From assembly GCF_024204645.1 (NCBI RefSeq), contig NZ_CP100351.1, positions 1,612,001 through 1,676,000 on the forward strand: DNA of 64,000 nucleotides, given 5' to 3'. The notes under the pieces are model-generated. The model was not told the DNA's origin. It did no database searches and saw only the letters and a program-made list of their open reading frames with translations. The position numbers and the translations under genes are program-made. Below are positions 1 to 64,000 of the stretch, in pieces. Origin of the DNA: Desulfomicrobium sp. ZS1 (GTDB taxonomy: Bacteria > Desulfobacterota > Desulfovibrionia > Desulfovibrionales > Desulfomicrobiaceae). Position 1 is the stretch's first letter; every line of letters begins with the position of its first letter.

Positions 1-1062
1 GCCCAGCGGCGTTTCGTAGGTGCTGGAGATGATGGCCGCATTGAGCGCGGTGCGCAGTTCAGCAGTGTCCATCTCGGCGACCTTCTTGCCGGAGTTCTTC
101 TCGACCTCGCTCAAGGCGTCCACGACAACCTTCACGCTGGTATAGGCCTGGGCCGAGAACTGGGCCGGGTCCTTTTTGAACATTTCCTTGAACACGGGAA
201 CAAAGGCGTTGTTCTCGGCGTTGTCGGCCTTGGGGCTGTAAGCCTGGGCCACGATGACGCCGGTGCATTCCTTGCCGCAGACCGGGTACATGTTCGGGGA
301 GTTGAAACCGTTGCCGCCGACGATGAGGCCCTCGTAGCCGAACTGGCGCAACTGCTTGACCATGTTGCCGCCGTCGGCCGCCAGGCAGCTCATGACCACC
401 ATGTCCACGTTCGCGCCGAGGATGGCCGTGACCTGGGTGGTGAAATCGGTGTCCTTGACGCTGGTCTTTTGCACCATGGCGATATTGAGGCCCTGGTCCT
501 TGATGGCTTCCTGGAAAATGCCGGTCTCGGAGACGTTGAAGGCGTCATCCTGGGCATAGACCACGGCCACGTTCTTGACATTAGGGTTGATGGCCAGCGC
601 CCGCTTCAAGGCGTTGGGGGCGACCAGGGTCATGGGGGCGGAGATGCGGGACACGTATTCGCCGATCTGGGCCACGCCCTTGGCCGTGTTGGACGGGCCG
701 ACCACCGGGACTTTGGCCTGGTTGGCGATGGGGTTGGCGGCGAAAGCCTGCTGGGACAGGGTGGGCCCGATGATGGCCACGACCTTGTCGCGGGAGATCA
801 GGTTCTGAAAGGCGTTGATGGCTCCGGCCTCGTCACCGCCGGTATCCTGGAAAACGAGCTTGATGGGCGTGCCGTTCACGCCGCCCTTCTCGTTGATCAT
901 CTTTTCCGCCACCTTGGCGCCGTTGACCTGCTCTTCGCCGAACAGGGCCACGTTGGTGGTCTGCCCTACGGCGATACCTACAGGAATGGGGCTGCCGACC
1001 GGTTCGGCAAAGGCGGTCTGGGCAAAAAACAGGCTTGCTGCCAGCACTACGAATATGCGCAT
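1..1062 (-). CDS. ABC transporter substrate-binding protein, branched-chain amino acid type (LivK-like), 3' end cut by window
   Basis: Periplasmic binding protein that would deliver a branched-chain or related amino acid to a Liv-type ABC permease. The minus-strand frame opens at ATG 1062 behind a strong GGAGG site and begins with a signal peptide (MRIFVVLAASLFFAQTAFA, then EPVG). The mature part continues VGQTTNVALFGEEQVNGAK and then NEKGGVNG, DTGGDEAGA and AIIGP, all typical of the Peripla_BP_6 (LivJ/LivK) fold. The frame stays open to base 1, so at least 354 residues are present and the C-terminus lies outside the window. The ligand cannot be read from sequence. The permease genes, if linked, would lie beyond the left edge. 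Confidence 0.9.
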   Translation of the reverse strand, partial: MRIFVVLAASLFFAQTAFAEPVGSPIPVGIAVGQTTNVALFGEEQVNGAKVAEKMINEKGGVNGTPIKLVFQDTGGDEAGAINAFQNLISRDKVVAIIGPTLSQQAFAANPIANQAKVPVVGPSNTAKGVAQIGEYVSRISAPMTLVAPNALKRALAINPNVKNVAVVYAQDDAFNVSETGIFQEAIKDQGLNIAMVQKTSVKDTDFTTQVTAILGANVDMVVMSCLAADGGNMVKQLRQFGYEGLIVGGNGFNSPNMYPVCGKECTGVIVAQAYSPKADNAENNAFVPVFKEMFKKDPAQFSAQAYTSVKVVVDALSEVEKNSGKKVAEMDTAELRTALNAAIISSTYETPLG

Positions 1063-1236
1063 GAAATCCTCCGTAAGAATGCGATTTGCAAAGAGAAAAA
1101 ACTATGCAATCGATAAAAGATTGATTGACCTATCAAGGACGGTCAGAGGGTGCAAGCTGAAAATATGCGGTAAAAGGGTACGTATGAAAAAAAGGTTGCC
1201 AAATCGGCCAGATGAACTTTCGCATCGCGCAAAGCG

Positions 1237-2274
1237 TCAGCGAGGCGGCACCGTGAACCACTCCCCCACTTTCGGCAGCAGGAACAACGATTCGTCGATC
1301 CCCCTGGACTGCAAGGCCTGCGACAACTCCCGGCGCGGAGCCGCATAGGCTTCGTCGGCCATGGGAAAAACCTCGTGCTGAGTGCCCATGGCATTCCCCA
1401 GCCCCAGATCCAGGAAGGTCTGAACCGCCTCGGCGGGATTCATATGGGCGTAGCTCATGAACCACTGCGGCTCGTATGCCCCGACCGGCAGCAAACTCAA
1501 GCGCGGCGGGCCATACTTTGCCACAAAATCCTTTGACAGATGCCGTGCGTACCCAGCATCGGCCAGAAAATAGATGGCCCCGCCCGGCGCATCGATGACA
1601 AAAGCCCCCCACAAGGCTTTGAGCCGATCAAAAAGGCCCCGGGCCGACCAATGCTGCATGGGTTCGAGCACAAGCCGCACCTGCTCGTTGAAGATAAAGC
1701 TCTGTCCCCAATCCAAGGTCCGAAGGCGCATATCCGGAACGGCCGACCTGATTGTAGCATCATTGCCCAGAGGTGTCAGGACCAGTGGATTGAAGGCCTG
1801 ATGCAGACGCGCAAGCGTCGGCAGGTCCAAATGATCGTAATGGTTGTGGCTGACCAGTACCAGGTCGATGGGCGGCAGGTCTTCAAATCTCACTCCGGGC
1901 GCGGCCACCCGCTTAGGGCCCGCAAAACTGAACGGGCTGGCCCGCTCGGACCAGATCGGGTCGGTCAGGATATTCAACCCTTGGGTCTGCAGCAGCACCG
2001 TGGCATGACCGACATAGGTCACGCGCAACTCTTCCCCCATGACGCGTTCCGGAGGCAGCGTCGGTTCAACCGCCACATGCTCCGGCCAGTATCCGCGCTC
2101 GGCGGTCAGACGCCACTTCAGAAAATCACCGAAACGATTGGGCATTGATTCCCAGGGATTGTCGAACCTGCTTCCATCGAAATGATCCGAAACAGGGCCG
2201 CGATAATACCCATTGCCGCAACCAAGCAGGAACAGCACGGCAAACAGGAAAAATGCGCTGCCTGCCATAACCAT
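1237..2274 (-). CDS. metallo-beta-lactamase-fold hydrolase, lipoprotein (UlaG/NAPE-PLD-like)
   Basis: A predicted membrane-anchored metal-dependent hydrolase. The signature SHNHYDHLD near residue 140 is the HxHxDH zinc motif of the metallo-beta-lactamase superfamily. VTYVGHATVLLQT followed by LTDPIWSERASP matches the beta-lactamase_B domain 2 family (UlaG, NAPE-PLD-like). Later metal ligands are visible in FLADAGY and the QHW and THQ-type histidines. The N-terminus is a lipoprotein signal with lipobox LLGC. I chose ATG 2274 because a GGACGGAGT site sits just upstream; the frame can also open at GTG 2313. Length is about 345 residues. The substrate is unknown; related proteins hydrolyse phosphodiester lipids or lactones. 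It stands alone between unrelated genes. Confidence 0.85.
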   Translation of the reverse strand: MVMAGSAFFLFAVLFLLGCGNGYYRGPVSDHFDGSRFDNPWESMPNRFGDFLKWRLTAERGYWPEHVAVEPTLPPERVMGEELRVTYVGHATVLLQTQGLNILTDPIWSERASPFSFAGPKRVAAPGVRFEDLPPIDLVLVSHNHYDHLDLPTLARLHQAFNPLVLTPLGNDATIRSAVPDMRLRTLDWGQSFIFNEQVRLVLEPMQHWSARGLFDRLKALWGAFVIDAPGGAIYFLADAGYARHLSKDFVAKYGPPRLSLLPVGAYEPQWFMSYAHMNPAEAVQTFLDLGLGNAMGTQHEVFPMADEAYAAPRRELSQALQSRGIDESLFLLPKVGEWFTVPPR

Positions 2275-2340
2275 ACTCCGTCCATGACGGTTCCTGTGGG
2301 GAGGATTATGCACTCAAAAAACTCCTGGGCAAAATGAGAC

Positions 2341-2592
2341 TCAAAAGAACCGTCTGTATGGGATCATCCAGCAAAGACAGGACACGATCCAGACAATACT
2401 GCCTAAAACAGTCAAGAAATCGCCACTCTGCACTCCGGAAACGAAAACTATGACGCTGGACACGCAAAAACCTGACAAAGCAAAAAATTCCAACTTCCAG
2501 TCATTAGCGTATTTCCTATTTGCAATTTTCGTTTCATTCCTCAGAACATTATCCTTGGAATGTGTTTTTTGATTATTTGATATGCGATTCAT
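2341..2592 (-). CDS. small hypothetical membrane protein, 83 residues
   Basis: A short frame whose C-terminal half is clearly hydrophobic, with two predicted membrane segments (around residues 36-52 and 58-76) and a basic end (PYRRFF). The first 30 residues are polar. No family is recognised. There is no good ribosome binding site before ATG 2592, and the base composition is lower in GC than the neighbouring hydrolase gene, so this could be a decayed or recently acquired gene. The alternation of two helices separated by a short loop argues that it is, or was, a real membrane protein. Confidence 0.45.
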   Translation of the reverse strand: MNRISNNQKTHSKDNVLRNETKIANRKYANDWKLEFFALSGFCVSSVIVFVSGVQSGDFLTVLGSIVWIVSCLCWMIPYRRFF

Positions 2593-2691
2593 AAAAGCGC
2601 CGTACAGAGGACATAGCTAAAAGTCATTTCCTCGACCGCAAGCCCGGCAGTTCATGTCGGCCTTAAACCTGCCTGAGTGAATCCTTTGTTT

Positions 2692-2850
2692 TCAAATGGT
2701 TGAAAAATAATCATGGAAAGAACCGTCGTCCTCGACGGCGTTTTGCCGTGGATTAGCGAAAAACACCCCGGTCAGGAGGACGGTCCATGAAAGCGGAATC
2801 GCCACGGCGATCGCGATGAGAGCATCCGGCAATACGCCGAATTCGCGCAT
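2692..2850 (-). CDS. small membrane protein, 52 residues
   Basis: A short frame that reads MREFGVLPDALIAIAVAI and continues PLSWTVLLTGVFFANP before a polar acidic tail. It has one long hydrophobic segment (about residues 6-36), a GAGGGTACG ribosome site directly before the ATG, and GC-rich third positions like the chromosomal backbone although it sits at the edge of AT-rich DNA. These features together support a real single-pass membrane protein. No family is recognised and the neighbours give no functional clue. Confidence 0.55.
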   Translation of the reverse strand: MREFGVLPDALIAIAVAIPLSWTVLLTGVFFANPRQNAVEDDGSFHDYFSTI

Positions 2851-3645
2851 CGTACCCTCAGAAACTCAGACTAACTGGCCCTCATTGGTGCCTTGATGAG
2901 GGAACATGTTCATTGTTCCTGTTGTCCTAGCTCAAACTGCCGAATTACAGGAAAATACCCAAACGCATCTATCATAGAATAATAAAAAAAAACACATATG
3001 AAAATTTAGATTGTAACTAATTGATTTATCAATGATATAAAAAATTGTAAATTTTTACAAAAAAATAAAAAAATATTGCAATAAAAATAAATTTGATGTT
3101 ATAATCAAATTATTAAATAATTTTAATATAAATTATTGACATCTACTTTTCTGTATATACAAAATTTTTAAAAAATTATCATTTTTTTACAACATATTAT
3201 TTTTTTCGCATGGCATTTTTAAATGTTACATTCAGTGTATGTAATAAAAACTCGCTATGATCCGAAAAATCATTATCTCAACTCCTTCGACCCGTCAGAA
3301 AAACCCTTCCTCTGATTCCACACGCTCTCTCTTGAGTAGCCAAGACAGCTTTTATCTTAAAAATCAATACAACAATACTTTATTGACGACCTGTACTATC
3401 TACTATCCACGAAATTATTAACGCAATGCCACCTTCTTCATATTTATACTTGCACATATGACTCACAAAATGACTTTAGATAAAGCTGTCTTCATCATTC
3501 TACCCCTTTTTTTCTTTAAACCATGCATCAATTAATTAAATTAACATAAATTATAACTCTAAAATAAAAGAATTTACTATTTGAATTCATATCATATGAA
3601 TACATAGAAATATTCTTGAAATCATATTAAAATAGGAGGTGGAAG
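2851..3645. other. AT-rich gene-free stretch at the left edge of an accessory island
   Basis: No credible gene is seen here. Bases 2879-2902 form a 7-bp inverted repeat (CCCTCAT and ATGAGGG) followed by a GAACATGTTC palindrome at about 2903-2912. From about 2960 the sequence becomes extremely AT-rich, with long A and T runs, in sharp contrast to the flanking chromosome. This composition suggests horizontally acquired DNA or a silenced promoter region for the secreted-protein genes that follow. Confidence 0.6.
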
Positions 3646-3690
3646 ATGAAAAATATTTCATTCTTATATTGTGGTTATATACATATTTAA
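3646..3690 (+). other. 14-codon ORF behind a consensus Shine-Dalgarno
   Basis: The sequence AGGAGGTGGAAG immediately precedes ATG 3646, an almost perfect ribosome site. The reading frame is only MKNISFLYCGYIHI before TAA. It may be a leader peptide for the gene starting at 3805, or the truncated start of a lost gene in this AT-rich region. The site itself is certain; its function is inference. Confidence 0.25.
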
Positions 3691-3804
3691 AATGATATTC
3701 GACTTGTATCTCATGAATAATCAACTTATTCGTTTTAATATGTAATAACCTATAGCGAATGTAATATTGTTTATTTAATTATTATAGTTACAGGAGTTAT
3801 TACC

Positions 3805-4221
3805 ATGTACAAATATTTAATTATAATTATTTTTATTTTTATCCCAATAAATGTGTTTCCATTTGAGCAGGACAATCAAATTAAGATAAAAGATGGGGCT
3901 GAAGTGCGTTGTATGTCAGGATTAGTCGATGAAGAATTTGCAGAGTCAAATTATGTAGGTGATTATGTATTTGGCACTAATGATTGCGTAACCATTCAGG
4001 ACGACCGTACTCAGAGTGGCCACCTCATATTGCACGCAAACTGCTTAGGATTGCACTGTCCATTGTATCGTTTCAGTAAATTTATATATGTCTATGGAAA
4101 ATATCCTGATTCCCCAGAACCTGTGCTTGGAACTGTCACATTTCTTTCAGACGGATCATATGTCAATCAAATGATATTGCAGCATGATTCCAAAAATGCA
4201 TTTTTTCCGAGGAAGAAATGA
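3805..4221 (+). CDS. hypothetical secreted protein, 138 residues
   Basis: Starts at ATG 3805 behind CAGGAG with a clear signal peptide (MYKYLIIIIFIFIPINVFP), so the product is exported. The mature part of about 118 residues has four cysteines spread over its first two thirds (VRCMSG, TNDCVT, HANCLG, LHCPL), compatible with disulfides in the periplasm. No domain is recognised. Codon use is AT-rich, matching the island and unlike the chromosome. It lies 100 bases before the HAF-repeat gene on the same strand, so the two may be expressed together and share an extracytoplasmic role. Confidence 0.65.
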   Translation: MYKYLIIIIFIFIPINVFPFEQDNQIKIKDGAEVRCMSGLVDEEFAESNYVGDYVFGTNDCVTIQDDRTQSGHLILHANCLGLHCPLYRFSKFIYVYGKYPDSPEPVLGTVTFLSDGSYVNQMILQHDSKNAFFPRKK

Positions 4222-4321
4222 TCATTTTCAGATCGAAAATATCTATTTTGTGCGATTGACCCATAACATCTGTTATATTCTTAACGATGCATAAAATACC
4301 TATTCATGTAAGGAGATTATT

Positions 4322-5367
4322 ATGCGAAAATATATGTATTTTTTTTATGGATTATTGCTGCAACACTCTTCTTGCATATTCAGGCACTGGCGGATTCTTG
4401 CTTAAAGACGATGGATCTGGAATCTATGGACGGTACTTCTTTCTTTGCCTACAAAATCAACGCCAACGGCCAGGTAGTAGGCGAATGCTGGTGCGCGGCC
4501 CAAAGTAAGGCAGCCCTATGGGACCCTGCGAACGGCATGAGGGATATTGGGGCTCTTCCCGGCTCGATCTGCAGTAACGCATACGGCATCAATAACATTG
4601 GCCAGGTTGTGGGTGGTTGCCGCACGGACAGCGGAAATCGGGCTTTTCTCTGGGACCCGGTGAATGGAATGCGAGATCTGGGGAATCTACCTGGCGCAAC
4701 CCACAACATCGCTTACGACATCAACAGTTACGGCCAAGTGGTCGGCTCCAGCGGTATCCCCACGGAAAAGAGAGCCTTCCTTTGGGATCCCGCTACCGGA
4801 ATGAAAGATCTCGGCACGCTCCCGGACGGTAGCCAGAGTAGAGCCTATGGCGTCAACGACAATGCTCAGGTTGTGGGTTTCAGTGGCAATTCGGAGTGGA
4901 GCCGGGCATTTTTGTGGGATGAAAAATACGGAATGATGGATTTGGGTTGTCTTCCGGGCGGAACCGAGAGCAAGGCCTACGGCATTAACAACAACGGCCA
5001 GATAGTCGGATTCAGCTCCACACCAGCAGGGAACAGGGCATTTCTCTGGGATCCGGCAAGCGGAATGAAAAACCTCGGCACTCTTCCTGACGGGATTGAA
5101 AGCAGGGCCCTTGGAATTACCGATGACGGACAGGTGGTTGGTTTCAGCGTTTGCACGTCGGGACGCAGGGCGTTTATCTGGGATTCCGTGAACGGTATGC
5201 GGGATTTGAACGTCCTGCTCAAAGAGGAATGTCAAAAAACCGGCCGCATGTTCACCGATGCCCGGGCCATCAAGAAAGGCACAAAGGGTAAAACTCTTAT
5301 AGCCACCCGGCATGACGATGGAGGCTGCATTGTCGAGAGCATTAAAATGAGCAGCTTGGACAACTGA
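4322..5367 (+). CDS. HAF-repeat extracytoplasmic protein, signal peptide disrupted by a frameshift at a T8 tract
   Basis: The main frame (4372-5367) contains five full copies and one partial copy of a 44-residue HAF-type repeat with the pattern AFLWDPxxGMxDLGxLPG then AYGINNxGQVVG. Such repeats build extracellular beta-rich, probably propeller-like, proteins of unknown function. The only good start (AAGGAG then ATG 4322) is in another frame and stops after 27 codons. If the eight Ts at 4339-4346 were nine, the product would begin MRKYMYFFLWIIAATLFL and run through an ALA-DSC cleavage site straight into the repeats. As it stands, translation would need a weak internal start or ribosomal or polymerase slippage. 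It may be an off phase variant, a pseudogene or a sequencing error. A strong terminator follows. Confidence 0.7.
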
Positions 5368-5436
5368 AGTTCAGACATTTGTAAAACCGATTTATTACAT
5401 CTACCTGATACGCATTGAGCATAAAGCAGCATGAAA

Positions 5437-5473
5437 CAGCCCCGGTTTACTTTTTTCAACCGGGGCTGTTTTT
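5437..5473 (+). terminator. rho-independent terminator after the HAF-repeat gene
   Basis: CAGCCCCGGTT (5437-5447) and AACCGGGGCTG (5458-5468) form a perfect 11-bp stem with a T-rich loop, followed by TTTTTC. It ends plus-strand transcription before the CRISPR remnant. Confidence 0.85.
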
Positions 5474-5497
5474 CTGTAAAATCAGTGTATGCAATAA

Positions 5498-5588
5498 GTT
5501 TCAACCCCCACCCCACGAAGGGGCGACCAGTAATCGCTACACCCGCCTCCATCAAAGTTTCAATCCACGCTTCGTTTTGTGAAGTGAC
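5498..5588 (-). CRISPR. vestigial type I-C CRISPR array: two divergent repeats and one spacer
   Basis: Repeat A (5498-5527, 30 nt) and repeat B (5557-5588, 32 nt) each begin GTTTCAAYCC on the plus strand and end in GCGAC or GTGAC. On the minus strand this is the classic type I-C repeat shape, GTCGC then a short stem, ending GTGGATTGAAAC. A 29-nt spacer (5528-5556) separates them. The repeats differ from each other in the stem and in length, so the array is degenerate. It lies 74 bases past the cas7 stop, in the same orientation as the cas operon, where an I-C array is expected. Two repeats with one short spacer suggest a decayed and non-adapting locus. Confidence 0.6.
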
Positions 5589-5606
5589 ATTAATGTAAAA
5601 ACGCAG

Positions 5607-5616
5607 TCACCTCCTT
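5607..5616 (-). promoter_or_regulatory. orphan Shine-Dalgarno between cas7 and the CRISPR remnant
   Basis: On the minus strand AAGGAGGTGA lies about 45 bases after the cas7 stop, but the reading that follows (GTG ACT GCG TTT TTA CAT TAA) encodes only six residues. In complete I-C operons cas4 starts here. The site is probably what is left of the cas4 translation start after deletion of cas4-cas1-cas2. Confidence 0.35.
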
Positions 5617-5662
5617 ATGTTGAAATTTGGCAATGATACAAAATAACATTGCGTTTTCTATA

Positions 5663-6541
5663 CTACGTCCTTTCCAGCAGGGTAACACCGCCAGGAATAT
5701 GTCTCTCGATTCGCACTGTATAGTCCGAATATGAACGCGCAGGCGCCATCTCGTTGCTTCCAGCTGATTCAACCTTGATTGCGTTGAACAGCTCATGGGC
5801 ATGGGCATTGCCCAGTTTGTGGTCATGTCTGAAAATATAGAGCTTCCTGGCAGCCATTTTGCCCCGAGCGGCAGATCGGTCATGCTCGAACATGTTGACA
5901 AGGGCTTCCCATAGCAACTCAATGTCTTCATTGGAAAATCCGGTTTTAGCGGCCAGCGCTGGGGAGACGAAGCCTTCCATGCGATACAGGGCATAAGGGA
6001 TGACATACTTGCTGCCCATCGTCTTGTTTTCGCCGTACTGCGCATCAGCTTCTTTGCTGGTGGTGACGGCCATGCGGGTGATCTTGACCTCCTGCGGAAC
6101 AATGGCGTCCACACTGCGGGCAAAGGTGAATTGCACCGGACCGCGCACCTGGCCGCAATTCACATTGGTGTTCATGACCGCTCCGAAAGTTCGGACGTCA
6201 TAGAAATTGGCACACATCCACTCCGTCAGCCGTCTTGAATCGTCTCCACATTTTGGCGGTTTCCGGCACTGCGGTTCGAGATCGCAGGCCAGATAAGCCA
6301 TGCGGTGCTGATCGTTAAGAATGGCTTTTTCTCGGACATATATATTGAAACCTTCCTGACCGTCTTTACACAACTCCACATAATTGCGCACTTTGCGCTT
6401 CAAACATACGTCCGTAACAAGCCCGAATCCCGTCTCCGGGTCTATGCGAGGCATATTTCCCGCGTCAGGATCTCCGTTGGGGTTGCCGTACTCCACGTCG
6501 AAGAAGAATACGAAATCATAACGGTTTTCAATTATAGCCAT
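5663..6541 (-). CDS. cas7: type I-C CRISPR Cascade backbone protein Cas7 (Csd2)
   Basis: Cas7 forms the filament of the Cascade complex along the crRNA spacer. The 292-residue product starts MAIIENRYDFVFFFDVEYGN followed by PNGDPDAGNMPRIDPETG, the hallmark Csd2 N-terminus, and contains the GQVRGPVQFTFARSVD motif of the RAMP core. The start at 6541 has an AGGAG site and overlaps the cas8c end by 14 bases, indicating translational coupling; the open frame extends upstream to 6916 but that part is inside cas8c. Length is normal for the family and no internal stop is seen, so the gene looks intact although the surrounding system is incomplete. An Asn/His-rich C-terminal part (RHDHKLGNAHAHELF) is normal. 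Confidence 0.92.
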   Translation of the reverse strand: MAIIENRYDFVFFFDVEYGNPNGDPDAGNMPRIDPETGFGLVTDVCLKRKVRNYVELCKDGQEGFNIYVREKAILNDQHRMAYLACDLEPQCRKPPKCGDDSRRLTEWMCANFYDVRTFGAVMNTNVNCGQVRGPVQFTFARSVDAIVPQEVKITRMAVTTSKEADAQYGENKTMGSKYVIPYALYRMEGFVSPALAAKTGFSNEDIELLWEALVNMFEHDRSAARGKMAARKLYIFRHDHKLGNAHAHELFNAIKVESAGSNEMAPARSYSDYTVRIERHIPGGVTLLERT

Positions 6542-8324
6542 GCGGCGGCTCCTGTTTTCTTTTCCTGTAATAATCGTTCTTTTGCTGGTAATATCCGATG
6601 TTGAAAACACCTTGTTCCTGCAAAGTGAGATGGTTTGGAAAATTAGCGATGGCCTGCGACACGTCTCGAATTTTCTTGGCGTGCGCATTTCCGAATTTAG
6701 CGGTTTTAACGTGCTGACGGGAAAACCCCAAAAGTTGTGGGAATACACGAAAAGGCGTTGCGGACGCGGCATTGAAGTATCGGTCGCAAAAAGCTCCGCC
6801 GAATTCGGAGCCAAGCGCATCCTGCTGCGTTTTTTCCAATATCGCAAACAACCTGCCAAGAAGATAGGGAATATCCGTCCGGATTTCATCAAGAGAGGCA
6901 TGAATATTCCCTGCAATTTCAGGGCAATTTCGTAGCAGGCAGGCTTTCAGAGTGGCTACTCGTAAATATGTGACCTGCTTGTCAGTACGGATACGGCTCA
7001 GCACGACGGAAAACAGAGATTTTGGATAGCGGATTCCGGTAAGAATACTGCGAACAAGAGCCCCGCCCAGAATAGGCGGGACGGTATCGAACAGATTGAC
7101 ATGCGAGTTTTTTTGGCCCTGGTGGCTCGCAGTTGCGCAGAGCAACTGCCGAATGGAAGGGAACTGCGGCTGTGATGAGTGCTGTCTTTCAATGGAAATG
7201 TCGGCGTAATGCCGTCCGACCTTGTGCACAAGTTCTCCAAGAAAGTCGCAATACCAGAAGCGGACCGCGAGGCGCGCCTTGTTCGCCTGAAGACCGAGGA
7301 TGTAGCATCGCGTATCGAGGAGCGACCTGTCACCGGGGAAGGAAAATTCAGATTCTCCAGTGCTCAGGGCCATGAGCATTTCACGAACCGCTTGGACGGT
7401 TTTTTCGTCCCTTTTATGCGGCCATTCTTCTTCACCCGGAGCGTCTTTCTCAAACTCCGGCGCCAAAAGGGTGCGAATCACCGCTTCCGCTCCGGGGCTG
7501 TCCGCCCAGAAGACGGTTGTCGCATCGCCAATCTGGATGCTGTGCCCATTGTCCCTGTGAAGCAGATGGTTGAGCGCAGTCGTGTATGCGAAGGCCGCCT
7601 CTTCACCGACGGGAGCATTGTAGCTCTGCTCCTTGCCGTAGGAAGAGAAAGCATCCTTGTTGAACGATACAAGCGCCGCGCCCGTGGTTTGCGAGTTCTT
7701 GACCTCTTTGAGAGGTTGATGGATCCGGGCGATGTGTTGCTCACAACCCGTGACGAGGCATTTTGCCTTGACCTTGAGCTTGCCGCGCCTCCAGGTCAGC
7801 CAGTTATCCTCCCAGTACTTCCTGAAAGCCGGTCGTTCATGGACCAGACAGACATCACCCCGTAGTTTGAAGGCAATAGTCCCTGAGGCAAGGTCATCCC
7901 ATTCATTCCAGATCAGCGCCGTCCTTGGGTCCCAGTCCTGCAGAAATCTATGCACGGCGAGAATGCCCGCATCCTGCGTCTGGAAGTTTAAATCCGCAAC
8001 GAGACTGCGAAATTCCCGCCCATGCTCCGGAGTCAGCGTGTTCCCTTCAATGCCGAGAGCGTATTTCGGTTTGTCGACAAGCACATAAGCTGCAATGTTC
8101 GATTTTCGGCACACGGCTTCCAGCGTCCAGGGAACCATGCTGCGCTGACCTCTGCTTCCACTTTTTCCGCTGTCACCCAGAGGAATGAGGCACTCCAGCT
8201 CCCCCTGTTCCGAAATTTCAACAACATGGGTAATGCGCTGATACGTATAGCCGGGAAAGGGAATGTCGGAGCGCCCGTTGTTGAGCATCCGCACATAATA
8301 TTCGTTCAGGGCCGAAAGGATCAT
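6528..8324 (-). CDS. cas8c: type I-C CRISPR Cascade large subunit Cas8c (Csd1)
   Basis: Cas8c recognises the PAM and anchors the crRNA 5' handle in type I-C Cascade. The 598-residue product begins MILSALNEYYVRML, has the typical SRGQRSMVPWTLEAVCRKSNIAAYVLVDKPKYALG block, GAALVSFNKDAFSSYGKEQSYNAPV, and a C-terminal helical region. The start codon at 8324 overlaps the cas5c stop as ATGA. In this family an internal start yields the small subunit Cas11c. I see no ATG in the last 200 codons; a GTG at 7004 (before LSRIRTDK) is the best placed candidate, without a strong ribosome site. The gene looks full length. Confidence 0.92.
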   Translation of the reverse strand: MILSALNEYYVRMLNNGRSDIPFPGYTYQRITHVVEISEQGELECLIPLGDSGKSGSRGQRSMVPWTLEAVCRKSNIAAYVLVDKPKYALGIEGNTLTPEHGREFRSLVADLNFQTQDAGILAVHRFLQDWDPRTALIWNEWDDLASGTIAFKLRGDVCLVHERPAFRKYWEDNWLTWRRGKLKVKAKCLVTGCEQHIARIHQPLKEVKNSQTTGAALVSFNKDAFSSYGKEQSYNAPVGEEAAFAYTTALNHLLHRDNGHSIQIGDATTVFWADSPGAEAVIRTLLAPEFEKDAPGEEEWPHKRDEKTVQAVREMLMALSTGESEFSFPGDRSLLDTRCYILGLQANKARLAVRFWYCDFLGELVHKVGRHYADISIERQHSSQPQFPSIRQLLCATASHQGQKNSHVNLFDTVPPILGGALVRSILTGIRYPKSLFSVVLSRIRTDKQVTYLRVATLKACLLRNCPEIAGNIHASLDEIRTDIPYLLGRLFAILEKTQQDALGSEFGGAFCDRYFNAASATPFRVFPQLLGFSRQHVKTAKFGNAHAKKIRDVSQAIANFPNHLTLQEQGVFNIGYYQQKNDYYRKRKQEPPHGYN

Positions 8325-8986
8325 AGTCGCGACTCCTCCCAGCAACGGGCCACGTCAATAAAGCCGCCCTCAAGCTGTGGGCGATAGAACAGAGGGGTCA
8401 TGGCATTGCTGAAGTCGATATCGTACAGCATCACGCCAAGATCACGCGGGGGATGATTCTCCAACGTGGAGACAGGCACCTTGCCATCGAGCAATTCAAA
8501 GTGAGCGGGAAATTCCCGACATCCCAGATACGGTCGATGGTAGCATTTACCGCTTCGCGCGCGACGATTAAAACAATCCAAATGCTTGCCGACGCCGTCA
8601 TCCGGCCCAGCCTTGTCCGTCAGCTCGAAACGGGCCTTTATGACATAGGCGACATCACGCAACACCAGAGAGGTTCGCTGCTGGCGAACCCGCACATCGC
8701 TTGCTGCAAGCGTCAGGGGCTTTCCATGCTTCATGGCCCCTACGACCTTGTCCGTGGAAATGGTTTCACCAACCTCGTTTCTGCGGACAGAATCGAATAC
8801 GATCGGATTGAGCACGCCAATCCTGGTCACCACCCAACGGATCGACGGTTTCCAATAAATTGCCTCAAGAATGCCGCGCGCCGCCGAAGGGGTCATCACC
8901 TCATAACTGACACGTTCCACCTTCATTTCGGGTCGTGTGAAGCATGCGTACTCCCCCCAGACCAACAATCGTATTCCGTAGGGCAT
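8321..8986 (-). CDS. cas5c: type I-C CRISPR-associated Cas5c (Cas5d), crRNA-processing subunit
   Basis: In type I-C, which lacks Cas6, Cas5c cuts the pre-crRNA and stays on the 5' handle. The product starts MPYGIRLLVWGEYACFTRPE, continues SYEVMTPSAARGILEAIYWKP, and has the conserved NRRARSGKCYHRPYLGCREF segment where the catalytic Lys and nearby His-region residues of the family lie. I chose ATG 8986 (ACAGGTGCGCG upstream), giving 221 residues; a TTG at 9019 is in frame. It is the first gene of the three-gene operon. cas3 should precede it but only AT-rich, non-coding DNA is found upstream. Confidence 0.92.
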   Translation of the reverse strand: MPYGIRLLVWGEYACFTRPEMKVERVSYEVMTPSAARGILEAIYWKPSIRWVVTRIGVLNPIVFDSVRRNEVGETISTDKVVGAMKHGKPLTLAASDVRVRQQRTSLVLRDVAYVIKARFELTDKAGPDDGVGKHLDCFNRRARSGKCYHRPYLGCREFPAHFELLDGKVPVSTLENHPPRDLGVMLYDIDFSNAMTPLFYRPQLEGGFIDVARCWEESRL

Positions 8987-9830
8987 CGCGCACCTGTGAT
9001 GTTTACAGGTTTTGTCCAAGAATCAGATAACTATTGTCTGATGCGGCATCGATATTTTCTTTGCAATATCGAAGTATAGATAAATTTAAATCAACATACC
9101 AAGACCATACAATCATACTAATTTAATGCTATATAAGAAAAAATCAGAAAAAATGAATAAATTGTTGAAAATTTACAATACCATATTTTTTTTCGTCCTA
9201 ATTATAGCATAATTAAAAATATCATGGCAATTTTTAATATCCTGTATTACAATCTCTCTGAAAATATTACTAATAAATATTATTAGTAAAAACAGACATA
9301 ACTTTGTCATACAGTAAGTTATAGATAATCTATAATAGAATAATTAACCTCGTTTCTGCGAATCACACCTTCCCACTGCCATAAATCATAAACAAAATAT
9401 TGAATTTAAAAAGATTTTACTAAACTGGAGCAGTACCGTTCAGCGCCCATTACGCAACCGAGAAAACACCGCTTCATGCTGCGTAAAAAATAACTGAAAT
9501 TGGCCTATCCACCCAATAGGAGCTGGCCTTCCTGGCCAAGTTCTGACTTCAACACAACGATTTTGAAGAACTCACAAGGCCGAGCCAGATAGAAAACTAC
9601 GAACCACTCTTTTCGGCTCGCTCGGTTCATAATTTTCACGCCTGGGAAGTGATGGACCTAAAACACGACGAATATTTTGACTTCGCCATCTTTTTGCATA
9701 TAGATAGATGACATGCTTAAAGAAATCGGATTGAGATGGATGTTGTCGGCATGATGCTTCTATGCCATTCTGCAAACAGAGCGTGGAGTGCATCACTACT
9801 TATTTCTGACCATACTTCAATGGAGGGGGC
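8987..9830. other. AT-rich gene-free stretch upstream of cas5c; no cas3
   Basis: No coding region is supported. Near 9050-9071 there is a perfect inverted repeat (CGATATT and AATATCG), and 9080-9430 is very AT-rich. From about 9430 composition returns to near-backbone but all frames are broken and no transposase or cas3 motif (HD or DEAH box) is readable. The segment probably contains the cas promoter and the right-hand boundary of the island that begins near 2.9 kb. Confidence 0.5.
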
Positions 9831-11513
9831 ATGTTGAGTTCATTTCGCATACGTGGACGCCTGTTCGTCATTCTTGGCCTCAACGTCGCCTTGATCGGAA
9901 TCATGGGACTTGTGGCTTTTTTCATGGCCACGTCCATCAACGAAAAATTATCCTTGGTACTCATGCGCGACCTGCCCGGGACGGCGGTTCTGCTCGAAGC
10001 GGACCGAGACCTGCACCAGATGCTTCTGGCCGAGCGCGGCTTGCTGCTCAGCATTCCCGGATCGGCCGAGTATGAAAACAACATGAAATCCTATCAGGAA
10101 AACATGGAGCAGGCGGACAGCCGCATGTCGAAGTTCATTGAAGTCTCTTTCTCGGAGGAAAAAAAGAATCTGGTCGATCAGTACAAAAAAGACAGGATCG
10201 CCTGGGAAGACATATCGAAAAAGATACTCGCGCTGCGTGCCACGTCCATAGGGGAAGCGAGTCCGGAAGCTGTGGAGCTGGCCACGACCGAAGGCGCTGA
10301 AAAATTCGACATCATGCGCGAGCACATCAACAAACTGACCGAAATTGTCGAAAGCGACGCCAAAATTGCGGGCCAGGAAGCGGCGAGCGCCTTTGATCGG
10401 CTCAAACTCATTCTGACAATCATCACCTTTGGCAGTATCCTCGTGGGCGGTGCGCTGACCCTGTTCATCTCCAACGGCATAACAAGCCCTCTGGGCCGCA
10501 TGATCGCCATGCTGCGCGACATTGCCGAAGGTGAAGGCGATCTGACCAAACGGATCAGTGACCAGTCAGGCACGGAAACTCAGGAACTGGGCGAGTGGTT
10601 CAATCAGTTCGTGGACAGGGTGCACAACATCATCAAGGATGTCGCCCGCAATTCAAGCCAGGTCAGCATGGCCTCGCGCACCCTGTTGGACCTGGCAGGC
10701 AGCCTGAGTAATTCTTCGAATGTCATGACCGGGACCTCAAACACGGTCGCTGCCTCGGCAGAGGAAATGAGCGCGAACATGAACAGTGTCGCCGCGTCCA
10801 TGGAGCAGTTTACCGTGAACATGGGTACCGTGGCCACAAGTTCCGAAGAAATGAGCGCGACCATCACGGAAATTTCCGTCAGCACGGGAAAAGCCAAGGA
10901 AATAACCGGCCAGGCTGTTGCCGCGGCCGGGAAGGCTTCCGTACAGGTCAACGAGCTCGGCACGGCGGCGAGGGATATCGGCAAGGTTACGGAGGCCATA
11001 TCGGCCATATCGTCCCAGACCAACCTTTTGGCCCTCAATGCAACCATCGAGGCGGCCCGGGCAGGAGAGGCGGGACGTGGTTTTGCCGTGGTCGCAAATG
11101 AAATCAAGGAATTGGCCCAGCAGACCGCCCACGCCACCGAGGAAATCCGAGGCAAGATTCAAGGCATCCAGCAGACCACCGGACAGACAGTGCAGGAGAT
11201 CGGACAGATCAGCAGCGTGATCAACGATGTGGATTCCATCGTGGGGAGCATCGCTGTTGCGGTGGAAGAGCAGTCCGTGACGACCCGCGACATCGCCGAC
11301 AATGTTGGACAGGCCTCCATCGGCGTGCAGCAAGTCAACCAGAATGTCGCGCAGGCCGACGGGGTGCTGCGAACCATCGCCAAGGATGTGTCGTCGGTCA
11401 ATGCCGCTTCGAGTGAAGTGGCCGAAACCGCCCAATCCATGCATTCAAATTCGCAATCCCTGGCCCGCTTGGCCGAAAATCTCGATGAAATGGTGAGCAA
11501 GTTCAAGATCTAG
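9831..11513 (+). CDS. methyl-accepting chemotaxis protein with 4-helix-bundle sensor
   Basis: A membrane chemoreceptor that controls CheA. The order is: short cytoplasmic basic N-terminus, membrane helix 1 (about residues 10-32), a periplasmic helical sensor of roughly 155 residues ([24 protein letters not shown] is typical of 4HB_MCP sensors), membrane helix 2 (about 188-210), HAMP, and the signalling domain with the hairpin tip [20 protein letters not shown] and [15 protein letters not shown]. The start is ATG 9831 behind GGAGGGGG. It is 560 residues, normal for the class, and lies alone. The last residues (VSKFKI) match the two other chemoreceptors at 40.9 and 42.8 kb, with no CheR-tethering pentapeptide. 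Confidence 0.93.
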
Positions 11514-11626
11514 ATTTTGCCTTCCTCAAACCAACAACTGGGGCATCGGGCAGGAGGCGGGGGTGACCCCGCCCTACTCCCATTCCGCCGCAATTATGAC
11601 GATTCATGCAACATCCAGGAGCGCCC

Positions 11627-12082
11627 GTGAATTTAGACTGCGTAGACTGCAAAGCCCGCATTGATTCCTTCGAGGCCCTCATGACCGAGCACGGGAATCT
11701 GGCCGACATCCGCTTGGCCCCGGACAAGTGGACCTTAAAGGAGATGATCGCCCACCTCATCGACTCCGCCTCCAACAACCACCAGCGCTTCATCCGCATG
11801 CAGCTTGAACCGGTGCTCATTTTCCCGAAATACGACGCCGAGGAATGGAAAAACACGACTAAAATCACATCATTCGACTATGCGACGCTGGTCACCCTCT
11901 GGAAAACCTACAACACTCTGCTCATGCACCTGATCGAAAACGTGAATCCAGCCGCATTGAACCACGTCTGGAGACGGGAAGACAAGGACATCTCCCTGGA
12001 AGCGCTGATCCACGACTATTTCGCGCACATGGAGCTGCACCGGACAATGTTCGAGGAGCGAGTGGAAGAAATCAAGCGGTAG
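11627..12082 (+). CDS. DinB-family (DinB_2) protein
   Basis: A small four-helix-bundle protein of the DinB/YfiT superfamily, often metal binding and of unknown or thiol-transferase-like function. Visible family features are DKWTLKEMIAHLIDSASNNHQRFIR with the first conserved histidine, and DYFAHMELHRTMFEER with the C-terminal HxxxH-like pair. I chose GTG 11627, which follows AGGAGCGCCC; an ATG at 11606 lies upstream of that ribosome site. About 151 residues. A GC hairpin without a T tract lies between it and the chemoreceptor gene. Confidence 0.8.
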   Translation: MNLDCVDCKARIDSFEALMTEHGNLADIRLAPDKWTLKEMIAHLIDSASNNHQRFIRMQLEPVLIFPKYDAEEWKNTTKITSFDYATLVTLWKTYNTLLMHLIENVNPAALNHVWRREDKDISLEALIHDYFAHMELHRTMFEERVEEIKR

Positions 12083-12228
12083 AGGGAGCAGACAAGGCGT
12101 GATCCTTTGGACTCTCCTCGGACTCAGGCCTTGATCAACTCCGCATTCTTCAAGCCGTATTCGCCTCGGCGCTCCATCTTTACTCCTACGTCCCGTCAGC
12201 CTAGGGTGCGCCTTTGCGGAGGTGCACG

Positions 12229-13143
12229 GTGAATATTCTTCAGGCTATCTTGCCTATTTTCTTACTTATTTTGACAGGATTCGTACTGCGGCGGGCTGAA
12301 TTCCCAAGCGCCGGATTTTGGCCTCAGGCCGAGCGTTTGACCTACTATGCGCTCTTTCCGGCCCTGCTCATCGACAAGCTGACCTCCATGCATGCCGGAG
12401 AACAACCGGTGCTACTCATGGCGGCGACCCTGGTCGTAAGCATCAGCCTGCTGGCCGGAATACTCTTGGCGATGCGGCCCTGGTTGCAAAGCGACGGACC
12501 GGCCTTCACCTCCATCTTCCAGGGAGCCATCCGGCCCAACACCTATGTGGGTCTGTCCGCCGCCGGCGGGCTTTTCGGCGATCCGGGCCTGTCGCTTTCC
12601 GCCGTGGCCCTGATGACGATCATCCCCCTGGTCAATGTGCTCTGCGTCCTGGTGCTGACCAGACATGGCCGGGACACCACTGCGCATGGACTGCGGGGAA
12701 CTGTGATACAGCTCGGACGCAATCCGCTCATCCTCTCCTGCGCGGCGGGCTTTGCATTGCAGGCCGCCGGCATCACGCTGCCGGCAACAGTACAGGAGGG
12801 GCTGCACATCATGGGCAGCGCGTCGTTGCCGCTCGGCCTTTTGGCCGTAGGCGCGGGAATCTCCTTCTCCGCCGCGCTGGCGGGTTGGAAGGACATGGGA
12901 TCAAGCGCCCTCTTCAAGCTCCTGGCCCTGCCGCTGCTGGCATTTGTGATCGGCCGGACGCTGGGACTCGGCGGGACGCCCCTTGGCATCTGCCTGATCT
13001 TCACGGCCGTTCCGGTCTCGGTCTCCTCCTACATCCTGGCCCGTGTGCTCGGCGGAGACCACGAACGCATGGCGGCCATCATTACCGTGCAGACGCTGGC
13101 GGCGCTGGTGACGTTGCCACTGGTGCTAGGCATGTTGCTTTAA
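12229..13143 (+). CDS. AEC-family transporter (auxin efflux carrier fold)
   Basis: A polytopic inner-membrane carrier of about 304 residues with some ten hydrophobic segments. The start NILQAILPIFLLILTGFVLRR, the RPNTYVGLSAAGGLFGD segment, and the C-terminal PVSVSSYILARVLGGDHERMA are typical of bacterial AEC (membrane transport protein) members, which move organic acids or amino acids. The start is GTG 12229, placed 6 bases after GGAGG. No regulator or enzyme is adjacent, so the substrate cannot be inferred. Confidence 0.88.
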   Translation: MNILQAILPIFLLILTGFVLRRAEFPSAGFWPQAERLTYYALFPALLIDKLTSMHAGEQPVLLMAATLVVSISLLAGILLAMRPWLQSDGPAFTSIFQGAIRPNTYVGLSAAGGLFGDPGLSLSAVALMTIIPLVNVLCVLVLTRHGRDTTAHGLRGTVIQLGRNPLILSCAAGFALQAAGITLPATVQEGLHIMGSASLPLGLLAVGAGISFSAALAGWKDMGSSALFKLLALPLLAFVIGRTLGLGGTPLGICLIFTAVPVSVSSYILARVLGGDHERMAAIITVQTLAALVTLPLVLGMLL

Positions 13144-13661
13144 ACCAGAACGACAACCCGCCAAAAATAAAGCCCAGGCGCATGGAGCTTGGGCGAAAAT
13201 GAAAGCCAAAGATATGTGACGATTCAGCTCTGTCAGCAAAATCTGCCCCCAGATTTTGAATTATTGAAATTTGCGAATACTTTTACCTACCGTAAATTCG
13301 ATGCGCAGTGGTCTGGCCATTTACTCCAGAAAAATTCAAGATTCAAGATCTGACCATTGTTTTTACGGCGTGGCAGAAAAACCCTCGGGAAAACGCTCTA
13401 CGTTTTTCGCCGTTATCAATCAGATATCATCACCGTCATAAATTTCATCATTTCAGGCATCTGATGCCCTCGCAAAACAAAATGCAGCGACCGAAAAACC
13501 GGATCGATGTAACCGTAAGTATGCACAATCAATCGATCAAAACACACATAGATAAGGCCATTGAATCTTTTTATTACTCTATATGCTCATTAATTTTTTT
13601 AATTTGTATTACTTTGTAAAGAAGCTAAAAAAACAAACATCATCCAAAAAAGGAGGACGAT
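13144..13661. other. intergenic stretch before the split-Soret cytochrome gene
   Basis: No gene is supported. It holds the first copy of a 22-bp direct repeat (13332-13353), a weak GCCCA/TGGGC inverted repeat near 13171-13192, and an AT-rich leader of about 100 bases before 13662 that probably contains the cytochrome promoter. A 103-codon frame at 13308-13619 has no ribosome site and no recognisable composition. Confidence 0.45.
13332..13353 (+). repeat. 22-bp direct repeat, copy 1
   Basis: AAATTCAAGATTCAAGATCT plus GA. An identical copy occurs at 15646-15667 in the same orientation, 2.3 kb away, on the far side of the cytochrome and LysR genes. The unit itself contains a partial internal repeat, TTCAAGA twice. 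Confidence 0.7.
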
Positions 13662-14492
13662 ATGAACGAGATCACATCCAGACGACAGTTCTTACGACAA
13701 TCCTTCAAATACGGAGCTGCCGCAACGGCAGGAGCTGCCGTGGCGGCTACCGGGCTGCAGGCGTTAGCACCGAACAAGCTGTTTGCGGCACCCACGCAAA
13801 CCCACTCATGGCCGTGGCCCTATGCCAAACTGGATCCGGAATTCTGTCGCAAATTGGGACATGACAGCTACTGGAGCGGCAAGGGTTGCTCATATGCCGG
13901 CTTCCACCCCATAATTACTGCGCTGCGAGCCGAGGTAGGCGAACCCTATTACAGCCTGCCGACAGAATTAATGATCTACGGCCATGGCGGCGGCGTGGGA
14001 TGGGGAATGCTGTGCGGCGCTCTGAACGGCGCGGCGGCGGCCATTTCACTGGTTTGTGACAAGAAAACCGCAGACATGTTAGTTAACGAACTGTTCGCAT
14101 GGTATTCGGACACAATGCTGCCCACAGACTTAAGTAACCAATATGCTGTTGAAAAAAAATATGGAATCAACAAATGTGATCAGATCATTTCGCCATGCAA
14201 AAGCGGCTCGCCTCTGTGTCATGTTTCTTCTACGAATTGGTGCAGGGCAACCGGAGAACAAATCACCTGCTCCGATCGTAAGGAACGTTGCGCCCGCTTG
14301 ACCGGAGATTCGGTTGCATATGCCATTAAAATATTGAACGACAACTACGACAAAAAATTTAAACCTCTGTACGCACAGTCGACAGCAGCCAACAACTGCA
14401 ACTCCTGCCACGGAGAAAACGGTGAAAATGTGGATGTGCTTTCGAAAATGAACTGCAAGCAATGCCACGGAGATCCCCATCAAGGCGGCTGA
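13662..14492 (+). CDS. split-Soret cytochrome c precursor (dihaem, Tat-exported)
   Basis: A periplasmic dihaem cytochrome resembling the split-Soret cytochrome of Desulfovibrio. It starts at ATG 13662 behind AGGAGGA with a twin-arginine signal (SRRQFLRQ, then an Ala-rich stretch ending LFAAP near residue 44). The central part GKGCSYAGFHPI and GHGGGVGWGMLCGALNGAA resembles the C_GCAxxG_C_C family fold. Two haem-binding motifs, CNSCH and CKQCH, lie in the last 35 residues; additional cysteines are present between. In the known protein the two haems stack across a dimer interface, giving the split absorption band. A LysR gene follows 198 bases downstream. The redox partner and the physiological role are not established from sequence. 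Confidence 0.88.
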   Translation: MNEITSRRQFLRQSFKYGAAATAGAAVAATGLQALAPNKLFAAPTQTHSWPWPYAKLDPEFCRKLGHDSYWSGKGCSYAGFHPIITALRAEVGEPYYSLPTELMIYGHGGGVGWGMLCGALNGAAAAISLVCDKKTADMLVNELFAWYSDTMLPTDLSNQYAVEKKYGINKCDQIISPCKSGSPLCHVSSTNWCRATGEQITCSDRKERCARLTGDSVAYAIKILNDNYDKKFKPLYAQSTAANNCNSCHGENGENVDVLSKMNCKQCHGDPHQGG

Positions 14493-14690
14493 TCAAAAAA
14501 ATCGCTTCTTCGTCGCAGATTGATGAGTGGCTGTGGACGTGTACATGGATAGCCACCGCCACGTCCTGGTTTTTAAGGCTCAAACAGCCGCGGGCTGCAA
14601 GCTGTGGCAAAAATGTCTGGAAAAGCTGATTGAACAAGATTTCTGGGGGATGCGGTAGACATGTATTCTGATCCATGCTAATAATTACAG

Positions 14691-15617
14691 ATGGATTTAA
14701 GTCTATTTTCCATGAAAGTCATTTTGAAGGTTGCAGAGGTCGAAAGTTTCACTAAGGCCGCAGAAGCACTATTTCTTTCTCAGCCAGCTGTCAGCCTCCA
14801 AATCCAGAAACTTGAACAGCTTTTCCAGACATCGCTTTTCATCCGAGCCCATTCCGACCGAATCCGACTTACCGAAGCTGGAGAAAATCTTTGCCAGCAT
14901 GCCGAAGCTTTGATGAAGGTTCAACAAACGCTCATCCAGGACATGGAAAAATATAGTGCCGGCCATCTGAGGGAATTGCATATCGGAGCCTGCTGCATTG
15001 CGGGTGAGCAACTTCTTCCCATCGGGTTGTCGGCCTTTAGAGAATCGTACCCTCAAGCCAAGCTGACTCTTTCCATTACCAAGTGTGAAGAAGTATTCAA
15101 CGGCCTTCTGGCAGGAAATCTAGACATCGGTGTAACAGGCCTCGAACCCAAGCACAGATTTTCACGGGACCTGCACAAGCAAAAACTGATGGAAGTGCCG
15201 CTTGTAATGTTTGAAACAAGCAAAACAACGCCGCCTACCGGAAAGATTGACTTAAAACAACTGAGGAAGCATCGCCTTATACTGAGCGAAAAAGGTTCAG
15301 GCTGCAGGACTGAATTTGAACATATTCTAGCCAAAAACAAACTTAAATTACAAGAATTTGAAGTTGTTTGCGAATCTGAAAGCAACGATGCCATCAAAGA
15401 ATTGGTGAAAGATGGATATGGTGTTTCCTTGCTTCCGGAATTCATGGTGCGGAAAGAAATTGCCGAAGGTATTTTCACCGAGATCCATTTGAACGAAGAC
15501 AGACCGATGATGTCCTTTTTTCTGATATACCGTAAGCAAGATAACTTGTCTAAAATGCAACAAGATTTGATCGCATTTCTATCCACATATCCCAAACAAG
15601 AGTCCACCAATACATAA
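14691..15617 (+). CDS. LysR-family transcriptional regulator
   Basis: A 308-residue regulator with an N-terminal winged helix (residues 1-60: VAEVESFTKAAEALFLSQPAVSLQIQKLEQ) and a C-terminal substrate-binding effector domain. Composition is a little more AT-rich than the backbone, like the cytochrome gene before it. The two genes are on the same strand and sit together inside a 22-bp direct repeat, so it may control the cytochrome or a distant target; LysR proteins usually act on divergent neighbours and none is present here. The effector ligand is unknown. Confidence 0.9.
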   Translation: MDLSLFSMKVILKVAEVESFTKAAEALFLSQPAVSLQIQKLEQLFQTSLFIRAHSDRIRLTEAGENLCQHAEALMKVQQTLIQDMEKYSAGHLRELHIGACCIAGEQLLPIGLSAFRESYPQAKLTLSITKCEEVFNGLLAGNLDIGVTGLEPKHRFSRDLHKQKLMEVPLVMFETSKTTPPTGKIDLKQLRKHRLILSEKGSGCRTEFEHILAKNKLKLQEFEVVCESESNDAIKELVKDGYGVSLLPEFMVRKEIAEGIFTEIHLNEDRPMMSFFLIYRKQDNLSKMQQDLIAFLSTYPKQESTNT

Positions 15618-15645
15618 CATTCTTTGATAGCGGGATACTCCATAC

Positions 15646-15667
15646 AAATTCAAGATTCAAGATCTGA
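15646..15667 (+). repeat. 22-bp direct repeat, copy 2
   Basis: Identical to 13332-13353 in sequence and orientation. Together they flank the split-Soret cytochrome and LysR genes. Confidence 0.7.
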
Positions 15668-15894
15668 GCCTTTTTTCGCATATGACCCTGCGTAGCGTCA
15701 CGCCGGTTCCCGAAGGGTATTCGACTGCGGGATTGGGATGTGGGCGAGACCAGTGCAAGGCTTTTCTGACCATTTTGGTATAAGTTCTAATTTTTGGTAA
15801 CTGGTGTTGCCGATTTCAGGAGGGGGTGCTAGGAGTCCGCATTGGTCTGTTCCCAGCGGGGACACATGGAATCACTTAGCAAACGGACGAGACA

Positions 15895-16350
15895 ATGCCG
15901 AGTTTTGACGACATCGTGAATGAACTTCAGGAAAAAATTTTTGATGAAGCGGCTCAGGCCTACGGTCAGGCCGGGTTTGAACGCTGGCGCAACAAGCCGT
16001 ATCACGGCCGGCCGGCGAAGGCCGAGTACATGGGCGCATCTACCGGCACGTGTGGCGATACCATTCGCATCTTTCTGCACATCGAAAACGACATGGTCTG
16101 TGACGCGGGATTCGGCACCGACGGCTGCGGCTCCAGCCAGATCAGCGGGTCCATGGCCGCGGAACTGGCAATGAACAAGACCTGCGAAGAGGTCGCTGCC
16201 ATCACGGGCGAGACCGTACTGGAATCCTTGGGCGGACCGGACTGCATGCCCGAAGAAGACCGCCATTGCACCCGGCTGGCCGCAAACGCTCTGCACGAGG
16301 CTCTGGGAGATTACTACTTTAAGACGCTGGGAACGCGAGTAGGGAGCTGA
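15895..16350 (+). CDS. NifU/IscU-like iron-sulfur cluster scaffold protein
   Basis: A 151-residue protein of the NifU N-terminal family, which assembles Fe-S clusters for transfer to apoproteins. Three conserved cysteine sites are visible: TGTCGDTIRIFLHIE, GCGSSQISGSMAAELAMNKT, and the HCTRLAANALHEAL segment. The first is preceded by AEYMGASTGTCGD in the position of the usual NP-x-CGD motif. The ribosome site before ATG 15895 is weak (GGACGAG). It stands alone and converges with the DUF4143 ATPase gene 27 bases away, so it is not part of an isc or nif operon here. It may serve a specific metalloenzyme rather than general cluster assembly. Confidence 0.82.
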   Translation: MPSFDDIVNELQEKIFDEAAQAYGQAGFERWRNKPYHGRPAKAEYMGASTGTCGDTIRIFLHIENDMVCDAGFGTDGCGSSQISGSMAAELAMNKTCEEVAAITGETVLESLGGPDCMPEEDRHCTRLAANALHEALGDYYFKTLGTRVGS

Positions 16351-16377
16351 CGGTGCTATAGGCGCGCTTCAGCCAAA

Positions 16378-17613
16378 TCACCGCCCCCATAGAGTCGACA
16401 GCGGCGCGGCCAGAAGATCTGGCCCCAGTGAGAATGTTTCCGCACCGTCGTAAAGGATCACTCCAAGGCGCATTTTGTCACCCGCCGCTTCGGCAAAGCG
16501 TCGTATCCCCCGCAGGTCGCGCTCGTTGACCGAAGCCGCAGCTTTCACCTCCACCCCGACAAGTTGCCCCTGGGCATTCTCGATGACCACATCCACTTCA
16601 TACTTGGCACGGTCCCGGTAATGAAACATTCGATATTCGTTATCGGTCGTGGCGGCATGTTTGAGTAATTCCGCATGGACAAAGGTCTCAAGAACGTGTC
16701 CAAAACGGTTTCGCCCAGGCAGGCCCGCCAAGGGTGTCAGCCCAAGCAGGGTCGAGAGCAGGCCAGAATCCAGAAAATGCAATTTAGGCGTCTTGACCAG
16801 CCCGCCGATTCGGCTGCGACTCCAGGCTTCGACGCGGGTCAGCAGAAACATCTGCTCAAGGATGCCCACATAGCGGGCCGTAGTCTTGTGGTCGAGGCCA
16901 AGCTGTCCTCCCAATTGCGAATAGTTGCACATCTGCCCGGACATTTCCGCCAGCACGCGCACAAGACGCGGAAAAAGATCAAGATTGCCGACGGAGGCGA
17001 TATCCCTCACGTCGCGCTGGAGCAGGGCGTTCAGATACTGTCTCGCCCATGCTGCCCGTCGCCGGTGCGTCGAGCGCAGTACTGACTCAGGATACCCGCC
17101 GCGCAGAACGATCTCCTCCAAGTCCGACCCTACCATGCACGAATCCACAACGGGAATGGTGCCTGCAAAAACGCTGTCCAGCCAGTTTACCGTCGACCCG
17201 CATATTTCGGCCTGCGACAAGGGCAGGAGCGTCACGGTTTCCATGCGCCCGGCCAAAGAGTCCGCGACGGTCGGAAGAGTCATCAGATTGACCGACCCTG
17301 TCAGCAGAAATCGTCCGGGCCGCCGATCCTCGTCTATGCTCTTCTTGATGGCGATGAGCAGGCCTGGCGCACGCTGAATCTCGTCGATGACAACCCTGTC
17401 CGCGTCACGGACAAGCGCCACGGGATCTTCCTTGGCGGCCAGCAGCACGGTCTCGTCGTCAAGAGTCAGGTAACGCATCTTTTGCCCTGCGATCCGACGT
17501 GCCAGCGTTGTTTTGCCAGCCTGCCTCGGACCGCTGATAAGAACTGCCGGCGTATCCTGCATCGCTTCGTCAATGCGTTTAGTCAGAAATCGATGATAAG
17601 TTTCTGTATTCAT
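16378..17613 (-). CDS. AAA ATPase with DUF4143 domain
   Basis: A 411-residue P-loop ATPase of the widespread AAA_14/DUF4143 group. Walker A is SGPRQAGKTT near residue 30 and Walker B is RVVIDEIQRAP; the arginine-finger region LLTGSVNLMTLP follows. The C-terminal DUF4143 part includes the nuclease-like pattern HYRDRAKYEVDVVIENAQGQLVGVEVKA (ExDxVxE..., EVK) seen in PD-(D/E)xK-like folds. ATG 17613 is favoured over upstream starts by homology to MxxxYxRFLxxRI beginnings. No ribosome site precedes it, and a predicted promoter ends only a few bases upstream, so the message may be leaderless. Cellular role is unknown; some relatives behave as mobile or stress-associated genes. Confidence 0.85.
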   Translation of the reverse strand: MNTETYHRFLTKRIDEAMQDTPAVLISGPRQAGKTTLARRIAGQKMRYLTLDDETVLLAAKEDPVALVRDADRVVIDEIQRAPGLLIAIKKSIDEDRRPGRFLLTGSVNLMTLPTVADSLAGRMETVTLLPLSQAEICGSTVNWLDSVFAGTIPVVDSCMVGSDLEEIVLRGGYPESVLRSTHRRRAAWARQYLNALLQRDVRDIASVGNLDLFPRLVRVLAEMSGQMCNYSQLGGQLGLDHKTTARYVGILEQMFLLTRVEAWSRSRIGGLVKTPKLHFLDSGLLSTLLGLTPLAGLPGRNRFGHVLETFVHAELLKHAATTDNEYRMFHYRDRAKYEVDVVIENAQGQLVGVEVKAAASVNERDLRGIRRFAEAAGDKMRLGVILYDGAETFSLGPDLLAAPLSTLWGR

Positions 17614-17620
17614 GTTTAAA

Positions 17621-17686
17621 TTGATATGTAAAATTGGGATTTTGTCAATTGCAAATTGGGATTTAGTATCGAACAAATTGGGATTT
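17621..17686 (-). promoter_or_regulatory. promoter covered by three AAATTGGGATTT iterons with 22-bp spacing
   Basis: AAATTGGGATTT occurs at 17631-17642, 17653-17664 and 17675-17686, exactly 22 bp apart, about two helical turns. On the minus strand a TTGACA (17643-17648) and a TATCAA (17621-17626) with a 16-bp spacer lie among them, so the first iteron fills the promoter spacer. This arrangement is what an autoregulatory operator would look like. The predicted transcription start falls at about 17614, next to the ATPase start codon at 17613. Confidence 0.6.
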
Positions 17687-17890
17687 CATTGGCACCGCCC
17701 CACATGTCTCACTTCGCTTCGATGCGTTCATGCGTCTGGCGCCAACCACGTCTACGCATGCAACCATCAACAAATCCAATCCCCACCCCAAGAAACAACT
17801 CAAGGCCACCCGTTACCGGATAGCCTTGTCGTTTATTTTCCAGCTTGAAGAGCGCATCAAAGCAGCCAACCCACACCGGAGCCCACAAAG

Positions 17891-17926
17891 AAAAAAGGGA
17901 TTTCAGCCTTTCGACTGAAATCCCTT
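17891..17926 (-). terminator. rho-independent terminator of the tRNA transcript
   Basis: AAGGGATTTCAG (17895-17906) and CTGAAATCCCTT (17915-17926) form a 12-bp stem with an 8-base loop, followed on the minus strand by a run of Ts. It lies 9 bases after tRNA-Asp. Confidence 0.88.
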
Positions 17927-17935
17927 ACTTTCTAA

Positions 17936-18012
<77 letters not shown>

Positions 18013-18026
18013 GCATTTTGTTTTCG

Positions 18027-18102
18027 TGGTGGGCGGTACAGGGATCGAACCTATGACCCTCGGCTTGTAAGGCCGACGCTCTCCCAGCTGAGCTAACCGC
18101 CC
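18027..18102 (-). tRNA. tRNA-Val (TAC)
   Basis: A 76-base tRNA with encoded CCA. Acceptor GGGCGGT pairs with ACCGCCC, the D arm is TAGCTCAGCTGGGAGAGC, the anticodon loop CTTACAA gives TAC, and the T arm is GGTTCGATCCC. It is first in the two-tRNA transcript. Confidence 0.96.
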
Positions 18103-18124
18103 AGTCCCGTCCAACGAGAAACAG

Positions 18125-18153
18125 TCTCTATAGGGACACCTGCTCGCTGTCAA
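18125..18153 (-). promoter_or_regulatory. sigma-70 promoter of the tRNA pair
   Basis: On the minus strand TTGACA (18148-18153) is a consensus -35 box. A -10 box follows as TATAGA with a 15-bp spacer or TAGAGA with a 17-bp spacer, ending at 18125-18127. The start would be about 15 bases before tRNA-Val. Confidence 0.6.
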
Positions 18154-18357
18154 AGACTTTTTTTCTAAAAATTTAAATTCAAATAAAAAGCTATTAATTC
18201 AGTATGTTAAAACAGCAGAAACAATATGGTCTGCGGTACTGAACCACCCGTATAAATTCATAATATCCTTAAATCAGAGGATATTCCTATTCCTTGCTCC
18301 AAAAAAACTGAGCGCTCTCCGCTATAAAGACCCAGGCAAAACCGCTGCCGAGCGTTT

Positions 18358-18786
18358 TCATTGTCCCCTGCCCTGCTCTCCCACTTCCAAGGCCGCCACC
18401 CCGGCCCGGTACCGAATCCAGTTGATGGCGCGAAGCACGGGGCCGCGTGAGATGATGTATTTTTCCAGGCGGTATTTCCCGGGGAAATCCATCAGCATGA
18501 TGCCCAGGAATATGGTCAGCAGCCCCTGACCCGGCAGAAAGATCATAAGCACTCCGGCCAGGAAGAGGACCAGTCCCAGGAGATTTTTGAGTATCAGCAC
18601 ACACAGCCGCAGTATGGGATGCCGTCTGCGCCACGCTGTCTGCCCCCGCCTGGGCGCTGAGAAATAGTCGGCGGGGATGCGCGCGGCCACCAATGGAATG
18701 ATTATCAGCGACCCCGCGAATGTCAGGATCGAGAGACCGGCCAGCCAGCCAAGCCATTCGGCCCATCCCTCAAGCCCCGCAAACAT
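18358..18786 (-). CDS. PGPGW-type small transmembrane protein
   Basis: A 142-residue membrane protein with hydrophobic segments near residues 12-35 and 60-98. The second hydrophobic block contains FLPGQGLLTIFLGIMLMDFPGK, which matches the PGPGW family (glycine- and proline-rich loop between helices). It starts 12 bases after the PfkB-kinase stop with a GGGGAGCGGG site, so the two are probably co-transcribed. Function is unknown. Confidence 0.8.
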   Translation of the reverse strand: MFAGLEGWAEWLGWLAGLSILTFAGSLIIIPLVAARIPADYFSAPRRGQTAWRRRHPILRLCVLILKNLLGLVLFLAGVLMIFLPGQGLLTIFLGIMLMDFPGKYRLEKYIISRGPVLRAINWIRYRAGVAALEVGEQGRGQ

Positions 18787-18798
18787 GCCCGCTCCCCG

Positions 18799-19794
18799 CT
18801 ACCGGCCCTTGAATTCGGCCAGGGTCTGGGCGTACTGCGCAGGGGTGAGCCTGGGGCCGAAGGTTGTGACCACCTTGGACGCGGCGAGGCTCGCGAACTC
18901 CCCGGCCTGGACGTAGCTCATGGAGTGGGTGATGCCATAGAGGAAGGCCCCGGCAAACATGTCCCCGGCGCCGTTCGTGTCCAGGGGGGTGACCCGGCAG
19001 GCGTCGATCTCGTGCATGTCGTCTCCGTCAAAAACAAGAGCCCCCTCGCTGCCAAGGGTGATCACAAAACTCCGGGCCTTCTGACGCACCTTGTTCACGG
19101 CCTTGGCCAGGGTACGGCACTCGCCCCAGAGCAGAGCCTCTTCGCGGTTGCAGAAAAGCAGATCCACCCCTTCCCCGACAATCTCTTCCAGACCCAGACG
19201 GAAATACTTGACCATGGACGGATCGGAGAAGCTCAGCGCCGTCTTGACTCCGGCAGAGCGTGCGATGTTCATGGCCTCCACCACGGCTGGCCGGGCCGAG
19301 GGCGAAGTGACCAGATACCCTTCCGCGTACAGAAATTCGGACTCGCTCAGCTCTTCAGGGCACAATTGTTCCACGGACAAGGATTCGGAGATGCCGAGGT
19401 AGGTATTCATGGTCCGTTCGGCGTCGGGGGTGATCATGACCAGACACTTGCCGGTAACCCCGTCGGCACGGCGTTCGGCGAGGTTGGTGCCCACCCCGGC
19501 CCGGACCAGCTCCTGGGCGTAGAAGTCACCCATTTCGTCGTTGCTGGCCAGACAGGTGTAAAAAGACTTTCCGCCGAAAAAGGCATTGGCCACGACGGTG
19601 TTGGCCGCCGACCCGCCGCCGGAACGGACGCTGCGCTCACTGCGCAGGTATTCGAGCAGTTCGAACTGCCGCTCTTCATCGACCAGGGTCATGAAGCCCT
19701 TTTCCACGCCCATGGTTTCCAAAAAGGCGTCCGGCACTTCGAACTCCATATCGACCAGGGCGTTGCCCATTCCGTAGACGTCGTATTTTTTCAT
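18799..19794 (-). CDS. PfkB-family carbohydrate/adenosine kinase
   Basis: A 331-residue cytoplasmic kinase of the ribokinase-PfkB superfamily, closest in layout to bacterial adenosine/inosine kinases. Features are the N-terminal MGNALVDMEFEVPD, the GGGSAANTVVANAFFGG signature near residue 60, and the C-terminal DTNGAGDMFAGAFLYG with the catalytic aspartate and anion-hole glycines. SEGALVFDG is the usual strand before the nucleotide site. It phosphorylates a hydroxymethyl group of a sugar or nucleoside; the exact substrate is not readable. Followed by the PGPGW gene. Confidence 0.9.
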   Translation of the reverse strand: MKKYDVYGMGNALVDMEFEVPDAFLETMGVEKGFMTLVDEERQFELLEYLRSERSVRSGGGSAANTVVANAFFGGKSFYTCLASNDEMGDFYAQELVRAGVGTNLAERRADGVTGKCLVMITPDAERTMNTYLGISESLSVEQLCPEELSESEFLYAEGYLVTSPSARPAVVEAMNIARSAGVKTALSFSDPSMVKYFRLGLEEIVGEGVDLLFCNREEALLWGECRTLAKAVNKVRQKARSFVITLGSEGALVFDGDDMHEIDACRVTPLDTNGAGDMFAGAFLYGITHSMSYVQAGEFASLAASKVVTTFGPRLTPAQYAQTLAEFKGR

Positions 19795-19834
19795 TAATTT
19801 TCCCTATAATCTAATGAGTAGCGTAATTTTTTTA

Positions 19835-19870
19835 TAGGTCCCATAGGACCCATACGACCTATAGGACCTA
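19835..19870. repeat. 9-bp tandem repeat, four copies
   Basis: Four adjoining nonamers: TAGGTCCCA, TAGGACCCA, TACGACCTA and TAGGACCTA. They fill the space between the PfkB kinase start and the AI-2E-family permease stop, so they lie in the upstream region of the kinase gene on the minus strand. Confidence 0.75.
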
Positions 19871-19881
19871 TTTTAACAATC

Positions 19882-20946
19882 TTAACTTTCCACGACCACG
19901 CATCCGCGCCGCAGTTTCCAGACGCCGAGCACTGATTGCACCAGCGAGGCCAGCGGTATGGCGAAAAACACTCCCCAGAAGCCCCAGATGCCGCCGAAAA
20001 TCAGGATGGCCGTGATGGATGCGATGGGGTGCAGGTTGACGGCTCCGGACAGAAGGAGCGGCACAAGCAGATTGGCGTCCAGCAGCTGGATCACCAGGTA
20101 GACGATCATGGTCCAGGTGAACTGCGCGTCAAAACCCCACTGGATGAACGCGATAATCAGCACCGGCACGGTCACGACCACGGCCCCGATATAGGGGATG
20201 ATTACGGACAGTCCCACCAGGAGGCTCAGCAGCATGGCGTAGTCCAGGCCGAAGAACAAAAACGAGGCGTAGGTCGCGCCCCAGACGATAAGCACTTCCC
20301 AGATCCGCCCGCGCACGTAGTTGCCGGCCTGGGTCTTGACGTCCATCCAGACGGTGCTGGCCAAAGTATGATCCTGGGGCAGAAAGCCGCACAGCCAATT
20401 AAGGATCACGTCCTTATCCTTCAAAAAGAAAAAGACCATGATCGGCATGAGCACCATATAGACCACAAAGGAAAAGACGGAGCGCACCGAAGAAAGGGAA
20501 AAAGCCAGCACCTGCTGCCCATACTGGGAAAACTGGACGGTCAGGGAATCGACCACGGTCTGCACTTGGGCTTCGGTCAGGATCGGATACTGCCGGGGCA
20601 GATGCGTAAGCGCGTTCTGCGCCTTGGAAATGATCCAGGGGATATTGTCGATCAGATCCGTGATCTGCGACACCAGCAGCGGCACCAAAGCCAGAATCAT
20701 CACCGCCAGAAACAGCATAAACAGCCCGAAAACCAGCACGACGACCAGCATGCGCGGCCAGCGGAACCCGACCAGAAAGCGCACCAGCCCATCCAGCAGA
20801 AAGGATATGACCACGCTCGCAATGACCGGAGCCAGGAGATTGCCCACGGACAGGACAATGGCCACGCTGACGACCAGTACCAAAAAGAGGATGACCAGTT
20901 GCGTGTCGGAAAAAACAGCGCTCATCCATTTGCGAAAAATTTCCAT
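19882..20946 (-). CDS. AI-2E-family (PerM/TqsA-like) transporter
   Basis: An inner-membrane protein of about 354 residues with paired N-terminal helices, a polar middle section (LIDNIPWIISKAQNALTHLPR) and a C-terminal helix group. The sequences GLSVIIPYIGAVVVTVPVLIIAF and IFGGIWGFWGVFFAIPLASLVQSVL are characteristic of the AI-2E transporter/PerM family. Members export autoinducer-2 or other solutes, or act in Na+/H+ exchange, so the name does not prove the substrate. I chose ATG 20946 (MEIFRKW) rather than the upstream GTG 20982. Confidence 0.88.
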   Translation of the reverse strand: MEIFRKWMSAVFSDTQLVILFLVLVVSVAIVLSVGNLLAPVIASVVISFLLDGLVRFLVGFRWPRMLVVVLVFGLFMLFLAVMILALVPLLVSQITDLIDNIPWIISKAQNALTHLPRQYPILTEAQVQTVVDSLTVQFSQYGQQVLAFSLSSVRSVFSFVVYMVLMPIMVFFFLKDKDVILNWLCGFLPQDHTLASTVWMDVKTQAGNYVRGRIWEVLIVWGATYASFLFFGLDYAMLLSLLVGLSVIIPYIGAVVVTVPVLIIAFIQWGFDAQFTWTMIVYLVIQLLDANLLVPLLLSGAVNLHPIASITAILIFGGIWGFWGVFFAIPLASLVQSVLGVWKLRRGCVVVES

Positions 20947-21021
20947 GGGTGGGTTCTCACGTGCATTGTGCAAAGACGCCACAGATATCTAGACACACGG
21001 GCGCGTGGCGTCAACACGACG

Positions 21022-21048
21022 AAAAAGGGCTGCCCGAAAGCAGCCCTT
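21022..21048 (-). terminator. rho-independent terminator of glnN
   Basis: AAGGGCTGC (21025-21033) and GCAGCCCTT (21040-21048) form a 9-bp stem with a 6-base loop. On the minus strand it is followed by TTTTTC. It lies 88 bases past the glnN stop. Confidence 0.85.
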
Positions 21049-21135
21049 GAAAAAATTCCGTGAACCGACCGGTTTTCGGCAAAGACCTGGCGAGGGGAGG
21101 ATGCGCTTCGACAGGCCGGTTCGGCGGAAAACTGA

Positions 21136-23319
<2,184 letters not shown>

Positions 23320-23737
23320 GATATCCTCCAAAACAAGTTGATGTATGCTTTTATGCTGCGTTAATCCGTGATTACAGTTGCAAACCCAGAAGCAATTCAG
23401 ATGCCACAAGCGCAACATGCTGAAATATAAGAATGTCGCGAATTTCACGATTAAATAGATTACATTTTTGAAATATGCAATCCCGGCGATCCTGAATATA
23501 TCAGGAAATAAATTACAAATTTGAAAAATCATCCAAATTGCAACAACCTCTGCTCATGGTGCGCCATACCTAGCCTAACGCGCATGGCATTGAGGCCAAA
23601 ACAATCCGTAACGCCGCGCCTGAGAAAAGTATGCACATAAATGTCAACAAGCGTTTGCAGCTGACAAATAACAGTTCAAAATTGTGCATGGTTCTGCTAA
23701 AACAATTATGTTCCTCAATTCCAACCGGGAGCCACCC
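23320..23737. other. divergent promoter region between glnN and the HDOD gene
   Basis: Contains the glnN sigma-54 promoter (23391-23406). Upstream of it, 23420-23540 is AT-rich and could hold activator sites, but I find no clear NtrC-like palindrome. A direct plus-strand promoter for the HDOD gene is not obvious. Confidence 0.45.
23391..23406 (-). promoter_or_regulatory. sigma-54 (-24/-12) promoter of glnN
   Basis: On the minus strand TGGCATCTGAATTGCT has GG and GC separated by exactly 10 bases, as in the consensus TGGCAC-N5-TTGC. Transcription would start near 23380, giving a 5' leader of about 60 bases before the glnN start codon. Confidence 0.72.
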
Positions 23738-24982
23738 ATGCCCGCAGCTGTTCCGAGCACGACAAACCTACACCTCCTGTCCCGAAACCCGATTTTCACC
23801 GCCGCCAAGACAGTGTGGGGTTATGAGATTCAGGCCACGTCAAGCCTTGCCGCAGGCCTTCCCCAAGACCCGGAGCAGGCCAATGTGGGGGCTGCGGTCA
23901 TCGCCGGTGATTTTATCGGGCTGAACACCATCCTGGCCCGCAACAAGAAAATACTTCTCTCCTACACCCGGGACCAATTGCAAAAGCAGATCCCCTACGC
24001 TTTTCCGGCGCAATCCTCCGCCATCCTGGTCAACCCGGATTTCCAAAGCGACCCGGACCTGCTCCCGGCGCTGCGACAGATGGCGGCGGACGGGCACACC
24101 ATCGCCCTGGAGTGGGATGCCGGCACCGCCCCTTCAGCCGCCATCATGGACCTGGCCGCCGTGATCTGCCTGTCCGCCCCGGACATGGCCGCAGACTTTG
24201 CCAAAACCCTGAAGGCCGCAAAGACCGTCATCGTGCGCAACGTGACCAGCCGGAAAGAATTGGAACACCTGCAGAGCCTTGGCATCTGCCTTTTCCAAGG
24301 GCGTTTTTTCAAGACCGCGGAGATCATTCCGGGAAAAAAACTGTCCTCGCACCAGAATTCACGCCTGCAGATTCTGCGCGTCATTGAAGCCGAATCCCCC
24401 GATCTCGACCACCTGGCCCGGACCATCCAGGCCGACGTGACCCTTTCCTACCGGCTGCTGACCTATCTCAACTCGCCGACTTTCGGATTCATGCGCAAGA
24501 TCGACTCCATCCGCCAGGCCATCACCCTTCTCGGCTGGACAAACGTGCGCAACTGGCTGCGCGCCGTGCTGCTGGCGGACATCACCCAGGGCGAAGAGCA
24601 GACCGAGCTTCTGCATCTCTCGCTGTGGCGGGGAAAATTTCTGGAGCAGACCGTGGCCAGCCACGACTACTGGGACTTCAAGCCCGATGAGATGTTTTTG
24701 CTTGGCATGTTTTCGCTTCTCGACGCCATCCTTGGCATCTCCATGGCTGACGCCCTGGCGTTTCTGCCCTTGAACGACGCGCAAAAAAAGGCCCTGCGCG
24801 GCGAGAGCACGACAGAATACATGCCACTCATGACCCTTATGCTCGCGTTCGAGGATCAGGATGAAGACAACCTGGGCAGGATTCTACAGGATTTGAATCT
24901 GGGCCAGGAGACAATGCGGCGAATACACCGCGAATCAGGCGCCTGGGCGTCCGCCCTGCTTGAGGTCAGCCAAGGCGCCTGA
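23738..24982 (+). CDS. EAL-remnant/HDOD-domain signalling protein (YuxH-like)
   Basis: A 414-residue cytoplasmic protein with a two-part layout. The N-terminal half (LLSRNPIFTAAKTVWGYEIQ, then FQGRFFKTAEIIPGKK near residue 200) has the fold outline of an EAL domain but lacks the EAL and metal-binding residues, so it is not expected to cut c-di-GMP. The C-terminal half is an HDOD domain (QADVTLSYRLLTYLNSPTFG, IDSIRQAITLLGWTNVRNWL). This combination is common in chemotaxis- and c-di-GMP-rich bacteria, where it acts in regulation through protein contacts. I chose ATG 23738; an upstream ATG 23684 lacks a ribosome site. Converges with the glycogen phosphorylase gene 7 bases away. Confidence 0.85.
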   Translation: MPAAVPSTTNLHLLSRNPIFTAAKTVWGYEIQATSSLAAGLPQDPEQANVGAAVIAGDFIGLNTILARNKKILLSYTRDQLQKQIPYAFPAQSSAILVNPDFQSDPDLLPALRQMAADGHTIALEWDAGTAPSAAIMDLAAVICLSAPDMAADFAKTLKAAKTVIVRNVTSRKELEHLQSLGICLFQGRFFKTAEIIPGKKLSSHQNSRLQILRVIEAESPDLDHLARTIQADVTLSYRLLTYLNSPTFGFMRKIDSIRQAITLLGWTNVRNWLRAVLLADITQGEEQTELLHLSLWRGKFLEQTVASHDYWDFKPDEMFLLGMFSLLDAILGISMADALAFLPLNDAQKKALRGESTTEYMPLMTLMLAFEDQDEDNLGRILQDLNLGQETMRRIHRESGAWASALLEVSQGA

Positions 24983-24989
24983 GCGCGGC

Positions 24990-27440
24990 TTACGCCAGAG
25001 GCGAGACGTTCCAGATGTTGTGCGCGTATTCCATGATGGCGCGGTCACTGGAGAATTTCCCCATGTTGGCGGTGTTCAGGATGGACATCCGCGTCCACAA
25101 GGCTTGGTCTTCATAGCACTTCGAAACTTTGCCCTGTTCCTCCACGTACTTGGCGTAATCGGCCAACACGAGATAATAGTCGCCGTGGGCCAGGAGCGAA
25201 TCGACGATGGGCCTGAAAAGGCCCGGCGCCTCCGGCGAGAAAAAGCCGGTGGAAATCATGTCCAGCGCTTTTTTGAGCTCGATGTTGCTTTCGTATATCT
25301 GCACGGGATCATAGCCCCCGGAGTGCAGACGGTGCACATCGCTTTCCGTGTGGCCGAAGAGAAAGAAGTTGTCCTCTCCCACCTCCTCCCTGATCTCGAT
25401 GTTGGCCCCGTCCAGGGTGCCGATGGTCAGCGCCCCGTTGAGGGCGAACTTCATGTTGCCGGTGCCTGAAGCCTCCATGCCCGCCGTGGAAATCTGTTCG
25501 GACAGATCCGCGGCCGGGATGAGCTTTTCCGCCTGCGAGACGCAGTAGTTGGGCAAAAACACGACCCGCAGGTCGTTGCCCACGGCGGAATCGCCATTCA
25601 CGGTCTGGGCCACGGAATTGATGAGTTTGATGATGAGCTTGGCCTGAAAATACCCCGGCGCGGCCTTGCCTGCAAAAAACACCGTGCGCGGAGCATGATG
25701 TTCAAGGCTTTCCGCGCGGATGCGGTTATAAAGGGTGATGACGTGCAGAACATTGAGGATCTGCCGCTTGTACTCGTGGATGCGCTTTATATGCATGTCG
25801 AAGAGCGTCGCCGGGTTGATGCCGACCCCGAGCTTGCGCAGGACATAGCGGGCCAGGAGCTTCTTGTTGCGCTTGCGCACTTCCTGCCAGCGCTGCTGGA
25901 ATTCCGGGTCATCGGCATGCGCGGCCAGTTCGGAAAGATGCGACAGATCATGAACCCATTCGTCCCCTATGACGGATGTGATCAGCTCGGCCAGGGACGG
26001 ATTGGCCTGCATCAGCCAGCGACGGGGAGTGATGCCGTTGGTCACGTTGATGAACTTACCGGGATAAAGCGTATTAAAATCCGTGAACAGCCGCGTCTTG
26101 AGAATCTGTGAATGCAGCTCGGCCACGCCGTTGACCGTGTGGCTGCCGACGATGGCCAGGTGAGCCATGCGCACCTGCTTTCCATCACCCTCGGCGACCA
26201 GGGACAAGGATCTCAAGAGGTCGACGCGACCCGGAAAACGCTTGCCCACATCGTCCAGAAAACGATGGTTGATTTCGAAGATGATCTGCAGATGCCTCGG
26301 CAGCATGCGTCCGATGAGTTCCACGGACCATGTCTCCAGGGCCTCCGGCAGGACGGTGTGGTTGGTATAGGAGAACGTCTTCTGGCAGATGGTCCAGGAC
26401 GATTCCCAGGTCAGGGCCTCTTCGTCGACCAGAATACGCATGAGCTCCGCGATGCTGATGGCCGGATGCGTATCATTGAGCTGCACCGCGACCTGATCGG
26501 GAAAGCAGTCAAAGGAGGAGTAGTTGTTCTTGCGGAAACGCCGCAGAATATCCTGAAAGGTCGCCGCCACGAAAAAGTACTGCTGCCGCAGCCTGAGTTC
26601 CTTGCCGCGCGGGCTGGTGTCGTTGGGATAAAGCACCTTGGAGATGTTCTCGCTCTCGACCTTGGCCTGGACCGCGCCGATGTAGTCGCCCCGGTTGAAA
26701 TGCTCGAACTCGAAATCCCGGGTGGAGATGGCCTTCCACAGGCGCATATTGGTCACATGGCTGTTCTGATGGCCAGGCACCATGATGTCGCAGGCCATGG
26801 CCATGACCGACTCCGTGTCCACCCAGCGAAAACGCTCGTGCCCGGCGCTGTCTTCGTAAGCCTCGCTGCGTCCATAAAAATTGATGCGGAACATGAAATG
26901 CCCGCGCCGAAGCACCCAGGGCGAATCCTGACGCAGCCAGTTGTCGCAGCCTTCGTGCTGGTAGCCGTTGACAATGGTCTGATAAAAAATTCCGTAGTCA
27001 TAGAGGATACCGTAACCGTAACCGGGAATTTTGCATGTGGCCATGGAATCCATGTAGCAGGAAGCCAGTCGGCCAAGGCCGCCGTTTCCCAGCCCCGGAT
27101 TCCATTCTTCCTCAAGCAATTCATCCAGATCCAAGCCGAAATCCCGCACCGCCTCGCGGCACACCTCTTCCAAACCCAAGGCCTGGATATAGTTCATCAG
27201 GAATCGTCCGGGCAGAAATTCCAGGGACATGTAATATACGCGCTTGGTAATGGAATCGTAATATGAGCGCTGGGTCTCAATCCACTGGCCAAGCAGGCGG
27301 TCGCGCACGCTGTAGCACAGGCCGAGATAATAGCGCTCCTTGCGCGGGGGGAAGGGGTCGCTGCCCAGGGTCAAAGCTACATGCCGCTGTATGTCGTCCT
27401 TCAGGGATTCGACGATCTCATTGGTCTCCGGGTTTTCCAT
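24990..27440 (-). CDS. glgP: glycogen/alpha-glucan phosphorylase
   Basis: Releases glucose 1-phosphate from glycogen by phosphorolysis, using pyridoxal phosphate. The 816-residue product has [18 protein letters not shown] (active-site N-terminal part), [43 protein letters not shown], and the cofactor site [19 protein letters not shown] with the pyridoxal lysine at about residue 664. ATG 27440 follows AAGGAG and suits family length; the frame upstream to 27515 is not part of the gene. Together with the UTP-glucose-1-phosphate uridylyltransferase at 36.7 kb it points to glycogen or sugar-nucleotide turnover, although they are not linked in an operon. Confidence 0.95.
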
Positions 27441-27568
27441 CTTGCCTTCTCCTTGGGTCAAAGTCTGTCGTGCAGGATGAGCGAAGCTATCATAAAAGAA
27501 GACCAAGAGAAACAAGCGCCTTTACAGTCCCGGCACAATTCTTACGTGTTCGAAAAAGGAGACGAAAC

Positions 27569-28048
27569 ATGCGCACATGTTCAAAGACAACCCGGTTGCT
27601 TCTGATCCTGGCCCTCATCATCGTGTGGCCCACAGGAGGATATTCTATGGATAAGATTATAAAAACGGATGCCGAATGGCGGGAAATACTGAGCCAGGAG
27701 CAGTACCACGTGCTGCGCGAAAAGGGCACCGAACCCGCTTTCAGCGGAGAATTCAACGATCATCATCAAACGGGAACCTATGTTTGCGCGGGCTGTCAGA
27801 CCCCGCTCTTCCACTCAAGCGCCAAATTCGATTCCGGGACGGGCTGGCCCAGTTTTTTCAAGCCCGTGGATAAAACGCATATCGCAAAGCATGAGGACAA
27901 ATCCTGGTTCATGGTCCGCACTGAAGTGCTCTGCGCTGTCTGTGACGGACATCTGGGCCATGTATTCCCCGATGGACCAGCGCCCACTGGATTGCGATAC
28001 TGCATCAATTCCCTCGCTTTGCGATTTGAACCTCAAGATGCCGAGTAG
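27569..28048 (+). CDS. msrB: peptide-methionine (R)-S-oxide reductase MsrB, exported
   Basis: Repairs methionine-R-sulfoxide in proteins. The start ATG 27569 follows AAAGGAG and encodes a signal peptide ([20 protein letters not shown], ending near TGGYS), so this is a periplasmic MsrB; the longer open frame upstream is not used. The domain shows two zinc CxxC pairs (CAGC and CAVC), [14 protein letters not shown], and the catalytic cysteine in [11 protein letters not shown]. There is no MsrA partner in the same gene or next to it. It is divergent from glycogen phosphorylase and ends at a strong terminator. Confidence 0.93.
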
Positions 28049-28060
28049 TGACAATAACCA

Positions 28061-28094
28061 TCCGGAAAGAAATAATTTTCTTTCCGGATTTTTC
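28061..28094 (+). terminator. rho-independent terminator of msrB
   Basis: TCCGGAAAGAAA (28061-28072) and TTTCTTTCCGGA (28077-28088) form a perfect 12-bp stem with a 4-base loop, followed by TTTTTC. Confidence 0.88.
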
Positions 28095-28269
28095 TTTGGG
28101 GACGGCACTCACATTGAGGGTTGCATCGACCTTGCCGTTCGGGTAAAGAAATAAACTGTTATGAACTATTGTTTCCATGCGGTCGGCATTTTCCCGCTCC
28201 CCTCTCTTCGGCTCACACTCCCCTCTCCCGTCGCCGACAACACCCCCCAAAGCATGATGAGGTACACAC

Positions 28270-28752
28270 ATGAACAATCATGGAGTATTTGTCGTCACCT
28301 CGCTTTTTTTCGTCATGATCGCCTCTCTGGTAGGATTTGCCGCCTACAACGGAACCAGATTGGAGACGAGCCGGCATTACGAAGCCCGGATCGCGACGCT
28401 TAACGAGGAACGACAGGAACTGACCCGCCAAGTGGCGGAACTCAGAAATAGATGGGTCAAGGAAGTGACCGTGACGGCCTACAGTCCGACCGTCGAAGAA
28501 TGCGGGCTCGATCCGCGAAAAACAGCCAGCATGGGCAAACCCCGGCCCGGCATCGTCGCCGTGAGCAGGGATCTGTTCGATGAAGGCTGGGTTTTTGGCA
28601 AGAAGGTCTACGTGGAAGGACACGGGATCTTTGAAATCGCGGATCTGATGAGCAGCCGCTACACGCAGCGCATGGACATCTTTTTTCCGGACACCAGCCA
28701 AGCCAGGCGGTTCGGCAAGAAACAGATCACGGTGGCCCTGTTGGCCAGCTAG
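28270..28752 (+). CDS. 3D-domain (double-psi beta-barrel) protein, membrane anchored
   Basis: A 160-residue protein with an N-terminal membrane helix (about residues 6-26), a short coiled-coil-like stretch (EARIATLNEERQELTRQVAELRN) and a C-terminal 3D domain. The domain reads VTVTAYSPTVEECGLDP, PGIVAVSRDLF, GKKVYVEGHGIFEIADLM and MDIFFPD, with the aspartates that name the family. Related domains occur in MltA lytic transglycosylases and Rpf-like proteins and point to peptidoglycan work in the periplasm, but the enzyme activity is not proven here. Confidence 0.85.
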   Translation: MNNHGVFVVTSLFFVMIASLVGFAAYNGTRLETSRHYEARIATLNEERQELTRQVAELRNRWVKEVTVTAYSPTVEECGLDPRKTASMGKPRPGIVAVSRDLFDEGWVFGKKVYVEGHGIFEIADLMSSRYTQRMDIFFPDTSQARRFGKKQITVALLAS

Positions 28753-28783
28753 AAAAAAGGGGTGCGCAGGCACCCCTTTTTTT
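28753..28783. terminator. bidirectional terminator between convergent genes
   Basis: AAAAAAGGGGTGC and GCACCCCTTTTTTT form a 13-bp stem with a 4-base loop, starting right after the stop of the 3D-domain gene. The A run and T run let it work for the minus-strand operon that ends at 28849 as well. Confidence 0.88.
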
Positions 28784-28848
28784 GCAATATTGTTGAGCGC
28801 AAGGGGAAAACGCGACTGAGGCTCCCCTTGCTCCAAAGACCACATCCT

Positions 28849-29151
28849 CTAGAAGTTGTAATCCACCAAGCGTCTTTCCGCGGCTACAGCCGAGACAAAA
28901 GCCACGCATTTCTGATGTTCGGGATGGACCTGATATGTCTGCAGGTCTTCGGAAGAATCAAAGACCGTATACAGGACCACTTGCGTCTCCGGGATTGAGG
29001 CGAAAACGTCCGTGCTGACCACCAGGGTGCGCAGCTGCGGAATGAGCCCCGGCAAGGCGCCGAGCATGTCTTTCATGATCTGCGCATTTTCCGCGGCGCT
29101 GCGGCCTTCCGCGGTGTCCTTCAATTTCCACATCACAATATGTCCGACCAT
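28849..29151 (-). CDS. Dabb (stress-responsive A/B barrel) domain protein
   Basis: A 100-residue dimeric alpha-beta barrel protein. The start MVGHIVMWKLKDTAEG, the middle LVVSTDVFASIPETQVVLYTVFDS and the end YQVHPEHQKCVAFVSAVAAERRLVDYNF are typical of the Dabb family. ATG 29151 follows GGAGG, 10 bases after the nadD stop, so it is the last gene of the proA-nadD operon. Function in this family is largely unknown. Confidence 0.9.
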   Translation of the reverse strand: MVGHIVMWKLKDTAEGRSAAENAQIMKDMLGALPGLIPQLRTLVVSTDVFASIPETQVVLYTVFDSSEDLQTYQVHPEHQKCVAFVSAVAAERRLVDYNF

Positions 29152-29161
29152 GATTCCTCCG

Positions 29162-29836
29162 TCAGGGTGATACGTTCCAGCGATCCTTGAAAAGATGGGG
29201 TTCGGCCAGCATCCGCCCCCGGACCGCTTCAGGCACGAGGCCGCTGGTTTCAAGGCCCGCGCAAAATTTTTCCCGCACCATGCTCGCGCTGATATCAAGG
29301 CGGGCCATGGGCACAAGGACGACCCGCCGGCCTGCGACGATACGCCGCACTCCCGGCCCTTCCTCCCGCCAATCCCAATGCGTGTCCAGAAAACCGTCCA
29401 CCACCGCCTGTCCCAGCCCAAGCCGGTCCACCACGGCGATATCCGTCAAAAGCGGCAACTCCAGACCCCTGTGCCAGTCGGGCAAGGTCAAAAAATCAGT
29501 GCTGCCTAGAACAAAAACATAATTGGTAGCCGGGAACATTTCGCGCAGACGGCTTAAGGTCGCATACGAATACGAAGGGACAGGCATCTCCCCTTCCAGG
29601 GCGTTTACGACCAAACCCTCCACTCCCTCCACCGCTTGACGCAAGAGGGAAAACCGCAGGCCGAAATCGAGCAGGCCCGACTCTCCCTTGTGCGGCGGGA
29701 CCTTGGCAGGCAACAACTCCACCCGCGCAAGATCCAATGCCTCCCGGGCCTCTATGGCCATGCGCAGATGCCCGTTGTGCACGGGATTGAAAGATCCGCC
29801 GAGAATCCCCACCGATCCGAACAAGGGTCTAGACAC
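29162..29836 (-). CDS. nadD: nicotinate-nucleotide adenylyltransferase (NadD)
   Basis: Adenylylates nicotinate mononucleotide in NAD synthesis. The nucleotidyltransferase motif GGSFNPVHNGHLRMA lies at residues 13-27 and the C-terminal ISASMVREKF corresponds to the ISxTxxR motif. The likely start is GTG 29836, overlapping the proA stop by 8 bases, which implies translational coupling. Length of 224 residues is normal. No ybeB/rsfS homologue follows, although the two are often linked in bacteria. Confidence 0.94.
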   Translation of the reverse strand: MSRPLFGSVGILGGSFNPVHNGHLRMAIEAREALDLARVELLPAKVPPHKGESGLLDFGLRFSLLRQAVEGVEGLVVNALEGEMPVPSYSYATLSRLREMFPATNYVFVLGSTDFLTLPDWHRGLELPLLTDIAVVDRLGLGQAVVDGFLDTHWDWREEGPGVRRIVAGRRVVLVPMARLDISASMVREKFCAGLETSGLVPEAVRGRMLAEPHLFKDRWNVSP

Positions 29837-31088
29837 GCACCTGCCCTTCTCCGAAGACGATGTACTTGAGACTGGTCAACTCTTTCACGCCCATGGGGCC
29901 GTAGGCATGGATCTTCGAGGTGCTGATGCCGATTTCGGCTCCAAGCCCCAGTTCCCCGCCGTCATTGAAGCGGGTGGAGGCATTGATAAGCACGCAGGAG
30001 GCGTCCACTGAGCGCAAAAAGCGCATGGCGCGTTCATAGTTGCGGGTCAAGATGGCTTCGGAGTGGCCCGATCCATAGCACGCAATATGCTCTTCGGCTT
30101 CGGCCTGGGTGGCGACGACCTTCACGGCCAGGGTCAAAGACAGAAACTCGCGTCCGAAGTCATCGGCCTCCGCGGGGGTGGCCGTCGCCCCAAGAAGCGG
30201 CAGGGAGCGGGGACAGGCCCGAAAAGACACATTCTGCGGTGCCAGGGTTGCGGCCAGACGCGGCAAAAATTCCCGCGCGACGCCCTCATGCACGAGCAGA
30301 CACTCAAGTGCGTTGCAGACGCCGGGACGCTGCACCTTGGCGTTCTCGATGATGGGCAGGGCCTGCTCCTGATCCGCGTCCTTGTGCATGTAAATATGGC
30401 AAACGCCCTTGTAATGCTTGAGGACCGGCATGGTTGCGTCCTTGACCACGGCCCGAATGAGACCCTCGCCGCCGCGCGGGATGACCACATCGATATATTC
30501 GTCCAGGGCCAGAAGATGCTTGACTGCGGCCCGGTCGGTGGTCGGCACGATCTGAACGCAGCCTCCGGGCAGGCCGGCGGCTTCCAGGGCCCGGCGCAGC
30601 AGACTGCCCAGAATCTGGTTGGAATGATAGGCCTCGGAACCTCCGCGCAGAATGACGCTGTTGCCGGCCTTGAGACAGAGGATGGCGGCATCGATGGTCA
30701 CATTCGGACGGGATTCGTAGATGATGGCGATAACGCCCAAAGGAATGCGCATGCGCCCGACCAAGAGCCCGTTGGGGCGTTTGATCATGCCCTCCACCTC
30801 ACCCACGGGATCGGACAAGGCGGCCACATGCAGGCAGGCTCCAGCCATGGAGTCCACGCCGCCATCGGTGATGCGCAGGCGGTCGATCCGCGCCTCGTCC
30901 AAACCGCCCGCACGCGCGGCGTCAAGGTCCAGAGTGTTGGCCTCAAAAATTTCCTGCCGGGAATCCTGCAGCAGTTCGGCTAAAGCCAGAAGCGCCTTGT
31001 TGCGCTCAAGTCCAGTGGCCGTGGCCAGTGTCCTGGCGGCGCTACGTGCCGATGCGGCCAGTTCGCGCATTTGTAATTCCAGATTCAT
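29829..31088 (-). CDS. proA: gamma-glutamyl phosphate reductase (ProA)
   Basis: Reduces glutamyl-5-phosphate to the semialdehyde in proline synthesis with NADPH. The 419-residue product shows PLGVIAIIYESRPNVTIDAA, LKAGNSVILRGGSEA, IPRGGEGLI and the catalytic-cysteine segment AKVQRPGVCNALECLLVH, followed by GLGAEIGISTSKIHAYGPMG near the end. It begins the proA-nadD-Dabb operon with GGAGCGAAGG before ATG 31088. proB is not nearby. Confidence 0.96.
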   Translation of the reverse strand: MNLELQMRELAASARSAARTLATATGLERNKALLALAELLQDSRQEIFEANTLDLDAARAGGLDEARIDRLRITDGGVDSMAGACLHVAALSDPVGEVEGMIKRPNGLLVGRMRIPLGVIAIIYESRPNVTIDAAILCLKAGNSVILRGGSEAYHSNQILGSLLRRALEAAGLPGGCVQIVPTTDRAAVKHLLALDEYIDVVIPRGGEGLIRAVVKDATMPVLKHYKGVCHIYMHKDADQEQALPIIENAKVQRPGVCNALECLLVHEGVAREFLPRLAATLAPQNVSFRACPRSLPLLGATATPAEADDFGREFLSLTLAVKVVATQAEAEEHIACYGSGHSEAILTRNYERAMRFLRSVDASCVLINASTRFNDGGELGLGAEIGISTSKIHAYGPMGVKELTSLKYIVFGEGQVRV

Positions 31089-31325
31089 CCTTCGCTCCTG
31101 TCTGTTGAGAAAAAATATCCGAAGCCGAAAAATTTATTTATCAAAGACTATACCAACGGTGCGCCGCAGGCAAGAATACTTAGCCCGCGAACCTTTCCCG
31201 GAAGGAAATTTCCTTTTATTCAAGACGGTTTTACACTCACGCAATCTCTTTGACCTTTTTTGAAATTGCCTATAAACAGACGAGGCTTTTACAATAATGG
31301 CAATTCGAATTTAAGGAGCCCTTCC

Positions 31326-31973
31326 ATGGAAGAACGCAACGCGACAAATGATATTCTAGCAACCATCGAACAGGAAATGGACTCCGACATCCATCCCCTG
31401 CTTAAAAAAATCCTGGATAACATAAAACCCATAGGCATTACCGTCGGCGGCATTGTCGTGGCGGTGGCCGTGTATTCAGGCGTCACCACCTACCAGGAAT
31501 CCCAGCACGAAAAGGCCGTGAGCGAGCTTGGCGTGATCATGACCATGGCCGACCAGACCGCGCGCATCGAAAAACTGGAAGCCTTCACCGCGTCCGGCCC
31601 GAAAGAACTGCGCTCCGCCGCGCAGCTTGAACTGGCCCGCATTTTCATGGATCAAAACGAATACGAAAAAGCGGCTGGTGCCTGGCGGTCCGTTGGCCAG
31701 AGTACAGATATCCGCGTCATTGCAGGACTTGGCGAAGCCAAGGCCCTGATCCTCAAGGGTGAGCATGCCAAGGCGGTTGAGATACTGAGCGGGCTCAAAA
31801 AAGACGCCAGCCAGGAATTCCTGCCGGCCATTTCCGCCAACCTGGCTTTCGCCGCCGAAAAAGCAGGCCAGATCGATCTGGCCATCTCGGAATACGAGGC
31901 CCTCAAATCCAAAGAAAGCGGTAATGAAGCCTTTCTGGACTACAAGATCGGCACGCTCAAATCCAAATCCTAG
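31326..31973 (+). CDS. TPR-domain membrane protein (YfgM-like)
   Basis: A 215-residue protein with a cytoplasmic N-terminal stretch of about 38 residues, one membrane helix (IGITVGGIVVAVAVYSGV) and a periplasmic tail of TPR-like helix pairs (RSAAQLELARIFMDQNEYEKAAGAWRSV, AISANLAFAAEKAGQIDLAISEYEAL). This is the layout of tetratricopeptide_9/YfgM-type proteins, which link translocon and periplasmic chaperones in other bacteria. AAGGAG precedes ATG 31326. A possible TTGCCT-N18-TACAAT promoter ends near 31297. Confidence 0.82.
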   Translation: MEERNATNDILATIEQEMDSDIHPLLKKILDNIKPIGITVGGIVVAVAVYSGVTTYQESQHEKAVSELGVIMTMADQTARIEKLEAFTASGPKELRSAAQLELARIFMDQNEYEKAAGAWRSVGQSTDIRVIAGLGEAKALILKGEHAKAVEILSGLKKDASQEFLPAISANLAFAAEKAGQIDLAISEYEALKSKESGNEAFLDYKIGTLKSKS

Positions 31974-32102
31974 ACCAATGAAATCACAAAGGCGTCCCCG
32001 CAATGCGGGGCTCGCCTGGTACCGCAGGCTCCGGCTTCGATCCTTTACGCCTTTGCCGGAAACGCATAGCGCACGCCCACAAAACGATCTGGAAAACACC
32101 CC

Positions 32103-33671
<1,569 letters not shown>

Positions 33672-33731
33672 TTGCAGGGGGGCAAGGCCTGGGTTATGCT
33701 TTCGCGAAATACGCGCAACCCAGGACAAACC

Positions 33732-35087
33732 ATGCAGCCCTCGCTTCACGCACGCAAACACATAAAAGCGCATCTTCTTGAGCGCCTTGCCGGCTGCGCC
33801 GACGATGACAGCGCCGCGGCCCGAAGCACGGCGCTGAATCTCTTTTTCGAAGCCAGCTTCGAATTCGAATCCCTGCGTGACTTGAAATCGCTTTGCGTGC
33901 TCGTGCCCGATGTATGCCTTAAGACTCCAGCATCCCTGTACATGCGCGGCCCCAAAGACACGCTGCGGCTACGGCGGACCACCAGCACGCATGGGCCCAG
34001 GCTCGTCACCTTTCCCGAACCCTCCTGTCCCGACCCGGTGGCCATCACGCGACGTGACGGCCTGACCGCCGTTCCCATTTGCGAAACCGGACCCGAACCC
34101 AAACTGCTGGGTATGCTGTGCCTGCACAAGGACCTGCGCCCGGCCGAGGAAACCTTCTATCTGGAGTTCGCCCGCAGCGTCGCCCAGCTCATGGCTGTGA
34201 AGCAGGTAGCCATCATCAACCGCCAGCGTCTGACTTTCATCAACAATCTGGTGCGCGATATCGGACACAACGTCATTGTGCCCAACATGCATTTCAAGCT
34301 GCTCTTCCTGCAGATGGAAAAGCAGCTTGAGCGCCTCGGCCGCATAGTGGATTCCCTGGCCCCCATACACTCCGACACTTCGGACCGGGAAGTCCGCCGA
34401 GAGCTTGCGGCCATGACCAAGGAATTACTGCAAAGGCAGAAAAGCATCTCCAGACGGTTCCAGCAATCGAGCCTGTTTCTGGAAAGCCTGCTCAGGCGCA
34501 GCAACTTCGAGAAAGGAAGATACGACCTGCAGTTGCGGCCCTGTAAATTCAAGAGCCAGATCTTCGAGCCGCAGCTCGAACGCTTCCGCCCACTGCTGAA
34601 CGCCCAGGGAATCTCCATCCGCATCGCCCCGGACGTGCGCATCGACGAAGACATCGTCCTGGAGGCCGATCTTGGGCTGATCGCACAGGTTTTTGCCAAC
34701 CTGCTATCCAATGCGGTCAAATACACCATGTCCATGCCGACAGAATCCGGCCGGGAAGAAAAGCTGGTCATTTACGGCTGGGAATCAAAGCCGCATGCTT
34801 TTGGTCCTGGGCAACCGGGGATCGAGCTTTACATCCGCACCACGGGACAGGAAATCCCCAGCCAGGACTGGCCGCAACTTTTCGATGCGGATTTTCGCAG
34901 CAGCGCCACGGATAATGTCGAGGGCTCCGGTCACGGCCTTTTCTTTGTCAAACAAATCGTCGAGTTGCACAATGGGCGGGTCGCCTACTCCTACGCCGTG
35001 CCCATGAACACGTTCAGCATCATTCTGCCCTGCCGCAGCAATTCCCAAGCATCAATGGAGCCAGGGTCATGCCACAGTCCATCCTGA
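33732..35087 (+). CDS. atypical sensor histidine kinase
   Basis: A 451-residue cytoplasmic sensor. The N-terminal 170 residues look GAF-like (LNLFFEASFEFESLRDLKSLCVLVPDVCL, LTAVPICETGPEPKLLGMLCLH). A long helical part follows, with an unusual dimerisation/phosphoacceptor segment NNLVRDIGHNVIVPNMHFKL, where the histidine is followed by Asn-Val rather than Glu-Leu/Ile-Arg. The ATPase part has an N box (VFANLLSNAVKYT) and a G2 box (GSGHGLFFVKQIVELH). In the G1 position, IRTTGQEIP replaces the usual DNGxGI, so the ATP-adenine aspartate is missing. Activity is therefore uncertain. The 3' end overlaps the next gene by 19 bases, implying coupling. I chose ATG 33732. Confidence 0.78.
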   Translation: MQPSLHARKHIKAHLLERLAGCADDDSAAARSTALNLFFEASFEFESLRDLKSLCVLVPDVCLKTPASLYMRGPKDTLRLRRTTSTHGPRLVTFPEPSCPDPVAITRRDGLTAVPICETGPEPKLLGMLCLHKDLRPAEETFYLEFARSVAQLMAVKQVAIINRQRLTFINNLVRDIGHNVIVPNMHFKLLFLQMEKQLERLGRIVDSLAPIHSDTSDREVRRELAAMTKELLQRQKSISRRFQQSSLFLESLLRRSNFEKGRYDLQLRPCKFKSQIFEPQLERFRPLLNAQGISIRIAPDVRIDEDIVLEADLGLIAQVFANLLSNAVKYTMSMPTESGREEKLVIYGWESKPHAFGPGQPGIELYIRTTGQEIPSQDWPQLFDADFRSSATDNVEGSGHGLFFVKQIVELHNGRVAYSYAVPMNTFSIILPCRSNSQASMEPGSCHSPS

Positions 35088-36535
35088 TCATCGAAGACGA
35101 CGAGCATCTGCGGGGCTCCATCACCACAAGTCTCGAAGACGCGGGATTCAAGGTCCATGGAGCGGCCGAGGCTGGGGTCGCCATGGACCTTTTCGTGCAG
35201 CTGGCACCGGACCTGGTACTCCTCGACCTCGTAATTTCCGGCGACGAGGGCATGAGGCTGCTGGACGACATGAAAATGACCCGGCCATCCACTCCCGTGA
35301 TCATCGTTTCGGGACGCACGCACATCACCTACGCCATCGACGCCTTCAAATCCGGAGCCTTCGACTATGTGACTAAACCCATCCTCAGCATGGATGTCTT
35401 CATAAACAGCCTGCGCAACTGCCTGAAACAGTCAAGCCTGCGGCGGCGCATCCACGATACACAGGAACACCTGTTCAGGCTGGTCCAAAAGCTCCCGGTC
35501 ATCATTTTCATCATCAACCGTGACCTGGAATTCGAATTTCTAAACCAGGCCTCGACGCAGATCCTCGGGTACACCCCGCAGGAGATTCTCGAATCGCCCA
35601 GATCCTTTTTAAAGCGCGTCGTGCGCAAAGACCGCAGACGGTTTATGCTGGCACTGAAAAAAAGCCTGCAGCCGGAAGCTGCCGAGTTTCATTTTGAATT
35701 CCGTTTCCTGCACCAGAAGGGGTATCCCGTCTCCCTCATGGTCCAATCCATCGTCCCTCCCCTTATGTCGGGAAGTGCTCCGGACAGGATCGAGGGCATG
35801 ATCATGGACATGACCCGCAACTCCTACCTGGATAAGCTCCTGCTGCAAAATGAAAAGCTGAACATGCTCAGCGCCATGACCGAAGAGGTTGCTCACGAAA
35901 TCCGCAATCCCCTGGTCTCCCTCGGCGGCTTTGCGCGCCAATTGCACAATCGCTACCCCGAGGCGATGGAAACCGGAGTCATCCTGGAAGAATGCAACCG
36001 CCTTGAACGCCTGCTCCAACGTATCACCGCCTATCTCGAACCCATGAACGTCACGCTGACCTGCTGCCTTCTGCCCCCCACGGTGAACTTCATCATGCGT
36101 CTGGTCTCAAGTCGACTTGAACACAAATCAGTCAGCTGCGACATCGAGTTGAAAGACGATCTTCCCCCGGTCCTGGCCGATCAGGAATTCCTGCATCGCA
36201 TCTTCATCTACCTTATCGGGCATGGCGCCGACATCGTCGAACAATCCGGTTCGATCCGCATCACGGCTTCCGAAGCCAATGAACTGGTCATAGTCAGCCT
36301 GTCCATGGAACCTGTCCATACACCGGTAACCGGCCACGAACGACTCATCATGCCCTTTGAGGACGACGAGATGAACCTGGCCATGTGCCTGCGGCTGGTG
36401 GAACGCATCGGAGGGCATCTGCACATGGAACGCAAAGATTCCTTGGCCCGCCTGACAATTTCCATGCCCAAGTGCGTGCCCTCTCCCGAAGACAAAAATC
36501 TCGAATCGGCAGACGACAACCACAGATTTTTTTGA
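35069..36535 (+). CDS. response regulator-PAS-kinase-like hybrid protein
   Basis: A 488-residue protein with an N-terminal receiver domain (IIEDDE acidic pocket, phosphoacceptor in LVLLDLVISGDEG at about residue 53, conserved Lys in DYVTKP), a PAS domain (about 140-260, VIIFIINRDLEFEFLNQASTQILGYTP), and a histidine-kinase dimerisation part with a normal H box EVAHEIRNPLVSLGGFAR. The ATPase-like C-terminus lacks the conserved N-box asparagine (IFIYLIGHGADIV) and clear G boxes, so it may not bind ATP. It could be a phospho-acceptor or output partner of the preceding kinase-like protein. Confidence 0.8.
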   Translation: MPQSILIIEDDEHLRGSITTSLEDAGFKVHGAAEAGVAMDLFVQLAPDLVLLDLVISGDEGMRLLDDMKMTRPSTPVIIVSGRTHITYAIDAFKSGAFDYVTKPILSMDVFINSLRNCLKQSSLRRRIHDTQEHLFRLVQKLPVIIFIINRDLEFEFLNQASTQILGYTPQEILESPRSFLKRVVRKDRRRFMLALKKSLQPEAAEFHFEFRFLHQKGYPVSLMVQSIVPPLMSGSAPDRIEGMIMDMTRNSYLDKLLLQNEKLNMLSAMTEEVAHEIRNPLVSLGGFARQLHNRYPEAMETGVILEECNRLERLLQRITAYLEPMNVTLTCCLLPPTVNFIMRLVSSRLEHKSVSCDIELKDDLPPVLADQEFLHRIFIYLIGHGADIVEQSGSIRITASEANELVIVSLSMEPVHTPVTGHERLIMPFEDDEMNLAMCLRLVERIGGHLHMERKDSLARLTISMPKCVPSPEDKNLESADDNHRFF

Positions 36536-36674
36536 ACACTCCAGAAATATCCTCTTACGGTCCACGCCATTATGGACGAATAAACTCACATACACTATGT
36601 ATGTCCCTCAACCGCGCACATTCACCGCATGCTCGGCAATACGATCATAAACTTGATTCACAGAAGGAGCCTCC

Positions 36675-38123
36675 ATGGCCCAGAATATCAGTTGCGTCAG
36701 CGTCGACGACCCCAAACTCTCCACTCTCTTCAAGCCCTTTGCCCTGAAGATGGAGCAGCAAGGTCTGCCGCCCATCGTCATTAACACCTTCAAGTGTTAC
36801 TTTAACCAATTCCTGTACGGAGCCCAGGGCAAGCTTTCCGACCGCGACGTCATGGCCGTGCATGACGACCAACTGGCAGATTATGATGCCATGGAACAAT
36901 TCAAGGACAAGGGCGAAAAGGCGCTCGGAAAAACCGCAGTCATAAAGCTCAATGGCGGGCTTGGCACCAGCATGGGCCTGGAGTCGGCCAAGTCGCTTAT
37001 TCCGGTCAAGGAGGGGCTCAGCTTTCTGGACCTCATCCTGCTGCAGGCCACGACGGTCCGTACCCACTACGGGGTGGATTTTCCGCAAGTCTTCATGAAC
37101 AGCTTCAAGACGCACATGGACACCATGCTCAAAGTCGGGGACTTTCATAACGGCACGACCGGCATCGACCTCGCTTTTCTGCAGCATCGCTACCCCAAGA
37201 TCATGGCCAAAGACCACAGCCCCGCATCCTGGCCCCAGAATCCGGAGCTGGAATGGAATCCTCCGGGGCACGGAGACATCTACACCGCCATGATCACGTC
37301 AGGCATCCTCGATGCCTTGCTGGACAAAGGCTACCTGTACGCTTTCATTTCCAACTCCGACAATCTCGGGGCCATCATGAACCGCCGCCTGCTCGGCTAC
37401 ATGGTCCACCACAATCTGCCTTTTTTGATGGAAGTCGCCCGTCGCACGGAACAGGATAAAAAAGGCGGACACCTCTGCCGCCTGAGAAAGAACAAGCAAC
37501 TCGCCCTGCGCGAGGTGGCCCAGTGTCCCGACAACGAGATGGAATCGTTCTGTGACATCGAAAAATACAAATTCTTCAACACCAATTCCATCTGGATAGA
37601 CTTGCGCATCCTGCAGTCTGTTTTCATCTCGCACCGCATGATGCCGCTTGACCTGATCATAAACCCCAAAAGACTGGATCCTCGCGATCAGTCCTCGCCA
37701 AAGGTTTTTCAACTGGAAACGGCAATGGGTTCGGCCATCACCAATTTCCTTAATGCCCAGGCCGTCATCGTGCCCAGAAAACGCTTTGCCCCAGTCAAAA
37801 CGACAAATGACCTGCTCCTTGTCATGTCCGACTGCTTCGTACGCACGGAGCGCGAGACCATCATCCCCAACCCGGATCGCAGTGCCCCCATGCCGTCCGT
37901 CTCTTTGGACGAAAACTACTTCAAGAAAATAGACGCGTTCCTGGCTCGTTTCCCCAAAAACCCGCCATCCCTGCTCAAATGCGACAGCCTCGTGATTGAA
38001 GGAGACGTACGCTTCGAGGAAGACGTGCGTTGCGTGGGCGATGTACGCCTCGTCAACAGAGGCCCGAAGCAGGAAGTGATCAAAGCCGGCTCCGTGCTGC
38101 AGGGAGAGACCGTCTTTGCGTGA
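36675..38123 (+). CDS. UTP-glucose-1-phosphate uridylyltransferase, UDPGP (eukaryote-like) family
   Basis: Makes UDP-glucose from UTP and glucose 1-phosphate. At 482 residues, with KLNGGLGTSMGLESAKSLIPV, FMNSFKTHMDT, EWNPPGHGDIYTAM, FISNSDNLGAIM and a C-terminal beta-helix part, it belongs to the UDPGP family typical of eukaryotes and some deltaproteobacteria, not the usual GalU family. AAGGAG precedes ATG 36675. Its stop overlaps the start of the GGDEF gene. It probably supplies sugar nucleotide for polysaccharide or glycogen. Confidence 0.94.
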   Translation: MAQNISCVSVDDPKLSTLFKPFALKMEQQGLPPIVINTFKCYFNQFLYGAQGKLSDRDVMAVHDDQLADYDAMEQFKDKGEKALGKTAVIKLNGGLGTSMGLESAKSLIPVKEGLSFLDLILLQATTVRTHYGVDFPQVFMNSFKTHMDTMLKVGDFHNGTTGIDLAFLQHRYPKIMAKDHSPASWPQNPELEWNPPGHGDIYTAMITSGILDALLDKGYLYAFISNSDNLGAIMNRRLLGYMVHHNLPFLMEVARRTEQDKKGGHLCRLRKNKQLALREVAQCPDNEMESFCDIEKYKFFNTNSIWIDLRILQSVFISHRMMPLDLIINPKRLDPRDQSSPKVFQLETAMGSAITNFLNAQAVIVPRKRFAPVKTTNDLLLVMSDCFVRTERETIIPNPDRSAPMPSVSLDENYFKKIDAFLARFPKNPPSLLKCDSLVIEGDVRFEEDVRCVGDVRLVNRGPKQEVIKAGSVLQGETVFA

Positions 38124-40671
38124 CGCGGGCAGATCCTGCTCGCGCCTTCGCCCGGAGAGACGGTTGCCGTCGCTCCGGGCCGTGCTCCTGCTGCTGATCC
38201 TGGCCCTGTGCCCGACAAGCGCCCTTGCGGCCAAACAGGTTTTCATCCTCAACTCCTACCACCCGGACTACAAATGGTCCTCCGACATCATGCACGGTCT
38301 GGAGGCAACCCTGCATCAGTATGATCCGGAAGTGCTCATTCACGTCGAGCACATGGACACCAAGCGCAACCTCGATCCCGCCTATCTTGCCGGCCTTCCC
38401 AGATTCATGGAACTCAAATACGCTTTCCTGCGCCCCGATCTGGTCATCACGGTGGACGAAAGCGCCTTCTTTTTCTTTCTTGAACACGGAGCACGCATCT
38501 TTCCGGACACGCCGGTCGTATTTTGCGGGGTTAACACCAATCCTCTGCCGCCGCTGCCCAAAAATATGACCGGCGTGCGCGAGTACTCGGACCTGAACAC
38601 GAACGTGAAACTCATGCGCAGGCTGCAGCCGCAAATGCGCGAACTCCTGGTCATTGCGGACAAGACGGCAACGGGCGTTGCCGCCGTGGCCGAGTTGCGC
38701 AAGGCCGTCCCGCCGGACCTGCCTTTGCAGGTTCTTGATGACGCGCCCCTGCCGGATCTGGTGGAGAAGGTCAAAGGGATCAGCCCGCAGACGGGACTTC
38801 TTTTTCTGCTCTATTTCCAGGACCGCGATGGGCAGGTCTATGACGCGACGGAAGCCATTTCGGCCATTTCCGGGGCCAGTCCCGTGCCGGTTTACGGAAT
38901 CTGGAATTTTCTCATGGGACATGGGCTTTTCGGCGGATATCTGACCAACGCATTCGAACAGGGCCGGGTGGCAGGCGACATGGCCGGGCAGATCCTGTCC
39001 GGAAAAAATCCCGCCGACGTGCCCGTCACCTATGACGACGGGATTCAGCTTGAAGTGGACATGCAGCAAATGGAACGATTCGGAATCACGCCGGACCGGC
39101 TGCCCCCGGATACCAGATTCTTCAATGCCAAATCAGATACGGAGCATGAAATTCTGCATCTGCATTCCTACCACACGGGATTCAAGTGGACTGACGACCT
39201 TCAGGCCGGAATCAGGGAAAGCCTGGACGCGGACGCCACAAAACTCGAAATGCATGTCGAATACATGGACACCAAACGGCATCCCGAGCCTGAATTCACC
39301 TACTTCAACTACACCGTGCTGCGCGAAAAATATCTTTCCACCAATTTCTCCGTCGTGCTGACCACTGACGACAACGCCTTCAACTTTGCGCGCCAGTACC
39401 GGCAGACCTTGTTCAACAACGCGCCCATCGTCTTTTGCGGCGTGAACTATCTTGCGGACCCCGCGTCCCTTTCCGCGCAGGGCATTACGGGCGTGCTCGA
39501 ATCCTACGACATCGTCGCTACGGTGCAGGCCGCAGCCAGGCTCCTGCCCAAGGCCGCGAAGCTCTATGTCATCAACGACGCCACGCCGACCGGCATCGGC
39601 AACCACAACCGCTTTGAAGAAGTGCGCCACCTCCTGCCGGACCGGCTCGACATCGAACTGCTCGAGAACATGTCCATGACCCGTCTGCTGGAACGGCTGC
39701 CCTCGCTGCCACCGGACAGCTTCATCCTGCTCATGAGCTTCAACCAGGATCGAGACGGAAACACCTATTCCTACGAAGAGAGCTGTAGAAAAATCGTGAA
39801 CGTCAGCCCCGTGCCGGTCTTTTCTTTCTGGGACTTCTACCTGGGCTCGGGATCCGTAGGCGGAATGGTCACAAGCGGCCGTCACCAGGGATTGGCGGCG
39901 GGAAATCTGGCCCGGAACATCCTCGGCGGGCAAAAGGCCGAAGACCTGCCCATCATTACCAAAGGTCCCAATGCGTTCATTTTTGACGCCGATGCCATGA
40001 AAAAACATGGTCTGGACTTCAGTCTGCTCCCCAAGGGGGCCGCTCTCATCAATGATGACTCGGACTCATCCCGCTACACGCGCGCCGTGTGGACAATCAC
40101 GGTCCTGATGCTGATCATCGCCATGCTGCTTTTCATCTTTGTCTTCGTTTACCGGTACCAGCACCGCAAACGCCGGGCTCTGGAACATTCCGTGCGCATA
40201 GATCCCCTGACCGGAGCGAGCACCAGAAGCGCCTTTGATTCGGAAATGCCGCACCGGCTCAAAATCGCTACGGAGAAAAATGAAAAATTCATGTTCTGCT
40301 ACGTGGATGTGGACAAGCTCAAGCAGGTCAATGACACGTTCGGACATATCCATGGCGACACCTATTTGAAGGAAGTCGTCTCCATCATTCGCGCCTGCAT
40401 CCGCGCCAGCGATGAAGTCTATCGTGTCGGCGGAGATGAGTTCGTGCTGATCTTTCCCGGATGCGGCCCGGAGGAGCTTCAGCGGATCTGGGGGCAGGTG
40501 CACGCCCATATCGACGCCCTCAACAACTCCGGCAAGATCCCTTACACCATGGGACTCACGCACGGATGCACGGTCTTCAATCCGCAAGAACCGCAGGATA
40601 TCGCATCCCTGCTCAAAAAAGCCGACCAATCCATGTACCGGCGAAAGCAGCCCCACTCGTCCCAGCCCTGA
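38116..40671 (+). CDS. diguanylate cyclase with duplicated periplasmic binding-protein sensor
   Basis: Makes c-di-GMP in response to a periplasmic ligand. It starts at TTG 38116 with a GGGAGAG site, overlapping the previous stop by 8 bases, and has a signal/anchor (LRAVLLLLILALCPTSALAA). Two copies of an ABC_sub_bind-type domain follow: copy 1 begins VFILNSYHPDYKWSSDIMHG and copy 2 about residue 350 begins ILHLHSYHTGFKWTDDLQAG; both contain MDTKR. A membrane helix (about 655-680) leads to a GGDEF domain with RVGGDEFVLIFPG and an upstream RASD inhibitory I site. Length is 851 residues. Catalysis and feedback inhibition both look intact. The ligand is unknown. Confidence 0.9.
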   Translation: MRDAGRSCSRLRPERRLPSLRAVLLLLILALCPTSALAAKQVFILNSYHPDYKWSSDIMHGLEATLHQYDPEVLIHVEHMDTKRNLDPAYLAGLPRFMELKYAFLRPDLVITVDESAFFFFLEHGARIFPDTPVVFCGVNTNPLPPLPKNMTGVREYSDLNTNVKLMRRLQPQMRELLVIADKTATGVAAVAELRKAVPPDLPLQVLDDAPLPDLVEKVKGISPQTGLLFLLYFQDRDGQVYDATEAISAISGASPVPVYGIWNFLMGHGLFGGYLTNAFEQGRVAGDMAGQILSGKNPADVPVTYDDGIQLEVDMQQMERFGITPDRLPPDTRFFNAKSDTEHEILHLHSYHTGFKWTDDLQAGIRESLDADATKLEMHVEYMDTKRHPEPEFTYFNYTVLREKYLSTNFSVVLTTDDNAFNFARQYRQTLFNNAPIVFCGVNYLADPASLSAQGITGVLESYDIVATVQAAARLLPKAAKLYVINDATPTGIGNHNRFEEVRHLLPDRLDIELLENMSMTRLLERLPSLPPDSFILLMSFNQDRDGNTYSYEESCRKIVNVSPVPVFSFWDFYLGSGSVGGMVTSGRHQGLAAGNLARNILGGQKAEDLPIITKGPNAFIFDADAMKKHGLDFSLLPKGAALINDDSDSSRYTRAVWTITVLMLIIAMLLFIFVFVYRYQHRKRRALEHSVRIDPLTGASTRSAFDSEMPHRLKIATEKNEKFMFCYVDVDKLKQVNDTFGHIHGDTYLKEVVSIIRACIRASDEVYRVGGDEFVLIFPGCGPEELQRIWGQVHAHIDALNNSGKIPYTMGLTHGCTVFNPQEPQDIASLLKKADQSMYRRKQPHSSQP

Positions 40672-40757
40672 TTTTTTTCCCTCGCTTCACCTCCATTCGC
40701 TACCGGGTGTTGTGCATCTCTTTTCATAAGTCGAAATTCAACAGCCGCGGTCGAAGC

Positions 40758-40779
40758 AGCCTGCACCGCAATGCAGGCT
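40758..40779. repeat. inverted repeat between the cyclase and chemoreceptor genes
   Basis: AGCCTGCA and TGCAGGCT form an 8-bp stem around a short loop. No T tract follows, so it is either a weak terminator or an operator-like palindrome. Confidence 0.4.
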
Positions 40780-40888
40780 CACCCTGTGAAATAATGCACA
40801 CTCCTTTTGTCATACAAACTCTTGCACAAATCTTCCCGATGATGATAATGTACGACAAACTCAAGACAATCTATCCGGAGGCAGTGAG

Positions 40889-42613
40889 ATGAGCATACGT
40901 TTGGGAATTCGCAACAGGCTGCTTTTATTAGTCGGCGTGATGCTTGTCTTCATCGGCGCGGTGGTCGCTTTTTTTGTCTATCAAGCTGAAAACACAAAAA
41001 CGCAGATGATCGACCGCGTGGGACAGATCATGACAGAGGACGCGCAGGACAAAATCAGTATCCTGACGCAGTCCATGGCGACCGGCATCGCCGCGGCCAC
41101 CACGTCTGTGACGTCACACGAGGAGCGCATCGGCATCATCAAGACGTTGATCAACGACATTCGCTACGAGACCGACAAATCGGGTTATTTTTTCGTCTTC
41201 AAAGACACGGTATATCAGGTCATGCCACCCAATGCCGCCCGAGAAGGGATCGATGCCGGCGAAAGCAAGGATGCCAACAATGTCTTTTTCGTGCGGGAGC
41301 TGATGAACCGCGCCAAAGACGGAGGCGGCTTCGTGCACTATGTATTTGACAAGCCCGGCAAGGGCGTTCAGCCCAAGGTCAGCTATTCCACCATGATCCC
41401 CGGCACGGACCTGTGGATCGGCACCGGCGTCTATATCGACAACATCGCCGAGGCCCAGGCAAAAGTCGCAGCGGATCTGGAAAACGCGGCCGAGAGGTCC
41501 CTGACCATCGCCATGTCCTTTATCGGCGCGGGCTTCGCCTTTCTGGTTCTGCCCTTGGCCATCTTCCTCATCCGCTCCATCATCACCCCGCTGCAACGCA
41601 TGATCGGGATGCTCAAAGACATTGCCCAGGGCGAAGGCGACCTCACCGCCCGCCTGAAAGACACCTCCGGCACCGAGACCCAGGAACTGGCCGAATGGTT
41701 CAACAAATTCGTGGAACAGGTGCACGGCATCATCCGCGAGGTGGCGGGCAATTCCGCGCAGGTCAACCAGGCCTCGACCGGACTGCTGAACCTGGCCACC
41801 AATCTGCGCGGGGCCTCCAGCGACATGACCGCCAAGTCCACCAACGTGGCCGCGGCCACGGAGGAGATGAGTTCCAACATGAACTCCGTGGCCTCGGCTA
41901 TGGAAGAATTCTCCATTAATATCGGCACAGTGGCCACAGCATCCGAAGAAATGACCGCCACCATCGCCGAGATATCCCAGAACGCCAGCAAGGCCAAAGA
42001 CATCACCGGGCACGCCGTGGGCAAGGCCACGGAGGCCTCGCGCCGGGTGGACGAACTGGGCCACGCTGCGCGGGAAATCGACAAGGTCACCGAGACCATC
42101 ACCGCCATCTCCTCCCAGACCAACCTGCTGGCTTTGAACGCCACCATCGAGGCCGCCAGGGCCGGCGAGGCCGGACGCGGCTTTGCCGTTGTCGCCAACG
42201 AGATCAAGGAATTGGCCATGCAGACCGCCCGCGCCACCGAAGAAATCCGGGGCAAAATCCAGGGCATCCAGGGCGCGACCGGGATCACGGTGTCGGAAAT
42301 TCAGCAGGTCAGTCAGGTCATCAATGAAGTGGACATAATCGTCGGGACCATTGCCGCCGCTGTCGAGGAGCAGTCCGTCACGACCCGCGACATAGCGGAC
42401 AGCGTTGGCCAGGCTTCGCAAGGCGTACAGGAAGTGAATGAAAATGTGTCCCAGGCCGAATCCGTGACCCGCGACATCGCCAAGGAAGTAGCTTCCGTAA
42501 ACGCCGCCTCCGGCGATATCGCGCATTCGGCCGAAGCGGTTCAGACCAGCTCCGAAAGTTTGAGCGCCCTGGCCCGCGACCTGAACACCATGGTCGGCAA
42601 ATTCAGAATCTGA
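40889..42613 (+). CDS. methyl-accepting chemotaxis protein with single Cache sensor (copy A)
   Basis: A 574-residue membrane chemoreceptor. It has membrane helix 1 (residues 9-31), a single-Cache (sCache_2) periplasmic domain ([58 protein letters not shown]), membrane helix 2 (about 205-227), HAMP, and the signalling domain with [20 protein letters not shown]. The ribosome site is CCGGAGG. It is paired with a paralogue of exactly the same length 220 bases downstream. Sensor domains differ but everything after membrane helix 2 is almost identical. The Cache type often binds small organic acids; the ligand here is unknown. Confidence 0.93.
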
Positions 42614-42636
42614 CAACACCGCTCTTTACCATATGC

Positions 42637-42666
42637 AAAAGCCCGGTTAGATGCCGGGCTTTTTTT
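42637..42666 (+). terminator. rho-independent terminator after chemoreceptor A
   Basis: AGCCCGG and CCGGGCT form a 7-bp stem (extended by AAA/TTT) with loop TTAGATG, followed by six Ts. Confidence 0.85.
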
Positions 42667-42833
42667 ATGAGGGAACGCTAAAGTTCACTTCAATGATCGC
42701 AAAAATCGCCTTACCTCGCGGATCGGCAACTTTGGAGCCCCCCGCGGCTTCATTTTTTCCCATTCTTGCCATGTTTGTGGCAAGTGATGTAACAGAGAAG
42801 AATCTCAATTTATCATAATCTTGGAGGAAATTC

Positions 42834-44558
42834 ATGGCTATTCGATTCGGAATCCGCAATCGTTTACTCTTTTTGGTCGGCATCATGCTTGTTTTCATGG
42901 GCGCGGTAGTGGCCTTTTTCGTCTACCAGGCCAGTGGAACCAAGGAGCAGATGATCGACAAGGTCGGACAGATCATGAACGCCGACGCGCGTGACAAGAT
43001 CATGGTCGCCACCTCGAACATGGCGGCAAGCCTCGGTTCGGCCGTGAATGGAATGACAAGTGATACGGAACGAATCCCCCTTATCAGCAAACTCATCAAC
43101 GACATCCGTTTCGAGGAGGACAAGTCCGGCTACTTCTTTGTCTATCAGGAGACGACATGCCAGGTTCTGCCGACCAAGAAAGAGGTCGAGGGCAAGGATC
43201 TCGGGGGGAACAAAGACGTGAACGGGCTCTTGTATGTGCAGGAATTGCGCAAGCAGGCCCATGCTGGAGGAGGGTTCGTCGAATACGTCTTCGACAAGCC
43301 CGGCAAAGGCGACCAGCCCAAAATCGCCTACTCGATGATGATCCCCGGCACGGACATGTGGATCGGCACCGGCGTCTACATCGACAATATCGCCGAAGCC
43401 CAGGCCGCGGTGGCATCCGATCTCACGAGCGCGGCCGCCAAGTCCCTGACCATAGCCATGTCCTTTATCGGCGCTGGTTTCGCCTTTCTGGTCCTGCCCC
43501 TGACCATCTTCCTGATCCGCTCCATCATCACTCCGCTGCAGCGCATGATCGGGATGCTTAAAGACATTGCCCAGGGCGAAGGCGACCTCACTGCCCGCCT
43601 CAAGGACACCTCCGGCACCGAGACCCAGGAACTGGCCGAATGGTTCAACAAATTCGTGGAACAGGTGCACGGCATCATCCGCGAGGTGGCGGGCAATTCC
43701 GCGCAGGTCAACCAGGCCTCGACCGGACTGCTGAACCTGGCCACCAATCTGCGCGGGGCCTCCAGCGACATGACCGCCAAGTCCACCAACGTGGCCGCGG
43801 CCACGGAGGAGATGAGTTCCAACATGAACTCCGTGGCCTCGGCCATGGAAGAATTCTCCATCAATATCGGGACAGTGGCCACAGCATCCGAAGAAATGAC
43901 CGCCACCATCGCCGAGATATCCCAGAACGCCAGCAAGGCCAAAGACATCACCGGGCACGCCGTCGGCAAGGCCACGGAGGCCTCGCGCCGGGTGGACGAA
44001 CTGGGCCACGCCGCGCGGGAAATCGACAAGGTCACCGAGACCATCACCGCCATCTCCTCCCAGACCAACCTGCTGGCCTTGAACGCCACCATCGAGGCAG
44101 CCAGGGCCGGCGAGGCCGGACGCGGATTTGCCGTTGTCGCCAACGAGATCAAGGAACTGGCCATGCAGACCGCCCGCGCCACCGAGGAAATCCGGGGCAA
44201 AATCCAGGGCATCCAGGGCGCAACCGGGGTCACTGTGTCGGAAATTCAGCAGGTCAGCCAGGTCATCAATGAAGTGGATTCCATCGTCGGGACCATTGCC
44301 GCCGCTGTTGAGGAGCAGTCCGTCACGACCCGCGACATAGCCGACAACGTCGGCCAGGCATCGCTGGGCGTGCAGGAAGTCAACGAGAATGTGTCCCAGG
44401 CCGAAACCGTAACCCGCGACATTGCCAAGGAAGTGGCCTCCGTGAACGCCGCCTCCGGCGATATCGCGCACTCGGCCGAAGCGGTCCAGGCCAGCTCCGA
44501 AAACCTGAGCGGACTGGCCCGCGACCTCAATGCCATGGTCGGCAAGTTTAAAATCTGA
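42834..44558 (+). CDS. methyl-accepting chemotaxis protein with single Cache sensor (copy B)
   Basis: A 574-residue paralogue of the chemoreceptor at 40889, with the same colinear domains and no length change. The Cache domain ([39 protein letters not shown]) is diverged while HAMP and the signalling domain are almost identical, with about 239 bases identical in a row (43605-43843 here). The start ATG 42834 follows TTGGAGGA. It has its own terminator, so the pair are separate transcription units. The arrangement suggests tandem duplication followed by sensor divergence, with the signalling half kept uniform by gene conversion or selection. Confidence 0.93.
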
Positions 44559-44591
44559 TCACGTCTTCGTCTCGCGCGAGCGCAACCAACG

Positions 44592-44621
44592 ACAAAGCCC
44601 GGCCCGAAATCCGGGCTTTGT
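44592..44621 (+). terminator. rho-independent-like terminator after chemoreceptor B
   Basis: ACAAAGCCCGG (44592-44602) and CCGGGCTTTGT (44611-44621) form an 11-bp stem with an 8-base loop. No long T tract follows on the plus strand. Confidence 0.65.
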
Positions 44622-44622
44622 C

Positions 44623-44676
44623 ATTGATAAAATTGATGAAATTGGTGAGATTGGTGAGATTGGTGAGATTGGCGAG
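44623..44676. repeat. 9-bp tandem repeat, six copies
   Basis: Six adjoining nonamers: ATTGATAAA, ATTGATGAA, ATTGGTGAG three times, then ATTGGCGAG. The array begins right after the terminator stem of chemoreceptor B and lies in non-coding DNA. Three perfect inner copies suggest recent slippage. Confidence 0.85.
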
Positions 44677-44792
44677 CCGGTCCACTGCCTTTGAGCACAA
44701 AACCAAGCCCAATGGATTTGTCAATTGAACCGGGATGGTTGAATTTGCACTGCTGAACGTGTCGCGTGAACTTTGAACCAAAAGGCTTTCGC

Positions 44793-45782
44793 TTATCCAG
44801 GCGTCCTGAGCCCGTCCCGGATGCGCAGGGAAAAATCCCGATCATCACCCAGGGCCTGCGCGCGCGAGTTGATGTGACTGAGCCTCCTGAGTTCGGCGAA
44901 AGGGATTCGAGTATCGAGCATGCCGCGCTCGTAGGCCATCTCATCCACAAACCCGTTGACCAGCATGCGCCAATCGATACGGGCGTCGCGAGTATGGGTC
45001 AGCGCGTTTGCACGAATACTGGTCGTGCAATTGCTCAGAAGGGCGTTGTACCATTGCGGGCTTTCATAAAGCGCATTCATCTGATGCAGATACTGGAGAA
45101 AAACAGGCCCCGCCACATCCGGATTGAAAGCCAGCCGATACAGATACACGTCCTCATTGCGGTAATTGGTGCGCAGGCGGACCAGATCGCGTTCGTCGGC
45201 CAGCACGTAAATCAGCTCGTACTGTCGAAAAAATCCGCGCAGCGCCGAATATTCCTCGTCAACGGTCTTACGGGTCTCGATGGAGATGCAGACGAAATCA
45301 TTTTCCCCGAATTGAAAGCTGAGCATGGTGTGGGCAATCAGCGGCGAGCCCCAGTAAACCAGAAACAGGTCCACGGCCTTGAGCTCTGAGAGGCGCACCG
45401 TCTTGTCGTAATGACTCACGGTGTACTCGGTTTCGGAAGTGTATTCGCAATTGCGGATATTGCGCAGCGTGATCAGGTCGCCTTTGATTTCGGCACGCGG
45501 GAGAATGGCGACATCGGGCTGCCAGTTCCTGGTGTTGGACGGTTCCCGGGCAAACCACCAGAGCAGGAACACAGAAAACACGAGGCTGAACACTGCCAGC
45601 CGCATTCGCCACCTGCGCAGCATGAGAGTCCCCAGCAGCAATCCTCCTGCCGCCGCTGCAGCTGGAATACGCCAGAGCTGTGGCAGATCACCGTAATATA
45701 CGGCCAGCACACTCCAGAAGACCACCCCCAGCAGCACGGCATAGAGCAGAGCCTGGGCGCCGATACGGATAAATGCTCTCAT
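44793..45782 (-). CDS. DUF4105-domain membrane protein
   Basis: A 329-residue protein with three hydrophobic N-terminal segments (about residues 8-28, 35-55, 62-78) and a periplasmic domain of the DUF4105 (Lnb N-terminal periplasmic) type. The domain includes RNIRNCEYTSETEYTVSHYDK, SFQFGENDFVCISIETRK, LADERDLVRLRTNYRNEDVYLY, and the YNALLSNCTT segment that carries a papain-like active cysteine in the family. It may act on envelope lipoproteins or lipids; activity is not established. GGAGTACTATTT precedes ATG 45782. Confidence 0.85.
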   Translation of the reverse strand: MRAFIRIGAQALLYAVLLGVVFWSVLAVYYGDLPQLWRIPAAAAAGGLLLGTLMLRRWRMRLAVFSLVFSVFLLWWFAREPSNTRNWQPDVAILPRAEIKGDLITLRNIRNCEYTSETEYTVSHYDKTVRLSELKAVDLFLVYWGSPLIAHTMLSFQFGENDFVCISIETRKTVDEEYSALRGFFRQYELIYVLADERDLVRLRTNYRNEDVYLYRLAFNPDVAGPVFLQYLHQMNALYESPQWYNALLSNCTTSIRANALTHTRDARIDWRMLVNGFVDEMAYERGMLDTRIPFAELRRLSHINSRAQALGDDRDFSLRIRDGLRTPG

Positions 45783-45881
45783 AAATAGTACTCCGCTTCA
45801 GCGCGGGTAAGCAGGAGCGAGCTCTATGTCGTCCCGTTCCGCCCACAATCAGTGTCTTCAGAAGATGCTCACGCCGCAGGA

Positions 45882-48800
45882 TCAGATCACGAGTGGCGGG
45901 AGCAGCGCGTCCCTTGACAACAGGGCCTCGAAGTCCTGCGCGGGAACCGGTCTGCTGGCAAGATATCCCTGCAGCACGATGGGGCCCATGGAAGCCAGCA
46001 AGCCGCGCTGCGCCTGTGTTTCCACCCCCTCTGCGACGATCCGCAGATTGAGGGTCCGGGCCATGGACACGATGGCCGCGACAATGGCCCGGCTGTCTGA
46101 ATCATCGGTGATATCCTTTATGAAGGAGCGATCGATTTTGAGACCGTCGATGGGCAGGCGCTTCAGATAGGAAAGGGAGGAATAACCTGTTCCGAAGTCG
46201 TCGAGGAAAAAGGTTCCTCCTGCTTCACGCAGATTAAGCAACGTCGTCTCGGCCTTGCTCACATCGCCCATGAGCATGGATTCGGTGATCTCGAAATACA
46301 ATCTTCCCGGACGCAACTCCGTATCCAGAAGGACCTCGCGCAGCGTCACGGCCAGATCCGCTCCGGAAAACTGACGAGAGGAGATGTTCACCGACATGGT
46401 CAGATCATGCCCGGCATCCTGCCAGAGTTTGGCCTGATGCGCAGCCGTCCGCAAAACCCAGTCGCCCAGGGGCAGGATGAGCGCCGACTCCTCGGCCAGG
46501 GGAATGAACTCCGCCGGGGAAATGAGCTTGCCGTCGCAGCGCCAACGGATCAGGGCCTCGGCTCCGAGAATGTGTCCGCTCTGAATATGCACCAGCGGCT
46601 GGTAAAAGAGTTCGAACTCCTGCGCCTCGATGGCCTTGCGCAGCTTGTACTCCATGGAAATGCGCCGATGCGCGGCCACATCCATTTCCGGGGTGAAATA
46701 CTGGTAATTGTTGCGCCCCATGCTTTTGGCCCGGTACATGGCCATATCCGCGTTCTTGATCAGTTTCGGCGCCTCGTTACCATCATCGGGGGCGATGGTC
46801 AGGCCAATGCTGGCCGTGACGAAATATTCGACATCCCCATGATGAAACGGCGCTTTCAGGGCATCAAGCATCCGGGTCGCGATATGGCTGGCGGCGTCGA
46901 CCGATTCGATCTCGGGCAGTAGAATCAGAAACTCATCTCCGCCCAAGCGGGCCAGGGTGTCCCCGCTACGCAAGAGCCTCTCCAGGCGACGGGAAAGATC
47001 CACCAGCAACTCATCGCCGACGCCGTGCCCCAAGCCGTCGTTGATGGTCTTGAAGTTATCCAGATCGAAAAAAAGAAGCGCAAGCTTGCCCCCGCTGCGC
47101 GCTAGCTGCGCCAGCGCCATGCGCAGCCGGTCGCCCAGCAGGATGCGGTTGGGCATGCCGGTCAGGGCGTCGTGCTGCGCCTGGTATTCCAGCGCGTCCT
47201 GCTGGCGCTTGAGCTCGGTTATGTCGTGAAAAATGGAGACGTAGTTGGTGGTCTGCCCCGCCTCGTTCTTGACCGCGCTTATGGTCAGCCACTCGGGATA
47301 GGATTCGCCGTCCTTGCGGCGGTTCCAGATTTCTCCGGCCCAGTGCCCATCCTGCGTCAGCTTGGTCCACATCTCTTGATAGAAATGCTGGGGATGTCGG
47401 TCGGATTTGAGAATGCGCGGATTGCTGCCGACGGCTTCATCGGCGGAGTACCCTGTGATAACCGTGAACCCGGGGTTTAGCTGCTCGATTGTTCCTTCAG
47501 TGTTCGTGACCACAATGCCTTCGACTGTGTTCTCAAAGACCTTGGCGGCCAGCAGCAGTTTCTCCTCGGCCTTTTTGGCCACAGTGATGTCGCGGACCAC
47601 CGCCAGATAGGATTCAGGATGTTCGCCCTGGTCCCACAGGGGGGAGATGGTCGCCAACCCCCAAAAAACGCCGCCGCCTTTGCGCACATAGCGTTTTTCC
47701 AGCGTGATTTCCTTCTGCTCTTTTGTGACAAGGCTTTTCATGGCTTCCTCGGAGGCTTGCCAATCATCCGGATGCACGAGATCGCGGGGAGAAAGCGTGC
47801 CGAGTTCCGCAGCGGAATATCCCATCAGGTCGGAAAATTTCCGGTTCACCTTGATAAAACGTCGCGTATCGCCCTCAAACTGCGCAACGCCTACGCTTGC
47901 CATCTCGAAAAAAGCCCTGAAACTGCGCTCACTGGCAGACAGAGCCGCGGTACGCTCCTGGACCTGTCTGCTGAGTCGCGTATTGAAAAAGAAAAGCATG
48001 GCCGTGATCCCGGTTCCGACAAACAGGAAAACGCCCAGCGCAATCAACGTCGTGCGGATGGCTTGCTCCTTGCCTGCATGCAGACGCTGCTTGAATTCGG
48101 GATACAGAAATTCGGACAGGTCATAATCCGGGCCCATCATCCCCAGCTTGACATAAAGCCCGGCTATATGCCGCCAGCGCTCGGGATTCATATGACCGAT
48201 CTCGACAAAATCCGGGCGGATCAGCCGGCGCATGGTCTGGGCTTCAAAGAGAAGATGCTGCAAAGAAAGCTGCGTGGAATATTGGTCGCGAATGAGCGTG
48301 GCAATCTCTTCGGGATTTTCCATGGCATAGCGCCAGCCGCGCTGCACCGCACGCAGAAAGGCCTCGACCCGCTCCGGATGCCCTGAGACCTGATCCTGGG
48401 TCGTGACCAGGCAATCGCCGTAGAAATCCACTCCGTAATTGATGGGCCTGATGAACGAAACGGAAACACCGCGCTCCTGCATAAGATATGGTTCGCTGGT
48501 CAGATAGGCGCTCATGGCGTCAACCCGCCCGGACACGAGATCCTCGATATTCCAGGAATGCGGAACCTGGGTCATGCTCTCCAGGGAAATCCCCTCGCTG
48601 ACGAGCATGGCCATGTTTTCCGGATCAGTTGCGGAGGTCATCATGACACGTTTTCCGCTTAGGTCGTGCGGAGAATCGAGACGTGACTCCTTGAGCGTCA
48701 TCATGACGCTCGGCGAATGCTGAAAAATGGCGGCCAGAGCGACCAGAGGTTTGCCTTGCTGGCGTTTGATGAGAATCGCCGGGGAATCCACTGCGAACTC

Positions 48801-49109
48801 GGCTTCTTTGGACAGCAGTTTGGCTGTCGGATCAATACCTGGCGAACCCTCCAACAGTTCGACCTGCAGCCCTTCGTCCTTGAAATACCCCTTGGCCACG
48901 GCCGCGTAGTACCCGGCAAACTGGAACTGATGTCGCCATTTAAGCTGCAGGCGGATTTTTTGAACAGAATTTGGAGCGGCAAAAATGCTGCCGGATGGCA
49001 CAAGAAAAACACCGACCAAAACCAATACGACAATAAGCTTCGTAAATCCGAAAAAAGGCTTCACTACGGCCCGGAATAGAAGGGAGTCGAGACAAGAACG
49101 TGTACTCAT
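45882..49109 (-). CDS. NMT1/THI5-type sensor, PAS-PAS-GGDEF-EAL protein
   Basis: A 1075-residue c-di-GMP signalling protein. After a signal/anchor helix (residues 22-44) comes an NMT1/SsuA-like periplasmic binding domain (about 50-360, KIRLQLKWRHQFQFAGYYAAV), a membrane helix (about 378-398), two PAS domains (about 415-535 and 545-665), a GGDEF domain with RLGGDEFLILLPE and an upstream RSGD I site, and a C-terminal EAL domain with GAEALIRW, NISSRQF, EITESML, DDFGTGYSSL, KIDRSFI and EGVET. Both catalytic sites look complete, so it could make or degrade c-di-GMP. THI5-like sensors bind pyrimidine- or sulfonate-type ligands in other proteins; the ligand here is unknown. Confidence 0.92.
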   Translation of the reverse strand: MSTRSCLDSLLFRAVVKPFFGFTKLIVVLVLVGVFLVPSGSIFAAPNSVQKIRLQLKWRHQFQFAGYYAAVAKGYFKDEGLQVELLEGSPGIDPTAKLLSKEAEFAVDSPAILIKRQQGKPLVALAAIFQHSPSVMMTLKESRLDSPHDLSGKRVMMTSATDPENMAMLVSEGISLESMTQVPHSWNIEDLVSGRVDAMSAYLTSEPYLMQERGVSVSFIRPINYGVDFYGDCLVTTQDQVSGHPERVEAFLRAVQRGWRYAMENPEEIATLIRDQYSTQLSLQHLLFEAQTMRRLIRPDFVEIGHMNPERWRHIAGLYVKLGMMGPDYDLSEFLYPEFKQRLHAGKEQAIRTTLIALGVFLFVGTGITAMLFFFNTRLSRQVQERTAALSASERSFRAFFEMASVGVAQFEGDTRRFIKVNRKFSDLMGYSAAELGTLSPRDLVHPDDWQASEEAMKSLVTKEQKEITLEKRYVRKGGGVFWGLATISPLWDQGEHPESYLAVVRDITVAKKAEEKLLLAAKVFENTVEGIVVTNTEGTIEQLNPGFTVITGYSADEAVGSNPRILKSDRHPQHFYQEMWTKLTQDGHWAGEIWNRRKDGESYPEWLTISAVKNEAGQTTNYVSIFHDITELKRQQDALEYQAQHDALTGMPNRILLGDRLRMALAQLARSGGKLALLFFDLDNFKTINDGLGHGVGDELLVDLSRRLERLLRSGDTLARLGGDEFLILLPEIESVDAASHIATRMLDALKAPFHHGDVEYFVTASIGLTIAPDDGNEAPKLIKNADMAMYRAKSMGRNNYQYFTPEMDVAAHRRISMEYKLRKAIEAQEFELFYQPLVHIQSGHILGAEALIRWRCDGKLISPAEFIPLAEESALILPLGDWVLRTAAHQAKLWQDAGHDLTMSVNISSRQFSGADLAVTLREVLLDTELRPGRLYFEITESMLMGDVSKAETTLLNLREAGGTFFLDDFGTGYSSLSYLKRLPIDGLKIDRSFIKDITDDSDSRAIVAAIVSMARTLNLRIVAEGVETQAQRGLLASMGPIVLQGYLASRPVPAQDFEALLSRDALLPPLVI

Positions 49110-49253
49110 GCTATCAAACGTACCATGCCGTCACAACGGGTCAAGAGCAAACACGCCCTCGCTTTTTCCCGGGCGGTGGAGCTTTTTTTCTGATGACCGC
49201 CGCAAACTTCCCGTGTAGGCGAGGCCAGACGCTTCTCACCGAGGACTTAACCG

Positions 49254-49718
49254 ATGACCAATAACGACATTCTGCGCCGATTGCGCTATGCGCTGAACCT
49301 GGACAACGCCGGGATCATCCGTCTCTTTACACTGGGTGAACACGCCCTCAGCCAGGAAGACCTCGACCTCTTGCTCAAGAAGGACGATGAGCCCGGTTTC
49401 GTGGACTGCCCGGATGTACTGCTGAGCGCATTCCTTGATGGGCTGATCAAATCCAGGCGCGGCGCTCAGGATACTGCCCCGGAACCGGCCGAGACGCTGA
49501 ACAACAACCTGATCCTGCGCAAAATCCGCATCGCGCTTGAACTTAAAGACTCGGACATGATCCGCATTCTGGACGCCGGCGGCATGGAGATCTCCAAACC
49601 CGAGCTGTCCGCCCTCTTTCGCAAACAGGGGCATCGCAATTTCGTGTACTGCCGGGATCAGCTGTTACGAAAATTTTTGAGCGGGCTGGCAAAAATCTCG
49701 CGGGAGGAACTTTCATGA
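49254..49718 (+). CDS. DUF1456-family protein (YehS-like)
   Basis: A 154-residue protein with two tandem DUF1456 repeats: NNDILRRLRYALNLDNAGIIRLF near the start and NNLILRKIRIALELKDSDMIRIL near residue 85, each followed by an FVxCxDxLLxxFLxGL segment. The family is small, soluble and of unknown role. Its stop overlaps the start of the CvfB-like gene as ATGA, so the two are translationally coupled. Confidence 0.9.
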   Translation: MTNNDILRRLRYALNLDNAGIIRLFTLGEHALSQEDLDLLLKKDDEPGFVDCPDVLLSAFLDGLIKSRRGAQDTAPEPAETLNNNLILRKIRIALELKDSDMIRILDAGGMEISKPELSALFRKQGHRNFVYCRDQLLRKFLSGLAKISREELS

Positions 49719-50545
49719 TTGAATTCGGCAAAACAGCGACCCTGAAGGTCATGAAGCTGGTCACAGGCGGAGCCTATCTCGATGGCGAGAACCTGGGCGA
49801 AGTTTTTGTGCCCAAGCGGGAACTCCCCGCAGGCACGGCGGTCGGCGACAGTTTGAGCGTCTTTTTGTATCGCGACTCCGAGACAGTGCTTACAGGCAGC
49901 CTGACAAAGCCCAAGGCCGAAGTCGGCCAGTGCGCCTTCATGAAGGTCGTGGCCGTGACCAAGTCCGGGGTCTTCGTGGACTGGGGCCTGCCCAAGGACC
50001 TTTTTGTTCCGACGAGCGAGCAGTACAAAGCGCTGGAGGAAGGCCGCTCCTACGTCATTCTCGTTTATGTGGACGAACGCAGCGGTCGCTTGGCGGGCAC
50101 GGCCAAGCTGCATTCCTATCTGAGCGAGGACGGAACGGAATTCAAGCCGGGCCAGGAAGTGGACCTGCTCATCAGCGGCTTCTCGGAGCTCGGCTTCAAG
50201 GCCGTGATCAACAACACTCACCTCGGGCTGGTGTTCCGGGACGACGCCCCCGGCGAGCTGCGCTACGGACAGCGCATGAAAGGCTACGTCAAGACCATCC
50301 GCCCGGACGGCAAGATAGACCTGTCCCTTTTGCCCCCCGGCATGTCCGGCCTGGACATGCTGGCTGACCGCATCCTGGCCCACCTGGCCCAATGCGGCGG
50401 AAGCACCGACCTGACGGACAAAAGCCCGGCCGAATACATCGCCGCCGCCTTCGGAGCCAGCAAGTCCAACTACAAAAAAGCCCTGGGCCGCCTCTACAAA
50501 CAAAAAAAAATCAGCATTGAACCGGAACGGATCGTGCTGCTCTGA
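49715..50545 (+). CDS. CvfB-family S1-domain RNA-binding protein
   Basis: A 276-residue protein with three OB/S1-type modules (roughly residues 1-65, 66-135 and 136-210; the second contains VAVTKSGVFVDWGLPKDLFVP) and a C-terminal winged helix (ASKSNYKKALGRLYKQKKISIEPERIVLL), the layout of CvfB (conserved virulence factor B). CvfB binds RNA and affects virulence gene expression in Staphylococcus; the role here is probably post-transcriptional. It overlaps the DUF1456 gene by 4 bases. A run of nine As lies in codons near the end (about 50502-50510). Confidence 0.9.
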   Translation: MIEFGKTATLKVMKLVTGGAYLDGENLGEVFVPKRELPAGTAVGDSLSVFLYRDSETVLTGSLTKPKAEVGQCAFMKVVAVTKSGVFVDWGLPKDLFVPTSEQYKALEEGRSYVILVYVDERSGRLAGTAKLHSYLSEDGTEFKPGQEVDLLISGFSELGFKAVINNTHLGLVFRDDAPGELRYGQRMKGYVKTIRPDGKIDLSLLPPGMSGLDMLADRILAHLAQCGGSTDLTDKSPAEYIAAAFGASKSNYKKALGRLYKQKKISIEPERIVLL

Positions 50546-50580
50546 ATCTGATTTGAAGACACAATCTGATTTGAAGACAC
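50545..50580 (+). repeat. 18-bp perfect tandem duplication
   Basis: AATCTGATTTGAAGACAC occurs twice in direct succession (50545-50562 and 50563-50580), beginning at the last base of the CvfB stop codon. It looks like a recent slippage duplication. Confidence 0.85.
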
Positions 50581-50595
50581 AAGACCACAGAGGTC

Positions 50596-50639
50596 AACGT
50601 AAAAGAGCCGCAAGGATTTTCCTGCGGCTCTTTTACGTT
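50596..50639. terminator. bidirectional terminator between convergent genes
   Basis: AACGTAAAAGAGCCGCA (50596-50612) and TGCGGCTCTTTTACGTT (50623-50639) form a perfect 17-bp stem. It separates the CvfB gene from the convergent DUF2157 gene. Confidence 0.85.
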
Positions 50640-50666
50640 TGATGAAGCGGGAATCGCGCTGGCCCG

Positions 50667-51701
50667 CTAGCCTCGGCGATCCACCAGATCCCGCAGCGGC
50701 TGTGGCAGAAATCCGCGCAATTTCTGGGCAATGGCATTCTCGTTGCGTTGCCAGATGATGCCCATCCAGATGACTCCAAGCCCTATGAAAGTCAGGGCGA
50801 AGGGAAAGAGCAGGCTGTCCTTGAAGACGTTCCAGGACAGGTAGCCCAAATAACCCGCCGCGCCCAGGCCGCCGAAAACGGCGAAAACCCTGCGACGCAA
50901 CGCAGCGCCGCAGAAGATGAGCAGCATGTTGATGCAGAAATAAAGAAACTTGTTCAGCTCGCTGTCGGAGCGCATCAGCGAAAGCCCGCCCCAGAGCGCA
51001 GTGACCCCGAAAATGTAAAGCCAGAAGGCGTAGTCTTTTTCACTCCTGGTACGGATGTCGAACCACAGGGCGACAAGGATGATGACCACGCCGGACCAGA
51101 GCGAAACGAGCTTGCGCAGCTCCCAGGTAGCGTCGGCCTGACCAAAGATGAAGGGGGTCAGGTCCATGCTCATGTACCACAGCGTCGCGGCCACGGGCAT
51201 GACCAGAAACGGCAACCGGTAGCGCCAGAGCATGATTACTCCTGCGGCCAGGGTGCCCAGTTCCATGAAGATCCATCGCCAGTCGATATAGACATGGTAG
51301 TCGCGGTAAACCCGGCCTTCGGCCCACCAGCCCATTGCTTCCTGGAATCCGTAGATCGCCAGCGGAGTCAGGGCCACGACAAAGGTGGCGATGATTCCGG
51401 CCGGAATGGGCAAGCGGCGCTTGTGCAAAAAATTTTCGGCGAGCAGAAACCCGGCCAAAGCGTAGGCCACGGCAATGCCGAACAGTCCCCATCCCCCGAA
51501 CGACTCCCAGCCCAGGGTCATGAACAGGCTCATGGCACCGATGGCCATGAGGCCACCCAGATAATAGAGGATGTGCGTGAAGCGGAAGCCAGGCGTGTCC
51601 ACGTCCGAATCCTTCAGAAACTCCCACAACCGCTCCGCCTGTCCGGCGTCAAGAATGCCCTTTTCCACCGCCTGTCGCAGCCGGTATCTGCTAACGTCCA
51701 T
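50667..51701 (-). CDS. DUF2157 membrane protein
   Basis: A 344-residue protein with a short soluble N-terminal helix pair (MDVSRYRLRQAVEKGILDAG) typical of DUF2157, then about nine hydrophobic segments. ATG 51701 follows CCGGAGGA; the frame extends upstream to 51800 but those codons lie before the ribosome site. Function is unknown in the family; it is not a recognised transporter. Confidence 0.85.
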   Translation of the reverse strand: MDVSRYRLRQAVEKGILDAGQAERLWEFLKDSDVDTPGFRFTHILYYLGGLMAIGAMSLFMTLGWESFGGWGLFGIAVAYALAGFLLAENFLHKRRLPIPAGIIATFVVALTPLAIYGFQEAMGWWAEGRVYRDYHVYIDWRWIFMELGTLAAGVIMLWRYRLPFLVMPVAATLWYMSMDLTPFIFGQADATWELRKLVSLWSGVVIILVALWFDIRTRSEKDYAFWLYIFGVTALWGGLSLMRSDSELNKFLYFCINMLLIFCGAALRRRVFAVFGGLGAAGYLGYLSWNVFKDSLLFPFALTFIGLGVIWMGIIWQRNENAIAQKLRGFLPQPLRDLVDRRG

Positions 51702-52152
51702 GCATCCTCCGGATTTGGTGAACATGTCCGGACAACGGGCCCGGAATGCACACCCTTTATTACCGGTGGCGCCGACAAGGCAACGGGCAATCGTGATCAT
51801 GCCGATCGCCCATCATCACCGTACTCTCTGTGCCGCAATCAGTCACAATAATCCTGACCAAAAAAACATCCGAAAACAGGTGTAGCGTCCCGACACGCAA
51901 AAAAAAAATCGGAATACCCGCACAGCCAGGCCAGTCCTTGAGCAGGCCATCGGCCAGACATAAATAGCCCCCCTCAGCATTATGAACTCAACATACTTAC
52001 AAATCCGCATACATTAAAAAATTTACACATTATTTTATTTATAATTATTATATATATTTAATTACAAATAAGCATTAAAAATACTATATATATTTGTATT
52101 TAACAAGAACACATCAAATTTATAGAAAAAAAATAACTATCGGGAGAGATTA
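51702..52152. other. gene-free stretch with an AT-rich segment at the right flank of the CDI island
   Basis: No gene is supported. 51702-51960 has backbone composition. From about 51990 to 52150 the sequence is highly AT-rich, matching the AT-rich segment beyond the other end of the CDI-like operon near 63.6-63.86 kb. Confidence 0.5.
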
Positions 52153-52185
52153 ATGAAAACTAAATTATTAATTAAGGATGTTTAA
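52153..52185 (+). other. possible 10-codon leader peptide
   Basis: GGGAGAG precedes ATG 52153, which reads MKTKLLIKDV before TAA at 52185. The stop overlaps the start region of the lipoprotein gene, so translation of the leader could be coupled to it. Confidence 0.3.
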
Positions 52186-52186
52186 A

Positions 52187-52582
52187 GTGAAAAAAATAAT
52201 TTACACGGCAGGGCTGATAATGCTTTCACTGCTGCTCCTGACAGGGTGTGCGAGTAGCGGAAACAAAAGCTTGCAAAAAGAGAGCGAATCGTCTGTCGCA
52301 CAAAAAATTTTCGAGGAAAAAACAACCAAAGATGAAGTCCGTTCTTTATTTGGATCCCCCATGTCAACCACTTTTACAGATGGAGGGCTTGAGATATGGA
52401 AATACGAGATGGCAAAAATGAGTGCTGATGCAGTCAATTTTATACCATTTGTGAATATGCTCGGCACATCTGCAACCGGTACAAAAAAAGAGCTGACAGT
52501 TCTATTTGACGATAAGGGCATAGTGAAGCGCTATTCCATGAGCGAGTCGCCAGTCCAGGTCAAAACAGGTCTGTTTCAGTGA
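52187..52582 (+). CDS. SmpA/OmlA (BamE-like) small lipoprotein
   Basis: An outer- or inner-membrane lipoprotein of about 131 residues. The lipobox is LLTGCASS. The mature part contains KIFEEKTTKDEVRSLFGSPMSTTFTDGG followed by LEIWKYE, the characteristic SmpA/OmlA core also found in BamE. I chose GTG 52187 because AAGGA is 8 bases upstream; ATG 52178 overlaps that site. Codon use is AT-rich, so it may have come with the neighbouring island. It converges on the CDI-like operon and is separated from it by a 10-bp inverted repeat. Confidence 0.8.
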   Translation: MKKIIYTAGLIMLSLLLLTGCASSGNKSLQKESESSVAQKIFEEKTTKDEVRSLFGSPMSTTFTDGGLEIWKYEMAKMSADAVNFIPFVNMLGTSATGTKKELTVLFDDKGIVKRYSMSESPVQVKTGLFQ

Positions 52583-52589
52583 AGATTCA

Positions 52590-52629
52590 ATCCTGCTCCA
52601 GCAGTCTAAACAGCCTGCCGGAGCAGGAT
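52590..52629. terminator. inverted repeat between convergent units
   Basis: ATCCTGCTCC (52590-52599) and GGAGCAGGAT (52620-52629) form a 10-bp stem around a 20-base loop. No T tract is present, so termination strength is uncertain, but the position between the convergent lipoprotein gene and the CDI-like operon fits. Confidence 0.4.
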
Positions 52630-52657
52630 AATCGCCGAAGGCTGCCTAATAGCCATT

Positions 52658-52927
52658 CTACTTCTTCTCCAAACAGCCAACTATGGCTGGACCAACCTCA
52701 TCCGTACGCTGAACTAGATACGCAATCCCGCCGACGAGGTCATTGATGATCTTGGCAAAATTGAGGACCTCCTGCTGGTAGAGATATCCATTTCTTGCCT
52801 TGTTCAGCATGTAGCCGGACATGTCGTTGAGAAAGACAGGTGCGAAATTCGCGTCGGAACCTGCAGTCTCAAGACCGATGCTGTTTGCCCCCCTTTCCCC
52901 TTGGCCCTCTTCCCCTCGGACAACAAC
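52658..52927 (-). pseudogene. in-frame coding remnant after the 213-residue gene
   Basis: Directly after the stop of the preceding gene (TAG at 52928-52930) the same frame stays open for 89 codons to TAG 52658. After a G-rich junction (about 52880-52915) it reads SIGLETAGSDANFAPVFLND, then MSGYMLNKARNGYLYQQEVL and ends GPAIVGCLEKK. The composition looks like protein, yet there is no start codon with a ribosome site; the first ATG would give only 45 residues. It is probably the 3' end of a lost gene, such as another immunity gene or an exoprotein tail, fused by deletion. Readthrough of the TAG is a less likely alternative. Confidence 0.4.
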
Positions 52928-53569
52928 CTACTGCGCGTTCGTGAATTGAATCGACTTCATATCCTCCGCCGCCTCGGCAATCACATCGCGAGTCATCGGT
53001 GATTGTTCTGTGCCTATATGTTTTGATTCATAACGCCAGGCCTGGTACACTTTCACGAACGTGCTGTTGAACTGGGACAAATACAAGAATCCACTTTCTG
53101 CATCCATCCCATTGCACACGACTTCGTCTGCAAGTGCCGGACAGTGGTACGTCATGACAATTCGGCCATCTTCCACAGCTACCAATGACGAGTTCGCCTG
53201 CTTCTTGCACCCCAAGGAAAGCGCATGGAGCGATTCTTCAAGAAAACGCTTCAGATCATACTCAGGGAGTCGCCATGCGTAGACCCCATAAATATTGGTC
53301 CAGCTACCGAACTCTTGTGATTTTGGGATCATCTCAAAAGTGAATGAATTCTCTTCCTGCTTTCTGTAGACATCGAAGTCACCGATTTTATCCTTCGCCT
53401 TCATCCATAACGGAGGCGGGTAATGCAGCACTCCATCATAAAGCTTGATGACCTGGGTCATCTTGAACGACTCCTCCGCTTGAGCAGTCTGCGGTACCGT
53501 GGCGGCGATCATGAAAATAATCGCTGCGGTTAACGTGAACCATGTGTGTGCCGTAACTCTGATATTCAT
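52928..53569 (-). CDS. secreted protein sharing a domain with the upstream ankyrin lipoprotein
   Basis: A 213-residue protein with a signal peptide (TLTAAIIFMIAATVPQTAQA near residues 11-31). The mature part has ILHY-like VLHYPPPLWMKAKD, FTFEMIPKSQEFGSWTNIYGVYAW, and GFLYLSQFNSTFVKVYQAWRYE. The last 150 residues align by eye with the C-terminal domain of the ankyrin gene upstream (SYEYLPTGQTLDDWKAIL, GIQYLGKFENTFVVVWQAWRS). The start ATG 53569 has AGGAC upstream and lies 31 bases after the ankyrin gene stop, so it belongs to the CDI-like operon. It may be a second immunity protein or an accessory factor; no described family was recognised. Confidence 0.7.
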   Translation of the reverse strand: MNIRVTAHTWFTLTAAIIFMIAATVPQTAQAEESFKMTQVIKLYDGVLHYPPPLWMKAKDKIGDFDVYRKQEENSFTFEMIPKSQEFGSWTNIYGVYAWRLPEYDLKRFLEESLHALSLGCKKQANSSLVAVEDGRIVMTYHCPALADEVVCNGMDAESGFLYLSQFNSTFVKVYQAWRYESKHIGTEQSPMTRDVIAEAAEDMKSIQFTNAQ

Positions 53570-53600
53570 ATTTGATGTCCTGAATTTGCATGCCGGTGTT

Positions 53601-54995
53601 TCAATCAAGGGGAAAAACATTCATTCCTTTCTTCATCACGATGCGTTTGGCGCCGGCCAATGCTGTGGCCTGGTAGTCCCGGGCCGTTGCGGTGTCCACG
53701 GAGCGCCACGCCTGCCAGACAACGACGAAGGTGTTTTCAAATTTTCCCAGATACTGAATGCCTTCGACGGGTTGCCCCTGCCGTGCGGAAACCTTGCGGA
53801 TCGAATGGTCCGACGACTCTTCGATAGTCTGGATATCCTCAAAGCCCGACTGCTTTGCGGCCATCTTGACGAAATCCCGAAACGAAACGCCCGGAGCATA
53901 GACGGCGGACACGGTCAGTATGGCCTTCCAATCGTCCAGGGTCTGGCCTGTCGGCAGATACTCGTAACTGATCTTACCGTTCGTTTGGGTTTGCCGCCCC
54001 AGAACGTCGAATTTGGTCTCCGGCGTCTGTGCCCAGAAGGGGATGGGATAGGTCAGGTGCACCTCATGCATGAGGACAGAGTCGGTCAGGGACATCCGCT
54101 GCACAGTCGACTTCGACAGGGGCGGGGTGGTGTCCAAAACGGCAGGTTTCACGGCCGGAGGACGGTTTCCTTTGGGGGTGTAGTTGAAGACCATGCCGCG
54201 TTTTTCCAGGAAATCAACACAGCGCCAGAACCACATATAATGCGGGACAGTATTGTCGCGAGCCAGATTATGACGGCCCAAATCTATATTTATACTTTCG
54301 CGAATATCTTTTATTCCTCCGCCAGTGTAATTGGACGAATAGTCAACTCCTTGTTCGAGGAGGTATAAAGTGATTTCAAAATTATCGTAAGACGCCGCGT
54401 AAAAAACTAACGGCCGTCCACTTTCGTCTTTATAATCTATTTCAGCTCCTGCTTTGACAAGTATCATAAATGCGTCTTCATTTCCAAATCGGAGCGCCTT
54501 TTGGATAGGACGATATCTTTTGTCTGGCGGGAGCAAATTCGGATCCCCTCTGCCAATTTCCAAGCACATACGCAAATAATCAGTACCTATGTAAGGGGCA
54601 TCTTCTACCGCCCTATGGAGTAAAGAGATTTGCTCTTTAGTTCCAGCATATTGAATGAACCATATCTTGTTCGGATCAGCGCCATGCTCGAGGAGTCGAC
54701 GGAAGCCTGCCTTGCTGGGATGGTGAAAGAGCCACTCAGTAATAGCCACGCCATAGGTTCCTACGGCATTCACATCTGCACCTGCGGCCACCAACCGATC
54801 AATCTCCCCTATATCCCCCCGCCCGGCGGCCAAGGCCAGGGCCTGCGCTTGGGGTTTGCCCGGAAACATTTCCGCCACGCTCATGTACATGAGCCCCTTC
54901 GGCTGGGAGGATTTCGAACTTTGCCCCATCCCCGCACATCCGGCCAGGGACAACAATGCCACGCCGAGTGTTATCCATAATTTGACAAACGCCAT
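53601..54995 (-). CDS. ankyrin-repeat lipoprotein, candidate immunity protein
   Basis: A 464-residue lipoprotein (lipobox LSLAGCAG) with ankyrin-type repeats over about residues 40-240 (ALALAAGRGDIGEIDRLVAAGADVN, FMILVKAGAEIDYKDESGRP, LYLLEQGVD), and then a C-terminal domain of about 150 residues shared with the next gene. Ankyrin or Sel1-type lipoproteins of this layout neutralise lipase effectors in other secretion systems. It begins 26 bases after the stop of the exoprotein gene whose C-terminus is lipase-like, with GGAGG before ATG 54995. The position +2 after the lipid cysteine is Ala, favouring the outer membrane and a periplasmic orientation. Immunity function is inference from layout and position. 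Confidence 0.8.
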   Translation of the reverse strand: MAFVKLWITLGVALLSLAGCAGMGQSSKSSQPKGLMYMSVAEMFPGKPQAQALALAAGRGDIGEIDRLVAAGADVNAVGTYGVAITEWLFHHPSKAGFRRLLEHGADPNKIWFIQYAGTKEQISLLHRAVEDAPYIGTDYLRMCLEIGRGDPNLLPPDKRYRPIQKALRFGNEDAFMILVKAGAEIDYKDESGRPLVFYAASYDNFEITLYLLEQGVDYSSNYTGGGIKDIRESINIDLGRHNLARDNTVPHYMWFWRCVDFLEKRGMVFNYTPKGNRPPAVKPAVLDTTPPLSKSTVQRMSLTDSVLMHEVHLTYPIPFWAQTPETKFDVLGRQTQTNGKISYEYLPTGQTLDDWKAILTVSAVYAPGVSFRDFVKMAAKQSGFEDIQTIEESSDHSIRKVSARQGQPVEGIQYLGKFENTFVVVWQAWRSVDTATARDYQATALAGAKRIVMKKGMNVFPLD

Positions 54996-55020
54996 TCTGC
55001 CTCCAAATGTTCTGCTGGCT

Positions 55021-58000
55021 TTAATTGGGTCCAAAGACCTTGACCATCGCTTCTATGCCATGCAATCCGCCTGCTTCCACGACAACCCGTGTCCCCAAAG
55101 CCGAGGGCATCTTAGGAATAATATCCTGCAAATTGTTGAGGATGTCCGCACGGCTGGCATACGCGGTGGTCACCGCTCTGGCGTTTTCGATTCTGCCGCC
55201 GATGGCGGCGATGGTTTTCTCGTGAACGCCAGCCGTATTGAACACTACGGCTCGATCGATAAGTCCTGTTGAAGCAACTGCTGTGGCCAATCCGCCCCCA
55301 AGAGAATGTCCCGTTGCAGCCAATGTGCCTCCGGTAGAATCAGCCAAGTTTGACAACTTTTCCAGAATGTTCAAATCGCCAGCCTGCTTATACTGATTTC
55401 CAACCAAGCCAAAAGCCTGGGCAAAATTTGTACTCCAGTCTTTCGTTTCATCAGTTCCTGTGAATACAATCACGTATTCATTCAAGTCCTCGTTATGATA
55501 TACTTTTGCGCTGTATCCAGATTGTTTATCACGCATTTGTTCCGGATTTATATCCTCTTTGAGCAATTTCTCATCGCTTAACAGCTTATAACCATCAGTT
55601 TCCATACAATTGTCGTAATTACACTTTGCGAGCCTCACCATCGGCCCATCTCTCTTCTTCTGCTCCTCGCTCAAAGCCGGAGCCAAATAGGTATTGGCCA
55701 GTTCTGCGACAATTGCGCTCATGGCCCCCTGCACCGGGTCTTGCCCCAAAACTGCGGCGCTTGCTGCTCCAGCAGCGCCGGCAATGACGATGTTCACGGC
55801 GTCGTCCAGTTCTTCCGCGCTGATCTCACTTTTGGCGTAGCTGGCAAAACTGGACGCCAAGGAGGTGAGGAAAGCCTTTTCCAGATCCTCTCCACCCACA
55901 AGATTGCTGGTGACGGTCTTTACCGCAGTGTTCGCCATGATTTCCCCTGCCGGACCATACGAGGCGAAGGTACTGGCGGTGGTGCTCAAGACTCCGGCAG
56001 AGACCATGGTTGTAAGCAGGGAGCGTGCGCTGTCTTCCGAGACCATGCCTTCCAGATTTTTTCCAAGATCACCTCCGGCAGCGGCATCGGCCACACTGAC
56101 GGCCAGGCGCGAACCGATGGAAGTGATCCCCGCTGTCAAAGCCGACACCATGGCCAACTGGACGGATGTTGCCGCAACTTGAGTGCCTGCGACGACCACA
56201 GCCCCGGTGAGGGTCGAAACCTCCAGACCCATGACGCTCAGGGCAAGGCTGGATGCGGCGCCGGCAGTAACCGCAGCGGCAGCGATGGCGATGACAAGGG
56301 TCGCGGCCGGGGCGAGTCCGCTGTCGGTTTTGTTCCATTTGGTGAAATTTTCCTGGACGGCCTGCCAGTTGATGTCCTCACGTTCGAGCAGAGGCCCCAT
56401 CCATTCCAGGCCGGGGTTTTGGGCGAGTTGTTCGACGTCGCGGCGCACATCGCCGGTCTGCCTGTATTCGACCACAACTCCGTTACCGGCCCTGATACTC
56501 AATCCCTGGTCTGTCTGAATGATCGTGGGAACGACGATTTCTACCGACGTGCCCTTGTCCGTTGATTTCCAAGTCAACAGGCCGGTTTTCTGCGTCACCT
56601 TCTGGTCGTAGCTGGTGTCCTTGCCGGTCAGCAGCGCCACCTGCCCCTCGGTGGCGGTGATACTGACGGATTCGCCGGATTTGATGGTCGCGGCCTGGAT
56701 GGCGACATTGTCCCTCGCCTCGAGAACAATCTTACCGTCAGCGGCGATTTCGCTCCCGACTGTCGAGGTCCTCTGTTGATCGGCCATTTCCATGGAAGGC
56801 GTCAGGCTCGCAAATCCGGAATCCTGTGACTCATAGTGACTGTAGCTCTGATCGCGGTCCGCAGTGATCAGCAGATCGCCGGCAGACTTGAGTTCAACAT
56901 CGCCATCGGATTTGAGCTTGCTGCTGTGTATGAGAACATCACCGTCACCCGATGTTCCGGATTCAATGCGCATGTCATCGCCCGAGCTCAATTCGCTTCT
57001 GACCGCCGATACTTCCTGCCGCTGACTGGAACTGCTTTCCTTGCTCAAGAAACCCGACTTGCTGGACTTTGAACTGTGGGAAGCACTCTCCTGTGACATG
57101 ACGACAAGCATGTCCCCTGCGGCTTTGAGATTCATCTCTTCGCCCGAACGCACCTGGCTGCCCCCAACCGCCAGATCCCCGGCCCCACCTTTGCCAGCCA
57201 CCACATTCACATCGCCACTCGCCGTGATGACTGAAGCCACATTGGTCGAGACCTTACCCGCATGCATCTCCGAGCTTGAACCACCGAAGAAACCGCCTTT
57301 GCTTTTCTGTTTGAAGTAATAGTCGTAGCCATCGGTGGCGGCGGTGATGGAGACGTCACGACCAGCTTCGAGGTCCACGTCCGCTCCGGCCGATACGTGG
57401 CTGCCGTGAACGGCGACATCCTGACCCGCGCTGATGTTCACCGAACCACCCGCCTCGATGGTGGATGCCTTGCTGGTCCGGGAATTGAAGCTGCTTTTGG
57501 ATTTCCCGGTCTGGCCGGAACTGTGCGACTCCAGCTGCTGAGCCGTGATAACCACGTTGCGGCCGGCAGAGAGTGTCGCGTCGCCGCCTGCCTTCACGTC
57601 GCTGCCGACAATCCCGATGTCGCGCCCGGCCTTCATGGCCAAGTCGCCCGTGGCCTCGATGGCCCCCCTTTGTCCGACCGTCTCGCTTGAGGTCCGGGTG
57701 GTCGACGTGACGCCAAAACCAAGAGCCCCGTCCTGTCCGACGACACCAAACCCTTCACGGCCAAACGTCCTGCGAGTCGTTTCCTCGGCCGAAAAGGTGG
57801 TCTTGGCCGTGCCGGAAATGATGTCCTGGCCGGCGTCGAGCGACACGTCGCGGCCCTTGATCAACCCGCTGGTGTTGAATATCGAATCGACCGCAGCCAG
57901 AGTCACCGTGTCGCCCTGGATGGTCCCAAAGGTGTTGAAGACATTCTTGGCATTGATAGCCAGGTCGCTCGAGGCCTTGATCACGCCACTGTTGGCCGTG

Positions 58001-61000
58001 TTTCCCGAGGTATGGATTTCCACATCCCGGCCGACGATGACGGACCCGCCCCGGGCTATGGTGTCGAGGCTGCTACGGCAGAGATAAACGACAGGCACCA
58101 GAACCTCGTGCCCGTCCACCACGCGGGTTTCCAGCCAGACGATGTCCGAACTCAGGGCCGCGACCTGTTCAGCGCTCAAGGCCACGCCCACGCTCAAATC
58201 CAAGTCTTCACGGGCGGCGACGGCATTGTCCATGAGGGCCAGCATCTGCTCTGAGTCGCCGGATACGGAGTTCGAAAGAAAGCTTCGCCCCGTGAGGGCT
58301 AAAATCTGCTCACGCACCAACCGGGTTTCATAAAAGGCGTCACCCAAAAGCTGTTGCCGGGTCTTGCTCAGATCGATGCCCGTTCGGCTCAGAAAATAGT
58401 CGGACCCATAGAACAGGGCCATGCTGGTCAGAGCGGGATTGGTTTCGATGAGGTAACGGTGACCAGGAGCTTTGTTGACGCTGAATAGTCCGTCTTTGGG
58501 CAGTTCGCCGATGATGTCGCCGATATCGTCGATATTGTGGACCAAGTCTTCGGGTCTGGGCGGAGCGATGACCCCGCCTTGGGGCCCGATGCTGCCTGGA
58601 TAGGAAACTTTACCAGTGTTACTACTGGCCACGCCCGTGCTCTCTAATATTCCGTTATTGACGTGCTCTGCGCTGATGAACACATTGCCGCCAGCGCTGA
58701 TGGTGCCGTATGCATGTTCGATGGAAGTGCTGACAACCTCCACTCCGCCACCTTCTTTAGCGAGACGAGGGCTATTGTGCTCATTGGCATGCCCCCGAGC
58801 CCACTCGATAGTCCGATGTTCATAGATATCCTGCCCTGCATTTTCAAAAGAGTCGGCAATGATGGATATATCTCCGGAAGCAGTGCTGATCCTGCTGACA
58901 TGATTGCTGAAAGAATCAGCCTCGATGTCCAAATTTAGGGCTGCCGCGATATTTGATCCGCGTTCCTGGCCAGTAGCCTCGTCCCTGGTTATGGACTCAA
59001 TATAGGCGGCAACCTTTGATCTGTCCTTATAGTGCTGGACAACCATATGTATGCCCCTGCTGACCACTCGACTTTTCAGACTGGAGACGGTCGCGATTTC
59101 TCCGGAACTACCGCCGTAAAGCGCAAATTGCGCCTCGGCGGCGACAATGGCCGCATCCAGTTCCGAACGCGGAATAACGTTGCGATCCAGACCGAATCCA
59201 AGAACACGCAGTTCCGCAGGGGTGATGATCAAAGCATTACGCTTGCTTGAAACCGCACTGGAACTCGGCAACATCTTGTAGAGATCCTGGGCCTGATCCC
59301 AGTTATCACCGAAAAAGGAATAAATCCCCCCCTTGCGGCTCACAACCTCCGTCCCAGGCGTCAACGTAAAATCCAGATTGGCGTTCCTCACCACCTTGGC
59401 CCGGATGGACATCCCGCCTTCCAAAGTCTCGATTGTCCCCGAATCGTTCTTCAGTTCAAGCATGCGGCTACCGGCTTCCAGACCTTCCAGCACCATGTCG
59501 CCCAAGGACAGGATCTGGCCCCTGAGATTGTGCAGCATGCCGCCCAGGCTGAACGTCGCCTTGCCGCCGGAAAAAAGAAAGTTTGTGTTGATCAAATCGC
59601 CCAACACTGAAAAAATACTGTCGCCCTGAGCCAGGATCTGACCGCTGTTGTCCAGTCTGCCGGAACGCAAGGAAAAGCTGTCGCCGGAATGCATGATTCC
59701 CGTATTCTCCAGAGCCTCCAACACATCAAATTCCAGGACTGTTTGCGACAGGATGTCTCCGTCCGTATTATAGATCCCGTCTCCCACGCTGAACGCACCC
59801 GCGCCAACGGACTCTATACGACCGGAGTTCCGCAGGTCCCCGGCCACATCGAACAACGCCCCTCCGGAAGCCAGCATCAGACCGTCAACGGTATTCTCAA
59901 GGCTTCCCTCAATGCTGAAGGCGACATTGGTGTCACCCGCTATCGTGCCGGAATTGAAGAGATCACCAGCCAGGAAGAGGCTCAGGTCGCCGGTGGACAG
60001 AATTTCGCCAGCATTGAAAAGATCGCCGCCCAGATCATAGGAACCGCCACCCGAATGCAGGATTCCCGTATTTTCCAAATCGTTGCTGATTTCAAAGACG
60101 GCGTCTCCAACGGTCAGGATTTCGCCTTCGTTGAAAAGCATGCCGGCTGATCGAAACAAAGCTGTTCCGCCTGATTGAATGGCACCTGAGTTCTTGATAT
60201 CGCCTTCAGCCACAAGCTCCATCCCGGTTTGGGCCAGGATGCTTGCGCCTTGGTTGAAGAGACTGCCGCCGCTGCGCACCCGGAGGGACTCCCCGGCATT
60301 CAGGACTCCCCAATTCTCCAGATCGCCGCCCAAATCCAGGGTCAGAGACCCAAGGGCCAGCACCTGACCGGCTGGTTCATTGCGCAGGTTTTCTGCCCCG
60401 ATCCGGCTGGACGCGCCGGAATAGAGCATTCCCGAATTGCTCAAACCGCCCGTCACCGCCACGTCCAGATCGCCTTGGGCAACGATGCTGCCACCATCAT
60501 TGCTCAAGCTGCCGGCGCTGATGCTTGCCTGCCCATCGGTTCGGATGGCTCCGGTATTGGAGATAATTGCCGTTGTCTGAATGTTTGTTGATTTTTCGGA
60601 CAACACCTCGCCCGTGTTGACGACATCACCTGCGGAATGAATCCTGACTGAACCGATGGACAGCACTCGCCCTGAATTCTCGACAGCTGCGCCATTGACG
60701 GACAAGCTGTCTTTGCCCTGCATCTGCCCGGAGTTACGCACGGTTCCAGCTCCGCTCAGAACCGCATCGCCACCGGAGAAGAGAACGCCTTCATTCGTGA
60801 CGTCAGCGCGCGTTGCCACAACCAAACTTTTCCCAGCTTCGACCCTTGCGTCTTTGTTGCGCAACGATTCGGACGCGATCCTCACATCCTCTCCATACAG
60901 CAGGGCCTTTTCACCTGTTCCGGATTGGAGCGACAAGGTTTGAGCCGCCGTCACGTCCGCCACTTTCGCTGCCGCCAGCAAACCGGAGATTTCAACACTG

Positions 61001-61923
61001 TCGCCGGTGGAAGCAACCCGCACGCCATTATCCGAAGAAAGGCTCCCCTTGATCCGAATCTTGCCGTCCGCAGTCAAAACAAGATCTTCAGTGGCGTGGG
61101 TAATCCCTTCAAGATTCACCCCCACGCCCTTTTCATTGCCCACAAGGATGATGCGCTCAGCGTACATGCCGCCAAGGGCCGTGGAATCCAGCGCCACAGC
61201 CGGGAATGCCGAACCGTCGGGGGGCAAATCGGAAAATTGGCCAGTGGCAACGTCATGGCTGCCGTATCCGGTGGTGATGCCCAGCTTCACGGCATGCACG
61301 TCGGCATTGATCTTGGCTGTACGGCTGATGATGTCGAAAGCGTCGAGATTGGAGACATTGAGACCCAGGCCGTCGACAAGCACATCCCCCTGACGCACAT
61401 CCAGGGCGCTTAAGTCCCCGAACTCGTCAAACCGGGGCTTGCCCGTAGTCAAAGTAGCCCAGGGAGTGTTGATGAATCCACCGCCATTGACCGTGATGCC
61501 GTTGGGATTGGCCAGGATGTAGTCGGCCGGATAGCCGAAAATTTCCGTGTAGCCTTCAAGGCGGGAGCGACTGCTGCCCGTGACCTCGTTCAGGATGACG
61601 CGGGCTTCCGGGCCCCTGCCGAGCTTCGGATTGTTGGTCACCACGCCGCCCAGCAGCGTTCGCCCGGCCTTCCTGCTGTTGTTCATGATCACGCCGGACT
61701 CGCCAACATTGAACTGATCGTACTTGTTGTGGGAGAGGCCTTTGGAGTTGGGCTTTGCGATATCGACCATGGGCACGCCGTTGGGCGTCGCGCTCAACCC
61801 CGGCTGATTGGCTGACGAGGCCTTGGAATCGACCACGATGCCTCCCGCAGTCGCCAGCATGGGATTGAAAATCAACAGAAAAGCCAACATCTGACAAATG
61901 ATTCGCTGAATCGCATGGTTCAT
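55021..61923 (-). CDS. CdiA/TpsA-type exoprotein with C-terminal lipase-like domain
   Basis: A 2300-residue secreted adhesin/toxin carrier. ATG 61923 follows GGGAGA; a signal peptide (QRIICQMLAFLLIFNPMLAT) leads to the TPS domain (about 28-270) with VTNNPKL, ILNEVTGSSRS and NPNGITVNGGGF. Filamentous-haemagglutinin repeats of the type SGGDLxNxGxIxS run about 380-840, an FHA-2-like region follows near 1150-1290, a second repeat region 1290-1780, and a hydrophobic DUF637-like segment about 1850-2080. No VENN motif is found. The last 200 residues (from KCNYDNC, about 2100) are class-3-lipase-like: VIVFTGTDETKDW, GHSLGGGLATA with the nucleophile at about Ser2207, then RADILNNL and GLHGIEAM as possible Asp and His. 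It follows its transporter gene by 21 bases. Confidence 0.88.
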   Translation of the reverse strand: MNHAIQRIICQMLAFLLIFNPMLATAGGIVVDSKASSANQPGLSATPNGVPMVDIAKPNSKGLSHNKYDQFNVGESGVIMNNSRKAGRTLLGGVVTNNPKLGRGPEARVILNEVTGSSRSRLEGYTEIFGYPADYILANPNGITVNGGGFINTPWATLTTGKPRFDEFGDLSALDVRQGDVLVDGLGLNVSNLDAFDIISRTAKINADVHAVKLGITTGYGSHDVATGQFSDLPPDGSAFPAVALDSTALGGMYAERIILVGNEKGVGVNLEGITHATEDLVLTADGKIRIKGSLSSDNGVRVASTGDSVEISGLLAAAKVADVTAAQTLSLQSGTGEKALLYGEDVRIASESLRNKDARVEAGKSLVVATRADVTNEGVLFSGGDAVLSGAGTVRNSGQMQGKDSLSVNGAAVENSGRVLSIGSVRIHSAGDVVNTGEVLSEKSTNIQTTAIISNTGAIRTDGQASISAGSLSNDGGSIVAQGDLDVAVTGGLSNSGMLYSGASSRIGAENLRNEPAGQVLALGSLTLDLGGDLENWGVLNAGESLRVRSGGSLFNQGASILAQTGMELVAEGDIKNSGAIQSGGTALFRSAGMLFNEGEILTVGDAVFEISNDLENTGILHSGGGSYDLGGDLFNAGEILSTGDLSLFLAGDLFNSGTIAGDTNVAFSIEGSLENTVDGLMLASGGALFDVAGDLRNSGRIESVGAGAFSVGDGIYNTDGDILSQTVLEFDVLEALENTGIMHSGDSFSLRSGRLDNSGQILAQGDSIFSVLGDLINTNFLFSGGKATFSLGGMLHNLRGQILSLGDMVLEGLEAGSRMLELKNDSGTIETLEGGMSIRAKVVRNANLDFTLTPGTEVVSRKGGIYSFFGDNWDQAQDLYKMLPSSSAVSSKRNALIITPAELRVLGFGLDRNVIPRSELDAAIVAAEAQFALYGGSSGEIATVSSLKSRVVSRGIHMVVQHYKDRSKVAAYIESITRDEATGQERGSNIAAALNLDIEADSFSNHVSRISTASGDISIIADSFENAGQDIYEHRTIEWARGHANEHNSPRLAKEGGGVEVVSTSIEHAYGTISAGGNVFISAEHVNNGILESTGVASSNTGKVSYPGSIGPQGGVIAPPRPEDLVHNIDDIGDIIGELPKDGLFSVNKAPGHRYLIETNPALTSMALFYGSDYFLSRTGIDLSKTRQQLLGDAFYETRLVREQILALTGRSFLSNSVSGDSEQMLALMDNAVAAREDLDLSVGVALSAEQVAALSSDIVWLETRVVDGHEVLVPVVYLCRSSLDTIARGGSVIVGRDVEIHTSGNTANSGVIKASSDLAINAKNVFNTFGTIQGDTVTLAAVDSIFNTSGLIKGRDVSLDAGQDIISGTAKTTFSAEETTRRTFGREGFGVVGQDGALGFGVTSTTRTSSETVGQRGAIEATGDLAMKAGRDIGIVGSDVKAGGDATLSAGRNVVITAQQLESHSSGQTGKSKSSFNSRTSKASTIEAGGSVNISAGQDVAVHGSHVSAGADVDLEAGRDVSITAATDGYDYYFKQKSKGGFFGGSSSEMHAGKVSTNVASVITASGDVNVVAGKGGAGDLAVGGSQVRSGEEMNLKAAGDMLVVMSQESASHSSKSSKSGFLSKESSSSQRQEVSAVRSELSSGDDMRIESGTSGDGDVLIHSSKLKSDGDVELKSAGDLLITADRDQSYSHYESQDSGFASLTPSMEMADQQRTSTVGSEIAADGKIVLEARDNVAIQAATIKSGESVSITATEGQVALLTGKDTSYDQKVTQKTGLLTWKSTDKGTSVEIVVPTIIQTDQGLSIRAGNGVVVEYRQTGDVRRDVEQLAQNPGLEWMGPLLEREDINWQAVQENFTKWNKTDSGLAPAATLVIAIAAAAVTAGAASSLALSVMGLEVSTLTGAVVVAGTQVAATSVQLAMVSALTAGITSIGSRLAVSVADAAAGGDLGKNLEGMVSEDSARSLLTTMVSAGVLSTTASTFASYGPAGEIMANTAVKTVTSNLVGGEDLEKAFLTSLASSFASYAKSEISAEELDDAVNIVIAGAAGAASAAVLGQDPVQGAMSAIVAELANTYLAPALSEEQKKRDGPMVRLAKCNYDNCMETDGYKLLSDEKLLKEDINPEQMRDKQSGYSAKVYHNEDLNEYVIVFTGTDETKDWSTNFAQAFGLVGNQYKQAGDLNILEKLSNLADSTGGTLAATGHSLGGGLATAVASTGLIDRAVVFNTAGVHEKTIAAIGGRIENARAVTTAYASRADILNNLQDIIPKMPSALGTRVVVEAGGLHGIEAMVKVFGPN

Positions 61924-61944
61924 GAAATCTCCCGCATTCAAACG

Positions 61945-63699
61945 TCAAAAATTAGAGTTCAGCGACCAATAGATCTCCCAATCCCTGTTTTTCATGAAAG
62001 ACGGCGCGTCCAAAGGTCGCGACACGCACAGGTCGGTCTCAAGGGGGCCGCCCTCGGTACGCAAACCCAGAACCGCGCCTTGCAGGACGCCCCGCTCGTA
62101 TTCATCTTCCTTGTCATGGTGGATGAAACCGGCATCATACCCTGCGTATACCTGCAGATCGTTGAATACCGAGGCGAACCACGCAGAGCGGGCTTGAGGC
62201 AGAATGGACATGGCAATCTCGTTGCGCACGTATCCGCCGCTGTCCCCGCCAAGACTCTCGAGCTGGAAACCGCGCACCGTGTACCGGCCGCCCAGATCCA
62301 GACGCTCGGAGTTGTAGAGGGTATCGGGCGACCACTGCCCCACGCCCTGCGTGCTGAATGTGAAAGGATGGCCATCAATATCGAAGGGCCGCACCCAGCT
62401 GCCTGTCAGGGAAAACTTGTGGAATTCATGTTTGGGAACGCTTTCGTCCGAGGTGCTGTCTCTTTCCGCCCCCAGAAGCGGCAGACCGAGCTGAAATTCC
62501 GCTCTGAGGCCGAGTACTCCGTCGATAAAGCGGCGATTGTGACCCAGCGATGCGCCGAAAACGGTCAGATCGTAACTGCCGGCCACCAGCCGTTCGTTCT
62601 CGATGTAGTTGTCGACATCCTTGATGTTCAAGGAAACGCCTGTGGTGGTCTTGCTTTCACCGCCACGATGCAAAACCCAGTTCAGATCCAGGCCGTAGGT
62701 TGAGGTGCGTCCGTCGCTCGCATACCGAGCACCGCCACCTTCCAGGTGGGTGTAGTATTCCGAAAGACTGGCGCTGGCCGTCACGCTCCAATACCCGAAG
62801 GGTACGGTATAGTATCCCGAAACGCTTCTGCTTCCCGGATGGGACCCGTCGAGCACGGCCTTGGCGTCAGCGCTCAGGTTCAGGGACAGCATGTCGTTCA
62901 GACCAAGCGGATTGTCCGTGTCGACGGACGCGGATGATTTGGTCTCACCCGTGCTTTCCTGGCCGGAATTGTCTAGCCCGACCCGAAAGCGCCAGACCTT
63001 GCCCGGCACATCCGTAACCACGATGCGGCTGCCTCCGACTTTTTCCCCAGGCTCTATGCGTAGCTGGGCATTGTTGGAGGGCAAACGATTCAGCTGATCC
63101 ATGCCCTGCTCGATGTCGCGCAGATTGAGCGGCCTGCCCACGATGCCGGAAGAAAAAGCCGTGGCGATCCGCCGCCTGTCCGTGGCGGAATCCTCGTTGA
63201 GCATAATGCTCTCTACTTCGCCCTCAATAACGCGGATTTCGAGCGTCCCTGAGCCAAGATCCTGCGCAGGCACAACGGCACGCGTCGTGACATAGCCGCG
63301 CTGTATGTAAAGATTGGTTGTCGCCCGCAACACTTCGTTGATCTGGGATATGTTCAGGCAGCGTCTGATGAATGGCTCGGACAATTGGACCATATCGGAG
63401 TCGGAAAGCAGTGTTGCCCCAATAAAAACAACACGGTCGATCTGAACACACCCTCCCGCGTCCGCACCCTCCACCGCTGGCGTTGGCTGATCGACCTCAA
63501 TCCTTGACGGCAATCTTTCCTGTGCATTTTCATGCTGTTGCTTTAATTTTCTTCTTTGTTCTTCCTGTTCACGACTTATCTGTTTTTGCTGACGAATTAG
63601 TTCAGAAGACGCATAGCACTGCTTTGCATCTATAATAAAACAATACGAACAGATAAAAAACAAAAAGACAAAACAAATATTTGATATTATTTTATACAT
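61945..63699 (-). CDS. CdiB/TpsB-type outer-membrane transporter
   Basis: Exports the following exoprotein across the outer membrane. It has a signal peptide (ISNICFVFLFFICSYCFIID), a charged glutamine-rich linker (IRQQKQISREQEEQRRKLKQ), POTRA domains (VQIDRVVFIGATLLSDSDMVQL, then VTTRAVVPAQDLGSGTLEIRVIEGE), and a ShlB/FhaC-type beta barrel with the conserved loop GGRYTVRGFQLESLGGDSG. It ends in a Phe as barrel proteins do (WSLNSNF). Length from ATG 63699 is 584 residues; a TTG 63741 is in frame. Neither start has a clear ribosome site. The upstream region is very AT-rich. Confidence 0.92.
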   Translation of the reverse strand: MYKIISNICFVFLFFICSYCFIIDAKQCYASSELIRQQKQISREQEEQRRKLKQQHENAQERLPSRIEVDQPTPAVEGADAGGCVQIDRVVFIGATLLSDSDMVQLSEPFIRRCLNISQINEVLRATTNLYIQRGYVTTRAVVPAQDLGSGTLEIRVIEGEVESIMLNEDSATDRRRIATAFSSGIVGRPLNLRDIEQGMDQLNRLPSNNAQLRIEPGEKVGGSRIVVTDVPGKVWRFRVGLDNSGQESTGETKSSASVDTDNPLGLNDMLSLNLSADAKAVLDGSHPGSRSVSGYYTVPFGYWSVTASASLSEYYTHLEGGGARYASDGRTSTYGLDLNWVLHRGGESKTTTGVSLNIKDVDNYIENERLVAGSYDLTVFGASLGHNRRFIDGVLGLRAEFQLGLPLLGAERDSTSDESVPKHEFHKFSLTGSWVRPFDIDGHPFTFSTQGVGQWSPDTLYNSERLDLGGRYTVRGFQLESLGGDSGGYVRNEIAMSILPQARSAWFASVFNDLQVYAGYDAGFIHHDKEDEYERGVLQGAVLGLRTEGGPLETDLCVSRPLDAPSFMKNRDWEIYWSLNSNF

Positions 63700-63864
63700 A
63701 ACTAACAAATTATATGTTGATAAAATAATATAGTAATACAATAATACACAAAAACTATACGCTTTTTTTTGTATAATTTTGTTTAAATTTTATACATCAT
63801 AATAATTAAATTTAAATTTTAGTACGCATATATACCCACATAATTCACTCTCTCCGCTCTCGAA

Positions 63865-63987
63865 TTAGTCGCAGACATCTATTTCAAATACGCTCAATAG
63901 CACTTCCCCTCCTTTAAGCGGGATTATTGCAAAATCTGGCATGGACAATTCCTGAGTTCTTTTGACCGCAGATCTAAAATTTCGCAT
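63865..63987 (-). CDS. small hypothetical protein, 40 residues
   Basis: GGAGG lies 7-8 bases before ATG 63987, and the frame reads MRNFRSAVKRTQELSMPDFA, then IIPLKGGEVLLSVFE and an acidic end (IDVCD) before TAA. The composition is that of a structured small protein rather than random AT-rich DNA. No family is recognised. It lies upstream of the transporter gene on the same strand, separated by 165 bases of AT-rich DNA, so it may be a regulator or an unrelated gene. Confidence 0.35.
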   Translation of the reverse strand: MRNFRSAVKRTQELSMPDFAIIPLKGGEVLLSVFEIDVCD

Positions 63988-64000
63988 CAAAAAAGCCTCC

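Follow-up and report, generated by a model that had tools for sequence, protein, structure and literature searches.

A predicted diguanylate cyclase of Desulfomicrobium with two stacked ABC_sub_bind-type sensor domains: the layout of CdgH in a different fold

Introduction

CdgH of V. cholerae carries two tandem periplasmic clamshells of differing sequence, a membrane connection and a GGDEF domain; it dimerises, and its two clamshells are described as binding different amino acids (PMC5431781). The same 2017 paper names BvgS as the only other solved tandem clamshell receptor (PMC5431781). BvgS and EvgS are sensor kinases whose periplasmic part holds Venus flytrap domains in tandem, ahead of a membrane helix, and in the account given for BvgS, VFT2 is closed without ligand while VFT1 is open (PMC4352136). 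According to a 2022 review, SBP_bac_3 is the one member of the PBP clan whose part in c-di-GMP networks has been studied (PMC8846402). Our searches of the openly licensed literature found nothing on ABC_sub_bind with GGDEF and nothing on Desulfomicrobium with diguanylate cyclase, and the openly licensed papers on PF04392 include, by title, none about receptors. Domains of the AncQR and HK29S kind, which those of CdgH resemble, have the type II amino-acid-binding fold, and the Venus flytrap domains of BvgS and EvgS form a different clamshell family from PF04392.

Here we describe a gene in the window (the whole 64,000-nucleotide stretch of Desulfomicrobium sp. ZS1 DNA that was analysed) whose product has the layout known from CdgH, built from a different fold. 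The protein is probably a receptor diguanylate cyclase anchored in the membrane, whose two sensors for two small solutes are type I periplasmic-binding-protein domains stacked one on the other.

Results

Gene and domain layout

The gene encodes 851 aa; its coordinates, strand and frame were all given correctly in the earlier note. Its features and those of the adjoining upstream gene are as follows.

36675..38123, +, upstream gene for a UTP-glucose-1-phosphate uridylyltransferase (PF01704), with an 8-base overlap with the tandem-sensor gene start
38116..40671, +, whole gene (signal peptide, sensor A, sensor B, membrane helix, GGDEF), 851 aa, TTG start
38116..38229, +, N-terminal signal peptide, aa 1-38, ending ALA (hydrophobic stretch, position conserved in orthologs; predicted cleavage)
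38230..39150, +, sensor domain A, aa 39-345, ABC_sub_bind-type, complete bilobed type I PBP fold (Pfam, self-alignment, structure model, structural match)
38254..38286, +, signpost SYHPDYKWSSD of sensor A, aa 47-57, in the loop after the first strand (sequence, model, family conservation)
38353..38367, +, signpost MDTKR of sensor A, aa 80-84 (sequence, family conservation)
39151..40071, +, sensor domain B, aa 346-652, ABC_sub_bind-type, complete bilobed type I PBP fold (Pfam, self-alignment, structure model, structural matches)
39166..39198, +, signpost SYHTGFKWTDD of sensor B, aa 351-361 (sequence, family conservation)
39265..39279, +, signpost MDTKR of sensor B, aa 384-388 (sequence, family conservation)
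40066..40191, +, single continuous helix, aa 651-692: membrane span at about 654-683, followed by a short signalling helix in the cytoplasm (hydrophobicity, model)
40198..40656, +, GGDEF (diguanylate cyclase) domain, aa 695-847 (PF00990, E 1.3e-33; SadC/GcbC structures, Z about 19)
40402..40413, +, I site RASD, aa 763-766, five residues ahead of GGDEF
40429..40443, +, active-site motif GGDEF, aa 772-776

The TTG start codon at 38116 lies six bases 3' of GGGAGAGA, and 10/10 Desulfomicrobium orthologs have an in-frame TTG at the same place, preceded by a comparable purine-rich stretch. The order proposed earlier, two sensor domains, one membrane helix and then GGDEF, is confirmed: Pfam detects PF04392 in two stretches (65.5 bits against a cut-off of 25.9, which applies to the whole protein and not to single repeats) and one GGDEF domain (PF00990, 116.5 bits against 23.8), and the only hydrophobic stretch outside the signal peptide is that at about aa 654-683. 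The I site is intact, as the earlier note had it, and both RxxD and the GGDEF motif are kept in 10/10 tandem proteins whose available sequence covers the GGDEF domain, the window protein included. From its sequence, the protein is thus predicted to be a c-di-GMP-making membrane enzyme.

Each repeat is a whole clamshell

Sensors A and B align end to end and almost without gaps (32% identity, E 3e-58); their local alignment scores 449, whereas 500 shuffles averaged 34 and reached 56 at most. In structural comparison, sensor A (model 38-340) matches 6hnj (CD0873) at Z 24.9 over 280 residues, and sensor B, whose matches span model positions from about 342 to 647, matches 6hni (CD0873) at Z 24.9 over 272 residues on 343-647 and 3lft at Z 24.0. 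Either repeat, taken by itself, thus covers an entire bilobed type I periplasmic binding protein, and the two bilobed domains stand in genuine tandem; the possibility that the repeats are two halves of a single double-lobed domain is ruled out, and in this respect the earlier description of two domains stands. The relative placement of sensor A, sensor B and the membrane helix is uncertain in the models (pTM 0.45 for the full protein, 0.53 for the tandem alone), and the suggested intramolecular A-B dimer finds no support in such low-confidence placement.

The solved relatives CD0873 (6hni, 6hnj), 3lft (L-Trp bound) and 3lkv resemble the repeats in that their entire fold aligns with an entire repeat (Z 23.9-24.9), but they are single-domain solute-binding proteins with 12-14% identity in structural alignment. 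An L-Trp-bound protein and C. difficile CD0873 being the solved fold relatives, the ligands are likely to be amino-acid-like or other small nutrients by analogy, although sequence matches to solved PF04392 proteins are weak (A to 3lkv, E 9e-7; B best to 6hni, E 0.66) and the ligand class is accordingly a guess.

Conserved positions in the two sensors

The signposts on which the duplication had been argued are indeed present in both sensors, but they do not mark a duplication: in the 53 single-domain relatives compared, conservation is S 100%, Y 96%, W 96%, D 94%, K 85% and R 77%, so that shared signposts show both domains to belong to the family, without pointing to a recent duplication. Family-conserved positions, many of which sit in loops at strand ends in the model, are kept at 53/67 in sensor A and 58/67 in sensor B, and both domains may therefore still bind ligand.

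Of the 67 conserved positions, 14 deviate from the family consensus in sensor A and 9 in sensor B, so A could have lost binding. This bears on a rather unlikely alternative, that only one domain senses while the other, most likely the outer A acting on the hinge of B, serves as a spacer or dimerisation module without ligand binding. That A is the less conserved domain in the four Desulfomicrobium orthologs further removed (56-63%, with B at 66-72%) fits such a division, as does the differing role of the two clamshells in BvgS, one closed without ligand and one open (PMC4352136). Against it, the near-invariant positions S47, Y48, W54, E78, D81, K83, D114, C137, G138, N140 and D182 are all present in A, and in the closer orthologs (G001, G002, G007 and G013) A is level with B in conservation or slightly ahead (82-87% and 79-83%). 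We regard both domains as probable sensors, and it is plausible that they bind different ligands.

Distribution and gene order

The tandem-GGDEF form was found in 11/348 genomes of the order, namely 10/16 Desulfomicrobium genomes and one from another genus of the family, whose protein shows 39% identity. The gene was not found in the other 6/16 Desulfomicrobium genomes surveyed and is thus dispensable. The survey scored the best 3-4 candidates per genome under strict E limits, making these counts lower bounds for divergent forms; one survey overlooked the stand-alone tandem of G146, which a later survey picked up, so divergent tandems are undercounted. Coverage beyond the phylum consisted of a related-locus search, which brought one Synergistaceae single-domain protein (L046). 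The UDP-glucose pyrophosphorylase (UDPGP) gene is directly upstream in 10/10 Desulfomicrobium tandem loci, and an MCP gene follows downstream in 9/9 where the contig reaches; in the window, the neighbouring genes encode the uridylyltransferase and two MCPs.

Relatives nearly always have one sensor domain, and the tandem layout is rare and conserved. Within the same genome, 7/8 scanned single-domain signalling proteins have histidine-kinase outputs, the paralogs otherwise including one HD-domain protein. Twelve further single-domain loci were picked from the match list, shorter frames being favoured, and in all 10 of the 12 that were scanned the sensor precedes a histidine-kinase output. No GGDEF was seen in 80 distinct single-domain ORFs sampled, many of them cut by locus ends. 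A directed search gave two rare single-domain GGDEF proteins, G026 (552 aa) and G574 (608 aa), and the claim that GGDEF occurs only with the tandem was dropped. Standing before histidine-kinase or, rarely, GGDEF outputs in these single-domain relatives, the domain acts as a receptor input.

Two PF04392 domains also share one polypeptide in a stand-alone tandem protein (G389, G146), which differs in having no GGDEF or kinase domain. It lies elsewhere in the phylum, and the G389 gene directly precedes a Cache-HAMP-PAS-histidine-kinase gene. The two halves of the G389 protein are sisters at 100/100, which indicates that this tandem arose independently.

Origin of the tandem

Sensors A and B fall into distinct clades, and none of six trees makes them sisters. 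AU tests with A and B held together gave p 0.285, 0.242, 0.022, 0.148 and 0.189 in five data sets, rejecting the grouping in one (p 0.022). That set was the p 0.242 set minus 11 rows (six long or outlying, five for run time) plus 11 added; with the 11 dropped rows restored (85 rows) p was 0.189, and with G019 left out (72 rows) it was 0.148. The long-branch sequence L001 was left out of the p 0.285 tree, and L001 with 12 near-copies out of the p 0.242 tree. The internal duplication proposed earlier is thus not borne out, and an old duplication may lie behind A and B, one that the trees neither support nor exclude.

These results also weigh on an unlikely alternative, in which an internal duplication gave rise to A and B, both still specific for one ligand, so that a single signal would draw a graded or higher-avidity response. 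The almost gapless 32% identity is what it would predict, and the sister halves of G389 demonstrate that local duplication occurs in the family. Yet A and B are nowhere sisters, B is closer to single-domain histidine kinases (up to 43% identity) than to A, and AU rejects the A+B grouping, though in only one of five sets.

Two other placements were considered and dropped. The tandem is not claimed to be a single-domain GGDEF protein to which A was added, because AU tests gave p 0.023 for B and p 0.012 for A when grouped with those proteins. A position of sensor A next to L052-type kinases, at 94/85 in the first tree and 89/76 in the second, was gone in two later trees.

Discussion

The protein shares tandem clamshells and a GGDEF output with CdgH, but the CdgH domains are shorter, residues 46-491 holding both (PMC5431781), whereas here each is about 305 aa and PF04392-type. 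The CdgH domains are likened to arginine-binding AncQR and HK29S (PMC5431781), while the Desulfomicrobium sensors match CD0873 and 3lft. No Pfam match to SBP_bac_3 (PBPb) was found in the protein at E ≤ 1, and the best structural matches over both repeats are PF04392-type proteins. Being PF04392-type and not PBPb, it would work like CdgH without being a CdgH-type member; most likely the two are analogous, with tandem domains from different families. BvgS and EvgS have PAS-histidine-kinase output, the Desulfomicrobium protein GGDEF output only. The single-domain PF04392-type histidine kinases of Desulfovibrionales and relatives share a homologous sensor and a cytoplasmic output, but have one sensor domain and a PAS/histidine-kinase output. 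The single-domain GGDEF proteins share both sensor family and output, but have one sensor and group with neither B nor A.

In the proposed working, each sensor would be a clamshell taking up a small solute in its own cleft. Sensor B would be the membrane-proximal input, in the position of the lone sensor in relatives, and sensor A a membrane-distal added one. Closing of A, B or both would alter the packing of B, seated on the membrane helix, within a receptor dimer. This change could be relayed by the lone membrane helix and the short helix that follows it, bringing two GGDEF domains together, and c-di-GMP would be made. Product inhibition would be expected at the RASD site, as in known diguanylate cyclases. 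The anatomy, the predicted fold, the conservation and the gene order are results of the analysis, while we infer activity, dimerisation and the direction of the response, as well as ligand binding. Docking of a separate ligand-loaded periplasmic protein instead of free solute, in the manner of NspS-MbaA, has precedent in reported receptor stimulation by solute-binding proteins (PMC9602780), NspS-MbaA being named as such a case (PMC8967002), but is very improbable here, both domains being complete clamshells with conserved interlobe loops and no solute-binding-protein gene being seen directly beside the tandem gene.

A more far-reaching version of the two-solute receptor can be offered only tentatively: some ancestor within Desulfomicrobiaceae may have stacked two different branches of the PF04392-type sensors onto a single diguanylate cyclase, each with a different solute, with the enzyme computing an AND, an OR or a ratio of two nutrient signals. 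This would be convergent with CdgH and BvgS, and the first example in the type I fold. The Desulfomicrobium protein would offer a test of whether two stacked clamshells of a different fold give the same two-input behaviour, with its single-domain relatives, bearing GGDEF or kinase outputs, as natural controls.

Anatomy of the tandem protein

In the window's genome, a single contig of 3.87 Mb, one gene encodes the tandem protein:
38116-40671 (+), ORF of 851 aa, with sensor A (aa 39-345), sensor B (aa 346-652) and GGDEF
The ORF starts at a TTG, sharing 8 bases with the end of the upstream UTP-glucose-1-phosphate uridylyltransferase gene, and an in-frame TTG after a purine-rich stretch holds the same position in all ten Desulfomicrobium tandem genes; from this kept placement and the overlap, the two genes are probably coupled in translation. 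The Pfam matches comprise two stretches of PF04392 (ABC_sub_bind) and a single GGDEF domain. A helix at aa 651-692 holds the membrane span and continues into GGDEF, and the Pfam scan found no HAMP or PAS domain between them. The GGDEF and RxxD (I site) motifs are intact in 10/10 tandem proteins with GGDEF domain sequence, bearing out the earlier note's view that the I site is kept.

A and B align over their full length at 32% identity (E 3e-58), with a local score of 449 vs a maximum of 56 among 500 shuffles: the repeat is genuine, and the two-sensor layout had been read correctly. An AlphaFold model from 10 sequences (mean pLDDT 81.3, pTM 0.45), answering the suggestion of structure prediction, contains two complete alpha/beta clamshells. 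Open CD0873 (6hnj) fits residues 38-340 (280 aligned, Z 24.9, rmsd 3.1) and closed CD0873 (6hni) fits residues 343-647 (272 aligned, Z 24.9, rmsd 3.5); B is also matched by 3lft (L-Trp bound, Z 24.0) and 3lkv (Z 23.9). Each repeat is thus modeled as a whole bilobed domain, and the objection that A and B are halves of a single double-lobed domain falls away, since complete structures match each separately. Modeling only the tandem (613 aa) gave pLDDT 87.3 and pTM 0.53, with low confidence in the relative placement of A and B.

Distribution and relatives

The suggested survey shows the tandem to be rare: end-to-end matches occur in 11/348 genomes of the order, namely 10/16 Desulfomicrobium (in one of them the contig stops within the match) and G019, which belongs to a different genus of the family (39% identity), while the remaining matches listed all span one repeat only, B. 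In a phylum-wide sample of 395 genomes such matches came only from the window's own genome and G389; a G146 relative of the G389 tandem was missed by that search and recovered later, so these counts are lower bounds. Domain scans of fetched loci gave one domain per protein except in the tandem proteins, G389 and G146, tandems making up 13/93 distinct ORFs.

Other outputs prevail among single-domain proteins. Ten further proteins with a PF04392-type sensor were scanned in the window's genome: eight are signaling proteins with one sensor domain each (seven histidine kinases, one HD-domain protein), and two carry the sensor alone. All ten scanned single-domain B relatives from the order, out of 12 loci hand-picked among the matches and fetched, proved to be histidine kinases. 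When a search was directed at B combined with GGDEF, two single-domain proteins with a GGDEF output came up, one of 552 aa in G026 and one of 608 aa in G574. At L054 (G000:C1:2733500-2738500), in the window's genome, a 467-aa PF04392-type ORF directly precedes a histidine kinase with a like sensor, the two sensors being divided between neighboring genes.

SYHxxxKWxxD lies behind the first strand and MDTKR behind the second in A and B alike. Among 53 single-domain relatives (rows L046, L057 and L054_s422 left out), 67 columns reach 70% conservation or more. A, taken as the majority over 7 orthologs, agrees with 53/67 and B with 58/67; for the G019 ortholog the figures are 58 (A) and 56 (B). By these counts neither domain looks decayed, the signposts are marks of the whole sensor family, and within Desulfomicrobium A is somewhat more changed than B. 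Identity to the window protein is lower for A than B in four more distant orthologs (56-63% vs 66-72%) and G019 (35% vs 43%), slightly higher for A in four of intermediate distance (82-87% vs 79-83%), and 95% (A) and 96% (B) in G015.

Origin of the tandem

In four trees the A domains and the B domains make up two separate clades, each with its G019 member, which indicates that the tandem predates the split of Desulfomicrobium from the G019 genus, or was transferred whole. The earlier note called the sensor internally duplicated; A and B are indeed homologous repeats, but they are sisters in 0/6 trees, and constraining them as sisters across five data sets gave p-AU 0.285, 0.242, 0.022, 0.148 and 0.189, a rejection in one. 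The duplication claim is thus weaker than stated: an old internal duplication is possible, and we lean towards the stacking of two different family domains.

Stand-alone tandems were found at:
L095 2730-6962 (G389), PF04392-type tandem
L126/L159 (G146), PF04392-type tandem
The G389 protein (634 aa from the first ATG) has two PF04392-type domains without an output domain, and its gene directly precedes a Cache-HAMP-PAS-histidine-kinase-receiver gene. Its halves are sisters (support 100/100), marking a duplication of its own; perhaps it serves as a tandem binding protein, loading a separate receptor.

Gene neighborhood

In all ten Desulfomicrobium loci with the tandem, the uridylyltransferase gene lies directly upstream; an MCP gene is located downstream in 9/9 whose contigs reach that far, and G019 lacks this order. 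The uridylyltransferase is present in 12/12 family genomes searched: six are Desulfomicrobium that lack the tandem, and six, including G019, come from other genera. At the ten of those loci that were fetched, some on short contigs, no PF04392-type sensor ORF lies beside it.

Also encoded in the window are:
40889-42613 (+) and 42834-44558 (+), adjacent chemoreceptors, 574 aa each
45882-49109 (-), receptor with NMT1/THI5-like solute-binding-protein sensor plus PAS, GGDEF and EAL, ~5 kb from the tandem gene
53601-63741 (-), two-partner secretion pair: 2306-aa TPS/haemagglutinin-repeat protein and ShlB/FhaC-type transporter
53601-55034 (-), ankyrin-repeat protein adjoining that pair
The chemoreceptors are 62% identical in the sensor part (31-200) and 97% in the HAMP/signaling part (94% in DNA); they are a duplicated pair with diverging Cache sensors and a signaling half that looks homogenized.

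Predicted function

The nearest working model is, by analogy, CdgH of V. cholerae. The tandem protein, built from a different domain family, is not of CdgH type. The first CdgH domain binds L-Arg/Lys/Orn; the second favors L-Gln/L-His, at lower affinity; and its periplasmic region forms a dimer, which compacts with L-Arg (PMC5431781). The tandem receptor would likewise dimerize, the clefts of A and B would bind solutes, the membrane helix would transmit the signal to GGDEF, which would synthesize c-di-GMP, and the I site would give feedback.

Many extracellular polysaccharides derive from UDP-glucose, and their synthesis is often under c-di-GMP control, which makes the pairing with the uridylyltransferase suggestive, but no more. 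Judged from sequence, the tandem protein is a rare, conserved two-sensor diguanylate cyclase of predicted activity.
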